A DNA stretch of 64,000 bases, from assembly GCA_019454045.1 (NCBI GenBank), contig SKCR01033432.1, positions 62,001 through 126,000 on the forward strand. The letters run 5' to 3'. The notes below the pieces were generated by a model. That model searched no databases. It had not been told where the DNA came from and worked only from the letters and a program-made list of their open reading frames with translations. This document shows, in pieces, positions 1 through 64,000 of this stretch (the stretch's first letter is position 1; every line of letters starts with the position of its first letter). The position numbers and the translations under genes were made by a program. The stretch comes from Zanthoxylum bungeanum. Its lineage: Eukaryota; Streptophyta; Magnoliopsida; Sapindales; Rutaceae.

Positions 1-412
1 ATTATTAAATGATATACCAACTAAATAAAATATAAAATTACATAAAATATTAATTAAGTAATATACCAATTTAAATAAAACATTAAATAAATCAATTAAA
101 CTAAAACAAATTGAATAATTAAATCATATACCAATTAAAATAAAACAAATAAAATCTAAATAATAACCTACCAAAATAATAAAAATACTTACACAAATTA
201 AAGAAATTACATGCCTAATTAACACAAATTAAAATATTCTAATTCCAAAAATAAATAAATCACAAACCAATTTAAGAAATTCCCACCAAAAATATAATTA
301 TTCTTTCCCTTAATAAACCAATTAAATCCATCATTTAATTAAAATAAATCCATAAATTGATTGATTTGTTTCCTTTCTAATAATCCATGCAAAACCCTAA
401 CCTGCACTAATA

Positions 413-418
413 TATAAA
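413..418 (+). promoter_or_regulatory. TATA box of Ogre-like LTR
   Basis: TATAAA lies at the same place in the LTR as TATAAA in the three other plus-strand copies (6275, 23494, 62096), just before the C/A-rich leader. It probably marks the U3/R boundary. Seen directly; promoter function is inferred from position. Confidence 0.45.
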
Positions 419-1600
419 CATGACACAAACAAAACTCTTGGCTCTCTAGTCTCTCACGGCACAAACTAAACCCCTCCTCCTCTCTCTTGAACTCACACGG
501 CACAAACAAAACAAAGCTAAACAATCAGCCTTGCACACTCCACAGCCCCTTTTGACACTCGGCTAATAAGTAATCAAAGCACAAGCTACGTGAAACTCCA
601 TTCAACGCACAACAACCTTCAGCCCTTCAATAACACTGCCCTCCACGTAATAAGCCAGAGACTGCCCACGTACCAAAACTCCATAGCCACCCATACGCCC
701 CAACAACTCCACGCCACACAGCCCTCAAAGCCACGAAACAACCCCATCCAACCACCATAATCACGTCATACACAGCCTCATCCCGCCACCATATTCACTT
801 CATACACTGCCCTTCACGTAACCTTCTGACCAGCCTTCATAGCTTCATCGAACCAACATGCCACCTGCCAGCCCTTAACCATGCACGTAAACCAAAAGTC
901 ACAAGCCCTCAAAAACGTAAGCCACACACCCATTGCCCCCTGCACGCCACAACCACCTAGCCTTCATCAATTAACCTCCAGATCACTCACGCCACACGGC
1001 AAACTGCCCACTGACACATTGCTCTCTTTCACAATTAACGCACACAAGTTGATCACACAATAGCCCCTCATCAGCTCTAATCTCCACGGCAAAAAAAAAA
1101 CACAAAGCATGCCCCTTTGAAGCCAGCAACCCGACCGAATATACACCCAAAAGCCATTAAAAAACTGTATTGAAACTATCCCAAAACTGTCCAGAACACA
1201 ACCAGTAAACCGATACAAAATATCCCGAACAGCCCTCCAAAATACACCAAACAGTAAGCCAAACAGTCCCAAAACCGAGTCAAAACAGTCCATTAACGCC
1301 CCTGAACAGTGAGCAGAAAATGCATCCCAAACAGCAGCAAAACGAAGCCTAAACAGCGAGAAAAATAGTGGAACGACGAGTTGAAACGCTAAGCTAGTGA
1401 ACCGGAAGAGTAAGGAACTTTTACCCCTTCCGATCTCCGTGAAACGCAAGTCCGAAGACGACTTAAACGGTTAGACCTGAGGGTACTTTTCACACTCATT
1501 TTTTCTGTTTTATTTTTCATTATTTATTAAGTTTTATTCGCATGATGATTATGGATTGATGCATGATTGTGGCCCTTGATTAAAATGAAAAATGTGTCGC

Positions 1601-1706
1601 CTCTCGTGGTATATAGGATGGAAACCCGGAAGTAAATTTCATAGCCGATTCCGAATGGACGGTAGTATGATATACACTCGGGCCACAACTCCACGTACCA
1701 CTTGAG
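1601..1706 (+). other. ~105-nt structured leader module, copy 1
   Basis: Begins ctctcGTGGTA and ends TACCACttgag. Paired arms visible: GTGGTA (1606-1611) with TACCAC (1696-1701); outer CTC with GAG; CCCGG (1625-1629) with TCGGG (1678-1682); TTCAT (1638-1642) with ATGGA (1655-1659). Other copies: 7286-7391, 24552-24657, 50355-50460 (minus), 62919-63024, and in Copia-1 leaders 31021-31135 (minus) and 55419-55527. Function unknown to me; see findings. Confidence 0.6.
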
Positions 1707-1800
1707 TAAACGGCATGTTCTTTTGTTTAATTTTGATGTCTTTAATTATTCTGCCATTCAATTTTCTGCACGTTATTTATTTATGTAATGATGAGAAAAG

Positions 1801-2225
1801 CGCATGGGCTTAGTAAGTGCGATGAAAGGTCCTCTAATTGAAGAGGTTAAAAACCTTTACCACGATGCTTCGCCTCGCCGAGTATTTTTGTGTTTACTTT
1901 TGTCTTTATTTATGCATGTTATGTGTTTATTGCGCATGGGCTTAGTAAGTCGGATTAAAGGCCCTCCGTTTCACGGGGATAAGATCCTTACCACGATGCT
2001 TCGCCGCGCCGGATGACGTACGTTCGATTGGACGTGAGATGTGTTCAATCGGATATACAAAGTCCGATATCTTGTCTTTGTTATTATGCATTTATTTTAT
2101 GCATATTATATGTTCATTGCGCATGGGCTTAGTAAGTCGGATTAAAGGCCCTCCGTTTCACGGGGATAAGATCCTTTACCACGATGCTTCGCCGCGCCGA
2201 GTATTTTTATGTTTACTTTTATCTT
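1801..2225 (+). repeat. LTR-internal tandem units (3 copies)
   Basis: Units start at 1801, 1933 and 2120, each with cgcatgggcttagtaag, and contain a short hairpin (for example CCTCT/AGAGG in the first and CTCCG/CGGGG in the second), then ccacgatgcttcgcc. Unit lengths are 132, 187 and about 106 bp. Homologous arrays occur in the Ogre-like LTRs at 7501, 24766 and, on the minus strand, near 49660-50230. Confidence 0.75.
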
Positions 2226-2639
2226 TGGCATTACATCATGGCACGTTTATCTTTAATATACAGATGTATCTTTAATTGTTCCTCTTTCGCGTATTTGAAT
2301 TTGCATCTTTTATCCCTTCATTGTCATGCGCTTGTTTTGACTCCGTTTATTATGTGGTTATCTTGATCTTATTTCATATGCTTTTATAATGCGCTTATAA
2401 CATGATATGTTCGCCGTTATTTTGATTTCCTTTATATTGCATGCCAATATTGATATGGTTGTCTTGCGTTTATGTCTACATGAATATTGAATGCTTATGA
2501 TGTAACATGTTTGCTATTGAAAAAGACTTTATCTTCATGCATGTGAACTTATGATTATGGTGTACTATTGGAAATAAGTGTTATTTAGGCTTGATTAAAT
2601 TATTATACAAATCATTTCATTATAAGTGACATAAGTAAG

Positions 2640-2833
2640 AGACCATTCCGAACCCAACGGTTTGAGGTCTTCCCTTGCGAGGGGTGAGTGCGGCCTTAAA
2701 TCTCATTTTCCCGGTTCACACCGGTGGCGACTCCATCATTCTCCGGTTTAGTCCCCCGAGGCTACTCCGTACTCCCAACCGGGCCGCGAGCCCGGAACAG
2801 CATGCGTCGCCCAGGTTCCACTGTGTCACCACA
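2640..2833 (+). other. Structured GC-rich U5 end of Ogre-like LTR
   Basis: This GC-rich block is the most conserved part of the LTR. Hairpins seen: CCCT/AGGG; CCGG around ttcaca (2711-2724); CCGGGC-cgcga-GCCCGG (2779-2795). GGCGAC (2726-2731) can close with GTCGCC (2806-2811). The string TGGCGACTCCA (2725-2735) equals the first 11 nt of the tRNA-Arg primer site of these elements. Confidence 0.55.
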
Positions 2834-3244
2834 GTAAACCCCCAACAATCAAGCCTTATATTGATATCACAAACCGACCATATAGTTTAATATATAATTT
2901 ATACATATTATATACTCATAGTATACAACGATGCTATTATCAAATAGAACTGGATATCACTAAACTTCCATATCAAAGAAAATATCTTAAGAAAGCCAAT
3001 CATTCTGAAAAAAATTTCTTGTCTAAAAACAAATCTCTTAATTTGAATCTTTTCTGGAAATTCTTTTATGTCTGTAAAATTTTGGGATTCTCTTAAAACT
3101 ATTTCTCTTGAAAACTTGTTTATAAAAATCATTTTTATGTAAATCTATCTCTAAAAATCCATTTGTGAAAATCTATTTCTAGGAAATCTGAATCTGAAAG
3201 ATCTGGTCTGAAAACTATTTTTTAAAAACTAGTCATTGTCTTTG

Positions 3245-3775
3245 AAAATCTGACGTATGGGGGCGTTACGTATCGCCGTCCCCCAAAGCATGCCACTATT
3301 GTCCCTGAATCTAGTGGTATTGGGGCGTTACGTATCTCCGTCCTCCAAGCCACTGAACTAGAATTGAGGGTGCGGATATATGCTACCCTTCAATCTCCGA
3401 ATCTAGGATCTAGAGACATCTGTCATCCTTAGTCCTGAACTAGGATCTGAGGGTGTTACGTATCACCGTCCTCCCAGTCCTCTACATGTGCACATGTTCT
3501 CTCTGTCAATTCCATATCTGAAACAAGTTCCATACTGAGGTGGGTTTTTCCCACATGCCTCAAAAAATCACAAAACTTGTGTTTTTTAACTCAAGTCTTT
3601 TTTAAGCATATTTTTCCATAAAATAACTGGAAATAAATCTGTCTAATGTCATTTATGTGAAAACATAATTTTTTACATATAACAATATAACATAAAATAA
3701 AAAACAAATAAAAAAAATTTCCACTCACTATAACTAGGATCTCAGGATGTTAAGTATCACCGTCCCCTTAGTCCT
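3245..3775 (-). repeat. Constant-loop hairpin repeats, piece A
   Basis: At least four repeats have the core cgttacgtatcgccgtc or a close variant, near 3260, 3330, 3450 and 3750. On the minus strand each reads as a G-rich arm, gacggngatacgtaac, then a C-rich arm. For example TGGGGG pairs with CCCCCA around 3260. An outer AGTGG/CCACT arm brackets the second repeat. Confidence 0.6.
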
Positions 3776-4371
3776 GGGTCTGTTCTGTCAATGAACACTC
3801 TGTCTCCCTCTGGGTATGCAAAATCCATATGTATCATCATAACAACTATATGATCATGTAAGCCATGCAATGCAATGCAATGTCATTACCCATATACACA
3901 ACAGCAAAGTCGACCATACCCAATTACGAGCTGGTTACATCTCACTAATCCGATACATACAAAATAGACCCATACCCCATTTCAAAAAATTCAACCATAT
4001 GAAAATTGCTCGCACGTGCCATTAAATATATCAACACATTTTATACATTGGTTCCACACTTAGACCAAACCAAACTGAAGTCCGGAAAACTTTGATAATT
4101 TTTTTTATAAAACTTTTGCATCTCCCATACTGGAAATGTGTTCTACTTGGAGACATGGTTAACTATGTAAATATAATGATAGCTTGTGTTAAACCTTTCA
4201 TGTTGTTACTAGCTTGCTATCTAGAAACCCTACACTATGAATACTTTCAAAAATCTGTTTCTATGCGTGCTCTTTTATGAAATTTTTTGACAGTACCGTT
4301 GACATCTCTCAGTCCATACTTTCGAAGACTCCATAACTACTGCTACATATTTATACGAATCTGAAATAGAC

Positions 4372-4373
<2 letters not shown>

Positions 4374-4450
<77 letters not shown>

Positions 4451-4463
4451 TATATATATATAA
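4374..4463. repeat. (TA)n microsatellite
   Basis: About 90 bp of almost pure TA dinucleotide repeats with a few AATA interruptions. The same place in LTR piece B (about 26865) has only catatataag, so the expansion is specific to piece A. Confidence 0.9.
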
Positions 4464-5390
4464 GTATACTATCAGCTATCATACCTTGTCTACCTAAAGC
4501 AAGATCACAGTGAGGTACTTACCTGGGGTCCATTCTATTCTTTCTCCCTTTCTCCATCTGTAACACAAAATATGGATGGTTAAGGTCGTTAATTACATAA
4601 ACTTACTTAGAACATAAATCCCCAAATTTCCGGGAAAACCCAAATTAAATCTGTTTTCAGTGATTTCAGTTTTCATTACTCATAATACATCGTTATACAT
4701 TGTTCTATATCAATCCAGTAGCTCAAATATGGAAAATTCTTGTTTCCAAAAAATTCACTCTCTCTGGAATTACTCAAATACTAGCGTTTCATAATAATTA
4801 ACATGTATCCTTAATTATGTTTATCAAAACACAAATGCGTGAAACCCGATTTTACCGGAAACTCGCTTTACTTATCAGATTGATCGAATTAGCTCTGATT
4901 TCTCTCGGACTCTACCAAATGCACATATTTAATATATTAATGCTTAACAACTCAATTTATATCATTACGCTACTCTACGAAACTACTGGATACATCTGAA
5001 CATTTAACTATAAACATGGAATTTATGGATTTTTACTGGGTAGTCTTATCGAGATTTCGAAGGAATATATGGACTTCAAATGATCTCACAAACGTGTTGG
5101 AATCGAAGGAATTCCGATCGGAGCTATTGTTCATTTGATGTTACTGTTCATCGTAGCTTCTTCTTATCGTTTTGCCTGTAATCGAGCACAGATCGGAAAA
5201 ATCAACACTGCTATCTTGTATTACTCTCTGAGATCTTTGATTTGGCGGGTGGCTTGGGCCGTGAAACGAAGCGATGAGTCAGGATTGTGAAACCCACTAC
5301 CACACGCTCACCTCAATTTCTCCATGCTCACCAGCGTTCTGGGCTGCCGTCGGCCCAAACAAGATGTTGGGGTGGCCGGCGGACCACTCT

Positions 5391-5790
5391 GAAAATCTGA
5401 CGTATGGGGGCGTTACATATTGACGTCCCCTCATGCGCATAACTAGAGCTAAGAATACAAACCCATGACATTGGGATGTTACATATCACCGTCCCCCAAA
5501 ACATGCCACCCATGTCTCTGAAACTAGTGGTATTAGGGCATTACGTATCGCCCACCCCCGAGCCACTGGACTAGAAATGGGAGTGTAGACTATGCTACCC
5601 TCCAAGCTCTGAGTCTAGGATCTAGAGGCATCTGTCATCCCAGTCCTGAACTAGGATCTGGGGGTGTTATGTATCATTGTCCCCCAATCCTTTACATGTG
5701 CACATATTCTCTCCGTCAATCCCATATCTGAATTAAGTTTCATATTAAGGTGGATTTTTCCCCCATGACTCGAAAAGTCACAAAACTAAT
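5391..5790 (-). mobile_element. Tekay-like LTR piece B, distal part
   Basis: This is the continuation of the LTR at 26065-28395, separated from it by the Ogre-like insertion (target duplication ctaat, 5786-5790 and 26060-26064). It carries four of the gatacgtaac-loop hairpins (near 5405, 5485, 5540, 5665). It stops at the junction with piece A, so its own terminal part is missing. Confidence 0.65.
5786..5790. repeat. Target-site duplication ctaat (left)
   Basis: ctaat at 5786-5790 repeats exactly at 26060-26064, flanking TGTAGG...CCTACA. Removing the insert restores a sequence like 3588-3600 of the sister LTR (cacaaaac...ttttaactcaag), which confirms a real insertion. Confidence 0.9.
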
Positions 5791-6274
5791 TGTAGGCACT
5801 ACATTTTGCATGTAAGTCCCTATGATGAGTCTCATTTAGAGGCATTACCTTTTAAGTTGAGGAAATCAAGGGAAATGGACATCGGAAGGGAATCAGTATT
5901 TTGTTAGATTTTATTCGCTTGTTTAGCTTCGGGCTCACTTGTTGGACCTCCGTTTTAAAGCACCTTTAACCCATAAACCCCGCAAACCACTTAACTTTAG
6001 CCCACACAACACCAAACCCACCAAGCCAATCCCACACGCCCAAAGCCCTTAAAACACACCCAAAAATACTAAAATGCATATTTAACACATGGGAAAAAAA
6101 TCTAAATAATTGCATGCCTAGTTAAGATAAAACAAATATATTAACTTGCTATTCTAGCCAAATCTTGTCTCTCACTAAATATATACTTTCCTTGTGTAAC
6201 ACTAATTAAATGGCATCCCTTTAATACACAAATCCCATTCCTTGTCAAGCAAGGATTCACCCTACCCCTTTCCC

Positions 6275-6280
6275 TATAAA
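6275..6280 (+). promoter_or_regulatory. TATA box, 5' LTR
   Basis: ccTATAAAagaaacac is conserved with the 3' LTR (TATAAA 23494-23499). It probably sets the transcription start near 6305, giving an R-U5 region of about 2.5 kb. Confidence 0.5.
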
Positions 6281-7285
6281 AGAAACACAATTCCAACCCT
6301 TGAGGACCCTCTCTCATTCACGCATACACAAGAGAGAAAAGCCATAGTTCACGCCTAAACACTTCACGTAATAGCATATTAATCATCACCTTAATAAAGC
6401 CTCTTCACGCAAATAACCCACACGCCTAGCCTACCTCTTCAATTCATTACCAGCTCACCTACGCACCTTCACTTTAAAAGCAAACACCTACACACACAAA
6501 CAAGGCATCAACGCCACATGCCTCCTTTGCCCACATGTACATAGCACTGCCTTTTGCCCCTCCACGCGCATAGCACATCACTCACCTAAAACCCACTCGC
6601 ATAGCAACAGCCTTTCAACGCTCACGACTTCAAGCCCCAAACACTGACAGCACACACACTGCCCACACTCTTACGTTCATCAGCCCACACTCACATTCCG
6701 CTCACAAAGCCACCCAAGACACTCACGCAATTCCCCTTTTTTTGTCGCTACACACTTCACGTTACAGCCTGTATCTCACGTAAACAACTCCTCTTGCCTC
6801 AGCGCACGCCCTACACCTCTTAAATCACTCACTATCTAGCTCTGCATCTCACGCATAAACACCCTAAAACTGCCACACATTACTGGCCAAACTACACCAT
6901 TATATCACTGAAATAGCCCCCTAATAACAGCCCTAAACTGCATAAACAGCGGCCAAAAACTCATAAAAATTGCAGCCATCTTAACCACAAAATAGTAGCT
7001 TCATGCAGCAAAAATAGTGGATAAAAAAATAGCAGTAAAATAGTAGTAAAACAGAGTGGAAATAGTAGCGAGGAAAGACGTGGACCAGTGAACCAGAAAA
7101 GTTGCGGAGTGTTAGCCCTTCCGAAGAACTTGTAACACGCTCCCAAAAGTTGACATAAAAGGTTAGACCTGAGGGAACTTTTCTCATCTATTTTCATTCG
7201 TATTTTAATTATTTATTGATTTGTATTCCATGAGTATTGTGGAATAATGTGTGTTGTGGCCCTGAATGAATGGAAAATGTGTCGT

Positions 7286-7391
7286 CTCTCATGGTATATA
7301 TGATGAACACCCAGACATAAATTCCGTAGCCGAATCCGAATGGACGGTAGTGCGGTCTGTACTTGGGATACAACTCCACGTACCACTTGAG
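7286..7391 (+). other. Structured leader module, copy 2
   Basis: Arms: ATGGTA (7291-7296) with TACCAC (7381-7386), the first pair lost by G-to-A change; outer CTC with GAG; CCCAG (7310-7314) with TTGGG (7363-7367); TCCGT with ATGGA. The CCCAG/TTGGG pair replaces CCCGG/TCGGG of copy 1, a compensatory change. Confidence 0.6.
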
Positions 7392-7500
7392 CAAACAACA
7401 AATATTTTGATTTGTGTTATCTTGTTTATTTATTATCCATATTTTTATTCCGCCATTTAATTTTCATACGATTATTTATTTGTGTATTGATGATATAATG

Positions 7501-8125
7501 CGCATGGGCTTAGTACGTTGGTCTAAAGGTTCTCTATTTGAGGGAAGAAAAGTCTAAAAGACTATCTTTAAGACAATACCTTGCCGCGCCGGACAAAATG
7601 CGTTTGCTTAAATATGATATATGTTTAACGAATATACAAAGTCCTATTGTTGTCTTTATTTTATGTATTGTAGTATGATGCGCATGGGCTTAGTATGTTG
7701 GTCTAAAGGTTCTCTATTTGAGAGAAGAAAAGCCTAAAAGGCTACCTTTATGACAATACTTTGCCGCGCCTTTTTATATCCTGTTATTTGTTTTATGTAT
7801 GACATCTCCCTGCAAAACCATGCATCATATTGCATTGCACATGGGCTTAGTATGATTGGTCTGAAGGTTCTCTATTTGAGAGAAGAAAAAGCCTGAAAGG
7901 CTACCTTTATGACAATACTTTGTCGCGCCCTTTATTCCGCAATTTGCATTATTACATTTCCTCGCATAATCATGCATCATGTTGCATTGCGCATGGGTGA
8001 ATCAAGTTGGATTAAGGTCCTCCATTTTGAGGGATTAGAAAACCTAAGGGCTACCTTTGCCACAAAGTTTCACCGCGTCAGATAAAGTACGTTCGATTGA
8101 ATGCGAGTTATGTTTAATCGGACAC
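7501..8125 (+). repeat. LTR-internal tandem units (4 copies)
   Basis: Units start at 7501, 7681, 7838 and 7990 (180, 157, 152 and about 135 bp). Each has cgcatgggctt, a TCTC-attt-GAGA-type hairpin, and an AGYCT-aaa-AGRCT hairpin, then ttgccgcgcc. The second hairpin reads AGTCT/AGACT in unit 1 (7551-7563), AGCCT/AGGCT in unit 2 (7731-7743) and again in unit 3 (7890-7902). Confidence 0.8.
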
Positions 8126-8805
8126 TTGAAGTCCTATATAGATGTAGGGCATATATTGCATCTCTTTTCTTTCACTCTTATTAGCTATCTTCTTTTGCAT
8201 CGCATCATGACATGTTTATTTTAATATACGGTTACATCTTTAGTTGCCTCTTTACACGTTGCATTTAATTGCCTCTCTTTAATATGCATGCTTGTATATT
8301 ATTGCTTGTTTGCGCTTCCATGATTATCAATGCAATATGTTTGTCAAATTATGCACTTGCTATTATTCTGATTCAATTTTAAGCATGCTTGTAAAATTAT
8401 CATTTGCTTGTATTACCGTATCCATGAATGTAATGTGCTTATGAAATTGTATGCTTGCTGTATTCCGACTTACTTTTATGTATGCAAACTTAGATATAGG
8501 ATATATGCAAACTTAGATATGAGCATTATTTTCATGCATGTGAACTTAGAAATAGAATACTTTTGAGCATATATGTTGAGTAGATTCATTTAATTCATTG
8601 TACAAATCATATCATTACAAGTGGCATAAGTAAAGGACCATTCTGAACCCAACGATTGAGGTCTTCCTTTGCGAGGGGTGAGTACGGCCTTAAATCTTTG
8701 TCCCGGTTCACACCAGGTGGCGACTCCATTTATTCTCTGATTTCGTCCCAACTAGGCCGTGAGCCTAAAACAGCATGCGTCATTCAGTTTCGGTGTCCTA
8801 CAGTC

Positions 8806-8823
8806 TAGCAACTCCACTGGGGA
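8806..8823 (+). other. Primer-binding site (tRNA-Arg), mutated
   Basis: tagcaactccactgggga follows the 5' LTR by 3 nt. The intact form at 63599-63616 is tggcgactccactgggga, the complement of the 3' end of plant tRNA-Arg(ACG) with CCA. Two G-to-A changes here suggest cytosine deamination after insertion. Confidence 0.8.
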
Positions 8824-8953
8824 TAGAGAATCGGCCCTGAAACAATGTCTTGTAACGATTATGATTTGTGCTTTAGTTAACCATTTCTATCGTGGGTTGA
8901 AAGGGGTTTAATCAAAGGCACTTTTAAGACTAGGTAATGGTTTGGTGTCTTCC

Positions 8954-9031
8954 TTCACTCACTACCTTTCTATAAGGAATTCACTCACTACCTTTCTATA
9001 AGGAATTCACTCACTACCTTTCTATAAGGAA
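8954..9031 (+). repeat. 26-bp perfect triplication
   Basis: ttcactcactacctttctataaggaa is one unit described in two parts: ttcactcacta then cctttctataaggaa. It occurs at 8954-8979, 8980-9005 and 9006-9031. The related leader at about 63747 has a single diverged copy, so the triplication is recent and local. Confidence 0.92.
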
Positions 9032-9688
9032 AAGTTGTGAGGGCACCTAGATAATCATCTACTCGTAGCCTACTGTGATGGACTAATTTGGAGGACTCAT
9101 TGTTTATTCCTAACACCAAGCGATAAGAGCCTAAGGGGTTTGGGTACTTAAGAGAGCCTTGCTCCACCCTCCCTCTGGGAATCTACAATGGGAAATCCAT
9201 TTGACAGTCAGTCACACACCATAGCTGGTTGGCACGTACCTTAGTGTATAAAAAAGGTTCGCTCACTTGGTCGCTCGAACCCTTGAGCGGAGAGACCTAA
9301 TTGTGGGCAATCATTCGCCATCGAGAGCCTTTGTTTACACTCCCGCAAACCCACACATAGACCAGAGTTCGTATCCTATGACAATTTGGCCAAAAGCTTC
9401 TGAAATGTCGATGAGACGCTCTATAGAAAATATTGCTTTATGCTTGAATTATCGTTTTATGCTTGTATTTAGGACCATTGTCATTTGGATTCAGTTGGAC
9501 TTCTTGTCAGAAATACGAACTTGTTGGGCCATTTAAATTGGGACGAGTTCGTATCCTATGACATTTGGGCCAAAAGTTTCTAAAATGACGATGGGTCATT
9601 TCATGTGTGGGCCTCTTATCATCTGAAGTCCTTTAGCCATGTTATCGCAAAGTGTAAACCTGTTGGGCCTTTTCAACTAGGACAAGTT

Positions 9689-11681
9689 TGTTGGAAAATT
9701 ATGACCCATAGTATCACTATTTGTACAGATCATGGTGTTGTTGTATAAATTAACTATGTGATGAATGAAATTGCCCTTTTATCATTTGTAATTGGATTAC
9801 CAAGATACATAAATGATAGAAGTCCTTATGATTAGTTCCGGATTGAGATGATATGAGACAGTATCAATCCATAAAGGTTTAATCATTAAACATCCCTAGT
9901 CGTAGTATTATCGAGACTGGACATCGATAATGCGAAATAGACTAGTATTGCACTTGTGTGTGTTGTGGTAGCATAACGACACAGTTCTCATATGTTCAAG
10001 TATTGGATACTTATGCAAGTGCGATAGGAGGTTGTGTTTTACAGATGGTACGGAAAATAGCTTCGCTCTTATAGACCCCGCAGAATCCCATTGGTAATGT
10101 GTCTATGTGTCAATGGGAGTCATCTTCAGGGTAGGTGTATTTGGTCTTAACTTGAGACTTGCACCGCTAATACTTGCGACAATCAATATACTTTGGTTTT
10201 GGTCGTCCAGGGCTTTGACCGGTTCTGTGTACGCCTTTTCTGGGTATATTGAGAATCGTAGTGTAATGGGTGTGATATTAAGATGGAAGTAACACTCCAG
10301 TCATAGTGGAGATGATGATCACGTAGGATACGGAACTTGTACTCTTATATGCTGCAGCTATCGGGATAATATGACAAGGTCATAGTTATCCGATTATAAA
10401 GACTAGTTACCAGAGATTCGATATGTGCTTCGTACGGGACAGACACATTTCCAGCCCCAGGCCTTGCACATGACCATCCGATACTGGATCACAATACACA
10501 ATACTATATAAACTACGCCTGATATAGATTATGATATTCATTTAAGAATATTTCTTGAGAATTGGGTAGGCATGGCACTTTGCTAGAAGCCAACCTTGTC
10601 TTGTAAATCGGTAAAAATGTAGTACTAGGTACGTACATGTTCGGATAGTCCGACGACCGGATTTACTGCCAACATGTCCGGGGATCTCATGGGTCGCTTT
10701 CCGAAGATTCACCGATGACATATGACTCGCACTTTATTAATCTGGGATTAATCTGATGAGAGAGAAAATTAATCTAGGATTAATAACAGAGATATTTTAT
10801 CTGGGATAAAATATTATCTAAATATAGAGAACGATTAATTTGGAATTAATCGATAAAATAATATATTTGATATATTAAACGAAATTGGATTTCGACGCGG
10901 AATTAAAATTAGATTTTAATTCGGGCAAACGAGTTGATTTAGAATTAATTCGTTAGCGACATGAATAGTAGTTTTGCTACGCATAATTATTTAATTTAAT
11001 TTAATTTAATTACGTCACAATAGAAAATTCGTTAAATTAAAATTAGCGAATCCGAACCCGGGAGTGTTTGCGGGGATGCTCTCATTTCGAATCGAGTGGG
11101 GCCCACAAGTCACATCAAGCGTCAAATTATTAGTCATTCTTGTGATGTAAGTCACATCACTTTGAGTGATTGACACAATGTCACTATTTATAATTGATGT
11201 AAGTGGTTGGAAAGTTTAAAAGGCTTGTAACTTTGACTTTGGAAGTAGAGTTTTTGTATTTGATTTTTGGAAAATCAAAAACATAATACACAACACACCA
11301 ACTCTCCATCTCTCTCCCATTACAATCAGCCAAAGGCCAAATTTCTTTATTCTTTCTTCTTCAATGCCGAATATAACAAGCATGGAGATGGTGATTTTTG
11401 TGGCAAAAATCACCAAGAGCTAGCACTCTAAAGGGTCAATACGAAGGTGATACGAAAACTTTTCCCCTGAGCATGGAATGCACACCCAAGCTTGGAGCTT
11501 GGCCGAACAACAAGGAGCACAAAACTCTTCCATGGCCGAGAGCATCAATGAAGGAAGAAAACCTTTGATCTTCAAAGCTTCTCACATCCGATCATTGTAA
11601 GTGTTTCTGCAACTTAACTTTGATGTATTCACACTTATTTCTTGGTTATTATTGATCTTGGCACACCTAGAAAACCCAACA
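9689..11681 (+). mobile_element. 5' LTR of nested Copia-2
   Basis: Starts TGTTGGAAAATTATGACCC and ends AAACCCAACA (1993 bp). Co-linear with the 3' LTR at 17532-19526; differences are mostly single substitutions, including many C/T and G/A changes. Confidence 0.9.
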
Positions 11682-11682
11682 A

Positions 11683-11695
11683 TGGTATTAGAGCC
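11683..11695 (+). other. Primer-binding site (initiator tRNA-Met type)
   Basis: tggtattagagcc, one change from the usual Ty1/copia site tggtatcagagcc, lies one base after the LTR. Confidence 0.8.
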
Positions 11696-14040
11696 TTGAT
11701 TAAGCATGAAAATGAAATTAGGGTTCTTAAATTTAAAATTGGGAAAAATTGATTTGAGCATGTTTGAGTCAAATTGATTGTTTAAGTATGATTAAATTAT
11801 GATAACATGGTGTTATGCATTGTCAATTTGATGAAAATTGGAATGGATAAATTTTCCCCAATTGTTTAGGCTTGGCCGGAAGTTTAGGGTTCCCTAAGGT
11901 CATGGCAAATTTTGTTCTTTTAATCTTTGGGTGAATTGGAATACTTGGGATATATTAGTTTGTGATTTAATTGGATTGAAATCAAAATTGATATGAAAAA
12001 TTTCCATTGCCGTGAGCCATAGAAGCATGTAATGATGTTGATTTTTGATTCAATGATGTTGGACATTTGTTGAAGATAATGAGTATAATTAATTGTACAA
12101 ATTTGTGTTTTGGAAACGTTAATTTGGTTAATTAATTATGGCATACACTTTAGGTTAATTAATTATGAATTTGGAATTAAATTAATTGGGCTTATTTTGG
12201 AATTGGGCTTGTAAAGTTGTATTTGGGCTTAATGGGCTTGGTTGGGCCAAGTTTGGTTTAGTTAATTGGTTGGATCCAATTGGGCCTAAAACCATATCCA
12301 TAAAGTCCAAATAATTGGCCCTAAATTGGTTTCTTGGCAAATAAGGGCGATTCCTTAATTTGGCCTTGCTATTTGGGTTTGACCCATATTGACCAAAGCC
12401 CATGCCTTATAAAATCAATTGAAAGCCCATTGGACTTTAATTAAACGACATTGGATGTTAATCGGGCTTTGAGACCCGTTAAGACTAGATTTAGAATCTA
12501 AGTAGCAAAGGCTCATCAATAAAGTGTAATTATTTAATTTAGAATTAAATAACGAATTAGTATAAATACAAATTAAATGTCGTAGTTTAATATAATTCAA
12601 GAATTCGTACTTCGAGTACTTATTCTCAAACGAGTTGGACTCGCGCAAATCAAATCTTTATTTGAACAATGGATGGTCATTAATTTCAAATTAATTAATT
12701 GGATTAGATTAATTGATAACATGTTTTGTGTGAATACATGGATGTGATGTATGAATAATGTATATCGGATGGATATTAGATGGGTGAGGGCAATTTTGGA
12801 AATTGTTGTAATAAATTTAGAATTTATTTAAATTAGACTTGCGTGTCCAGCCTTATACCTCTCAGCTCTTTGTATTTCTCTTCTCACCTATTCCCCTCAA
12901 TGTAAATGAAGTTTCTTTAGAAGTGTTATGTAATTGGGTAGAAGTTAGAATAGTGCTAGCCTGGAGAGAGGAAATGAAGAGATTTGTTCTAGGAACAAAA
13001 TGTTTTAAGTATCCATCCGCATATCATTATTATTTTATGTACGCGCCTTATTATGTTTTTTAGAATGCGTGATTAAGGGTGTATGTTGATGAGACCTTAA
13101 CAAAGATAATTAATTTGTTGCCAATTACGCGAAAAACCCTCACAACATATTAAGCGTTTTTCCTTCCATTGAGTGATTCTTACTCAAGATCCAAAGTTGA
13201 CATTGGTTTATTGGCCAAAGTCAAGACCTTTGTCAATTGCGGATGTGTTTGAATCATGAGGGCTTTGTTCCATATTGGTGTCTTGTCCAAGTTGTGATTT
13301 TTTGGCCAAAGTCAAGGTCACTTCTTGTCCATCGACATTGATTACGAAGCTTTCCAAGGTCAATGAGTTCCGTTTAACTGGGATCATTAAGTTTGTTGTG
13401 CCAAAGCCAAGGCTTAGTTGATTCAGAGGAAAAAAGGTTAGGGAATATATTGGATATATTGGCATATATAAGACATATGTTTCGGACTTGGATGTCCACC
13501 TACTGGATCTAGGAATTGGATGAGATCCAATTGATCTTAGAGATCTACCTAGTTAAGTATCATACAATTTGTTGGCCAAAGTCAAGATCATGTGTTATTT
13601 AACGGGATCCTAGCCTACTAGGAAACTAGGTTTCCCGAGTACTCAACAGTGGGTTAGAGGCTCGCCGAAAAATAATGTGAGGTAAGTATTAAATTTGTAA
13701 TTTCGTTTAGATACTTGCCATACGCGCTCATTTCATTATTCGTCAAAATAAACATATTAGTTAGAGTAATATTCAATCGTTGTTTTAATTAAACAGTTGG
13801 ACTGTATTCAAACTATTTCAATTTATAATTGATTTTATAATTGGATTATAGTAATCAATATAATTGAATTTAACTTATTAAAAGTATAGTTGATTATATA
13901 GTTGGACTATAGTAATCATTATATTTAAATGTACCTGAAATCGTTGATTAAATAGTTGGACTATTAGAATCAAGATAAACTGAAAGATTGAGCATTTAAA
14001 ACATAATCTTGGATGAAAATGTGTTTAAGCGGCTTTAATT
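11696..14040 (+). other. Copia-2 untranslated leader
   Basis: A ~2.3 kb AT-rich leader without coding sequence, matching the minus-strand leader at 38330-40419. Recognisable parts: repeats of gggcccaa/gggctt type near 12190-12480, and four copies of ggccaaagtcaag or a close variant at 13213, 13304, 13399 and 13574. Confidence 0.65.
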
Positions 14041-14690
14041 TTCAGATTGGGAATAATACATCAGGATAGTCTTGAGAACTAAGAAGTTACTTTATTTGAT
14101 AAAATTGACCTCTTAAGCCTATGCCCGGAGTTAAGAAAATAGTAGAGCATGATCTTTGGAAGATACATGTGATGATAACTTAAGTGCTTAATCCTTTATC
14201 CTTGCCATAATGACTCCTTAATTTCGTCGTCATAACTAAAGATTAGATCTTTAAACCATGATGTTGAAATTGAAGGATCTTTATAAGTCTATACTTAGAT
14301 CTTAGAAGCATTAATTGCAATAGAAAACTCTTGGAGAGTTAATGGCTATGCTCAAGGAGACAAAGCCAAAGTTTGCAAAAGGGCAAGAAGCGCAAGGCGC
14401 ATCTTACTTCGACATCCCAGAATTCCAAGGCATGGCCGAAGGCTTCGGGGTATGTGGATAAGGGCAAAGGCAAAATCATCACAGTCTTCTAGGAGGACAA
14501 AGGACATATCCCAAGATGTCTGCCTAAAACTGTGGCAAACAGGGTCACTGGAAGCGTGACTTCCGTGTGGACAAGGCAGACATGAAGGAATAGAAGAAAG
14601 GGCAATCTCTGACTTCAAGTATGTTTATCATAAACGTGTTCACTCTAGTATTAAAATTGGATTTTAGATACTGAGTGTGGTACATAAATA
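14041..14690 (+). pseudogene. Copia-2 gag and protease remnant
   Basis: Gag in retroelements forms the particle and binds RNA. Fragments readable in changing frames: a stretch like VEHDLWKIH near 14140-14170, then after a deletion a basic segment and a CCHC knuckle reading as NCGKQGHWKRDF (near 14528-14565, last Cys changed to Phe). A protease active-site scrap follows, ILDTECGT (near 14657-14680), where the Gly of DTG is Glu. Many in-frame stops; not expressed as a functional protein. Confidence 0.7.
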
Positions 14691-14879
14691 TGTACTGATG
14701 GGCATAATCTGCTTATTATCAGGATACTGACTTCAGTTGAGATTTATCTGTGAATCGAAAACGAGATGACAGTCGCTGTTTTAACCGTAGGAACCTAAGT
14801 TTATGAACTGCCCTTCGAGTATGTACTTAAATTAGGAAACTGTTACAATGTAACTAGTTTGACTAGAAAGATTATCTTT

Positions 14880-16000
14880 ATATCGAGTATAACTCGTTGT
14901 GAGTATACCTTTATATTCTAGAACACTAAAGTGTTTTATTTTATAAAGATGATATTGAGATAAACACATTAGATGTGAATAACAGTATTTATATTTTGAA
15001 TATAAATAAATCTCAAACATATAAAATGACAAACAAATAGCTCAAACTGATTTGATCAGATAAGACTTATATGTGGCAATGTTGTCTGGGACACATTAAA
15101 CAAGACTCGTATATCCACACTTTTAAAGAGTGGATACTATGACGAATTTGATTCTATTCAAATGATGTATACGAATCTAGTTTATTAGGCAAAGTGCCTA
15201 AAACACCTTTTACTTGGTAAAAGTGCAAAAGACACCGATCTGTTAGCCCTCGGTCATAGTGACGTAAGTGGGCCCATATCTATCTAGGCTAGAGGTGGAA
15301 AGTAACACTTCGTAACCTTTATGAATATGGCATCGCGTTATAGTTATGTGTTTCTTATGAAACATAAATCGGAAACTTTTGATTTATTCAAAGAGTTTCG
15401 AAACGAAGTAGACAAACAGATCGGCTAAAGTTTTAAAACCGTCAGGGTAAGACCGAGATGGAAAATAATTAAACAATAAGCTTCTCGACTGCTTGAAAGA
15501 GAATAATATTCTTTCAATTAGGACTCCTCCTAGAACTTGTCAATTTGACGGAGTGTCCGAACAGAAAAACCAAATTTTATTGGACATGATAAGGTTAAAC
15601 ATGAGTCGCTCTGAGCTACCATTTTCCTTCAAGGGATAAGTTTTAAACAGTGAAATACTTATTTTGAATAAGGTTCTATAAAAATCTGCTAGACAGAATT
15701 CATATTAGATATGAACAAGAAAGAAATTGGGTTTCTCATTCCTCAAGATTTGGGAATGCTAGGCATACGTTTGGATGATACCAAATAAAAACCTAAATTG
15801 GATAAGTGCCTATCTGTAACTGGTTATCCTTGGGAAACCAAAGTATAGTACTTATACATCTCATAAGAGTACAATGTAATTGTTGCTCATCATGCGGTTT
15901 TCCTAAGAGGAACACCTATATGCAGTGGTAAGTGGGAGGAAAGTAAAACTCGATGAAAATCGAAGTAATACTGTTCTAGGCACCGATTCCTTAATGGAAC
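14880..16000 (+). pseudogene. Copia-2 integrase remnant
   Basis: Integrase inserts the cDNA copy into host DNA. A zinc-binding start similar to LGHIKQDS is visible near 15087-15110. The core follows: DVSGP near 15260, ASRYSYVFLMKHKSETF near 15335-15380, then the region with D-R-D-G-K near 15450 where the family has SDRGGE, and SEQKNQILLDMIR near 15560. Catalytic residues are altered and stops are frequent. Confidence 0.7.
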
Positions 16001-16189
16001 ACAAATAGATCATCAAGGATGAAATTGTACCATAATCTTCAAATACACAAGAACTGCGTAGTTGGAGAGAGTCAGAAAACAACCTGGGAGGTATGGGTTT
16101 CTGATCTCACCTCATAAAGATGTCAATCTTATTGAGAAAACTGACTACATATGAGGAAGTGATACAAGATATCGACTACCAATTATAGC

Positions 16190-17500
16190 AAAGTGCCATA
16201 ATGTCCGAAATGGATTCCATGTATACCAACCAGGTTTGGAGACTGGTTGTTGTACCGTAAGACATTGTGTCTATTGGTACTATATGAGTCTTCAAGGAAG
16301 ACATACATGAATGGCAACTAACAAATGCACATAGCTAGGCTAGTACAAAAAGGGTATCGTCATCAACATAGTGTTTATTACGACAAACTCTTTTACTTAT
16401 TGCCATGGTTGAATCCATTTGGATTATGCTTGCTAATGCTGTATGTTTCATTTATGAAATATGGCAGCAGTACGTCAAAATCACTTTCCTTAACGGAAAC
16501 CTTTTGGAGGATGTTTATCAACATCCTGACGGTTTTATCGTAGCAAAACTAGCAAACAAGGTTTGCAAGTTATATCAATCATTTGATGGATTGAAGCAAG
16601 CATAATATTCTTGGAACAATCGATTTGATGTAATCATAATAGTTTATGATTTAATTCAAAACAATTATAATTCTTGTGTATATAAGAAGGTTAGTGGAAG
16701 CGCACTGACAGTGAATATCCTATATAATGATGATATGTCATTTCTTGGAAATGACATTCCCATATTATAATCGGTGAAAGCTTTGCTTTCATGAAAATTC
16801 TCCATAGAATACTTGGGAGAAACAACCTGTATTTTAGGAATAAGGATCTGCTAGGTAAGATCTAAAAGTTGTTGACACTCTTTGAGTAACCGTACATTCA
16901 TAGAAATGTATGTGACCTGGTGTCTCATATGCTTTGAGCATATGGAGTCACAATCAGGCCAATCCAGGTGACAGTCACTGGATTGATGTTAAGGACATCC
17001 TCTAGTGTCTTAGATGATCTAAGGATGCTTTCTTATGTTATGGAGAATGAGAACTTGAAGTGACTGGGTACACTACTGCAAGTTTCCAAAACCGACAAAG
17101 ACGACTATAAGTCGCAAAACAAAATTACATAGTTTGAATAACGGAACAGTGAGCTGGAAATCTTCCAAGCAAGATACTGTTACCGAATAAACAACAAAAA
17201 CATAATTTTACTGCAATTGTCGCAACAAAAGTATCATTTTGGATCTAAATAATTCTAATTAGATTAGATATAATTTTATTAGCAGCTGAGCTAGGCTACA
17301 GCACAAGCTAAAGAATTGACGGTCTCATCAACATTTCGATATGTACTTCATATGGTTTCATCTGGTTCGTCGAATCATACAACGTGGCGATGTGATGATC
17401 GAATAAATCGCATCAGATGATAACCTTATAAATCCACAGACGAAAGCTATTTCTCAGAAGAAGTTTGAGCCGCCCGTACATAGTTCAGGTGTAAGACACC
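16190..17500 (+). pseudogene. Copia-2 reverse transcriptase-RNase H remnant
   Basis: RT copies element RNA into DNA. LNGNLLEDVYQHPDGFIV is readable near 16490-16540, LYQSFDGLKQA near 16570-16602, and the catalytic box is YNDD (16723-16734) instead of YVDD. RNase H scraps follow to about 17500. Two 60-70 aa open stretches (16325-16605) are fragments of this domain, not separate genes. Stops and frameshifts throughout. Confidence 0.78.
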
Positions 17501-17519
17501 TGAGTGATTGGCTATAGGC

Positions 17520-17531
17520 CAAGTGGGAGAT
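17520..17531 (+). other. Polypurine tract of nested Copia-2
   Basis: caagtgggagat directly precedes the 3' LTR and matches the tract beside the 3' LTR of the young copy (minus strand, 34265-34276). It primes plus-strand DNA synthesis in this class of elements. Confidence 0.8.
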
Positions 17532-19526
17532 TGTTGGACAATTATGACCCATAGCATCACTGTTTGTACATATCATGGTGTTGTTGTATAAATTAACTAT
17601 GTGACGAAGGAAATTGCCCTTTTATCATTTGTAATTGGATTACCAAGATACATAAATGATAGAAGTCCTTATGATTAGTTCCGGATTGAGATGATATGAG
17701 ACAGTATCAATCCATAAAGGTTTAATCAATAAACATCCCTAGTCGTAATATTATCGAGGTCAGACATTGAAAAAAAAAGAATAGACTAGTATTGCACTTG
17801 TGCGAGTTGTGGAAGCATAACGACACAGATCTCATATTTTCAAGTATTGGATACTTATACAAGTGCGATAGGAGGTTGTGTTTTACCGATGGTATGGAAA
17901 AATGCTTCGCTCTGGATAGACCCCGCGGAATCCCATTGGTAATATGTCTATGTGTCTATGGGAGTCCGCTTCAGGGTAGGTGTATTTGGTCTTAACCTAA
18001 GACTTGCACCGCTAATACTTGCGACAATCAATATACTTTGGTTTTGGACGTCCAAGGCTTTGATCGGTTCTGTGTACGCCTCTCCTAGGTATATTGAGAA
18101 TCGTAGTGTATTGGGTGTGAGGTCAAGATGGAAGTATCACTTCAGTCATAGTGGACATGATGATCATGTAAGATACGGAACTGGTACTCTTATATGCTGC
18201 AGCTATCTGGATAATATGACAAGGTTATAGTTATCCGATTATAGAGACTAGTTACCATAGATTCGATATGTGCTTCGTACAGGGCAGACACATTTCCAGC
18301 CCCAGGCCTTGCACGTGACCATCCGATACTGGATCGCAATACACAATACTATGTATACTACGCCTGATATAGATTATGATATTTTCTTTAAGAATATTTC
18401 TGGAGAATTGGGTAGGCATGGCGCTTTGTTAGAAGCCAACCGTGTCTTGTAAATCGATAAAAATGTAGTACTAGGTACGTACGTGTTCGGATAGTCCGAC
18501 GACCGGATTTACTGCCAACATATCCGGGGATCTCATGGGTCGCTTCTCGAAGATTCACCGATGACGTATGACTCACACTTTATTAATCTGGGATTAATCA
18601 GACGAGAGAGAAAATTAATCTGGGATTAATAACGGAGATATTTTATCTGGGATAAAATATTATCTAAAGAGAGAGAATGATTAATTTGGAATTAATCGAT
18701 AAAATAATATATTCGATATATTAAACGAAATTGGATTTCGACGCGGAAATAAAATTACATTTTAATTCGGGCAAACGAGTTGATTTAGAATTAATTCTTT
18801 AGCGACGTGATTAGTAATTTTGCTAGGCATAATTATTTAATTAAATTCGATTTAATTACGTCGCAACGGAAAATTCGTTAAATCGGAATTAGCGAATTTG
18901 AGCCCGATAGTGTTTGCGGGGCCGCTCTCATTTCGAATGGACTGGGGCCCCCAAGTCACATCAAACGTCAAAATATTAGTCATTCTTGTGATGTAAGTCA
19001 CATCACTTTGAGTGATTGATACAATGTCACTATTCATGATTGATCTAAGTGGTTGGAAAGTTTAAAAGGCTTGTACCTTTGACTTTGGAAGTAGAGTTTT
19101 TGTTTTTGTTTTTGGAAAATCAAAAACATAATACACAACACACCAACTCTCCATCTCTCTCCCATTGCAATCGGCCAAAGGCCAAATTTCTTCCTTCTTT
19201 CTTCTTCAATGCCGAATACAACAAGCATGGAGATGGTGATTTTTGTGGTAAAAATCACCAAGAGCTAGCACTCTAAAGGGTCAATACGAAGGTGATCGGG
19301 AAACTTTTCCCGTGAGCATGGAATGCACACCCAAGCTTGGAGCTTTGCCGAACAACAAGGAGCACACAACTCTTCCATGGCCGAGAGCATCAATGGAGGA
19401 AGGAAACCTTTGATCTTCAAAGCTTCTCACATCTGATTATTGTAAGTGTTTCCGCAACTTTACTTTGATGTATTCACACTTATTTCTTGCTTATTATTGA
19501 TCTTGGCATACCTAGAAAACCCAACA
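17532..19526 (+). mobile_element. 3' LTR of nested Copia-2
   Basis: Starts TGTTGGACAATTATGACCC and ends AAACCCAACA (1995 bp). The short ORFs seen on both strands inside it also occur in the 5' LTR and are non-coding. Followed by aagat, a near match to aagtt left of the element. Confidence 0.9.
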
Positions 19527-19531
19527 AAGAT

Positions 19532-19740
19532 TGCACTGCGCAATAGCGTGGTTGAACACTTTAAAATGATAATCGGCCAACTAGTGTAAAGTTTGTATGA
19601 GCTTGTATATTACATGCATTGCATGCATACATGCTGATTGAGAATTTTAAAAGGCATTATAGATTCCCGTTGGGTTAGGGAATAGGGAAGACTCACCAAA
19701 AGATCGATAACAGACAAGATTGAATCAGATAATGAGGTAT
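19532..19740 (+). other. Ogre-like leader, right part
   Basis: Resumes the leader interrupted at 9688 and leads into gag. It corresponds to the region upstream of the minus-strand gag at about 48080-48300. No ORF of note. Confidence 0.55.
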
Positions 19741-20470
19741 CCCGTATGGATCAGTTGGAAATCAGTCTCACCAAGGTTACTTAGCAGTTGTAAGTTTTGA
19801 CTAATATTGTGGCCAGTTTGACCGTAAACCGTATAGCCAATAACAAAACGTTGTGCAACCAGAATGGAAAAACCGTTGGGGAACCTTTAAAGACCAAGCC
19901 GACTTCCTCTGAGGTTACTTCTGCTAGAAACAGACGATTCTCCAATCTTGGTAGACCTTTGTCGGAGGTATTTGAAGAGTTGAAAAGGTAAGGACTCATA
20001 AATCCCTTAGAGTCTAAACCACTACCAAAACCCCTATCGCCACACCTCAATGTGAACCTTATTGTCATCTCCTCCAGAAATATGGCCATGAAACTAACAA
20101 ATGCACCCGTCTTATGCATGAAATCCAGGACCTCATAGACTCCCACAAAATACCCGACCGTGAAAAAGAAAAACCCGACGCACACAGAAAACCTCCACCT
20201 ACCTACATGATCAACTCTGGCCTACCCGACAGCCTTGCCTTCCAAACCCACAACCACCAAACTTCTCACATGGGGTTATGGGACAACAGTCGTAAAGGTG
20301 AAACGGAGCAGATGAGGGATTTTTGGAAGAACTTTTCAGACAGTGACGAGATGGAGGTTGCAAAAAGAGGAAGTAAATGGGAAGAGGAACTATTGTACCT
20401 GGAGAAACTGATGGTCGAAGGAAGTAAGAAAACAAGGGGAGACGAAGTTGCAAATTATGGTGATGTTTAT
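19741..20470 (+). pseudogene. Ogre-like gag remnant, internally deleted
   Basis: Gag N-terminal wording MDQLE...LTK (from 19748) resembles MDQLENNLTKIAEQM of the minus-strand copy near 47850-47905. The main gag domain seen there (47114-47524) is missing here. The sequence passes straight to SNLGRPLSEVFEELK (ending 19990) and, after a frameshift, to a His/Cys segment like CHLLQKYGHETNKC with HEIQDLIDSHKIPD (20117-20160). This is the gag C-terminus with its knuckle-like motif. The open stretch 20114-20602 is this gag end, not an independent gene. Confidence 0.7.
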
Positions 20471-20605
20471 TTCCCAGATCTTATTCAATTATTATCTAGT
20501 ATTTATAAGACATTGACTTTGTCTACTTGGTCGAACCTTTTCTTAATAATAATAAAGGCGTTCATTTCATTTACTTACCCGAGTCTCTTCCTTTCAACCT
20601 AGAAC

Positions 20606-20812
20606 ATGAGTATATTTGACAAAAGCATTCAACCTTGGTACTATGATATTCATCAATATTTAGAACCCGGGGAATTCTTGGAAGAAGCAAGCAGAAAAGA
20701 TAAGATAGTCATGTAGAAATTGGGAAATGGAGCAGTAAGACTTTCAGATTTGGAAGGGAACGAGTTCACCGAGCCGATCAATGTTGACAAATTGAAGTCG
20801 TATTTTGCCTGA
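20606..20812 (+). pseudogene. Fused scraps of Ogre-like pol
   Basis: One frame reads QPWYYDIHQYLEPGEFLEEA (the RNase H-integrase linker of Tat-type pol), meets a TAG, then continues KLGNGAVRLSDLEGNEF...DKLKSYFA and ends at TGA 20810-20812 (the usual pol C-terminus). Everything between, the integrase core, has been lost. All of protease, RT and most of RNase H is missing upstream. The two pol ends retained in one frame suggest an internal deletion inherited through retrotransposition, but this is inference. Confidence 0.65.
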
Positions 20813-21020
20813 GACCAAGCAGTCACCAAGAGAATTAGCAGAAGACGTAACCCGATGGGATGGGAACATTCATGCATGCATGCATACACGTAACACATTT
20901 TGCACTTTTTTTTTTTGTTTTATGTTCGCAGGTTTTGAAGAAGAAAAAAAGAAAGTGGCGAAGACAAGACAATCAGACATAGCAAAAACACAGTATCGGA
21001 TTCGGCTAGTAATCATAGGG

Positions 21021-21149
21021 TTGAGGCCCACATCAGTGTTAGTTTCGGGAAGAAATCCCAAGGTCAAGGCCCACATTAGTGTCAGTTTTGGAGAGGACTC
21101 CCAGGGTTGAGGCCCATATGAGTTTGAGTTTCGGTAATGGATCACAGGG
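21021..21149 (+). repeat. 43-bp tandem repeat, 3 units
   Basis: Units start at 21021, 21064 and 21107, with ttgaggcccacat or gtcaaggcccacat then agtgtyagttt. They are imperfect. They generate the short repeated ORFs on both strands here. Confidence 0.8.
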
Positions 21150-22049
21150 GGCGAAGCCGATCTTACCAGTAGTCAAGCGGAAGAATTCTGTGAATGAGTG
21201 AAAAAAAAGAGAGAGAGAGAGAGAAATCTTTGATAGAGAGAATTCTTTGATAGTTAGACATATGTCCGGTGATGACATTGATTGCTGTAGGGAGAAGCCA
21301 TAGAAACGATAAGCGCAAGACGTGCTCTCGTCCGTTATTCTGAATGGATTGATCTCAGCTAGATTCACGAGCACTTGATTACGGGATCTCAGCAGTAGAA
21401 GCCTGAGTGGTTGGTAAGATGACTAGTTGAAGAGATGGTGGATCAGTGAATGACCGTTTACCTGGATGTCCCCCGTGTTTACTGATGCTACGATATATGA
21501 TATGGTTGGAAATAAAGCAAAAGTCTATACAATGAAAAGAAAAGTACACCACCTATAACCGATAAGCGTGAAGCTACCCATGGGCGAGTATTAGGACCAC
21601 CATAAGGAGAAATGCTACCTTGAAGGGAAGGTGTGTCAAAGAAAGGAAAGAAAAAAAAAGAGAAAGAAAAAGAATGAAAAGAATAAAAAAAGAAGAAATA
21701 GACGAAGAAAAAAGAAGAAGACCATATCATATTGAGTATGCCGAGGTAATCACATAGTGTGATCCAGACATCTAGGGTGGTTAGACCCACTGATCCGATT
21801 TTCTGAAGCGAAATCATTGAGTTAGCTTACTTAAGAATTAAGCTGCGAAAGAGCCTTGGCACACACACACTAGGAGTCTAGTTCAGATCATTCATTCAGA
21901 CGATCGGAGTTGAGCGTATCGAGTACTTTGAAGGTTATCAGGTTTCGAAGAGAAGCATTCGTTGAGGATGAAAATATGCTTAGCTATCAGGATTATCTCA
22001 TAAGAGACAGTGCAATATGTTGAAACGAATCATCATATGACCAGTAGCA

Positions 22050-22205
22050 GTATTGTCGGGTATGGCATTCTGGGAGCGAGGTCTACATCATTATCGGAAT
22101 CAGTCTAGGCCGGGTATGGCACTCTGGGGGCGAAGCCCATATCACATCAGTTTTTACCAGGTACGACACTCCGGGTATTGAGACATCAGAATAGTTTTAC
22201 CAGGT
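22050..22205 (+). repeat. ~50-bp tandem repeat, about 3 units
   Basis: The phrase gggtatggcaytctgggrgcgargyc (two halves gggtatggcaytctggg and rgcgargyc) recurs near 22058 and 22114, and a shorter taccaggtacgacactccggg near 22157; taccaggtacgac follows again near 22199. Different sequence from the 43-bp array. Confidence 0.65.
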
Positions 22206-22810
22206 ACGACATGTGGACTATGTGGACTACCGTGGATTATCGTGAACTATCGTGGAGTATTATGGATTATGTGGATTATGTGGACTACCGTGGATTATCG
22301 TGGACTATTGTGAAATGTTTTGGACTACCGTGGACTACCATGGACTATCGTGAAGTGTTGTGGACTACCGTGGACTACAGTGAAGTGTTGGGACTACCGT
22401 GGACTATCGTGAAGTGTTGTGGACTACCGTGGACTATCGTGAAGTATTGTGGACTACTGTGAACTATCCTGAAGTGTTGTGGACTACCGTGGATTATCGT
22501 GGACTATATGGACTATGTGGATTATGTGGACTATCGCGGATTATCGTGGACTATGTGGATTATGTGGACTACTGTGGACTATGTGCACAATGTGGATTAC
22601 GTGGACTATCGTGGAGTATTGTGGACTATCGTGGAGTATTAGGGACTACCGTGGACTAAAGTGGACTATCGTGATGTATTATGGACTATCATGGATTATC
22701 GTGGACTATGTGGATTATGTGGACTAACATGGACTATCGTGATGTATTGTGGACTACTATGGACTATTGTGGACTACTGTGGACTAGTGTGGGCTATTGT
22801 AGACTACCGC
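22206..22810 (+). repeat. gtggactaYC minisatellite
   Basis: About 600 bp are built almost only from 9-10 bp words of the form gtggactaYc, gtggattatc and gtgaagtgttg, arranged in larger blocks of roughly 30-40 bp. Reading frames through it give monotonous WTTVDYREV-like peptides, an artefact of the repeat. The purine-rich strand is the sense strand of the element. Confidence 0.92.
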
Positions 22811-22970
22811 GACGCCCTAGGTACGGGGCTTAACACGTCAAGAATGGCACATCATCAAATTCAGAGCAACAGGCAAACCAGATGACAGCTGGCGAGCTAG
22901 GTAAGTGAAAATGCATTGCATAAACTTTGATAGGAATGTCATTGTCACACACTGCACAAGTCCCCTCAAT

Positions 22971-22981
22971 GAGGGGGCGAC
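22971..22981 (+). other. Polypurine tract of the Ogre-like element
   Basis: gagggggcgac ends immediately before TGTAGGCAC of the 3' LTR. Confidence 0.75.
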
Positions 22982-24551
22982 TGTAGGCACTGTATTTTTA
23001 CACGTAAGTCCCTATGATGAGTCTCAGTTAGAGGCACTACCTTTTAAGTCGAGGAAATCGCGGGAAATGGACGTCGGAAGAGAATCGGTATTTTGTTAGA
23101 TTTTATTCGCTTGCATTTGTTGGACCTCCGTTTTAAAGCACCTTTAACCCAAAAACCCCGCAAACCACTTAACTTTAGCCCACACAACACCAAACCCACC
23201 AAGCCAAGCCCACACGGCCAAGGGAGAAGGCCCATACGCCCAAAGCCCTTAAAACACATCCAAAAATACTAAAATGCATATTTAACACATGGGAAAAAAA
23301 CAAAACAAACAAATAAAATCTAAATAATTGCATGCCTAATTGAGATAAAAACAAATATATTAACTTCCTATTCTAGCCAAATCTTGTCCCTCACTAAATA
23401 TATATTTTCCTTGTGTAACACTAATTAAATGGCATACCTTTAATACACAAATCCCATTCCTTGTAAAGAAAGGATTTACCCTACCCATTTGCCTATAAAA
23501 GAAACACAATTCCAACCCTTGAGAACCCTCTCTCATTCATGCATACACAAGAAAGAAAAGCCCTAGTTCACGCCTAAACACTTCACGTAATAGCACATTA
23601 ATCATCAACTTCACAAAGCCTCTTCACGTAAATAACCCACACGCCTAGCCTGCCTCTTAAATTCATTGCCAGCTCACCTACGCACCTTCACGTTAAAAGT
23701 ATACACATGCACACACAAACAATGCATCAACGCCATCTGCCTCCTTGCCCTCATGCACATAGCCCTGCCTTTTGCCCCTCCATATGCATAGCACAACACT
23801 CATCTAAAACCCACTCACGTAGCAACATCCCTTAAACGATCACGACATCAAGCCCCAAGCACCGACAGCGCACACACTGCCCTCACTCTTACGTTCATCA
23901 GCCCACACTCACCCTCCACTCACAAAGCCACCCAAGACACTCACGTAATTCCCTCCTTTTTATCACTGCACACTTCACGTTACAGCCTGTATCTCACGTA
24001 AACAACCCCATTGCCTTAGCGTACGCCCTAGACCTCTTAAATCACTCACTGTCCAGCTCTGCATCTCATGCATAAACACCCTAAAACTGCCACACATTAC
24101 TGCCCAAACTACACCATTATATCACCGAAACAGCCCCCTAATAACAACCCTAAACTGCATAAACAGTAGCCAAAAACCCATAAAAACAACAGCCATCTTA
24201 TCCACAAAATAGTAGCCTTATACAGCAAAAACAATGACTAAACAAATAGCAGCAAAACAGCAGCAAAACGGAGTGAAAGAAGTAGCTTGAGCAGTGAAAC
24301 AGCGAGGAAAGACGTGGACCAGAGAACCAGAAAAGTCGCGGAGTGTTACCCCTTCCGACGGACTTGTAACACGCTTCCAAAAGTCGACATAAAAGGTTAG
24401 ACATGAGGGCATTTTTCTCATCTATTTTCATTCGTATTTTAATTATTTATTGATTTTATTCGCATGAACATTGTGGAATAATGTGTGTTGTGGCCCTTGA
24501 ATGAATGGAAAATGTGTGTTGTGGCCCTTGAATGAATGGAAAATGTATCGT

Positions 24552-24657
24552 CTCTCGTGGTATATAGGATGGAAACCCAGACGTAAATTCCGTAGTCGAA
24601 TCCGAATGGACGGTAGTGCGGTCTGTACTTGGGATACAACTCCACGTACCACTTGAG
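24552..24657 (+). other. Structured leader module, copy 3
   Basis: GTGGTA (24557-24562) pairs with TACCAC (24647-24652); outer CTC with GAG; CCCAG (24576-24580) with TTGGG (24629-24633); TCCGT with ATGGA. Confidence 0.6.
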
Positions 24658-24765
24658 CAAACAGAACATATTTCGATTTGTGTTATCTTGTTTATTTATT
24701 ATCCATATTTTTATTTCGCCATTTAATTTTCGTACGATTATTTATTTATGTATTGATGATATAAT

Positions 24766-25355
24766 GTGCATGGGCTTAGTACGTTGGTCTAAAGGTTCTC
24801 TATTTGAGGGAAGAAAAGTCTAAAAGACTACCTTTACGATAATACCTTACCGCTCCGGACAAAGTGCATTTGATTAAATGTGATATATGTTTAATCGAAT
24901 ATACAAAGTCCTTTATTGTTGTATTTATTTTATGTATTGTAATGTTGGTCTAAAGGTTCTCTATTTGAGAGAAGAAAAGCCTAAAAGGCTACCTTTATGA
25001 TAATACTTTGCCGCACCTTTTATTATCCCGTTATTTTTTTTATGTATGACATCTCCTTGCATAACCATGCATCATATTGCATTGCGCATGGGCTTAGTAT
25101 GATTGGTCTGAAGGTTGGATGAAAAAGCCTGAAAGGCTATCTTTATGACAATACTTTTCGAGCCCTTTATTCCGCAATTTGCTTTATGACATTTCCTCGC
25201 ATAATCATGCATCATGTTGCATTGCGCATGGGCGAATCAAGTTGGATTAAAGGTCCTCCATTTTGAGGGATTAGAAAAGCCTAAGGGCTACATTTTCCAT
25301 GAAGTTTCACCGCGCCGGACAAAGTACGTTCGATTGAACGCGAGATATGTTTAAT
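24766..25355 (+). repeat. LTR-internal tandem units (4, one truncated)
   Basis: Units begin at 24766, about 24943 (its cgcatgggctt start deleted), 25085 and 25225. AGTCT/AGACT occurs in unit 1 and AGCCT/AGGCT in units 2 and 3, as in the 5' LTR. Confidence 0.75.
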
Positions 25356-26059
25356 CGGACACTTGAAGTCCTATATAGATGTAGGGCATCTATTGCATCT
25401 CTTTTCTTTCACTCTTATTAGCTATCTTCTTTTGCATCGCATCATGGCACGTTTATTTTAATGTATAGTTACATCTTTAGTTGCCTCTTTACATGTTGCA
25501 CTTAATTGCCTCTCTTTAATATGCATGCTTGAATAATTATTGCTTGTTTGCGCTTCCATGATTATCAATGCAATGTATTTGTGAAATTATGTGTTTGCCA
25601 TTATTATGATTCAATTTTAAGCATGCTTGTAAAATTATCATTTGCTTGTATTGCCGTATCCATGAATGTAATGTGCTTATGAAATTATATGCTTGTCGTA
25701 TTCCGACTTTTATGTATGCAAACTTAGATATAGGATATATGCAAACTTAGATATGAGCTTTATTTTCATGCATGTGAACTTAGAAATAGAATACTTTTGA
25801 GCATATATGTTGAGTAGATTCGATTAATTCATTGTACAAATCATATCATTATAAGTGGCAAAAATAATGGACCATTCTGAACCCAATTGTTTGAGGTCTT
25901 CCCTTGTGAGGGGTGAGTGCGGCCTTAAATTTTTGTCCCGATTCACACCGGGTGGTGAATCCATTTATTCTCCGGTTTAGTCCCCCGCGGGCTACTCCGT
26001 ACTCCCAACTAGGCCGCGAGCCTAGAACAGCATGCGTCGCCCAGTTTTTATGTCCTACA

Positions 26060-26064
26060 CTAAT
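26060..26064. repeat. Target-site duplication ctaat (right)
   Basis: Exact repeat of 5786-5790. Confidence 0.9.
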
Positions 26065-28395
26065 GCTTTTTAACTCAAGTCTTTTAAAGCATATTTTTCT
26101 TTAAATCAACTGGAAATAAATCTGTCTAATGTCCTATGTGCGAAAACATAAGTCTTTACATATAATAATTTAACAAAAAATAAAAATCAACTAGAGAAAA
26201 AATGACTACTCACTATAACTAGGATCCAGGGGGGTTATGTATCGTCGTCCCCCTGGTCCTTTCTGTTTCTGTCAATGAACACTATGTCTCCCTATGGGTA
26301 TGAAAAATTCATATGTATCACCACAACAACTATATGACCATGTAACTCATGCAATGCAATATAATGTCATTACCCATATACATAACAGCAAAGTCGACCA
26401 CACCCAATTACGAGCTAGTGACATCTCACTAATCTAATACATACAAAATGGACCCTACCATATTTCAAAAAACTCAACCATATGAAAAATGCTTGCACCT
26501 GTCATTAAACTTATCAACACATTTCATACATTGGTTCCACACTCAGACAAAACTAAACTGAAGTCTGAAAAACTTCGATAAAACTCTTTAAAAAACTTTG
26601 ACATCTCTCGTACTGAAAACGTATTCTACTTGGAGACATACTTAACTATATAAATATAACGAAAGCTTGTACTAAACTTTTCATGCTAATACTAGCCTGT
26701 TATCTAGAAACATGACACTATGAATACTTTCAGAAAATCTGTTCCTATATGTGCTCCTTTATGAATCTCCTTGATAGTACCTCTAACAGCTGTCAGTTCA
26801 TAGTTTCTAAGACTCTATGACTACACTAACATATTTCTACGAATCTGAAATATACACTCATATTATCTACATATATAAGTATACTATCAGTTATCATACC
26901 TTGTCTACCTAAGGCAAGATCACAATGAGGTACTTACCTGGGGTCCATGCTATTCTTTTTCTCTGTCTCCATCTGTGATACAAAATATGGATGGTTAAGA
27001 TCGTTAATCACATAAACTCCCCAAATTTCCTAGAAAATCCAAATCAATATGTTTTTAGTGATTTCGGTTTTCGTTACTCATAATACATTTATACATTGTT
27101 TTATATCCATCTAGTAGCTCAAATATGCAAAATGCGCGTTTCAAGAAAATTATACAAAATGTTTTCGAAAACGTTGTGGAATGATCCTAAGCCCCCCGAA
27201 CCTATCTAGAATTACTCAAATACTAGTGTATATCATCATAATTACCCTATATCCATAATTATGTTCATCAAAACACAAATGCTTGTGAAACCCGATTTTA
27301 TTGTAAACTTGTTTTATTTATTGGATTGATCGAATTAGCTATGATTTATCTCGGAATCTACCAAATGCACATATTCAATATACTAATGCTCAAACAACTC
27401 AATTTATATCATTACACTACTCTACGAAACTACTAGATACATCTGACCATTTAACAATAAACTTGAAATTTTTACATTTTTACCGATATATCTTACCGAG
27501 ATTTTGAGGGCATATACGGACTTCAAACGATCTCACGAACACGCTGGAATCGATGGAATTTTGATCAAAGTTATTTTTTATTCGGCATTACTGTTCACCG
27601 TCATTTTTTCTATTTGTTTTACATGTAATCAAGCACAAATTAGAAAAATCACCACCGATATCTTGTAGTACTCTCTGAGAGCTTTGATTTGGCGAGTGGC
27701 TGAGGCCATGGAACGAAGCGACGAGCCGAGATCATGAAACACTCTACCGCACTTGTCACCTTCACTTTCTCCTTATTCACCGGTATTCTGGGCTACCACC
27801 GGCCACAAGAAGGCCATGAGGCGGCCGACACACCACTCTAACTGATCGTACTGGCCGGCATTGGCTGGCATACCGCCGGCGAGACCAGGGGCGCTCAAGA
27901 TGGGTTTTTGTAGATGTGGGGTATGTGGAGGGATTGAAAAGCTTATGCCATTTTTTTAATTTATGAAAACTTCATGGTATTTATTGGAAAGTTTCTGAAA
28001 ATTACATTCTAGTCCCCGAACATTACTAACAGGCCCAATCCTTAGTGTCTTTCAAAAATTCAAATTTTTGAGGTCATTCTACTGTAAATTTTGAAAATTC
28101 TCAACATATTTTTCTCAGAAAAATTAATCTGATGATTCATAAATTAACTCAAACAAATTTTGGTTGCTATCTTTATAGTCGAAATAAGAAACTTTCCTCG
28201 TATATAATAATATACATAAATCGCATAAGCGGTTCTTTCATGTCACACGATTTCCAATACATCAAATATCTATTTTAAAATATTCCAAACTATATTTCAA
28301 TAATTAAACTCTATTTCTCCGATATAGTCTCATTTGTGACTCGATCTGTAATATAAAATCCTTCCGAATGAGTTTCCAAATTTTTGGATGTTACA
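26065..28395 (-). mobile_element. Tekay-like LTR piece B, proximal part
   Basis: On the minus strand the LTR begins TGTAACATCCAAAA at 28395. It runs leftward, passes the Ogre insertion and ends at 5391. A hairpin with an eight-pair stem lies at 26226-26256 (CCAGGGGG with CCCCCTGG). The opening TGTAACAYCC is typical of chromovirus LTRs. No PBS or coding region of this element is left. No credible ORF. Confidence 0.65.
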
Positions 28396-28460
28396 ACATT
28401 GATCACGAGCTGCTTTCAATTTTGTGTCTTTGCACTTCTTGGAGTTCATAAAGATTGCCA
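28396..28460. other. Unassigned joint between two elements
   Basis: About 65 bp between the LTR start at 28395 and the last recognisable Copia-1 RT codons. On the minus strand, one frame reads KCKDTKLKAARDQ, faintly like the C-terminal integrase region of chromoviruses, but the match is too short to use. acatt (28396-28400) also occurs right of Copia-1 at 43901-43905. Confidence 0.35.
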
Positions 28461-28800
28461 TTCAAGAATGCAGTCTCAACGTCCATTTGAAAAATTTCAT
28501 AGTTATAATATATGGTGATGGATAGAAGAGTGCAGATGGATTTGAGCATGGCTATTGGCGAGAAAGTTTCCTCCTATTTAACTCCAGCCACTAGCCTAGC
28601 CTTCAAGATATGTACCTTCCCATCTTCTCCCATATTCCTCTTGTACATCCACTTGCAGCCTATGGATTTCACCCTATTAGGTTGGTCTACAAGTTCCCAG
28701 ACTGAGTTGGAGTACATAGACTCCAAGTCTAGGTTCATTGCTTTGAGTCATTCCTATTTTTCAGAATCATCCATTACAATACGGTAGGTCAATGGATCAT
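28461..28800 (-). pseudogene. Copia-1 RT N-terminal fragment
   Basis: On the minus strand, from about 28780 leftward, the text resembles VWELVDQPNRVKSIGCKWMY, then ARLVAG, a stop, ETFSPIAMLKSI and QMDVETAFLNGNL near 28461-28500. This is the start of a Ty1/copia RT; the catalytic YVDD region is lost. Confidence 0.75.
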
Positions 28801-28959
28801 TTATACCATCACTGGATATGACACTTATTGTCTCTCCAACCCCAATGTAGCGATCATGTTGTCTTACAACCCTCCCACTAGGTCTAGGTTGTAGATCATT
28901 CTGACGAACTTTCATCTGACGCTCAGATATCGAAGGTGCTACGTGTTTGTTAACTGTTG

Positions 28960-29646
28960 TTGACGATGGTGTGCTGGTCGAACCAGCAAGTAACTCTGTA
29001 TATAGTCATCCTTTTGAAACGTAGCATTTTTTGATAAAAACACTTTATTATCTTCATGACTATAGAAGACTCCACTCCTAGTCTCCTTAGGATTGCCTAT
29101 AAATAGGCACACCTAAGAATGTGGTTCCAACTTTGTAGTCTTATTCTTCAGCACATGTGCTGGACACCCCTATATGTGAAAATATTGTAAACTAGCTTTA
29201 CGACCACTCTACAACTCTAGGGGAGTCTTAGGAATATACATAAATGGAACAACATTAAGAGTATGCATTGCAGTTTGCAGTGCATATCCCCAGAATGAAC
29301 TAGGTAGTGAGCTATAACTAAACATAGATCTTATCATATCTAGTAGGGTTCTATTTCTCCTCTCTACAACACATTTTTGCTTTGGTGTTCTAGGTGCTGT
29401 GAGTTGGGATACTATCCCATGCTCAATTAAGAATTCCTCAAAATCTCTGTCAAGGTATTCTCCTCCATGATCTGATCGTAGAGTTTTGATTGTTTTACCT
29501 AACTGGTTCTCAACCTCAACATGATAACCTTTGAACTTTTCAAATGTATCCGACTTGTGTTGTATTAGGTAAACATTCTCATATCTAGAATAATCATTAA
29601 TAAATGTGGGGAAGTATTTATAACCACCTCGAGCTCTTACATTCAT
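28960..29646 (-). pseudogene. Copia-1 integrase fragment
   Basis: A 145-residue open stretch (29646 to 29209) carries RARGGYKYFPTFINDYSRY, with the first catalytic Asp region altered (FIND), SDTFEKFKGYHVEVENQLGK, LRSDHGGEYL with the second catalytic Asp, and [19 protein letters not shown]. The C-terminal part, including CLFIGNPKETRSGVFY, continues to about 28960 with stops. It lacks an intact start and is a relic. Confidence 0.8.
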
Positions 29647-29956
29647 CGGTTCACAAACTTTGAATGTGTTAGCTCAAGTGGTTGACTGGCTCTTATACCT
29701 TTCCAGTAAAAGATCTCTTGGTCATTTTTCCTTCTAAATAGGATTTGTAGACTGGTAAAGTTTCGAGATTTAACTAGTTTAAGGCTCCATTCTTTATCAA
29801 TATGTCTATTCGATCAGGATGATATGACCAAGTATAAGATGCCATAGATATGTGTCATCGTGAGAAATCTTTTGCAGTTTAGTTTTCGGTTTCACAACCT
29901 TAAACTTTTCAGGATTGAGCAGTGACTTATGTGTTAATGGTCTTAACACATACAAG

Positions 29957-30154
29957 TTATTTTTTTGATATTTCTTTGTATATAGTTAATCTATTTCTAC
30001 CAATAATAAATAAATTACTATTAAAAGAAACTGAATGACCATCATTTAAAAGTTTAGAAACAGAAATCAAATTAACATAGTTTTCTCCTGTTAATTTGTC
30101 ATTTGAGAGTGTGGAAATAATTAGAGAAATCATGGCTGAAAATAAAATAAACAT
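29957..30154 (-). pseudogene. Copia-1 gag start fused in frame to pre-integrase segment
   Basis: MISLIISTLSNDKLTGENYV is the gag N-terminus (compare 56414 onward). It continues without a stop into NLISVSKLLNDGHSVSF, which in the plus-strand copy lies about 1 kb downstream in the protease/pre-integrase region (57500-57545). The deletion removed almost all of gag, the CCHC knuckle and the protease, yet kept the frame. Ends with a stop at 29957. Confidence 0.75.
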
Positions 30155-31799
30155 GCATTTAATATTAATTCATCGCATATTAAAATCATCTAACAATTTT
30201 GGCATAAAATTAAACATGATGCATGAACAATGATAACGAATTAGAAACCTGGGAGAATTACTATGCCACTGAAATCTATCATCCCACAAGTTAGTGCCGT
30301 CATAGGGTAGGTCAAGTACTCTCATGATAGATTGAGACAATCTCAGTCGATTATTATATGCGGGAATAACTCTTATTCATATATTAAACAACTATCGTTG
30401 GATTTGATCCATGAATTTTATTAATTGTTAATTATTCCTTTGTGAGTGTGACCCGCCGTTTTAGGAATCTTTGACTAAACGAGTGAAGTGCCACCGTACG
30501 GTAGGTCAGTTCACAAGATACATCTAGAATCCCTATCCTCCCGGAATCCAAACCTGATATTGACCCAAAATGAAAACCATCTATAGGGGGACGAAAGTAA
30601 AGCCGTCTCGAGGCACCTTTTGAATCTCACATTTTCGGACTAACAATGGAGATCGCGGGATATACTATCGTATATTCCTCTCCAACTCACTTTTTTTTTA
30701 AAATTAAGGATTCTATTTATAAAATATCTAATAATTTAATTTAACTAGTGTGAATAATTTATGGCAGTTAAATCATAACTCTTATTTACACTAGTACATT
30801 ATTAGTGACCTAACCAATTTTAACTCTTAAAAATTAGATGACAAATTTCCACTAGTCGCTACTAATTGTATTACTCAATTAAAGTAATTTAATTTGAGTG
30901 GTATGAATGGCCTATTATATTTTAACTTTTAAAATACTAGAAAACTAATTGATTAAAAATTTTAGAATCCTAAAAAGGTCAAGATTTACATTAAACTATT
31001 TAATTAATCTTAGTGCGTTATAAAATCCAATGGCACGTGGAATTGAATCCCGAGTGCAGACTATATTACCATCCATTCGGATTCGGCAATGGAATTTAAG
31101 TTTGGGTTTCCATCCTATATAACAATGGAATTTTTTATGCACAAATTAAGTCTAATATATTAGAATTCTAATTTTAAACCTTAAAACAAATTAATCCAAT
31201 TAATTTTTTTCATGCATATTATATTCTAATTTAAATATTTTTAATCATATAAAATCATATTTCAAGTCTATAATGATAATGCATCTAAAGCATGTTATGG
31301 CATGTGAAATGCAAGAGTAGACACCCTAAGTTATATGACATGTTATTCAAAGAAATCGAATTAAATATACATATAATATAAAAAAATATTTTGTATTAAT
31401 CAGGCTATTATTTTTCCTATACTATTCTAATTAGTACAAAAAATACCCAAGGCATCCCTTGGTCTTCAAATCACGCTCCAAAGGCTCATTTTGCGACTTC
31501 AGTGCTTCAAAATTACAACAATTGAAAATTTACATTGGAAAATAAAATTACAACAATTGTTAACAATGGTCTTATATCCCCAAAAAAAACCAACATTAAA
31601 ATAAGAGCCGGAAAAATTTACGACCAATGTAAAATCTATTCATCACATGAGAAACAATAACCATTTATCATATGAATATTATTTTGTGCATACTCAACTA
31701 AACATGCAAATCAATATTTATAACTCATATAAACATATTAAAAACAGTAACTTTAAATGAAAAAAAGAAGGGTTAAGAACACTTTTCAACCTTACTCTT
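30155..31799 (-). other. Copia-1 untranslated leader
   Basis: AT-rich leader between primer site and gag, matching 54745-56413 in reverse. It holds the structured module (31021-31135) and a long hairpin GGGATATAC/GTATATTCC (30657-30678). No ORF. Confidence 0.7.
31021..31135 (-). other. Structured leader module, Copia-1 copy (minus)
   Basis: On the minus strand, arm ATTCCATTGTTA faces TGCCATTGGATTT. Inside are CCCAA facing TCGGG (one mismatch) and TCCATT facing AATGGA. The central GCCGAATCCGAATGGA is nearly identical to the Ogre LTR copies. Confidence 0.6.
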
Positions 31800-31808
31800 A
31801 ATGCCAAT
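31800..31808 (-). other. Copia-1 primer-binding site
   Basis: Minus-strand attggcatt(aagag) right after the LTR end CTTTCCTACA, a variant of the initiator tRNA-Met site, as at 54731-54743. Confidence 0.65.
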
Positions 31809-32343
31809 TGTAGGAAAGCTTTAGGCACACGTATCAGACTTGAAAATTTTTTCTGCCCTTCTCCTTTAATTGTCGAATGCTACTGCCACCACCACTGAAT
31901 TTTTGCTTCAGTTTTAGATACAACTCCAACCTCGAAACAGCCTCGGAACAGCCCGAATAGGCCAAAATAGCCATACAAAAATTGGACTGTTTTGGACCCA
32001 ATACGCGCTTAATGCACTACTGAAAAAGCCCTTGAAATGCACTAACAATGGTTGTGTTTTGGTTCTAATTTTTTGAAAACAGCTCCAACACAGCCCCAAA
32101 ACACCAAAAAATATTCCCCAAAAAATCTGGATTAAAACGAAACCAAAACGAGTTCCGTTTCACCAAGTAAAGGGGTGGTAATGAGCAAAAATAATGCTCA
32201 CTATCGCGAAGCACAATAAAGAGATGAAGATTTATTTGACACCACAAAGTATTTTGAACTATATCTCATTGCCAACGGAAACTTGTGTAGGAAAGATTCA
32301 CATAAACAATCCCTAAACTATTTAAAAATTAAAGTCACACAAC
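31809..32343 (-). mobile_element. Copia-1 5' LTR, distal part
   Basis: LTR end (minus strand ...CTTTCCTACA at 31809) to the Copia-2 insertion point. Continues at 42348. Matches 54180-54728 in the plus-strand element. Confidence 0.8.
32339..32343. repeat. Target-site duplication acaac (left)
   Basis: acaac at 32339-32343 and 42343-42347 flank the young Copia-2 exactly. Confidence 0.92.
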
Positions 32344-34264
32344 TGTTGGTTTCTATTATTACTCCCAAGGAAAGTATAAGCACATGAAATACAACAAATG
32401 AATATATAATAAACTTGAAGCATGGCAGAATCATACTTACAAAGCTTTTGTGATGAAGAAGATGAACAAAAGGTTGAAGCTCCAAATCCCTTTATGGTTC
32501 GGCCAAGAGGAGAAAATGAGTGGAAGCTCCAAGCTTTGTGTTTCCAAGCTCTAAGGATGTTTCCCTATCACCTCCTTTGATCCTTGAATGTGCTAGCAAA
32601 TAATGAGAAAGCAAAAACAATTTTTTCTTTTCCTTGTGAAGGTCACGGCAATTAGAGAGAGAGATGGAGGAGTTTTTGTTTTCTTTGTTTTTCTTTCTTA
32701 AAGAATAATGAAAACAATTACAAAAGATTTGGTATATGCCTTTTCCAAAAAGTCAAATTCAACTTTCCCTCCAAAAGCCATTAAATGGCCTCAACCACTT
32801 ACATCATGAATAGTGACAATGTGTCACTCAATAAAGGTGACTTGTGACATCCATCAACTAGTCATGTCAAGTGATGTGACTTCGCGATGTGACTTGCGGG
32901 CCCCATTCATTTCAAAATACGAATGTGTCCGCAAACACTTTCGGGCTCGGTTTCGCTAATTCCGAATTAATGAATTTCCGTCGCGACGTAAATTAAATAA
33001 TTATGCCTAGCGAAATCACTATTCACGTCGCTAACTAATTAATTCTAAATAATTCGTTTGCCTGAATTAAAATCCGATTTTAATTCCGCGTCGAAATCTA
33101 ATTTCGTTTAATATATCGAATATATTATTTTATCGATTAATTCCAAATTAATCGTTCTCTCTCTAAATTAGGCATTTTATCCAAGATAAAGTTTCTCCGT
33201 AATTAATCCAAGATTAATAAAGTTCGAATCAAATATCATAGGTGAATCTTCAGGAAGCGACCCAAGAGATCTCCGGATATGTTGGCAGTAAATACGGTCG
33301 TCGGATAATCCGAACACGTACGTACCTTGTACTACGTTTTTACCGACTTACAAGACAAGGTTGGCTTCTAGCAAAGCGCGATGCCTACCCAATTCTCCAG
33401 AAATATTCTTATTGGAATATTAGATCTTTATCAAGCGTAGTATACCGTAGTATTGCGTACATCGATCCAGTATCGGACGATCACATGTTAGGCCTGGGCT
33501 GGAAACGTGTCTGCCCCGTACGAAACATATATCGGACATCAAGCAACTAGTCTCTTTAAATCGGGCAATCCTGACCTAGTCATATTGACCCGACGGTTGC
33601 AACCTTTTACAGAGCACTAGTTCTGTATCCTGCGCGATCATCAACTCCATATATCTGAAGTGACACTTCCATCTTGACATCACACCCAGTACACTACGAT
33701 TCCTGATAAACCCAGAGGTGGTGTACACAGAACCGGTTAAAGCCCTCAACCACCAAAACCAAAGTTTGCCGATTGTCGCAAGTACTAGCGATGCAAGTCT
33801 CAGGTTAAGACCATATACACCTACCCTGATGCGGCCTCCCATAGACACGCAGACATACTACCAATGGGATTCCGCGGGGTCTATCCAGAGCGAAGCTGTT
33901 TTCCGTACCATCGGTAAAACACAACCTCCTATCGCACTTGCATAAGTATCCTATACTTAAATATATGAGAACTATGCTGTTGTGCCCTCACAACGTGCAC
34001 AAGTGAAATACTAGTCTATTCCGCATTATCGATGTCCGATCTCGATAATACTCCGACTAGGGATATTTAATGATTAAACCTTTATGTATTGATACTGTCT
34101 CATATCATCTCAATACGGAACTAATCATATGGACTTTCGCCATTATATATCAAAGTAAATAAATTACAAAACGGCAAAAGGCAATTTCATTGTCACATAG
34201 TTAATTTTGTACAATAATATATATCATTTACAAAACAGTGACGCTATGCGTCATAATGTCTAAC
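32344..34264 (-). mobile_element. 3' LTR of young Copia-2 (left)
   Basis: Minus-strand start TGTTAGACATTATGACGC at 34264, end GAAACCAACA at 32344; 1921 bp. The ORFs in it (33242-33945) also occur in the other LTR and are non-coding. Confidence 0.92.
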
Positions 34265-34276
34265 AATCTCCCACTT
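34265..34276 (-). other. Polypurine tract of young Copia-2
   Basis: Minus-strand ccaagtgggaga(t) abuts the 3' LTR start. Confidence 0.82.
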
Positions 34277-34279
34277 GGC

Positions 34280-35850
34280 CTATAGCCAGTCACTCAAGCA
34301 TCTAATACCTGAACTATGTATATGTCGTTCAAACACATGCGGATAAACAGCCTTCGTCAGCGGATCTGCAATGTTGTTATCTGATGCGACCTTCTCGACC
34401 TTTACATCGCCACGATGTATAATCTCCCGAATCAGATGGTTACGCCGAAGAACATGCTTGGATCGTTGATGAGACCTTGGTTCCTTAGCTTGTGCTATAG
34501 CCCCGTTATTGTCACAATACAATGGAACGGGCTCAGAAGCTAACGGAACTACTCCTAATCCGATTAGGAATTTTCGGATCCAAACTGCCTCCTTTGCTGC
34601 TTCCGACGCAGCGATATACTCCGCTTCTGTTGTTGAATCGGCAACAGTATCTTGCTTGGAAGATTTCCAGCTCACTGCTCCGTTATTCAAACAAAAAATA
34701 TACCCCGATTGCGATTTGAAGTCGTCCTTGTCGGTTTGGAAACTTGCATCGGCATACCCAGACACCACAAGTTCTCTTTCTCCGTAAATTAAGAAAGCAT
34801 CCTTAGTTCGTCTAAGATACTTAAGGATATTCTTAACTGCCATCCAGTGACCTTCACCTGGATCGGCCTGATAGCGACTGCACATGCTCAAAGCATATGA
34901 CACATCAGGTCGTGTACATATCATGGCATACATGATCGATCCGACTGCCGAGCCGAACGGTATCCGACTCATGTTATCTCTCTCTTCTTGAGTCTTAGGA
35001 CACATATCCTTAGACAGAGAGATACCACGTAACATTGGCATCAATCCCTTCTTGGATTGATCCATGCTGAATCGCTTCAACACTTTGTCAATATATGTAC
35101 TCTGGGAGAGTCCAAGCAGCTTTCTAGATCTATCCCGGTAGATCTTTATTCCCAGAATAAAGGCTGCTTCTCCTAGATCTTTCATGGAGAATTTTAATGA
35201 AAGCCAAGCTTTCACCGACGTTAGCATGGGAATGTCATTGCCTATAAGCAATACATCGTCGACATAAAGGACAATAAAAGTCAGTGCTCTCCCACTAACC
35301 TTCTTGTATACACAAGGGTCATCTTCGTTTTGCACAAAATCATATTCTTTTATGATCTCATCAAAACGCTGATTCCATGACCATGATGCTTGCTTCAATC
35401 CATAAATGGATCGATTTAACTTACAAAACTTGTTTGCAAGTCTAGGTACGATAAAACCGTCAGGCTGTTGCATATAAACATCCTCCAAAAGGTTTCCGTT
35501 AAGGAAAGCGGTTTTAACGTCCATCTGCCATATCTCGTAATCGAAATATGCAGCTATTGCAAGCATTATCCGAATGGATTTAATCATGGCAACGGGTTAG
35601 AAATTTTCGTCATAATCAATACCATATTGTTGACGATACCTCTTTGCTACAAGCCTAGCTTTGTACGTTTGCACGTTGCCATCCACGTCGGTCTTCTTCT
35701 TGAAGATCCATCTGCATCCAATAGGCTTTACACCTTCTGGTGCATCAACCAGTGTCCAAACTTGGTTGGCATACATGGAATCCATCTCGGACTTCATGGC
35801 TTCTTGCCATAAAGTGGAATCAATATTTTGTATGCTTCCTCATACGTAGC
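34280..35850 (-). pseudogene. Copia-2 reverse transcriptase and RNase H (one stop)
   Basis: This RT and RNase H would convert element RNA to double-stranded cDNA in cytoplasmic particles. From 35797 the frame reads NQVWTLVDAPEGVKPIGCRW, meets TAA (35597-35599) where the family has Ser in ETFSPVAM, and continues uninterrupted for 435 codons to 34280. In that part: QMDVKTAFLNG (residues 21-31), LKQASWSWNQRF (64-75), catalytic YVDD (108-111), CTRPDVSYAL (224-233), RNase H GYADASF (277-283), STTEAEYIAASEA (318-330), YCDNNGAI (357-364) and HVLRRNHLIREI. It ends ...LSDWL just before the polypurine tract. All catalytic residues I know of are present, so one substitution separates it from a full RT-RNase H. 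Confidence 0.9.
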
Positions 35851-35894
35851 CGGTTCATTTTCCTCAATAAGATTAATATCTACATGAGGCGAGA

Positions 35895-37000
35895 TCAGGA
35901 ACCCATACCTCTCAGGTACTGTCCTGACTCTCTCCGACCTACGCGGTCCTGTGTATATGAAGATTGTGGTACAGACTCATCCCGGATGGTCTGTTCATGT
36001 TCCGTCGTTGATTCATTGCCAGGAACAGTATCACTACGATTTTCATCGAGCTCTACTTTCCTCCCACTTACCACTGCATCTAGAAATTCCTTCTCAAGGA
36101 AAAATGCATGTAGAGCAACAAATACTTTATTCTCTTGTGGGTGATAGAAGTAATATCCTTTGGTTTCCCTAGGATATCCCACGAAAAGCATTTATCTGAT
36201 TTGGGTTCTAGTTTGGTTCCTTCCAAACGTTTAACATATGCCCAGCATCCCCAAATCTTCAGGAAAGAGAAACCTGGTTTCCTTCCTGTCCATATCTCAT
36301 ATGGAGTCTGTTCAACAGACTTCGACGGAACCTTATTCAAAATAAGTACTACATTGTTTAATGCGTATCCCCAGAAGGATATTGGTAGCTCAGTCCGACT
36401 CATCATCGACCTTACCATGTCTAACAAGGTACGGTTTCTCCGTTCAGACACACACCGTTTAATTGCGGTGTTCCAGGAGGAGTCCACTGTGAAAGAATAC
36501 CATATTCTTTCAAGTAATCTTGAAACTCATAACTTAAGTATTCGCCACCACGGTCCGACCGCAATGCCTAATACTCTTGCCAGTTTGTTTTTTCTACTTC
36601 GTGTCGAAACTCTTTGAATTTCTCAAAGGTTTCCGACTTGTGTCTCATAAGATACACATAACCATAACGAGATGCATCATCCGTAAAGGTTACGAAGTAA
36701 AGATATCCACCTCTAGCCTGGCTAGACATGGGCCCACATACGTCACTCTATGAACGAGGGCTAACAGTTCTGTGGCTCGTTCACCTTTACCGCTAAAGAT
36801 GATTTAGGCATTTTGCCTAAAAGACAAGATTCGCAGACATCATATGAATTAGGATCAAATCCGTCCAAGTACCCACTCTTCGAAAGTGTGGATATGCGAG
36901 TCTTGTTGATGTGTGCCTAGACGATACCACATGCCACATGTAAGCTTCATCTTTTGATTACTTACTCCTTTTGAGCCTTTTGTTTGTCATTTTACGTTTA
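35895..37000 (-). pseudogene. Copia-2 integrase with frameshifts
   Basis: Minus strand, from the zinc-binding start near 36940 (degraded) through ARGGYLYFVTF (about 36690-36720), ASRYGYVYLMRHKSETF (36625-36680), LRSDRGGEY (36541-36568) and [17 protein letters not shown] (36400-36450) to LILNKVPSKSVEQTPYEIW. The frame changes near 36190, after which FVGYPRETKGYYFYHP continues to 35895. So the D-D-E core is recognisable but not in one frame. It lies between protease and RT as expected for Ty1/copia. Confidence 0.82.
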
Positions 37001-37269
37001 GGAGATTCATTTATATTCAAAATATAAGACCATTATTTGCAACAAGAGTGCAAATTTCTGCATCATTTTTATATAATACACCCAGTGTTTCTAAATAAAA
37101 AGTGTACCCATACTGGGAATAAAGATAAAGATATGATATTCCTAGTTAAACTAGGTATATATAACAGTTCAAAAGTTTAAGTACATGCCCCGAGGGCAGT
37201 TCCAAAAAACAAAAGTCCCACAGCCAAAACAGCAACTGGTGTTCCGTTTCCGACTCGTAGATCAACTCC

Positions 37270-38233
37270 CCTGAAGCTAGCATCCTGCTATTCTGCAGAT
37301 CTGCAAATCAGTAAATATATGCAGCATACCAGAATCAAAATCCAATTTTTAAGACTAGAAGTAGTCATATTTATTTCAATAACAAACATACCAGAGGCTA
37401 GAGCCTTGCCTGCCTTGATATCCTCCCTCTGTCCTTTGCCCACTCGGCAGTCACGTTTCCAGTGACCCTTTTGCCACATTTGAGGCAGACATCTTGAGAC
37501 TTGTCCCTTGGCTTCCCAGAAGCTTTTGTCAACTTGCCTTTACCCTTGTTCTTATGCTTCCTCTTCTTCACCCTCCAATTGCCTTGGCCCAGCCCTTGGC
37601 GCCTGAGAGGTCGATGCATGGTGCGCCTCGCGCTTGCCCCCTTTTTGGAGTTCTTTCTCAGACTCCTTCAACATGGATAACAGCTCTCCAAAGTGTCATC
37701 CGTGTCCATCAACTTGTAGTTGATTATGATTTGTCTCCAAGTATCAGGAAGTGACTGTAAGAGCATGTCTATAGTCAGCTCAGCCTCCAAGACTATTCCC
37801 AACTTGCCCAACTCATCATATCGGCGATCATTTGAGTCCCGTGGGCCTCAACTGATGCGCCTTCAGTCATTCGGGTGCGGAAGAGTTTCTTCACCAACTC
37901 AACCTCTCCATCCCATCGCTTGTTGGTGCGGTGGAGATCATACAGTCAAGCCATCATATGTTAGGATCCAAGTCCCTATTCTGGTGACGAAAGTGCTGAG
38001 TCATCGAAACCAACATAACAGACTGAGCTGTGTCACAATCCTCGCTGTGAGTTTTCCATAACTCCAGCTCAAGTGGCTCAGTGGGTCTAGGCGGGAGAGG
38101 TGTCTGTATAGTGTACAGTAACCTCTCAGCCCCAGGACAATCCTCAGGTTCATTTCCCCCAGTCAGCGAAGTTTATGCCCTTGAAGACATTATCACCCAT
38201 GATGATGTCGCGGACATTTCCTTTGCTTCCCAT
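37270..38233 (-). pseudogene. Copia-2 gag and protease, broken
   Basis: Gag probably starts at ATG 38233 (MGSKGNVRDIIMGDNVFKG) and soon loses frame. Later parts include LWKTHSEDCDTAQSVML near 38000-38060, a Lys-rich stretch, and the CCHC knuckle split over two frames: CLKCGK (about 37475-37495) and GHWKRDC (about 37445-37465). The protease start SSLKNWIL follows near 37340, then the DTG region is out of frame. Gag packages RNA; the aspartic protease would mature the polyprotein. Confidence 0.75.
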
Positions 38234-40419
38234 CTCAACTACGACAGTCTAACTATATCTAGTGACGATAAAATGGGTACAGTCAAACTGTTACAAAAAA
38301 TAACAATGTATTAGTCCAACTAATTTTAATAAATAGACGAAATAAATTTGAATGACGCGTAAGGCAAAGTATCTGAACGAAATGCAAATTCACATACTAG
38401 CCTCCCACTATTTTCATCAAGTCTCTAACCCTTTGTTGAGAACTCGGGAAATCCTATTTCCTAGTGGCTAGGATCCCGTTAAATAACACACAACCTTGAC
38501 TTTGGCACAAGTGTATGCTACTTAACTAGGTAGATCTCACAGATCAATTGGATCCAATCCAATTCCTAGATCCGGTTAGGTGGACATCCAAGTCCTAAAC
38601 ATATTACTTATGCCAATGTATCTAATACATTTTCCTAACATATCCTCCAAATCATCTAGGCCTTGGCTTTGGCACAACAAACCTAATGATTCCAGTTAAG
38701 CGGACCCATTGACAGGAAAGTTTCGTAATCAATGTCGTTGGACAAGAAGTGATCTTGACTTTGGCCAACAAATCATAACTGGACAAGACAACCGATGTGG
38801 AACAAAACTCTCATGATTCAAGTACATCCATAATTGACAAGGTCTTGACTTTGGCCAACAAACCAATGCCATTTGGATCTTGAACAAGAATCATTCAATG
38901 GAAGGATAATTGCTTAATATAGTTGAGGGATTTTTGCGTAATTGGCAACCAATTTATTATCTTTGTTAGGTCTCATCATCATACACCCTTAAGCATGCTT
39001 CTAAAACATCATAAAGCACGTAAAGTAAATTAATAGTGATATGCGGATGGATATATAAACAACTTGTTCCTAGAACAAATCACTCCCTTTCCTCTCCCCG
39101 CTAGCACTATTCTACTTCTACCCAATTACATAATACAATAAGAGAAAACCTCATTTACATTGAGGGGAATTAGGTGAGAAGAGAATACAAAGAGATAAAA
39201 GAGATAAGGCTGGACACGCAGGTCTAATTTATAAATTCTAAATTTACAATAATTCCTAGAATTACCCTTTCCCTTCTAATATCCATCCGATATACACTAT
39301 TCTTCATCACATACATATTATATTCAATCAATACATGCTATACAACCAATCTAATCCAATTAATTAGTCTTTGTTTAAGTGATCATCCAATGTTCAAACA
39401 ATGGTTTTGATTTTGCGCGAGTTCAACTCGTTTGAGAATAATTACATAAGGTACGAATTCAAGAATTATATCGAACTACTTGTTAAATCCAATTTAAGTC
39501 GTATTCAATACTAATTCAATTCATTTAATTCCAAATTAAATGTTTACACTTTTAATGTGCTTTTAAAGACTTAGATTCTAAATCTAATCTAATTGGGTCT
39601 CAAAGCCCAACATAACATCCAATGTTAGTTTAATTAAGGCCGATGGGCTTTCAATTGATTTATAAAGGCTTGGGCTTTGGTCAATGTGGGTCAAACCCAA
39701 TTACCAAAACCAAATAAGGAATCACCCTTAAATGCCATGAAATCAATTTCAAGCCCATAAGGCCAATTAAACATAAAAGCCCATTTTACCATATTTGGAC
39801 TTAATGGAGTGATTTAGGCCCAAATTGGATCCAATCCTTTTGGCCCAAATCTACTTGCCCAACCAAGCCCATTATGCCCAAATATAATAATTCAACAGCC
39901 CATTTTACAATTAAGCCCATTAATTAAATTCAATATTCCAAATTTTAAAATCCATTAATTAAAGTGTAATCCATGAGATTAATACATTAAACCAAATATT
40001 TCCAAAACACCAATTTAATTCAGCAATCATCCTTGTTCAAAACACATGTCCAACATTATATTTGAACAAAAATCAAGTCCTTTTACATGTCTATTGCATT
40101 CGGCTAAGTGAGAATTTTTATGTCGATTTGTTTTTCAATCCGATTGAATCACTAATCTACGTCCCGTATACGTTTTAAGTCATCCAATGATCTTGTACAC
40201 AAAAAATTCCAACACAATCCCATGGTTACACCCATTCGGCCAAGGCTAATTTTGGGGAAAAATCATCCAATACATTTTTCTCAAAATTGATTCCATATAT
40301 ATCATTTTATATACATGTAAGCATACTCATTCATCAAATTTCACAAGAACATGCTTCAATCAATTTTACCCAAATTACCCTAATGTATTTCATGCTTAAA
40401 CATGGCTCCATGATACCAT
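38234..40419 (-). other. Copia-2 untranslated leader
   Basis: 2.2 kb without coding sequence, matching 11696-14040 reversed. It carries four cttgactttggcc-type repeats (near 38490, 38650, 38750, 38845) and the gggcccaa-rich stretch (39640-39910). A leader this long before gag is unusual for Ty1/copia but is shared by all copies here. Confidence 0.7.
40408..40419 (-). other. Primer-binding site of young Copia-2
   Basis: Minus-strand atggtatcatgg follows the LTR end GAAACCAACA. Matches the first 8 nt of the initiator tRNA-Met site tggtatca, then diverges. Confidence 0.75.
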
Positions 40420-42342
40420 TGTTGGTTTCTATTATTACTCCCAAGGAAAGTATAAGCACATGAAATACAACAAATGAATATATAATAAACTTGAAGCATG
40501 GCGGAATCATACTTACAAAGCTTTTGTGATGAAGAAGATGAACAAAAGGTTGAAGCTCCAAGTCCCTTTATGGTTCGGCCAAGAGGAGAAAATGAGTGGA
40601 AGCTCCAAGCTTTGTGTATTCCAAGCTCTAAGGATTGTTTCCCTATCACCTCCTTTGATCCTTGAATGTGCTAGCAAATGGAGAAGCAAAAACAATTTTT
40701 TTTCTTTTTCCTTGTGAAGGTCACGGCAATTAGAGAGAGAGAGGGAGGAGTTTTTTTTGTTTTCTTTGTTTTTCTTTCTTAAGAAAATGAAAACAATACA
40801 AAAGATTTGGTATATGCCTTTTCCAAAAAGTCAAATTCAACTTTCCCTCCAAAAAGCCATTAAATGGCCTCAAACCACTAACATCATGAATAGTGACAAT
40901 GGTCACTCAATAAAGTGACTTGTTGACATCCATCACTAGTCATGTCAAGTGATGTGACTTTCGCGATGTGACTTGCGGGCCCCATTCGTTTCAAAATACG
41001 AATGTGTCCGCAAACACTTTCGGGCTCGGTTTCGCTAATTCCGAATTAACGAATTTCCGTCGCGACATAAATTAAATAATTATGCCTAGCGAAATCACTA
41101 TTCATGTCGCTAACTAATTAATTCTAAATTAATTCGTTTGCCCGAATAAAATCCGATTTTATTCCGCGTCGAAATCTAATTTCGTTTAATATATCGAATA
41201 TATTATTTTATCGATTAATTCCAAATTAATCGTTCTCTCTCTAAATTAGGCATTTTATCCAAGATAAAGTTTCTCCGTAATTAATCCAAGATTAATAAAG
41301 GTCGAATCAAATATCATAGGTGAATCTTCAGGAAGCGACCCTGAGATCTCCGGATATGTTGGCAGTAAATACGGCCGTCGGATAATCCGAACACGTACGT
41401 ACCTTGTACTACGTTTTAACCGACTTACAAGACAAGGTTGGCTTCTAGCAAAGCGCGATGCCTACCCAATTCTCCAGAAATATTCTTATTGGAATATTAG
41501 ATCTTTATCAGCGTAGTTATACCGTAGTATTGCGTACATCGATCCAGTATCGGACGATCACATGTTAGGCCGGGGCTGGAAACGTGTCTGCCCCGTACGA
41601 AACATATATCGGACATCAAGCAACTAGTCTCTTGAAATCGGGCAATCCTGACCTAGTCATATTGACCCGACGATTGCAACCTTTTACAGAGCACTAGTTC
41701 TGTATCCTCCTGCGCGATCATCAACTCCATATGTCTGAAGTGACACTTCCATCTTGACATCACACCCAGTACACTACGATTCCTGATAAACCCAAAAGTG
41801 GTGTACACAGACCGGTTAAAGCCCCCAACCACCAAAACCAAAGTTTAACCGATTGTCGCAAGTACTAGCGATGCAAGTCTCAAGTTAAGACCATATACAC
41901 CTACCCTGATGCGGCCTCCCATAGACACGTAGACATACTACCAATGGGATTCCGCGGGGTCTATCCAGAGCGAAGCTGTTTTCCGTACCATCGGTAAAAC
42001 ACAACCTCCTGTCGCACTTGCATAAATACTTAAATATATGAGAACTATGCTGTTGTGCCCCTCACAACGTGCACAAGTGGAATACTAGTCTATTCCCGCA
42101 TTATCGATGTCTGATCTCGATAATACTCCGACTAGGATATTTAATGATTAAACCTTTATGTATTGATACTGTCCTCATATCATCTCAATACGGAACTAAT
42201 CATATGGACTTTCGCCATTTATATATCAAAGTAAATAAATTACAAAACGGTAAAAGGCAATTTCATTGTCACATAGTTAATTTTGTACAATAATACAATA
42301 TCATTTACAAAACAGTGACGCTATGGGTCATAATGTCTAACA
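40420..42342 (-). mobile_element. 5' LTR of young Copia-2 (right)
   Basis: Minus-strand TGTTAGACATTATGACCC at 42342 to GAAACCAACA at 40420; 1923 bp. Compared by eye with 32344-34264 the differences are mainly single-base insertions or deletions plus few substitutions. Confidence 0.92.
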
Positions 42343-42347
42343 ACAAC
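42343..42347. repeat. Target-site duplication acaac (right)
   Basis: Exact repeat of 32339-32343. Confidence 0.92.
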
Positions 42348-43900
42348 AACTTTATTTTATTTTATTTTTATTTATCCTTTGTTCTTCTTTTGTTTTCTCA
42401 ACAACTTGAGAGAATTTGGAGAAAACGAAAATGGAGGTTAGGGTTAGAATAAAAGGATTATTTTTATTCCTCCGAGTGTATTTTCGGCCAAGGGGTTTAT
42501 TTTTCAATAATTTTGTAACATCCAATATTAATTCCGTAAAGAAAACATATATTACAAAACTAATGTGTTATTACATTTCAAAAAGGTGTAACTTCCAAAA
42601 TAAAGCCAAGGATTTTCAAAACCCAAAAATTGGAATTCTTAATTTAACCTTACATTAAATAAATTTGGAATTCCTAATTTGACCTTACATTAAATTATAT
42701 CTTATATATTTTAATACATTTGTTTAAATATCATATATTTAATAAAAGATATATTAACTTTTAATATAAAGTTTCAAGGGTGAAAAAAATAATATTATTA
42801 ATCATATAAATAATATTTTTACATTTGTGAGTATATAATTGGACTATCAAATTAGACTAAATCTGCTATAGTAGATCGAGCTAGCACGGGGACCAAATGG
42901 ACCTGCGGTTCCAAGCTCTAATAATCTCAAAATATTAATTAAGTTCTTAATTAAATATTTCGAATTATTAACTCCAGGTATTCCACTAAAAACCCGAAGT
43001 TACACTCTCGTTACCGCAGATGATATATTAAGCCGAACCAAGTCGGTGTCCATCGATATAGTCACGACATACGAATTGACCATTCATGAGTATGTCCTAA
43101 TTATAGCGGGTCATAATATCCGTTATACCCCTCTAATTATTTATACCTTAAGTACCATTGATTCTATAATAAACGATTTATTCATAATTATTATGAATTT
43201 TAATCTTTCTATTCGTAATAGAAAGACTTGAGCGCTCTAACCGTTCAAGTACCGAATAAAACTTAAGAAAAATACTACTCCACTTCTTGCAAGAAGAAAT
43301 GAAATCAATATCCATGTAAAACATTCCCAGCTACACAATAGACCATGCCCCCAAAGTACGTAGCTATTGGTCGGGATTGCTACACCAACCTCACTTTTGC
43401 AAATCAAAGGACGTAGTCTGCCATGCAAGAGTTCGTAGTACACTCAGGATTAAGATAAATCCATATATGTCCATCTAGTATATTGAAATGACTTTCATTG
43501 TTTATCGGATTTTATAAGAATGTCATTTCCATCTAGGTTCAGTCTTATATGATCACATCATACAAGGTGCCTTTATTCTCATGTCTCTACATGGACGATC
43601 TCGGATTAAGGTCGCCATACAAATATAGAATAGACCGCAGCTATAGATAAACCATAAATAAAGTACCCGATTTATTTACTATGTATGGACTGTTTAAAAA
43701 AACTACTTTAGATTTAAATCCTCTTGTGTATGACACTTATACACTAAGTCTGAAGGCACATAAGTAATCTAGAGTAATCAATATATTTTATAATATGTAA
43801 AAATAAACAAAAACTTTGATAAATGAATAATTCATCAATTTATTTCAAAATATATAAAAATGTTTAAATTACATGTAGCTCTAGGGTATATATTCCAACA
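42348..43900 (-). mobile_element. Copia-1 5' LTR, proximal part
   Basis: Minus-strand LTR start TGTTGGAATATATACCC at 43900. It aligns with the plus-strand LTR start at 52414 (ctagagctacatgt, cttcaga.ttagtgta, gcaagagttcgtagt). No coding sequence; ORFs here are chance. Confidence 0.82.
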
Positions 43901-44142
43901 ACATTTGTACATATGAGTTCAGTCATGCTTTATCAGATTTATGTGCTAATGTTAATCTTATGCCATATTATATCTATGTGCAGCTAGGACTTGGAGAGAT
44001 TAAACCTACATCTGTGGTTTTACAGTTAGGTGATTGCTTGATCAGAAGACTACAGGGAGTAGTTGAGGATGTTTTACTTCAAATCAAAAAATTCTACAAC
44101 CCTGTTGATTTTTTGATTTTTGATACACAGTCTGTGGTTAAA
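43901..44142 (+). pseudogene. Athila-like gypsy protease fragment
   Basis: One frame reads NVNLMPYYIYVQLGLGEIKP, then TSVVLQLGDCLIRR, VVEDVLLQIKKF and NPVDFLIFD. This is the segment after the DLGASVNLMP active site of Athila/Tat-type aspartic protease regions; here the active site reads DLCANVNLMP. It is about 80 codons with no flanking gag or RT. Copia-1 abuts on the left and the Tekay-like LTR on the right, so it is a sliver of an older host element. The apparent C-terminus KCNDR is LTR sequence. Confidence 0.7.
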
Positions 44143-45739
44143 TGTAATGACCGGTAATTTTTACTACTACCTACAGTGTTACTCTTACGTACGAGACAAA
44201 GGCACATAAAATAAATTTTATTGAGACTCAAATATATGCATGGTGTGACTTTGAGGACAATCGGTAAATTTCACGAAGTATCGAGATGAGACTATACAGT
44301 ATTCTTTTTGGACAACCCATGATATTTGGGGCGTAACCTTTTCATATGAACTTTAATATTTATGAATTTTACATCTTCAGAAAGCTGAGACCGAGACCTA
44401 CAACTTCCACATTTGAATATTTTCCCAAATTAGGACTAGAAGCTGGTAAAAAATGCAAGTCAAATCCTGATGAATAGTGATTGCGGGGTCAAAATGGAAG
44501 GATCTCAAATCTTCTACATCTTTTCACATTTTTCTCCTTATTTTCAAATAACAAAAATGCCTTAGTATATAATAGCATTCTATTCACAAATACCTAAATT
44601 TTGAAACAAAATGGAAAAGAAAGAAATAAATTGTCGAGAGGAAGAAAAGAAGAAAAATAAAGAAGAAGAAAAAGAATAAGAATAAGAAAGAAATGAGAAG
44701 GAGAAGCAATAAGAAGAAGATGAGCATCAACTGGGGGGCGTAGGAAATGAAGAAAATCAAAAATAAGAAGGCAAGAAAACTTGACCCAATTTTTGTTTGT
44801 TGAATTTTGAAAATTCGATGTTGGCATGATAAGGATTGTATATTAGTGATTGTTAAATAAGGAAAATGATTAATGAGTTAAATACCCATATCTGGAAAAT
44901 TTTAAAGGTTGAGTTATAACAAGAAGTTTAAGTTTAAAGAATTGTTTGGAACTGATAATTTGATATGTAATTGGTGAATTTGAAGTTCCATAATTTAGTT
45001 TGTATAAATATTTTGTTATGGAACTGCTTGTGGTAATTTTGGGTAAATGATGAACATGTAGAAATAAACACACAATTATGGAAAACAGCCCCGCATCGCG
45101 ACGCCCAAAAATGTTCGCGTCATGACGTGAGTTGAAGAGTTTTGACTATGTTTCTGCATTAGGGCACATCACGATGCACGAGGTTCGACGTCATAATGCG
45201 AAGATCAGAATTTTATAAAATAATTTTAAGCTATCCCAGCTCCACCATAACGTATTAGAGACCACCCTTAAGGTCTATCAGTTCGTATACATACATCATG
45301 TACTTGAATTAAGAAGTTTAGCCTAGTTCTGAACTTACCCCATAGTTTATAATCTAACCATATCACCACTTATAGGCCATTGCAGGATTTGTAATTTCCT
45401 TCGACAATGGATCCAGTGCTAGTCAGATTCCAAAACAATGAGTTGACACTATCTCTTTTACTTGTTTTTCATTTCGCATTTTCAGATCAAACTTACTTTT
45501 TTTTTTGCAAACAGGGCGTTAGCCAAGTTTGTTTTCATATCATTTATGATTTAGCATGTTTTGAGAAATATTTTAGAAAAGACATGTTTTTAATAATATT
45601 TTTATGTTTTTCGAGACATGAGGGAAAAACTCACCCAGTATGTAACTTGACACAATTGTAATTGATGGACAGAGACATGTGCACATGTAGATGACTGAGT
45701 GGACAACGATATATTACGCCCTCAGATCCTATAGCAGGG

Positions 45740-45990
45740 CTAAGGGGACGTGATATGTAATGCCCATAGACCTTAGTTTCAGAGCTTGGGTTGTAGCATA
45801 GATCCACACCCTCAGTTCTAGTTTTGTGGCTTAGGGGACGTCGATACGTAACGCCACAAGACCACTAGTTTTAGAGACAGTAGTGGCATGCTTTGGGGGA
45901 TGGTGATATGTAACGCCCCAAAGTCATGGATTTGTACTGCTGGCTATAGTTAGATGTATGAGGGGACGGCGATACGTAACGCCCTCATAC
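45740..45990 (+). repeat. Constant-loop hairpin array (4)
   Basis: Hairpin arms: CTAAGG 45740-45745 with CCTTAG 45771-45776; TTGTGGC 45834-45840 with GCCACAA 45853-45859; CTTTGGGG 45891-45898 with CCCCAAAG 45916-45923; ATGAGGG 45958-45964 with CCCTCAT 45982-45988. The loops share ggacgnygatacgtaac. Stems differ from each other while staying paired. Confidence 0.7.
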
Positions 45991-46587
45991 TTCAAGGATT
46001 TCAGATATAGAGCAATTCACAATGATCAGATTTTCAAATAGTTTTCAGAAAAATAAGATTTTCATAAATAGTTTCAGAACCAGATTTCCAAAAGCAGGTT
46101 TTATAAAGAAACGTTTTACTAAAGAGGTTTCAAGTAAAATTTTCAATAAGAAAGTTTTCTTATAAGTTTTTTCATTGAAAATCTGGGTTTTATACGAAAT
46201 GTTTTTATAATAGCATTTCAGTTTTTAGTCCACTCACTTAGATCGTACAATGATCTAATCCCCCCACTCCCAGTATTTGTTTTGTAGGTATTCTAGGATG
46301 ATGAGCTCTATAGGACGGATATTGATGGCAGTCACTAGTGGGACTGAATCCACCAGACAGAGTATGAGTTCAGTCAAGTCAAGTAAAATTTAGTTTCAGA
46401 AAAATGTATAGCAAAGTTGTGTTTCAGTACTAAAGTGTAGAGTCGAAATATATATGACGTAAATTTATATGAGTATGAAATCATTTACATTTTATGTTAA
46501 GGTTTGGGTAATGGTCCCATGTCCAAGTTATAGTCGAGATAAGATAGAAGTAAAGTATACAGTTAGTATGTCAACTTAGGGGAATAG

Positions 46588-46592
46588 TACGG
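46588..46592. repeat. Target-site duplication of minus-strand Ogre (left)
   Basis: tacgg here and tatgg at 52117-52121 flank TGTAGA...TCTACA; one C/T difference. Confidence 0.65.
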
Positions 46593-46619
46593 TGTAGACA
46601 TGGCCACAGAGGTGTGCGA
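46593..46619 (-). mobile_element. Residual 3' LTR end (27 bp)
   Basis: tgtagacatggccacagaggtgtgcga matches the 5' LTR end at 49099-49127 (read as two parts: tagacatggccac and aaaggtgtgcga). Then it switches to gag-side internal sequence near 46620. Confidence 0.75.
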
Positions 46620-46677
46620 CGCGGTCTTTTTAGTATTCTTCGAGTGTCAGATTCTCCGATTGTAGTAGTTCATATTT

Positions 46678-48079
46678 CTATTCTTTCTTCTCTTTGTTAT
46701 TGTCCAAGAAGGTTTTCCAGGAATCTATGCCTTGCTCCATTACATCTTCACTACTGTTGTTCCATATCTCATTGCAAAAGGATTGGTGGTTGAGGGTCCG
46801 GAGTACAAGGCTTTCAGGCAGGCCAGAGTTGATCATGTAAATAGGTGGTGGAACAAAGTGGTAGTTGGGTATGGGGTTTTTGTGTGTGTTGGGTTGTTCT
46901 TTTTCTGGGTCGGGTATCTTATGAACGTCAATGAGGTTTTGGATCTCATGACTAAGGCGGGTGCAGTTGTCGGTGTCATGGCCTTTTTCTTGATGGAAGT
47001 TACAGTACGAGTTTAGGTTGAGGAGAGGTGGCACATGGTTTGGAAATGGTCTAGGTTCTAAAGGTTTTAGGAGTCCTTATATTTTCATCTTTTCAAACAC
47101 CTTTGACAAAGGTTTACCAAGATTGGAGAATCGCATGTTTATAACAGTCGCTAATCATGGAGGTCATCCTTCTCAGCTTGTTATAAATAGAGGGCTTGGT
47201 GCCCTTAATGATCACCTTGATCTGGTCGTTCTCCGAGGGCCGAGTCTGAATTTTCAAGAGTTGGTTTCTCCAGCGATCTACATAATCCTTGAAGCTCTCT
47301 TCCAGCATCTGTTTGGTATTCTCCAAGTCATAGAGCGACGAGTCAATCTCCAAGTCTGTGACATACTGATTCAGAAATGCTTCTCTTAATGCCCTCCAAT
47401 CATCGACCTTTATCTCCAGGTCGTGGTACCATACTACGGGCGCCCCTCTAGTGACATCCCGAACATCTTCTGAACTTGACGCTTTGACAGACCCACTTAA
47501 CTCATCATAGAAACATACAATCAAAGATTGACCCTCGAATCCCCGTTCCCGTTGAACTTGGCTATGTCAGACATCTTGATATGAAGGTAGCTGCTCTTCG
47601 AAATTCTTCGCATCGTAGCCTAGAAAACCTTCATGTTTACCCTTCATCTTGCGGGTAACTGACTCTACCTGATCCCTGAGTTTTTGCAATTCTGCTTGAG
47701 ACTTGGTTACCCTTCCCGCGGCATACTCAGCCATGTCATCATCAAAAACAAGGATCTCATCACTCATCATTTTCAGAGGCTTTTCATGCATGACATTCTC
47801 AGAGCTTCATGCCCCTCCCGCACGGGGCACTGCCATATTGGCCACAACGATGGTAAAAGCTTGCATCTGCTCGGCAATCTTAGTAAGATTATTCTCTAGC
47901 TGATCCATGTGAGAACCATAATTATCTAACTCTCTCATATTCTCTAATTGCTTTTTGACGAGTCTTTCTTCTTCTCTAACCCAACGGGTATCTATGGCGG
48001 CTTTAAAACTATGAGTTAGCATGGTACATGTATGCGTGCGATGCATGAAATATATAAAATGCATGAGTTGATCCAACAA
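46678..48079 (-). pseudogene. Ogre-like gag, four frames
   Basis: Gag forms the particle. Minus-strand order: HMDQLENNLTKIAEQMQAF (48079-47807), an acidic/coiled segment with KSQAELQKLRDQVESVTRKM (47791-47567), the gag core with DDWRALREAFLNQYV and KDYVDRWRNQLLKIQTR (47524-47114), and a C-terminal part with YCNFHQEKGHDTDNC and RLSHEIQNLIDVHKIPDPEK (47034-46678). Frameshifts separate the four blocks. This is the most complete Ogre-type gag in the window and shows what the plus-strand copy at 19741 has lost. Confidence 0.82.
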
Positions 48080-49077
48080 AATATATCATTCCGACTATAT
48101 TTCTCCCACACTCGCGGTAACCCTATTTTTGGTTCTAGATATGGCTTATTCTATTCACCGATGTAAGGTACACAAAATCACTCTCTCCTATGCTACGGGG
48201 TGAACCTTGGCCACTTCTGTCCCTTTCCATCAGTAACCGCGCATTTATAACATGGACTAAGCCGATTATGGGATCATGCCATTATCTAGAATCTAATAAT
48301 TGGGCTTTCGGCAACCGTGGTGATTGGGATGAACTTAGAAGCGTTCAAAATTATACAAACATGCCGTAACAAGGTATATCTTTCCTGGATGAAAGCAAGT
48401 GTGGATACCGAACTCGTGGTTCTAACATATTTGGATCATGTTTGGACTTTCTAAACCCATCACTGTTTTCGTACAAGTTGGCCCATTATCATTTCAAAGC
48501 ATTCAATCATATTATTGTGAGGTGCAAACTTGTCCCAGTTGAAAAAGACGTAACAAGTTTACACTTTTGCGATAACGTGGCTAAACAACTTCAAATGATA
48601 GGGGGCCCAGACACAAAGTGGCCCATCAGCATTTTAGAAGCTTTTGGCCCAATCGTTATAAGACACAAACTCGTCCTAGTTTAAACTGCCCAACAAGTTC
48701 ACATCTCATGACAAAAAGTCCAAATGATGATGGTCCCAAACATAAGAATAAAGGGTGGCTTCTATAGGTCATATAACTATGGTTCTCATGCAGTTTTATG
48801 AGAGTATGGATAAAGGCTCTCGCTGGCAAAGGGTTGCCCACAACTAGGTCTCCCCACTCAAGGGTTCGAACGACCAAGTGAGCGCACCTTTTTTATACCC
48901 TAAGATACTTGCCAACGAGTGATGACACCATATAACGATCCGCCGCTTCGAGCGAAAGTGACTTCACGATACATGATGCCATCAAGGTAAAAAGGTATAT
49001 GCAAAATATATGAGACAAGGTCAACTAAAGCAAAAATCACAAACATTACAAGATATTATTTCGGGGCCGATTCTCTA
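48080..49077 (-). other. Ogre-like untranslated leader, minus strand
   Basis: Matches 8824-9688 and 63617-64000 in reverse (ctcaagggttcgaacgacc, cacctttttta, gcccaatcgttata). It includes phrases such as acaagtttacacttttgcgat that recur within the leader. No credible ORF. Confidence 0.65.
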
Positions 49078-49095
49078 TCTCCAGTGAAGTCGCCA
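49078..49095 (-). other. Primer-binding site (tRNA-Arg), minus strand
   Basis: Minus-strand tggcgacttcactggaga; two changes from the intact site at 63599-63616. Confidence 0.8.
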
Positions 49096-49659
49096 TACTA
49101 TAGACATGGCCACAAAGGTGTGCGAAGTTGTCCGGGCTCGCAGCCTGGTCGGGAGTATGGAGTAGCCCGCGGGGGACTAAACCGAAGAATAAAGGAGTCG
49201 TCACCCAGTGTGAACTGGGAAATGATTTAAGGCTGCACTCACCCATCGCAAGGGAAGAGCTCAAACCGTTGGATTTGGAATGGTCCCTTACTTATGCCAA
49301 TTGTAATGAAAAGATTTATGCAATAGTATAACCAAGTCTTATGCAACACATGCAAGATAATTTAATCAACACACAAGTTTGCACACCCATAAACATAAAT
49401 AAAAATGAAGGCAAATACATAATTCCATAATCGTATTAAACAATGAAGCGCAATAATGTAATTAACAATAACTGTAAAAGCATTACTAAAAAAGCGGATA
49501 ATTAAGTACGTAATGTAAAAAAATAACTAAAAAGGCAAGCATGCATGGAAGTAAATGTGAAGTGATGCGGTATAATGAATAAAGATAACTAATAAGATGA
49601 ATACGAAACGATAAATAACAAACAAGAAGGTGAATAACAAAATTTGAAGAAAACGGGTG

Positions 49660-50230
49660 CGACCCGGCGCGACAAAACATCGTGGTAAAGGTATTATTTT
49701 GGCTTTTCTCTCAAATAGAGGACCATTAGCTCAACATGATTAGGCCCTGCGCACGAGATATAAATACGCAAATCAATAAAGCAATAACAAGCGAAAAGTA
49801 AATGACATAATAATAAAAGAGTGCGACCAAGGCTAACGTCTATATGGGACCTCGTATGCCTGATTGAACGTATTTCACATTCGACCAAGTATACTTCATC
49901 CGGCGCGGTAAAACATTGTGGTAAAGGTAGCCTTTTAGGCATTTCCCTCAAATGAAGGACCTTTAATCCTACGTAGTTAATCCATGCGCACTAGATAACC
50001 ATATAGGAATAAACAAAGCAATAATATGCAAAAAGTAAATAACATAACAATAAATGAGATGCGACCGAGGCCGACATCTATATGGGATCTCATATGCCCG
50101 ATTGAATGTATTTCAGATTCAATCAAGTATACTTCATCTAAGGCGGCAAAACGTCGTGGTAAAGGTAGTCTTTAGGCATTTATCTCGAATAGATGACCTT
50201 TAATCCATCATGATTAGCCCATGCGCACTA
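49660..50230 (-). repeat. LTR-internal tandem units, minus strand (3)
   Basis: Repeats of gcggcaaaacgtcgtggtaaag-type text near 49660, 49895 and 50140 (one unit in each), each followed by the AGGC/GCCT hairpin and ending gcgcac. Average spacing about 240 bp, longer than in the plus-strand LTRs. Confidence 0.7.
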
Positions 50231-50354
50231 GATAACTATGCATGAATAAACAAACAAGCCAATATCACATGGAAAATAAATAATAGAATAATAAAACACG
50301 AACAATGAATGAACAGAAAATTAATAACAAAATAAAACACATGATTGAAAGTTT

Positions 50355-50460
50355 TCTCAGGGGTACGTGGAGTTGTATCCCAAGTACATACCATACTACC
50401 GTCCATTCAGATTCGGCTACGGAATTTATGTCTTGGTTTCCATATGATATACCGCAAGAG
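50355..50460 (-). other. Structured leader module, copy 4 (minus)
   Basis: On the minus strand: GCGGTA faces TACCCC (one mismatch), CTC faces GAG, CCAAG faces CTTGG, TCCGT faces ATGGA. CCAAG/CTTGG is a third version of the inner helix. Confidence 0.55.
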
Positions 50461-52121
50461 ATAGCACCCGACCATTAACCCAATGCAAATAAAAATAGAC
50501 TTGAAATATAATGATGCATGTGAGTAGATAACATTAAATAATCGAAAAGGTAAATAGATAATAGTAAAATGTGAAATAATAAAGAAAGATAAATAACAAA
50601 AAATAAATGTTTGATAAATAAATAATGGGACGTCAAAGAAAGATGTGACCAAAAATTCGGTCGTCTTTGATAGAGGACCTCGCACACCCGGTTGGACATA
50701 TTTCACGTCCAATTGAGCTTGTCGCGTCCAAAACTACAAAATAAAATATAATAAAAGGTGCCCTCAGGTCTTACCTTTTAAGTCACTTCTCAGGAGTGCG
50801 TTGGGACATTTCTGGAAGGGTTAACGCTTCACTTTTTTCCTGGTTTGTCGCTATTTGATGATGTCATTTCCGTTGTTTTCTTCACTGTTTTGCTGCTATT
50901 TTTCTACCGTTTTGGACTATTGTTTCTGTGGTGTTTTGTTCACTGTTTTGGACTGCTTTTTATACTGTTTTGGGGGCTAATTTTCGGGACTGCATGGGCT
51001 ATTTGGCTCGGTTATTTTTGTTGTTTGTGAGTTGATGAGGATGGTTTGTCTTTTTGTTTGTTCGGTTAGTGGGGTTGCTTTGGTGAGGTGGCGTTTGTGT
51101 TGGCTGGTTTCTGCTTTGATGTTTGTTTAGTTTTCTAGTCGCGTTGGTTATTGTTCTCAGTGGGGGCTGTGTGTTTTGTCTCATTGTTTCTTTATTGATT
51201 GGGTATATTTATGAAGTCTATTATCGCATGTGAATGTGAGGGAAAAAGAGAGATATGAGAGAGGAAGAGAGCCGTGAGTCTCCCTAAAAGAGAGAGCTTA
51301 TGGTTTGTTTTCATTTGTGTCGTGTGAGTCTATGAGAGAGAAGAGAGAAAGGACCGAGTGTCTGTTTGAGAAAGAGAGATATGAAGAGAGAGATTATGGT
51401 TCTTTATTTGCCTTTGTCATGTGTGTTTTTTTTTAGAGAGAGAGGAGATAGCTAGGGTTTGTTGATGTGTTTAGGGTGAGAGAAAGAGAGAGAAGGCCAA
51501 GAAAGAGGGAGTTAGCTTTAGGGTTTTTTATTTGATTATTGCCGAGAGAGAGCTTAGAGTTTTTATTTTTTTGTTTTTCTTGAAGGTTGCCAAGAGAGAA
51601 GTTTAGGGTTTGGTTATGTTATTCTTTTATAGTGGTGAGCCTAGGGTTTCCTTGTGTGTGCATGGCTTGAAAAGGGAACAAATCATGCAAAAATGGGGAT
51701 GCGTTTAATTAGTTTGTTTAAGGAAAAGATATTGAATATTTTTGGTGGGGAATATACTTAAAATATTTTTAATTTGGAAGGTGATTTAATTGGATAAGGA
51801 AGGGGATTTGATTTAAATTAGGAAGGGGATTTGATTGGATTTTGACATGTGTTTTAAATGTGATTTATTTATTTTTGGATTGGGCTTAGGCGAAATGGGC
51901 TTTTCATGGTTGAGAGGGTTTTGAGCTAAGGCTAATATTTAAAACGAGATCAATCAAGCGCGCATGCAGCTAAACAAAGGAATTAAATTTGACAAGGTAT
52001 TTATTTTTGAATCTTCTCTTCCTGACGTCCGTTTTCTCGTGACTTCTGCAACTTATCGGGTAGTGCCTTCATATGAGGCTCATCATCAGGCTTCATACAA
52101 AAATGAAGTGTCTACATATGG

Positions 52122-52178
52122 CCTATTCCCTGCCGTAATATCTCTGCAACAAAGATGTTACAAAAATGGTATTATAGC
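52122..52178 (+). other. Tekay-like LTR end and primer site
   Basis: The LTR tail ends ...AAGATGTTACA at 52162, and tggtattatagc (52167-52178) resembles the initiator tRNA-Met site tggtatcagagc. This places 44143-52162 as a 5' LTR. Confidence 0.65.
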
Positions 52179-52413
52179 ATAATCTAGGGAGTCAGTGACT
52201 GTAGTGGGTAGAGTGTTGGGGTCTTGTATACATAGTATGTCCGGGATACTTATATACGGGGCACTACCTCTCTAATATCTGATCCTCGAGTACGTCCTCA
52301 AGATCCATAGATAGGTTAGCAAGATTTCCTATATCATTCAAATAGTATACCTTACGAGGATAATTATACTCTAGATCCAAGTTATGAATCTTCCTGAAGA
52401 TATTAGGCCTATT
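52179..52413 (+). other. Start of Tekay-like internal region, unidentified
   Basis: About 235 bp before the Copia-1 insertion. No domain is recognised. The minus strand carries an open stretch reading KVYYLNDIGNLANLSMDLED (52264-52485, partly Copia-1 LTR), which I cannot assign. Confidence 0.4.
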
Positions 52414-54728
52414 TATTGGGATGTATGCCCTAGAGCTACATGTGATGTAAACGGTTTCATGTGTTTTGAAATAAAAATGATGCATTATTTATTTATCAAA
52501 TAGTTTGTTTAATTTTTGCATATTATATATCTTCTTAAATACCCTAGATTACTTATGTATCTTCAGAGTTAGTGTATGAGTATCATATGCAAGAGGATTT
52601 AAGTCTGAAGTTAGTAATTTTAAATAGTCCATAGAGAGCAAACAAAGCAGGTACTTTATTTGCGGTTTATCTATAGCTGCGGTCCATTCTATATTTGTAT
52701 GGCGATCTTGATCCGGATCGTCCATGTAGAGACATGAGAATGGAGGCACCTTGTATGATGCGATCATATAGGACTAGACCCAGATAGAAATGACATTCTT
52801 ATAATATCCGTTAAGCAAATAAAGTCATTTCAATCTACTTGATGGTCATATATGGATTGATCTTAATCCTGAGTGCACTACGAACTCTTGCATGGCAGGC
52901 TGTGTCCTTTGATTTACAAAGGTAAGGTTGGTGTAGCAGTCCCGACCAATAGCTACGTACTTTGGGGGCAGAGTTTTCTTTGTAGCTGGGAACGTTTTAC
53001 ATAGAAATGGAGTTCACTCCTTCTTGCGAGAAGTAGATGAGTATCGTTCTTAAGGGTTGATTCGGTACTTGAACGATTTGAGCGCTCAAGTTTTTCTATT
53101 ACGAATAGAATTAAAATTCATAATAGTTATGAATAAATCGTTCATTAGAGAATCAATAAAACTTAATGTAAAAATAAATAGAGGGGTATAACGGACATTA
53201 TGACCCGACTCTAATTACGAGTTACTCATGAAAGGTCAATTCATATGTACTATATCGGTGGACACCGACTTGGTTCGGCTTAATATTTCATCTACGCTAA
53301 CAAGAGTGTAACTTCGGGTTTTTAGTGGAATAACCCGGAGTTAATAATTCGAAATATTTAATTAAGAGCTTAATTAATATTTCGAGATTATTGGAGCTCG
53401 GAACCGTAGGTCCATTTGGTCCCCGCGCTAGTTGGATTTACTATAGCGGATTTAATGTACTTGGATAGTCCAATTATATGCTCACATATGTATAAGTATA
53501 TTTATATGATAGTAATATTATTTGTCACACTTGAAACTATATATAAAAGTTAATGTATGGTATTAATAATTATATGATAATTATTAAATAAAAATATTGA
53601 ATTATATATATGATATAATTTAATAAGGCTAAGATTGTAATTTCTATATTATGGGTTTTGGAAACACTTGATTTAATTTTGGAAGTAATGACTTTCAAAT
53701 ATTAATCATATATTTAATTTGTAACATATGTTGGCTTTATGGAAAGTAAATATTGTTGTTACAAAATTAATGAAAGAATATATGCCATGACCGAATTCCT
53801 AGTGCATAGGGGAATATTTTGATTGTTTTTGAAACAATAAATCCTTGGCTTTGGTTTAATAGTTACACATTTTTGAAAGGTATAACTAATATTTTTGTAA
53901 CATATAATTCCTTTATGGATATTAATATTTCATGTTACAAAATTAATTAAGAAAATTCCTACCTTGGCCGATTATTACACTAATATGGAGGGGATTAGTT
54001 GATTTATTTTGGAATAATTTGACCTAAGTATAAAAAGAATTTTGACTTTCTTTTTACTCTCTCTCTCATTCTAGCAACCCTAGGAATCTTCTTCCTCTTC
54101 TCTATGCTCTCAAAAGTTGATAAACACCATTGAATAACAAGAAGAAGAAAAACAAAATCAAGTGTGCGATTGAATCTCTAAATCGTTTAGGGATTTATTT
54201 TGTGAGTGTAGCCCACACTACCCTCCGTTGGTAACGAGACATAGCACGAAAGACTTTGTGGTGACGAACAAATCATCCTCTTCCTCTATTCATCAACGTC
54301 ACGGCAGTGAGGCTTTATTTCACCTCATTACCGCACCTTTGCCTCTTGAATGGGGGCTCGTTTCATTTCGTTTTAATTCGGGATTTTGGAAAACACCTTG
54401 GGGATGTTTTGGGGCTGAGTTGGGACTGTTTTGGAGTGATAAAATCATACCTATATCATCACAGTAGTTCACGCAAATAGTGGACTGATTTGTGTGCAGT
54501 TCGGTTGTGTAACGGGTGTAAAACAGTCTATTAATTTACTACAGTTCGGGGGCTGCTCTGGGACTGTTTTGGGGGCATTCCGGGGCTGAAATCTTGTCCG
54601 AAACAGAAGCAAAATTTCAGTATACCCACTGGTTATATTCGGCCAAAGGAAGGGCAAAGCAGAAAAAATTTTCAAGTTTGATCCGTGAGCCTAATCGCTT
54701 CCGCTGCGCGAGGAAAACGTTTCCTACA
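52414..54728 (+). mobile_element. Copia-1 5' LTR, plus strand
   Basis: Starts TATTGGGATG (family TGTTGGAATA, so TG became TA) and ends TTTCCTACA; 2315 bp. Contains ctctctctcattctagc near 54057, then a C/T-poor gggactgtttt-rich segment (54400-54600). Confidence 0.82.
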
Positions 54729-54730
54729 AT

Positions 54731-54743
54731 TGGCATCAAGAGC
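54731..54743 (+). other. Copia-1 primer-binding site
   Basis: tggcatcaagagc, two nt after the LTR; variant of tggtatcagagc (initiator tRNA-Met type). Confidence 0.75.
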
Positions 54744-56413
54744 GAGGTTGAAAAGTGTTCTTAACCCTCACTTTTTTCATTTAAAGTTTCTGTTTTTAAT
54801 ATATTTATATGAGTTATAAATATGATATGCATGTTTAGATGAGTGGGACATTGTGATATTCATATGATGAATGTTTTTATTATTTCATATGATGAATAGA
54901 TTTTACATTGGTCGTAAATTTTTCCGGATCTTATTTTTGTAGTTGGTTTTTTTTTTGGGTTGGGACCATAAGGTCATTCTTTACATTTGTTGTAATTTTA
55001 TTTTTCAATGTAAAATTTCAATTTTTGTAATATGGAGCACCGAAGACACAAAAGGAGCCAACACCACTTTGGAGCGGGATTTGAAGACAAATGGATGCCT
55101 TGGTGAATCTTATGTACTAATTAGATTAGTATAGGAAAAATAAGAGCCCGGTCAATACAAAATATTTTTTTTGTTGTATGTATGTTTATTTCAAATTATT
55201 TGAATAACATGTCATATAGCTTTGGGTGCCCACTCATGCATTTTTTCATGCCATAACATGTCATAGATGCATTATCATTATAGACATAAAATAATGATTT
55301 TATGTAATTTAAATGTTTAAATTAGAATATGATATGCAAGAAATCCATTAATTAGATTAGTTGGATTAATGGTTTAAAATTTGAATTCTTATATATTAGG
55401 CTTAATTGGTGCATAATAAATTCCATTGGTATATAGGATGGAAACCCGGACATAAATTACATAGCCGATTTCGAATGGACGGAAATATGGTCTGCACTCG
55501 GGATACATTCCACGTACCATTGGATTTTAAGACGCACCAAGATTTATTAAAATGTTTAATTAAAATTTTGGCTATTTAGAATCGATGATTTTTAAACTTT
55601 TAAGTGTCTAGTATTTTAAAAGTTAAAATGTCATAGCTCACTTATACCACTCTAATTAAATTAGTTTAATGGAGTATATTTGTTAGTAGAGACCAATGAA
55701 ATATTAGTGACACAATTTTAATAGTTAAAATTGATTAGCTCACTTATGACAAACTAGTGTAAATAATAATTATGTTTTAGCCACCATAAGTTTATCCACA
55801 CTAGTTAATATAAAATATAAGATATTTTATATAGAAACCTTATATTTAAAATAGTGAGTCGGAGAGGGATATACGACAGTATATCCCGCGATCTCCGTTG
55901 TTAGTCCAAAAATGTGAGATTCAAAAGACGCCTCGAGACGGCTTTATTTTTGTCCCCTTACGGATGGTGTCCATTTTGGGTCAATATCAGGTTTGGGTTC
56001 CGAGAGGATAAGGATTCTAGATGTATCTTGTGAACTGACCTACCCTAGGGCGGCACTTCACTCGTTAAGTCCAAGAATCCCGAAACGACCGGTTACACTC
56101 ACAAAGGAATAATTAACTGTTAATAAAATTCCTTGATCAAATAAAACGGTAGTTGTTTAATATAGGAATAAGAGTTATTCCAGCATATATTAAATTGACT
56201 GAGATTGTCTCGATCTATCATGCAAGTACTTGACCTACACTATGGTGAAACTTACTTGTAGGATGATAGATTTCTGTGGCATAGTAATTCTCTTAGGTTT
56301 CTAATTCATTATTCATGGTTCATGTATCATGTTTAATTTTATGCCAAAATTATTTGATGATTTTAATATGCGATGAATGAATGTTGAATACATGTTTATT
56401 TTATTTTTCAGCC
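54744..56413 (+). other. Copia-1 untranslated leader, plus strand
   Basis: No ORF of note. It contains the structured module (55419-55527), a nine-pair hairpin GGGATATAC-gaca-GTATATCCC (55866-55887) and the sequence around cgcctcgagacggc. All three are conserved in the minus-strand copy. Confidence 0.7.
55419..55527 (+). other. Structured leader module, Copia-1 copy (plus)
   Basis: AATTCCATTGGTA (55419-55431) faces TACCATTGGATTT (55515-55527): 11 of 13 positions pair. Inside, CCCGG (55445-55449) faces TCGGG (55498-55502). The outer arm differs in sequence from the Ogre copies but stays paired. Confidence 0.62.
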
Positions 56414-57240
56414 ATGGTTTCTCCAATTATTTCCATACTCTCAAACGATAAGTTAACGAGAGAAAACTATGTTAAGTGGAAAAGTAACAAGAACGCTATC
56501 CTGGTATGTGAATACCTTAATTTTTTCCTGACGGAGCAACGTCCTCCCGAGCCAGCCAGAAATACTGGCCAAGTTGTGCGCGATACCTATCAAAAATGGA
56601 TCGCAGCAAATGAGAAAGCCCGTTGCTACTTGCTAGTAGAGATGTCTGAGGTTCTTGCTGCAAATCATGAACCTATGGCTCTAGCATCTCAGATGATGGA
56701 TTCATTGCAGGGCATGTTTGGGCAGCCTTCGGAGCGTCAATGCCATGAGGCCATGGTCTCAGCTATGACTGCTAAGATGAAGGATATGACATTAGTCCGA
56801 GAGCATGTTTTAAGGATGATGACCTATCTCAACACTGTTGAAACCCATGGAGCTCGTATTGACGAGCGTAGCCAGGTGACCATGATTATGGAAACTCTTC
56901 CAAAGAGTTTCCTGTAGTTTAAAAGCAACTATGTTATGAACAAGTTGTCTTTTACTTTAACCCAACTGCTTATGAGCTTACCCATTACGAGTCCATGCTT
57001 GTGGATCCTAGTAAGTCTAGTGCAGAGGAAAATGTTGCCGAGTCTTCTAAATCTGTAAAGAATAAGAAGAAAAGCATTGGAAAGGCTAAGGGAAAGCCCA
57101 TAAAGAAGAAGAACAATAAAAGGCTCCAAGGATGCCAAGCCCAAAGGAAAATGTTTCCACTGCGACAAGAATGGGCATTGGAAAAGGAACTGTCCTAATT
57201 ACCTTGCTGAGCTGAAGGAGTAAAAGGAAACAGGTAAATA
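56414..57240 (+). pseudogene. Copia-1 gag
   Basis: The start chosen at 56414 (MVSPIISILSNDKLTRENYV) matches the minus-strand copy; an upstream in-frame ATG at 56381 lies in the leader. The 168-codon block to 56917 contains WIAANEKARCYLLVEMSE and ASQMMDSLQGMFGQPSERQC, typical of Ty1/copia gag. A TAG at 56915 stops it. After frame changes the Lys-rich KNKKKSIGKAKGKP (57055-57100) and the CCHC knuckle CFHCDKNGHWKRNC (about 57149-57190) follow. One stop and one frameshift break the frame. Confidence 0.82.
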
Positions 57241-57420
57241 TGATTTACTCATTATTGAATCTCTATTAGTGGAGGATGATAAATCCGCTTGAATTGTTGA
57301 TTCTGGAGTCACTAACCATGTTTGTTCTTCTTTGCAGCTACTTGATTCATGGAGGGACCTTGCTGAAGGTGATTACAGCATGAGGGTCGGTACATGGGAT
57401 GCCGTTTCAGCAAGAGCAGT
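57241..57420 (+). pseudogene. Copia-1 protease fragment
   Basis: IVDSGVTNHVCSSLQLLDSW (57292-57351) carries the DSG active site and the NHVC motif of copia-type aspartic proteases. Preceded by a TGA at about 57290. Flanked by gag knuckle and pre-integrase region as expected. Confidence 0.75.
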
Positions 57421-58543
57421 GGGAGTTTCCAGTTTAATTTTATTAATAATAGTTATTTAAATTTGAACAATGTGTTATTCATTCCTGGTTTTCGCAGGAA
57501 TTTGATTTCTGTTTCTAAACTTTTGGATGATGGTTATTCAGTTTCTTTAAATAGTAATTTGGTTATTATTAGTAGAAATGGATTGACTATATGCACAGGA
57601 AACTCAGAAAATAACTTGTATGTGTTAAGACCGTTAACACATCGGTCAATGCTTAATGCTGAAATGTTTAAGGTTGAGAAACCTAAAACTAAATGGCCAA
57701 AGATTTCTCACGATAACTGGAGCTTTAAATCAGTTAAAGCTCGGGACTCTACCAGTTTGTGAATCCTGTTTAGAAGTAAAAATGACCAAGAGACCTTTTA
57801 TTGGAAAAGGTATAAGAGCCAGTCAACCACTTGAGCTAAGACATTCGGATGTTTGCGGACCGATGAAAGTAAGAGCCCGAGGTGGTTATGAATACTTCGT
57901 CACATTCATTGACGATTATTCAAGATATGGGTATGTCTACTTAATGCATCACAAATCGGATACCTTTGAAAAGTTCAAGGATTATCATGCTGAGGTTGAG
58001 AACCAATTAGGTAAGACAATCAAAACTCTGTGATCAGATCGTTGAGGGGAGTACCTCGACAGAGACTTTGAGGAATTCTTAGTTGAGCATGGGATAGTAT
58101 CCCAGCTCACAGAACCTGGAACACCACAGTAAAATGGTGTTGCAGAAAGGAGAAATCGAACCCTACTAGACATGATGAGATCTATGTTTAGTTATAGCTC
58201 ATTACCTAGTTCATTCTGGGGATATACACTACAAACTGCAATACATATCCTTAATGTAGTTCCATCTAAGTCTGTTCCTAAGACTCCCTTAGAGTTGTGG
58301 AATGGTCGTAAAACTAGTTTACGAAATTTCCGCATATGGGGGTGTCCAGCACATGTGCTGAAGAATAAGACTACAAAGTTGGAACCACGTTCTCAAGTGT
58401 GCCTATTTGTAGGCTATCCTAAGGAGGCTAGGGGTGGATTCTTCTACAGTCCTGATGATAACAAAGTATTTGTATCGACAAATGCTACATTTCTAGAGGA
58501 GGACTATTACACTTGCATGAGTATCCAATACCCAAATATATGA
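57394..58543 (+). pseudogene. Copia-1 integrase, truncated
   Basis: Pre-integrase text NLISVSKLLDDGYSVSLNSN (57500-57560) is followed after a frame change by SCLEVKMTKRPFIGKG and DVCGPMKVRARGGYEYFVTF, IDDYSRYGYVYLMHHKSDTF (catalytic Asp present). A TGA at 58030 then precedes the second Asp region. Stops occur near 58045 and 58130, then [40 protein letters not shown] and [17 protein letters not shown]. Copia-2 LTR sequence begins at about 58509, so the last codons of this open frame are foreign. Confidence 0.82.
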
Positions 58544-58848
58544 GAACTATGCCGTTATGCTCCCATAATACGCACAAATGTAATACTAGTCTTTTACTCA
58601 TTTATCGATGTCCAATCTCGATAATACTCTGACTAGGGATATTTAATGATTAATCCTTCGTGGATTGATACTGTCTAATATCATCTCAATACAGGAACTA
58701 ATCATATGGACCTCATATCATTTATACATCTAGGTGATCTAATCAAAAATTATAAGAGAGCAATCTCTTTTTTCACATAGTTAATTTGTACAACAACACC
58801 ATGATCTGTACAAATAGTGACACTATGGGTCATAACTTTCCAACAATA
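58509..58848 (-). mobile_element. Copia-2 LTR fragment 1
   Basis: Minus-strand TGTTGGAAAGTTATGACCC at 58848, running 340 bp to the break with Copia-1 integrase. Equivalent to the first part of 9689 onward. The rest of this LTR is missing. Confidence 0.82.
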
Positions 58849-59012
58849 TCATCTCAATCTGGAACTAATCATAAGGACCTTCTATCATTTATACATCTTG
58901 GTGATCCAATCACAAATGATAAAAGAGCAATTTCCTTTGTCACATAGTTAATTTGTACAACAAAACTATGATCTGTACAAATAGTGACGCTATGAGTCAT
59001 AATTGTCCAACA
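58849..59012 (-). mobile_element. Copia-2 LTR fragment 2
   Basis: A second LTR start, minus-strand TGTTGGACAATTATGACTC at 59012, of 164 bp, joined at its inner end to the start of fragment 1. Both have the tttgtacagatcatrgt text. Confidence 0.82.
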
Positions 59013-60010
59013 CATACTTTGATTATTGATGTGACCATGGTTCCTTAGCCTATACTGTAGACCAGCTCAGCTGCTAACAGAACTATTCCTAATCTAATTG
59101 TTGCCTTAGCTGCATCAATATATTCCGTTTTTATTGTTGAATCAACAACAGTATATTGCTTGGAAGATTTCTAGCTCACTGTTCTGTTGTTCAAAAAAAA
59201 TATGTACCTTGATTGTGACTTATAGTCGTCTTTATTGGTTTGAAAACTTACATCGATGAATCCAGTCACCACAAGTTCTCTATCTTCATAGATTAAGAAA
59301 CCATTCTTAGTTCATCTAAGATACTTAACATCAATCCAGTGACCATCACCTGGATCGAGCAGATAGTGACTGCAGATGCTCAAAGCATATGAGACACCAG
59401 GTCGCGTACATGTTCATCAATGTACGAGTTCTCGGAGATTGCCAATAATTTTTAGATCTATCCCAGTATATCTTTACTCCTAAAATAAAGGTTGCCTCTC
59501 CCAAGTTTTTCATAGAGATTTTTAATGAAAGGCAAGCTTTCACTGACTGTAGTATGGGAATGTCATTCCTAAGACGCAATACATCATCAACATATAGGAC
59601 AATGAATGTCAGTGCGCTCCCACTAACCTTCTTATATACGCAAGAATCATCTTCATTTTGAATGAAACCATATTCTTTTATGATCTCATCAAAATATTGG
59701 TTCCAAGAACGCGATACTTGCTTCAATCCATAAATGGAATGATTTAACTTGCAAACTTTATTTGCATGTTTTGGCACGACAAAATCATCAGGCTGTTACA
59801 TATAAACATCCTCCAAAAGGTTTCTGTTAAGGAAAGCAGTTTTGAAATCCATCTGCCATATTTCGTAATCGAAATATGAAGCTATATCAAGAATAATCCG
59901 AATGGATTTAATCATGGCAACTGGCGAAAAAGTTTCATCGTAATCGATACCATGTCATTAACGATACCCTTTCGCTACAAGCCTAGCTTTGTACGTTTGT
60001 ATGTTGCCAT
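59013..60010 (-). pseudogene. Copia-2 RT-RNase H remnant
   Basis: Minus strand: ARLVAKGYR near 59960-59990, ETFSPVAMIKSIRIIL (59900-59945), KTAFLNRNLLEDVYM (59800-59850), then the open block 59777-59346 with KVCKLNHSIYGLKQVSRSWN, an intact YVDD box and KISMKNLGEATFILGVKI. RNase H text VTGFIDVSFQTNKDD lies near 59230-59265, then decays. Stops (for example after VYM) and a frameshift at about 59450. Confidence 0.82.
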
Positions 60011-60330
60011 CCATGTCCTTCTTATCCACTCTTCGAAAGTGTAGATATACGAGTCTTGTTAATGTGTCCCAAACGACAATGCCACAGATAAGTTTCATCT
60101 GTGTTACTCAACTTGAGCCTTTTGTTTGTCATATTATATGTTTGAGATTCATTTATATTCAAAATATAAAGACCATTATTAACATCTACTGTACATATCA
60201 AAATCTCATCTTTATATACAAAACACCCAATGTTTCTGAATACAAAGGTATACCCGCATCGGGTTAAATTAGATACAGAGATGATGTTTCTAGTCAAACT
60301 AGGTATAAAATAACATTCCCCTAAGTTAAG
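60011..60330 (-). pseudogene. Copia-2 pre-integrase fragment joined to RT
   Basis: Minus-strand open block 60297-60022 includes IISVSNLTRCGYTFVF and YLWHCRLGHINKTRISTLSK, the zinc-binding start of integrase. It then passes at about 60020 directly into the RT N-terminus (KKDMDGNIQTYKARLV), so the D-D-E integrase core is deleted. Confidence 0.8.
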
Positions 60331-60449
60331 TAAATGTCCGAGGGAAGATTCAAAACATAGGTGCCAATGGCAAAAACAGCGACTCTCGTCCCATTTCCGA
60401 CTCGGAGGTCAATCTCTTATAAAGTCAGTCTCCTACTAATCTGCAGATC

Positions 60450-61400
60450 CTGCACATCAGTACATATGTGAGTACCACATCCAAAATCAAAAATCCAATT
60501 TTTAAAACCATTAGTGGACATTTTTATTTCAATAACAAACATACTTGAGGCCTGAGCCTTGCTCGCTCTCGCTTCCTTCAACTCCATCTTGTACTCAAGG
60601 AAACCACGATTCCAGTGACCCTATTTGCCATAGTGTAGGCAGATGACTTGGGATTTGTCTTTAGTCTTCCCAAAAGAGTTTAATGATTTTGCCTTGCCCT
60701 TTTTCTTCTTTTTCTTCACACCTCTAGAAGTCTTCGGCCAAGCCTTGGCCTTGTGAGATGTCGAAGTAAGATGCATCTAGTGCTTCTTGCCCTTCAGAAG
60801 CTCTGGCTCTTCTTCTTTCAGCATCGTCATTAACTCTCAAAGAGTCTTTTCTTGGTTTATCATAATGTAATTCATAATGAAACCACCCCAGCAGTCGGGC
60901 AGAGACTGTAAGATCAAATCTATCGAAGTCTTGGCCTCGAAGGTTATGCCCAGCTGACCTAGCTGTTCGATGTCAGCAATCATCTGTGACACATAGTGCT
61001 CGACAGATGTACCATCTGACATACGTGACCGAAAGAGCTTATTTTATAATTTACACTTCTGAGATCTAAGGTTAGATCTATGAAGGTCCTTCAATTTTAA
61101 CATCATGTTATAAAGATCCAATCCTTTATTCTGACGAAGAAATTAAAGATTCATTACAGCAAGCATGACAGATTGAGCACTAAAGTTATCATCACGATGA
61201 GTCTTCCAAAGCTCATGATCTACTATTTGCACAACTCTAGGCTTAGGCCCGAGAGGTTTCTCTATTAATAGAGTAACTTCTTGGCTCTCAGGACTATCTT
61301 GAGATTCATCTCCCAATTTAGAAAATGGAAGTCGTTAAAGCCATTATCGCCATGATGATGTCCCTAACGCTAATCTTTCCAGCCATCTCGATTGCGATAG
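60450..61400 (-). pseudogene. Copia-2 gag and protease remnant
   Basis: Minus strand: gag start region MGDNGFNDFHFLNWEMNLKI near 61310-61360, VQIVDHELWKTHRDDNFSAQ near 61180-61235, MSDGTSVEHYVSQMIADIEQ (from 61022), a Lys-rich stretch near 60690-60720, the degraded knuckle CLHYGK.GHWNRG near 60610-60640, and protease text with FGCGTHIC near 60470-60490. Stops in several places. Confidence 0.72.
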
Positions 61401-61619
61401 TCCAACTATCCAATAAATGATTTCGGGTACTCTCAAAATGTAATGGTTACTATATTCCAACTATATAACCAACTACAAGTGGAGTATTGTCTTGTACAGT
61501 CTAACTATTCAAAGAAAGCAATATTCGATATTAGTCCAACTAATATATTTATAACGACGATAAATAAATAAAGAGCGCGTGTAAGCAAGTATTAAACGAA
61601 ATTACAAATTTAATACTAG
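61401..61619 (-). other. Copia-2 leader end before Ogre insertion
   Basis: AT-rich, matches 38260-38400 of the young copy (gtattaaacgaaattac, aatactag). No ORF. Confidence 0.6.
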
Positions 61620-63595
61620 TGTAGGCATTGCATTTTTGCATATCAGCCCGATGATGAGTCTCGTAATGAGGCAACTACTTCTTTAGTCATGCAAGTCGCG
61701 AAAACAGATGTTGGAAGGGTAAAGTTGGAAATTAGAATTTTGTTGGATTTTATCTGAGTTGTTTAGCTTCGGTTGCTTGTTGGATTTCCGTTTTAAAGCT
61801 TACCTAGGGCCCAAAATCCAAACCAAACCGAAACCAAACCCAAAACACCTAAGTCAACCCAAGTCAACCCAAGTCAAACCAAGCCCACACCCAAGAGGAG
61901 AGATTCACGCCCATATAGCTTTATTTAGGTAATATGCATTATCACAGTTTAAATCATATAATAAATCCTATCCTTAAATAGAATCAAATCAAATCAAATC
62001 CAATCAAGCAAATCAATCCAATCCAAGAGCGTCTCTTATGGAAAGATGTCACTCAATAAAAATCCTCTCTCCATCTAAACCTCCTCTCCTTTGCCTATAA
62101 AAAAGAGCCTTCACCCTCATTCACAAGCTAGCACACATCCCCCTCTCAAGCACGTCCAAGCATCCCCAATAGCCTCCATCACATGCCCAAGCATCCCTCA
62201 ATAGCCTCCATTGCCGCATTCCTAAAGAAAGAATCTCTCCAATTGCCGCATCCCCCTTCCTCACCAACACCCTTTCACGCCCAAGCCTGAAACACACTCT
62301 TCCATAGCCGACTTTCAACCACCATTCACAGCCCTAAAACACCCTAAAATAAACCTTATTTCCAGCCCTTAAGTTCCGCAAAAAGACCCCCCAAAGCAGC
62401 TCCAAATCAGCGCCCAAGTCAGCCCTGAAAACGGCTTCACTGCACTAGTGAACTGCCGAGTTTAGTCTTCTGTTCTGGTCAGTTTCCTTGCGTCCTTAGC
62501 CCATCAAAACCGTCCTAAAACCATCTTAAAACCATCCCAAGAATCCCCAAAAAGTTTCCCCAAAAAATCTTTACAAACGCACCTCCCGAGACCACCAAAA
62601 TCACCCAAAACAATCCACTAAATGCCCAAAACAGTGACCTGAAATGCAGCAGCAAAACAGCAGTAAAACGGACTTAAAACAGCAGCCCGAGCATCAAAAC
62701 AACGAGAAAAAATAGTAAGCAAACGAATCGGAAAAGTATCGGATCATTCGCCCTTCCACGGACGTGTAACGCCCTTTCTTGAGACGACAAAAGAGGTTAG
62801 ACCTGAGTGCACCCTTTTACTTATCTCTTTTCGTTTTTTTTATTTATTTTTGATATACAATTGCATGAGAGTCGTTTGAGGCATGATTTGATTGTTGGAT
62901 GAGCGGGATATGTGTTCCCTTTTGTGGTATATCGGATGGAAACCCGGACGTAAATTCCATAGCCGATTCTGAATGGACGGTAGTATGGTCTGCACTCGGG
63001 ATACAATGCCACGTACCACTTAAGATACATGTATCTCGTCTCATCCAAATTTGTACTCGAGCATGATGTAGTTCTAGGTTTTTATTTATTATTTAAGCTT
63101 GTCTTAACTTAGTTTCGTTATTTAATTTCAAAGCATGATTATGTTTCTTCTTTTATGCATGATATTTAATTTAGTTTATATTTATGTTTAAGTAATTATT
63201 TGTTTGCGTTGGTTTGATGGCTTAGTATATTCAATGTGTGATATTACGTGTTTATTGTTTAAAGACTTATTTTCAAGCATGCGAACTTAGATTAGGAGTT
63301 AATTAGATGGAGGCATCTTAGATCTAGGTGACACTTGGACATGATTATTGATTAGATGCGGTTGGTTTATTGCATGAATTATATCATCACAATGACATAA
63401 GTAAGGGACCATTCCGAACCCAACGGTTTGAGGTTTTCCCTTGCGAGGGGTGAGTGCGGCCTTAAACCTTTGTCCCGGTTCACACCGGGTGGCGACTCCA
63501 TTATTCTCCGGTTTATTACCCCGCGGACTATCCCGTACGCTCAACTAGGCCCCGAGTCTAGAACATCATGCGTCGCCCAAGTTCTGTTGTCTACA
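61620..63595 (+). mobile_element. Short (1976-bp) Ogre-like 5' LTR
   Basis: Starts TGTAGGCATTGC and ends TTGTCTACA. It has TATAAA (62096-62101), C/A-rich leader (62130-62650), structured module (62919-63024) and U5 block (63400-63590), but no tandem units between module and U5. That absence explains most of its ~1-kb shortfall. U5 hairpins intact: CCCGG/CCGGG (63474-63489), GGCGAC (63491-63496) with GTCGCC (63572-63577). Confidence 0.87.
62919..63024 (+). other. Structured leader module, copy 5
   Basis: GTGGTA (62924-62929) pairs with TACCAC (63014-63019); outer CTT with AAG, where other copies have CTC with GAG; CCCGG with TCGGG; TCCAT with ATGGA. Confidence 0.62.
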
Positions 63596-63598
63596 GTC

Positions 63599-63616
63599 TG
63601 GCGACTCCACTGGGGA
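63599..63616 (+). other. Primer-binding site (tRNA-Arg), intact
   Basis: tggcgactccactgggga, three nt after the LTR. It is fully complementary to the last 18 nt (with CCA) of plant tRNA-Arg(ACG) as I remember it, the primer known for Ogre elements. Confidence 0.85.
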
Positions 63617-64000
63617 TAAAGAATCGGCCTCGAAATCATGTCTTGTGTTGTTTATAATTTATGCATTAGTTGACCGTGTCTGTAGTGGGTTGAGGGGGTT
63701 AATCAAAGGCTTAGTTAAGGCTAGGTGGTGGTTGGGTGTCTTCCTTCATTCACTACCTTTCGAGGAAAAGCTGTGAAGGCACCTAGATTATCATTACCCG
63801 TAGCTTGTTGTGATAGACTAGTTTGGAGGACTCGTTGTTTTTCCTGACACCAAGCGATAAGAGCCTAAGGGGCTTGGGTATTTAAGTGAGCCTCGCTCCA
63901 CCCTCCCTCTGGGGAATCTACAACGGGAAATCCATTCAACAGTTAGTCACACACCATAACTCGTTGGCACGTACCGTAAGGTATAAAAAAGGTGAGCTCA
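63617..64000 (+). other. Ogre-like leader, partial
   Basis: Non-coding; aligns with 8824-9262 (aatcggcc, ttaatcaaaggc, tcacacaccata, ggtataaaaaaggt). Runs off the window. Confidence 0.7.

Follow-up and report, generated by a model that had tools for sequence, protein, structure and literature searches.

A conserved hairpin module common to Ty3-type and Ty1-type LTR retrotransposons of Zanthoxylum bungeanum, possibly acting in their RNA

The 64,000-nucleotide stretch of Zanthoxylum bungeanum DNA analysed here (hereafter the window) raises the question of why LTR retrotransposons of two superfamilies should carry the same noncoding module, and of what this module could be doing in their RNA. 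The genome assembly to which the window belongs comprises 3.96 Gb in 51,709 contigs. The original prediction described seven copies of ~105 nt, five in Ogre-like LTRs and two in Copia-1 leaders, and inspection of the sequence confirmed all of them, with their coordinates and strands (Table 1). A comparison of the window with itself (BLASTN, E up to 0.01) shows the module to be the only stretch that Copia-1 and Ogre-like elements have in common, in alignments of 90-94 nt with 80-90% identity (E = 6e-16 to 6e-29); in the same comparison the Copia-1 copies align with each other across kilobases. A covariance model built from the seven copies recovers them at 108-128 bits, a match by construction, and finds no further sense-strand copy in the 64-kb window; its three remaining matches there are weak and mirror three of the seven on the reverse strand. 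The module was claimed to lie always in sense orientation past the transcription start; the orientation is confirmed for all copies and, as to position, those examined are downstream of a TATA box. Its middle part, GCCGAWUCCGAAUGGA, had been called almost invariant and is indeed nearly so, with one base off in each of the copies at 24552, 50355, 62919 and 55419.

Table 1. Module copies and associated features of their host elements in the window (CM: score with the covariance model of the seven copies)
Feature	Position	Strand	Basis
Module copy, Ogre-like LTR	1601..1706	+	sequence; CM 125.5 bits
Module copy, Ogre-like LTR (5791-8802)	7286..7391	+	sequence; CM 123.5 bits
Module copy, Ogre-like LTR (22982-26059; 87% identical to 5791-8802)	24552..24657	+	sequence; CM 128.4 bits
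Module copy, Ogre-like LTR	50355..50460	-	sequence; CM 108.9 bits
Module copy, Ogre-like LTR (start 61620, TATA ~62096, LTR end ~63595)	62919..63024	+	CM 124.7 bits
Module copy, Copia-1 leader, between primer-binding site and gag	55419..55527	+	CM 115.5 bits
Module copy, second Copia-1 leader	31021..31135	-	sequence; CM 108.5 bits
TATA box of Ogre-like LTR 5791-8802	6275..6282	+	sequence only
Primer-binding site after Ogre-like LTR	8803..8822	+	comparison with 63596-63615
Ty3-type gag (PF03732), downstream of the 50355 LTR, same strand	47117..47566	-	assigned to the same element by order
TATA box of Copia-1 LTR	54029..54037	+	from sequence alone
Putative Copia-1 primer-binding site, directly after CTACA	54729..54743	+	read from sequence
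Copia-1 gag (PF14223, E = 3.3e-11)	56414..56914	+	profile match

The label Ogre is that of the original prediction; the features seen here comprise LTR ends, a PF03732 gag and a primer site of the TGGCGACTCC type. The LTR at 5791-8802 has the ends TGTAG...CTACA, is followed by a TGGCGACTCC-type primer site, and contains TATAAAAG ~480 nt from its start and the module 1,011 nt past TATAAAA. The LTR at 22982-26059 is an 87% copy of it, and both hold the module. In the LTR at 61620-63595, whose ends were taken from the sequence (the window holds no partner LTR), the distance from TATAAAA to the module at 62919 is 823 nt. Among 87 Ogre-like entries, which include two second readings of one place and many loci too short for a TATA box or a primer site, a TATA match lies 356-1,920 nt upstream of the module in 40 and a primer-site match 524-1,750 nt downstream of it in 22. 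Other features of these LTRs may be recorded here. A primer-site-like TGGCGACTCCAT is found inside them, ~85-110 nt upstream of the primer site (8717-8729, 63489-63501 and about 2725), within a strongly conserved block, and tandem or repeated units of ~110-240 nt (GCGCATGGGCTTAGTA...) lie 3' of the module (7679-7997, 49664-50254, 1905-2199). The window also contains an array of ~61 copies of the 10-bp unit GTGGACTATC, at positions 22213-22806.

In the Copia-1 element on the forward strand, the copy at 55419 lies ~1.4 kb past TATAAAAAG, 690 nt past the primer-binding site and ~0.9 kb before gag. The putative primer site is presumably of the tRNA-Met type in a diverged form; a search of the window for the primer-site pattern (up to two mismatches) gave six matches with one or two mismatches, which is chance level, and the site at 54729 is absent among them. 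Ahead of gag stands ttttatttttcag, which resembles a 3' splice site, has its last base at 56411 and is similar in the two copies. A leader intron ending at this CAG would be plausible, but no clear 5' site was seen and the idea does not fit the gag-only family described below. The leader also contains, at 55855-55905 (and 30351-30696 on the minus strand), a near-perfect hairpin around GGGATATAC/GTATATCCC. It opens a noncoding stretch of 346 nt, over which the two Copia-1 copies show 89% identity, and it may form another RNA domain of the leader. A copia element (32344-42342) with 96% identical LTRs and ACAAC at either flank is nested in the second Copia-1 copy and splits it.

In the whole genome, the exact 19-nt core of the module occurs 33,925 + 33,788 = 67,713 times, and the reversed core pattern does not occur at all. 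The contexts of the module were studied in 79 of 100 listed core places, picked by the exact 19-nt core and from the first contigs only. These loci provided 83 modules of distinct sequence, 78 of them with the exact core, exact repeats (the module plus 40 nt on each side) being counted once. According to their 700-nt flanks in the same orientation, 80 of the 83 are Ogre-like, one (L165) is Copia-1 and two (L158 and L172) belong to a third group; none stands alone outside these three contexts. Two or three modules are present in 17 of 72 loci, 15 of which hold a same-strand pair 0.9-1.5 kb apart. Paired modules occur for instance in L129, L137, L147, L149, L152, L168, L170, L171 and L173, and the end arms often differ within a pair.

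The third group is a gag-only Copia, covered by the pieces L200, L172 and L199 (G000:C20:110195-116007). Its LTRs, of at least 1.1 kb, are 98.6-98.9% identical (L200:796-1908 against L172:3514 to L199:608), and the 5' LTR is directly followed by TGGTATCAGAGCC, a possible tRNA-Met primer site, with an in-phase gag ATG ~40 nt further on. In L172, a copia gag frame of 587 residues (PF14223, E = 1e-21), open at the start of the locus, ends at 1765, and the module lies at 1959, ~190 nt past the gag stop, between gag and the 3' LTR. No pol frame was found in the fetched pieces, and the 6-kb piece L199 is free of frames of at least 110 residues. A 78% relative, L158, shows an identical order. A copia-type gag is confirmed for both Copia-1 and the gag-only family (PF14223, E = 3.3e-11 and 1e-21). 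The module is integral to the LTRs of Ogre-like elements, to the leaders of Copia-1 and to the spacer between gag and the 3' LTR of the gag-only Copia, always in sense orientation. Since this third family carries it downstream of gag, it is not tied to the leader, and a fixed leader function is contradicted.

Further relatives were found by comparing the translated frames of the module with 5.8 billion proteins, which gave 41 distinct proteins from contigs of 501-1,075 bp. Among the matches listed, eight of the 41 (P0009-P0016) have flanks that match the window and are Ogre-like; the end arms of P0005 are Copia-like, and the remaining 32 have a flank of their own, as judged by reading (group X). 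Among the matches listed, some X alignments extend beyond the module (35-60% identity), and X could therefore represent a distant Ogre-like relative, not a new superfamily. In viral contigs, two module patterns gave no stretch and a third gave a single one, unrelated-looking on reading; relatives of the Copia-1 gag were searched for in the same contigs and none was found. At least 119 stretches match the module pattern in bacterial genomes and were taken as chance.

Conservation is higher in the module than around it. In 820 random Ogre-like pairs, the mean identity is 0.87 in the module against 0.50 in each 200-nt flank, and the module exceeds both flanks in 98% of the pairs; outside the 19-nt core used for selection, its identity is 0.85 (1000 Ogre-like pairs). 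An excess is also found in the gag-only Copia pair (98/105 in the module against 155/191 upstream and 104/142 downstream) and between L165 and the copy at 55419 (94/103 against flanks of 155/189 and 141/188), and it is small between the two Copia-1 copies of the window (96/109 against ~84-86%). Copia and Ogre-like modules are 73-84% identical to each other, and Ogre-like modules 77-94% identical among themselves, so that the likeness across superfamilies almost equals that within the Ogre-like group. Such identity in noncoding sequence bears out the claim that one module is common to Ty3-type and Ty1-type elements. Across superfamilies, it points to transfer and not to common descent, and the module has very probably been exchanged between them. 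The exchange would have taken place by recombination, probably through template switching between transcripts. In the tree of the core, the Copia-1 and gag-only Copia rows fall among the Ogre-like rows; a single Copia clade is not rejected (p-AU = 0.36), which is compatible with one or several transfers in either direction.

The original prediction had named a captured short repeat as the alternative, namely a mobile SINE or MITE inserted into the leaders. This origin would account for the complementary ends, the length of ~105 bp and the presence of the module in different superfamilies. Nevertheless, each of the 83 sampled copies belongs to one of three recurrent contexts and none stands alone, and the lack of dispersed copies in unrelated flanks within this sample disfavours a freely mobile repeat. 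The module also has no fixed terminal sequence, as the end arms vary by family, and it shows covariation and constraint. Its capture as a mobile repeat therefore seems very improbable.

The structure of the module was studied in an alignment of 91 distinct rows, with the single-sequence MFE fold of copy 1601 as reference. This fold is an unbranched hairpin of ~105 nt made up of an end stem of variable sequence (P1), GGA/UCC, P2 and an apical stem with internal loops; the copy at 55419 has a 7-bp outer extension of the stem (TTGGTGC/GCACCAA). As a null model, each column was simulated along the FastTree tree using that column's own substitution count (600 simulations). The mean APC covariation of the structure is 8.68, against 0.01 (sd 0.96) in the simulations, paired cells amount to 92.3% against 83.6% (sd 2.3%), and six structural pairs are found among the 15 top scores against 0.1 expected; for each of these values, 0 of the 600 simulations was as high. 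Slid structures have mean APC scores of -0.8 to 1.4, and the pair is kept in seven of ten same-branch double substitutions, against 0-2 in each of six slid controls. Under the tree null, seven of the top 13 pairs, among 6,903, are structural, and no single pair reaches E = 0.05 in the 91 rows. In the window copies alone, paired cells represent 87.5% against 31-42% for the slid structure. The absence of covariation in a larger alignment had been named as grounds to discard the original interpretation; the 91 rows show the covariation of the structure as a whole, and the outcome does not speak against that interpretation. It can be held with high confidence that the pairing of the hairpin, considered as a whole, is maintained by compensating changes beyond what shared ancestry explains.

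The individual pairs illustrate these changes. Pair 41-68 is G-C in 47 rows, A-U in 37, G-U in 2, A-C in 4 and otherwise in 1, and the three of its cells that were counted genome-wide by exact matches are G-C (25,557), A-U (14,732) and G-U (1,727). Pair 28-79 has 48 G-C, 33 A-U, 2 G-U, 7 A-C and 1 other, and pair 39-70 has 50 C-G, 26 U-A, 10 U-G, 4 mismatches and 1 gap. Pair 7-100 is weaker, with 51 U-A and 18 C-G but 17 C-A. The fold energies of the seven window copies are modestly better than those of shuffled sequences (z = -0.8 to -2.9), and for some copies (31021, L147:2754) a different fold is predicted. With respect to the paired variants that had been proposed, the replacement of CUC/GAG by CUU/AAG in the copy at 62919 and that of CCCGG/UCGGG by CCCAG/UUGGG are true double changes in register; the third, CCAAG/CUUGG at 50355, is shifted by one and was not retained. 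The end arms do pair in both families as proposed, but their co-change between Ogre and Copia did not survive scrutiny: when the arms of the copies at 24552 and 55419 are swapped, two of the seven pairs are impossible either way, so that the swap is without cost and the co-change is by itself no evidence. Group X has a third end-stem sequence, mostly complementary in back-translation, with impossible combinations in 20 of 210 pair cells. When the 48 sequences are taken together, 42 of 322 end-arm cells are impossible, against a mean of 84.8 after shuffling (0 of 2,000 shuffles as low). The X 5' arms are impossible with Ogre 3' arms in 1,531 of 2,730 pair cells; the Ogre 5' arms combined with X 3' arms give 691 of 2,912, against 17 of 91 for their own arms, and are thus nearly as compatible. 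Part of the X end-arm signal may be relatedness.

A maintained hairpin could in principle be formed by the sense RNA or, alternatively, by the DNA as a cruciform. The sense strand is the more stable in six of the seven window copies by folding energy. Over the 30 pairs of the 91 rows there are 389 G-U against 60 A-C cells, a count inflated because the fold had been predicted from the sense strand, with G-U accepted as a pair. Four mostly G-U pairs supply 300 of the 389; elsewhere there are 89 G-U against 59 A-C cells, with more G-U in 13 pairs, more A-C in eight and equal numbers in five. A DNA-level element, such as a transcription-factor or cruciform site around the TATA-like TATATAGG, would agree with this small excess outside the four pairs, with the nearly invariant TATAT at positions 10-14 and with the location of the module in the LTR of Ogre-like elements. 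Yet the four mostly G-U pairs would read A-C on the opposite strand, where six of the seven window copies fold less well; separate TATA matches are found 0.36-1.9 kb upstream where a match exists (40 of 87 entries), and the Copia copies lie outside LTRs. A role of the module at the DNA level thus looks improbable, and it is favoured, though not proven, that the folding molecule is the sense RNA, which we regard as likely.

What such an RNA hairpin would do is a matter of weighing several readings. The original prediction had proposed a packaging, translation or cleavage RNA element; the maintained structure is supported, the sense RNA being favoured, and the cleavage part is unlikely. Indeed, no Rfam family matches the 64-kb window at gathering threshold, and a permissive search around 55350-55600 has a best E of 1.4 (13.9 bits, where the threshold is 50), which is chance level. 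This agrees with the earlier statement that the module is no known ribozyme or riboswitch, and a tRNA was likewise rejected. A miRNA-type precursor was ruled out as well, as there is no long uninterrupted duplex. Plant LTR elements can carry ribozymes, as retrozymes illustrate in the part of their description available (PMC4918200), but the lack of any window match to Rfam at gathering score, together with the unbranched fold, makes cleavage unlikely, and a self-cleaving ribozyme or processing site is hardly credible here.

Another reading is that of a translation element. The module contains a mini-ORF with its start at positions 18-20 and its stop at 33-35, 3 nt before the apical stem, and this could be a take-off site for ribosome shunting or reinitiation. 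Both codons are retained, and no gap separates them, in 84 of 91 rows and in all seven window copies, and a short uORF closing ahead of a stable stem corresponds to the shunt layout of pararetroviruses as given in the accessible portion of one study (PMC5902531). Nevertheless, the module of the gag-only Copia lies ~190 nt past the gag stop, many ATGs precede the module in the Copia-1 leader, the mini-ORF itself is inside P1 and P2, and the apical stem is short. Its letters may also be conserved for the structure, and a translational function appears distinctly unlikely.

The module could also be a packaging or dimerisation signal. In that case, Gag would bind the hairpin and select full-length RNA, and elements sharing the signal could use each other's particles. 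The module is conserved and present once per element in Copia-1 and the gag-only Copia, and the latter makes Gag but must borrow RT; in Copia-1, its place after the primer site and before the possible leader splice acceptor would mark unspliced RNA. Yet the Gags of the module-bearing elements are of unrelated types (PF14223 and PF03732), and the Ogre-like copies lie within the LTR. A mild argument comes from a plant pararetrovirus test in which, in the part of the report at hand, ribosome-shunt parts could be exchanged between viruses and the packaging region bound by the coat protein could not (PMC5902531). A packaging signal is unlikely, although more credible than the readings discussed so far.

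The reading that we tentatively prefer is that a host RNA-binding factor, and not Gag or RT, would read the hairpin, because superfamilies with unrelated Gags share it, in three positions, always in sense orientation and with its structure maintained. The hairpin would then act post-transcriptionally on the full-length RNA, with nuclear export or RNA stability as its most likely point of action, in the manner of the CTE/RTE of mammalian retroelements or the ENE of plant elements. As a whole, a maintained, position-independent post-transcriptional hairpin may be the best explanation of the data, if with somewhat less than even confidence, and by analogy with other retroelements a post-transcriptional role through a host factor can be given a similarly guarded standing. 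Export or stability specifically is a more doubtful proposition. Most speculative is the complete picture of a tradeable RNA passport, in which a hairpin for transport or stability, read by the host, would have been exchanged by recombination among Ty3 and Ty1 elements, both autonomous-type and gag-only, and reinstalled at different positions, as the first plant example; this picture is rather unlikely as a whole. If it were true, one genome would now contain the core of such a passport in tens of thousands of copies, and other sequence records would contain it with a further flank type.

Whatever its function, the module shows noncoding exchange between superfamilies with Gags of different families. 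A covarying and abundant hairpin is also an affinity bait for a host factor and a target for structure probing, and its covariance model can be used for annotating plant genomes. No description of the module was found in the open-access literature (titles and abstract starts), and within the scope of Rfam and this literature it may be undescribed so far.

Several known systems share features with the module. Cassandra elements carry 5S RNA in their LTRs as a conserved RNA module of plant LTRs; the likeness lies in such a module being carried in plant LTRs, and the difference in that the present one matches no Rfam family, 5S included. Retrozyme LTRs with hammerhead ribozymes are similar in being structured RNA inside plant LTRs, according to the available text (PMC4918200); the module differs from them by its lack of an Rfam ribozyme match and its unbranched fold. 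Pararetrovirus shunt leaders, as far as the source at our disposal describes them (PMC5902531), share with the module the short uORF that closes just before a stem. In contrast, the shunt uORF precedes a large bypassed stem with a landing site, and the mini-ORF of the module is inside the hairpin; the 5'-proximal leader position, with a landing site upstream of the main ORF, is not found in the gag-only Copia, whose module comes after gag.

By host and place, the ENE is the known element that comes nearest. In the accessible part of its description, the ENE of Evade/Copia93 is a stem-loop cis-element of the retrotransposon RNA in the spacer between the ORF and the 3' LTR, where the gag-only Copia has its module, and ENE motifs are associated with LTR elements in plants (PMC12501189). 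Such a 3' UTR placement close to the poly(A) end fits the gag-only Copia and not Copia-1. Clamping of poly(A) by U-rich internal loops is essential to an ENE, and the module lacks such loops: the longest U run is 2 in 35, 3 in 43, 4 in 12 and 5 in one of the 91 modules. The identity of the module with an ENE was rejected, as U-rich internal-loop tracts flanked by G-C pairs are absent (longest run 2-3 in 78 of 91).

A further comparison is with the RNA transport elements of mammalian retroelements. CTE/RTE elements work from different positions in sense orientation, and the module has this feature, being placed in the LTR, in the leader and after gag, all in sense. The differences are that it has no Rfam relation, that its host is a plant and that its transport function is putative; we know of no plant receptor of the CTE type. 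According to a review of the host factors of plant LTR elements, in the part available, direct studies of RNA export have not been done in plants (PMC12786077). The CTE, RTE and MTE of mammalian retroelements are, in the available parts of the sources, structured RNAs read by host export factors, and one of them was gained through recombination from another retrovirus lineage (PMC11379458, PMC12786077): in macaque HML-2, a region derived from HML-8 with CTE activity was acquired by recombination and replaced the RcRE export system (PMC11379458).
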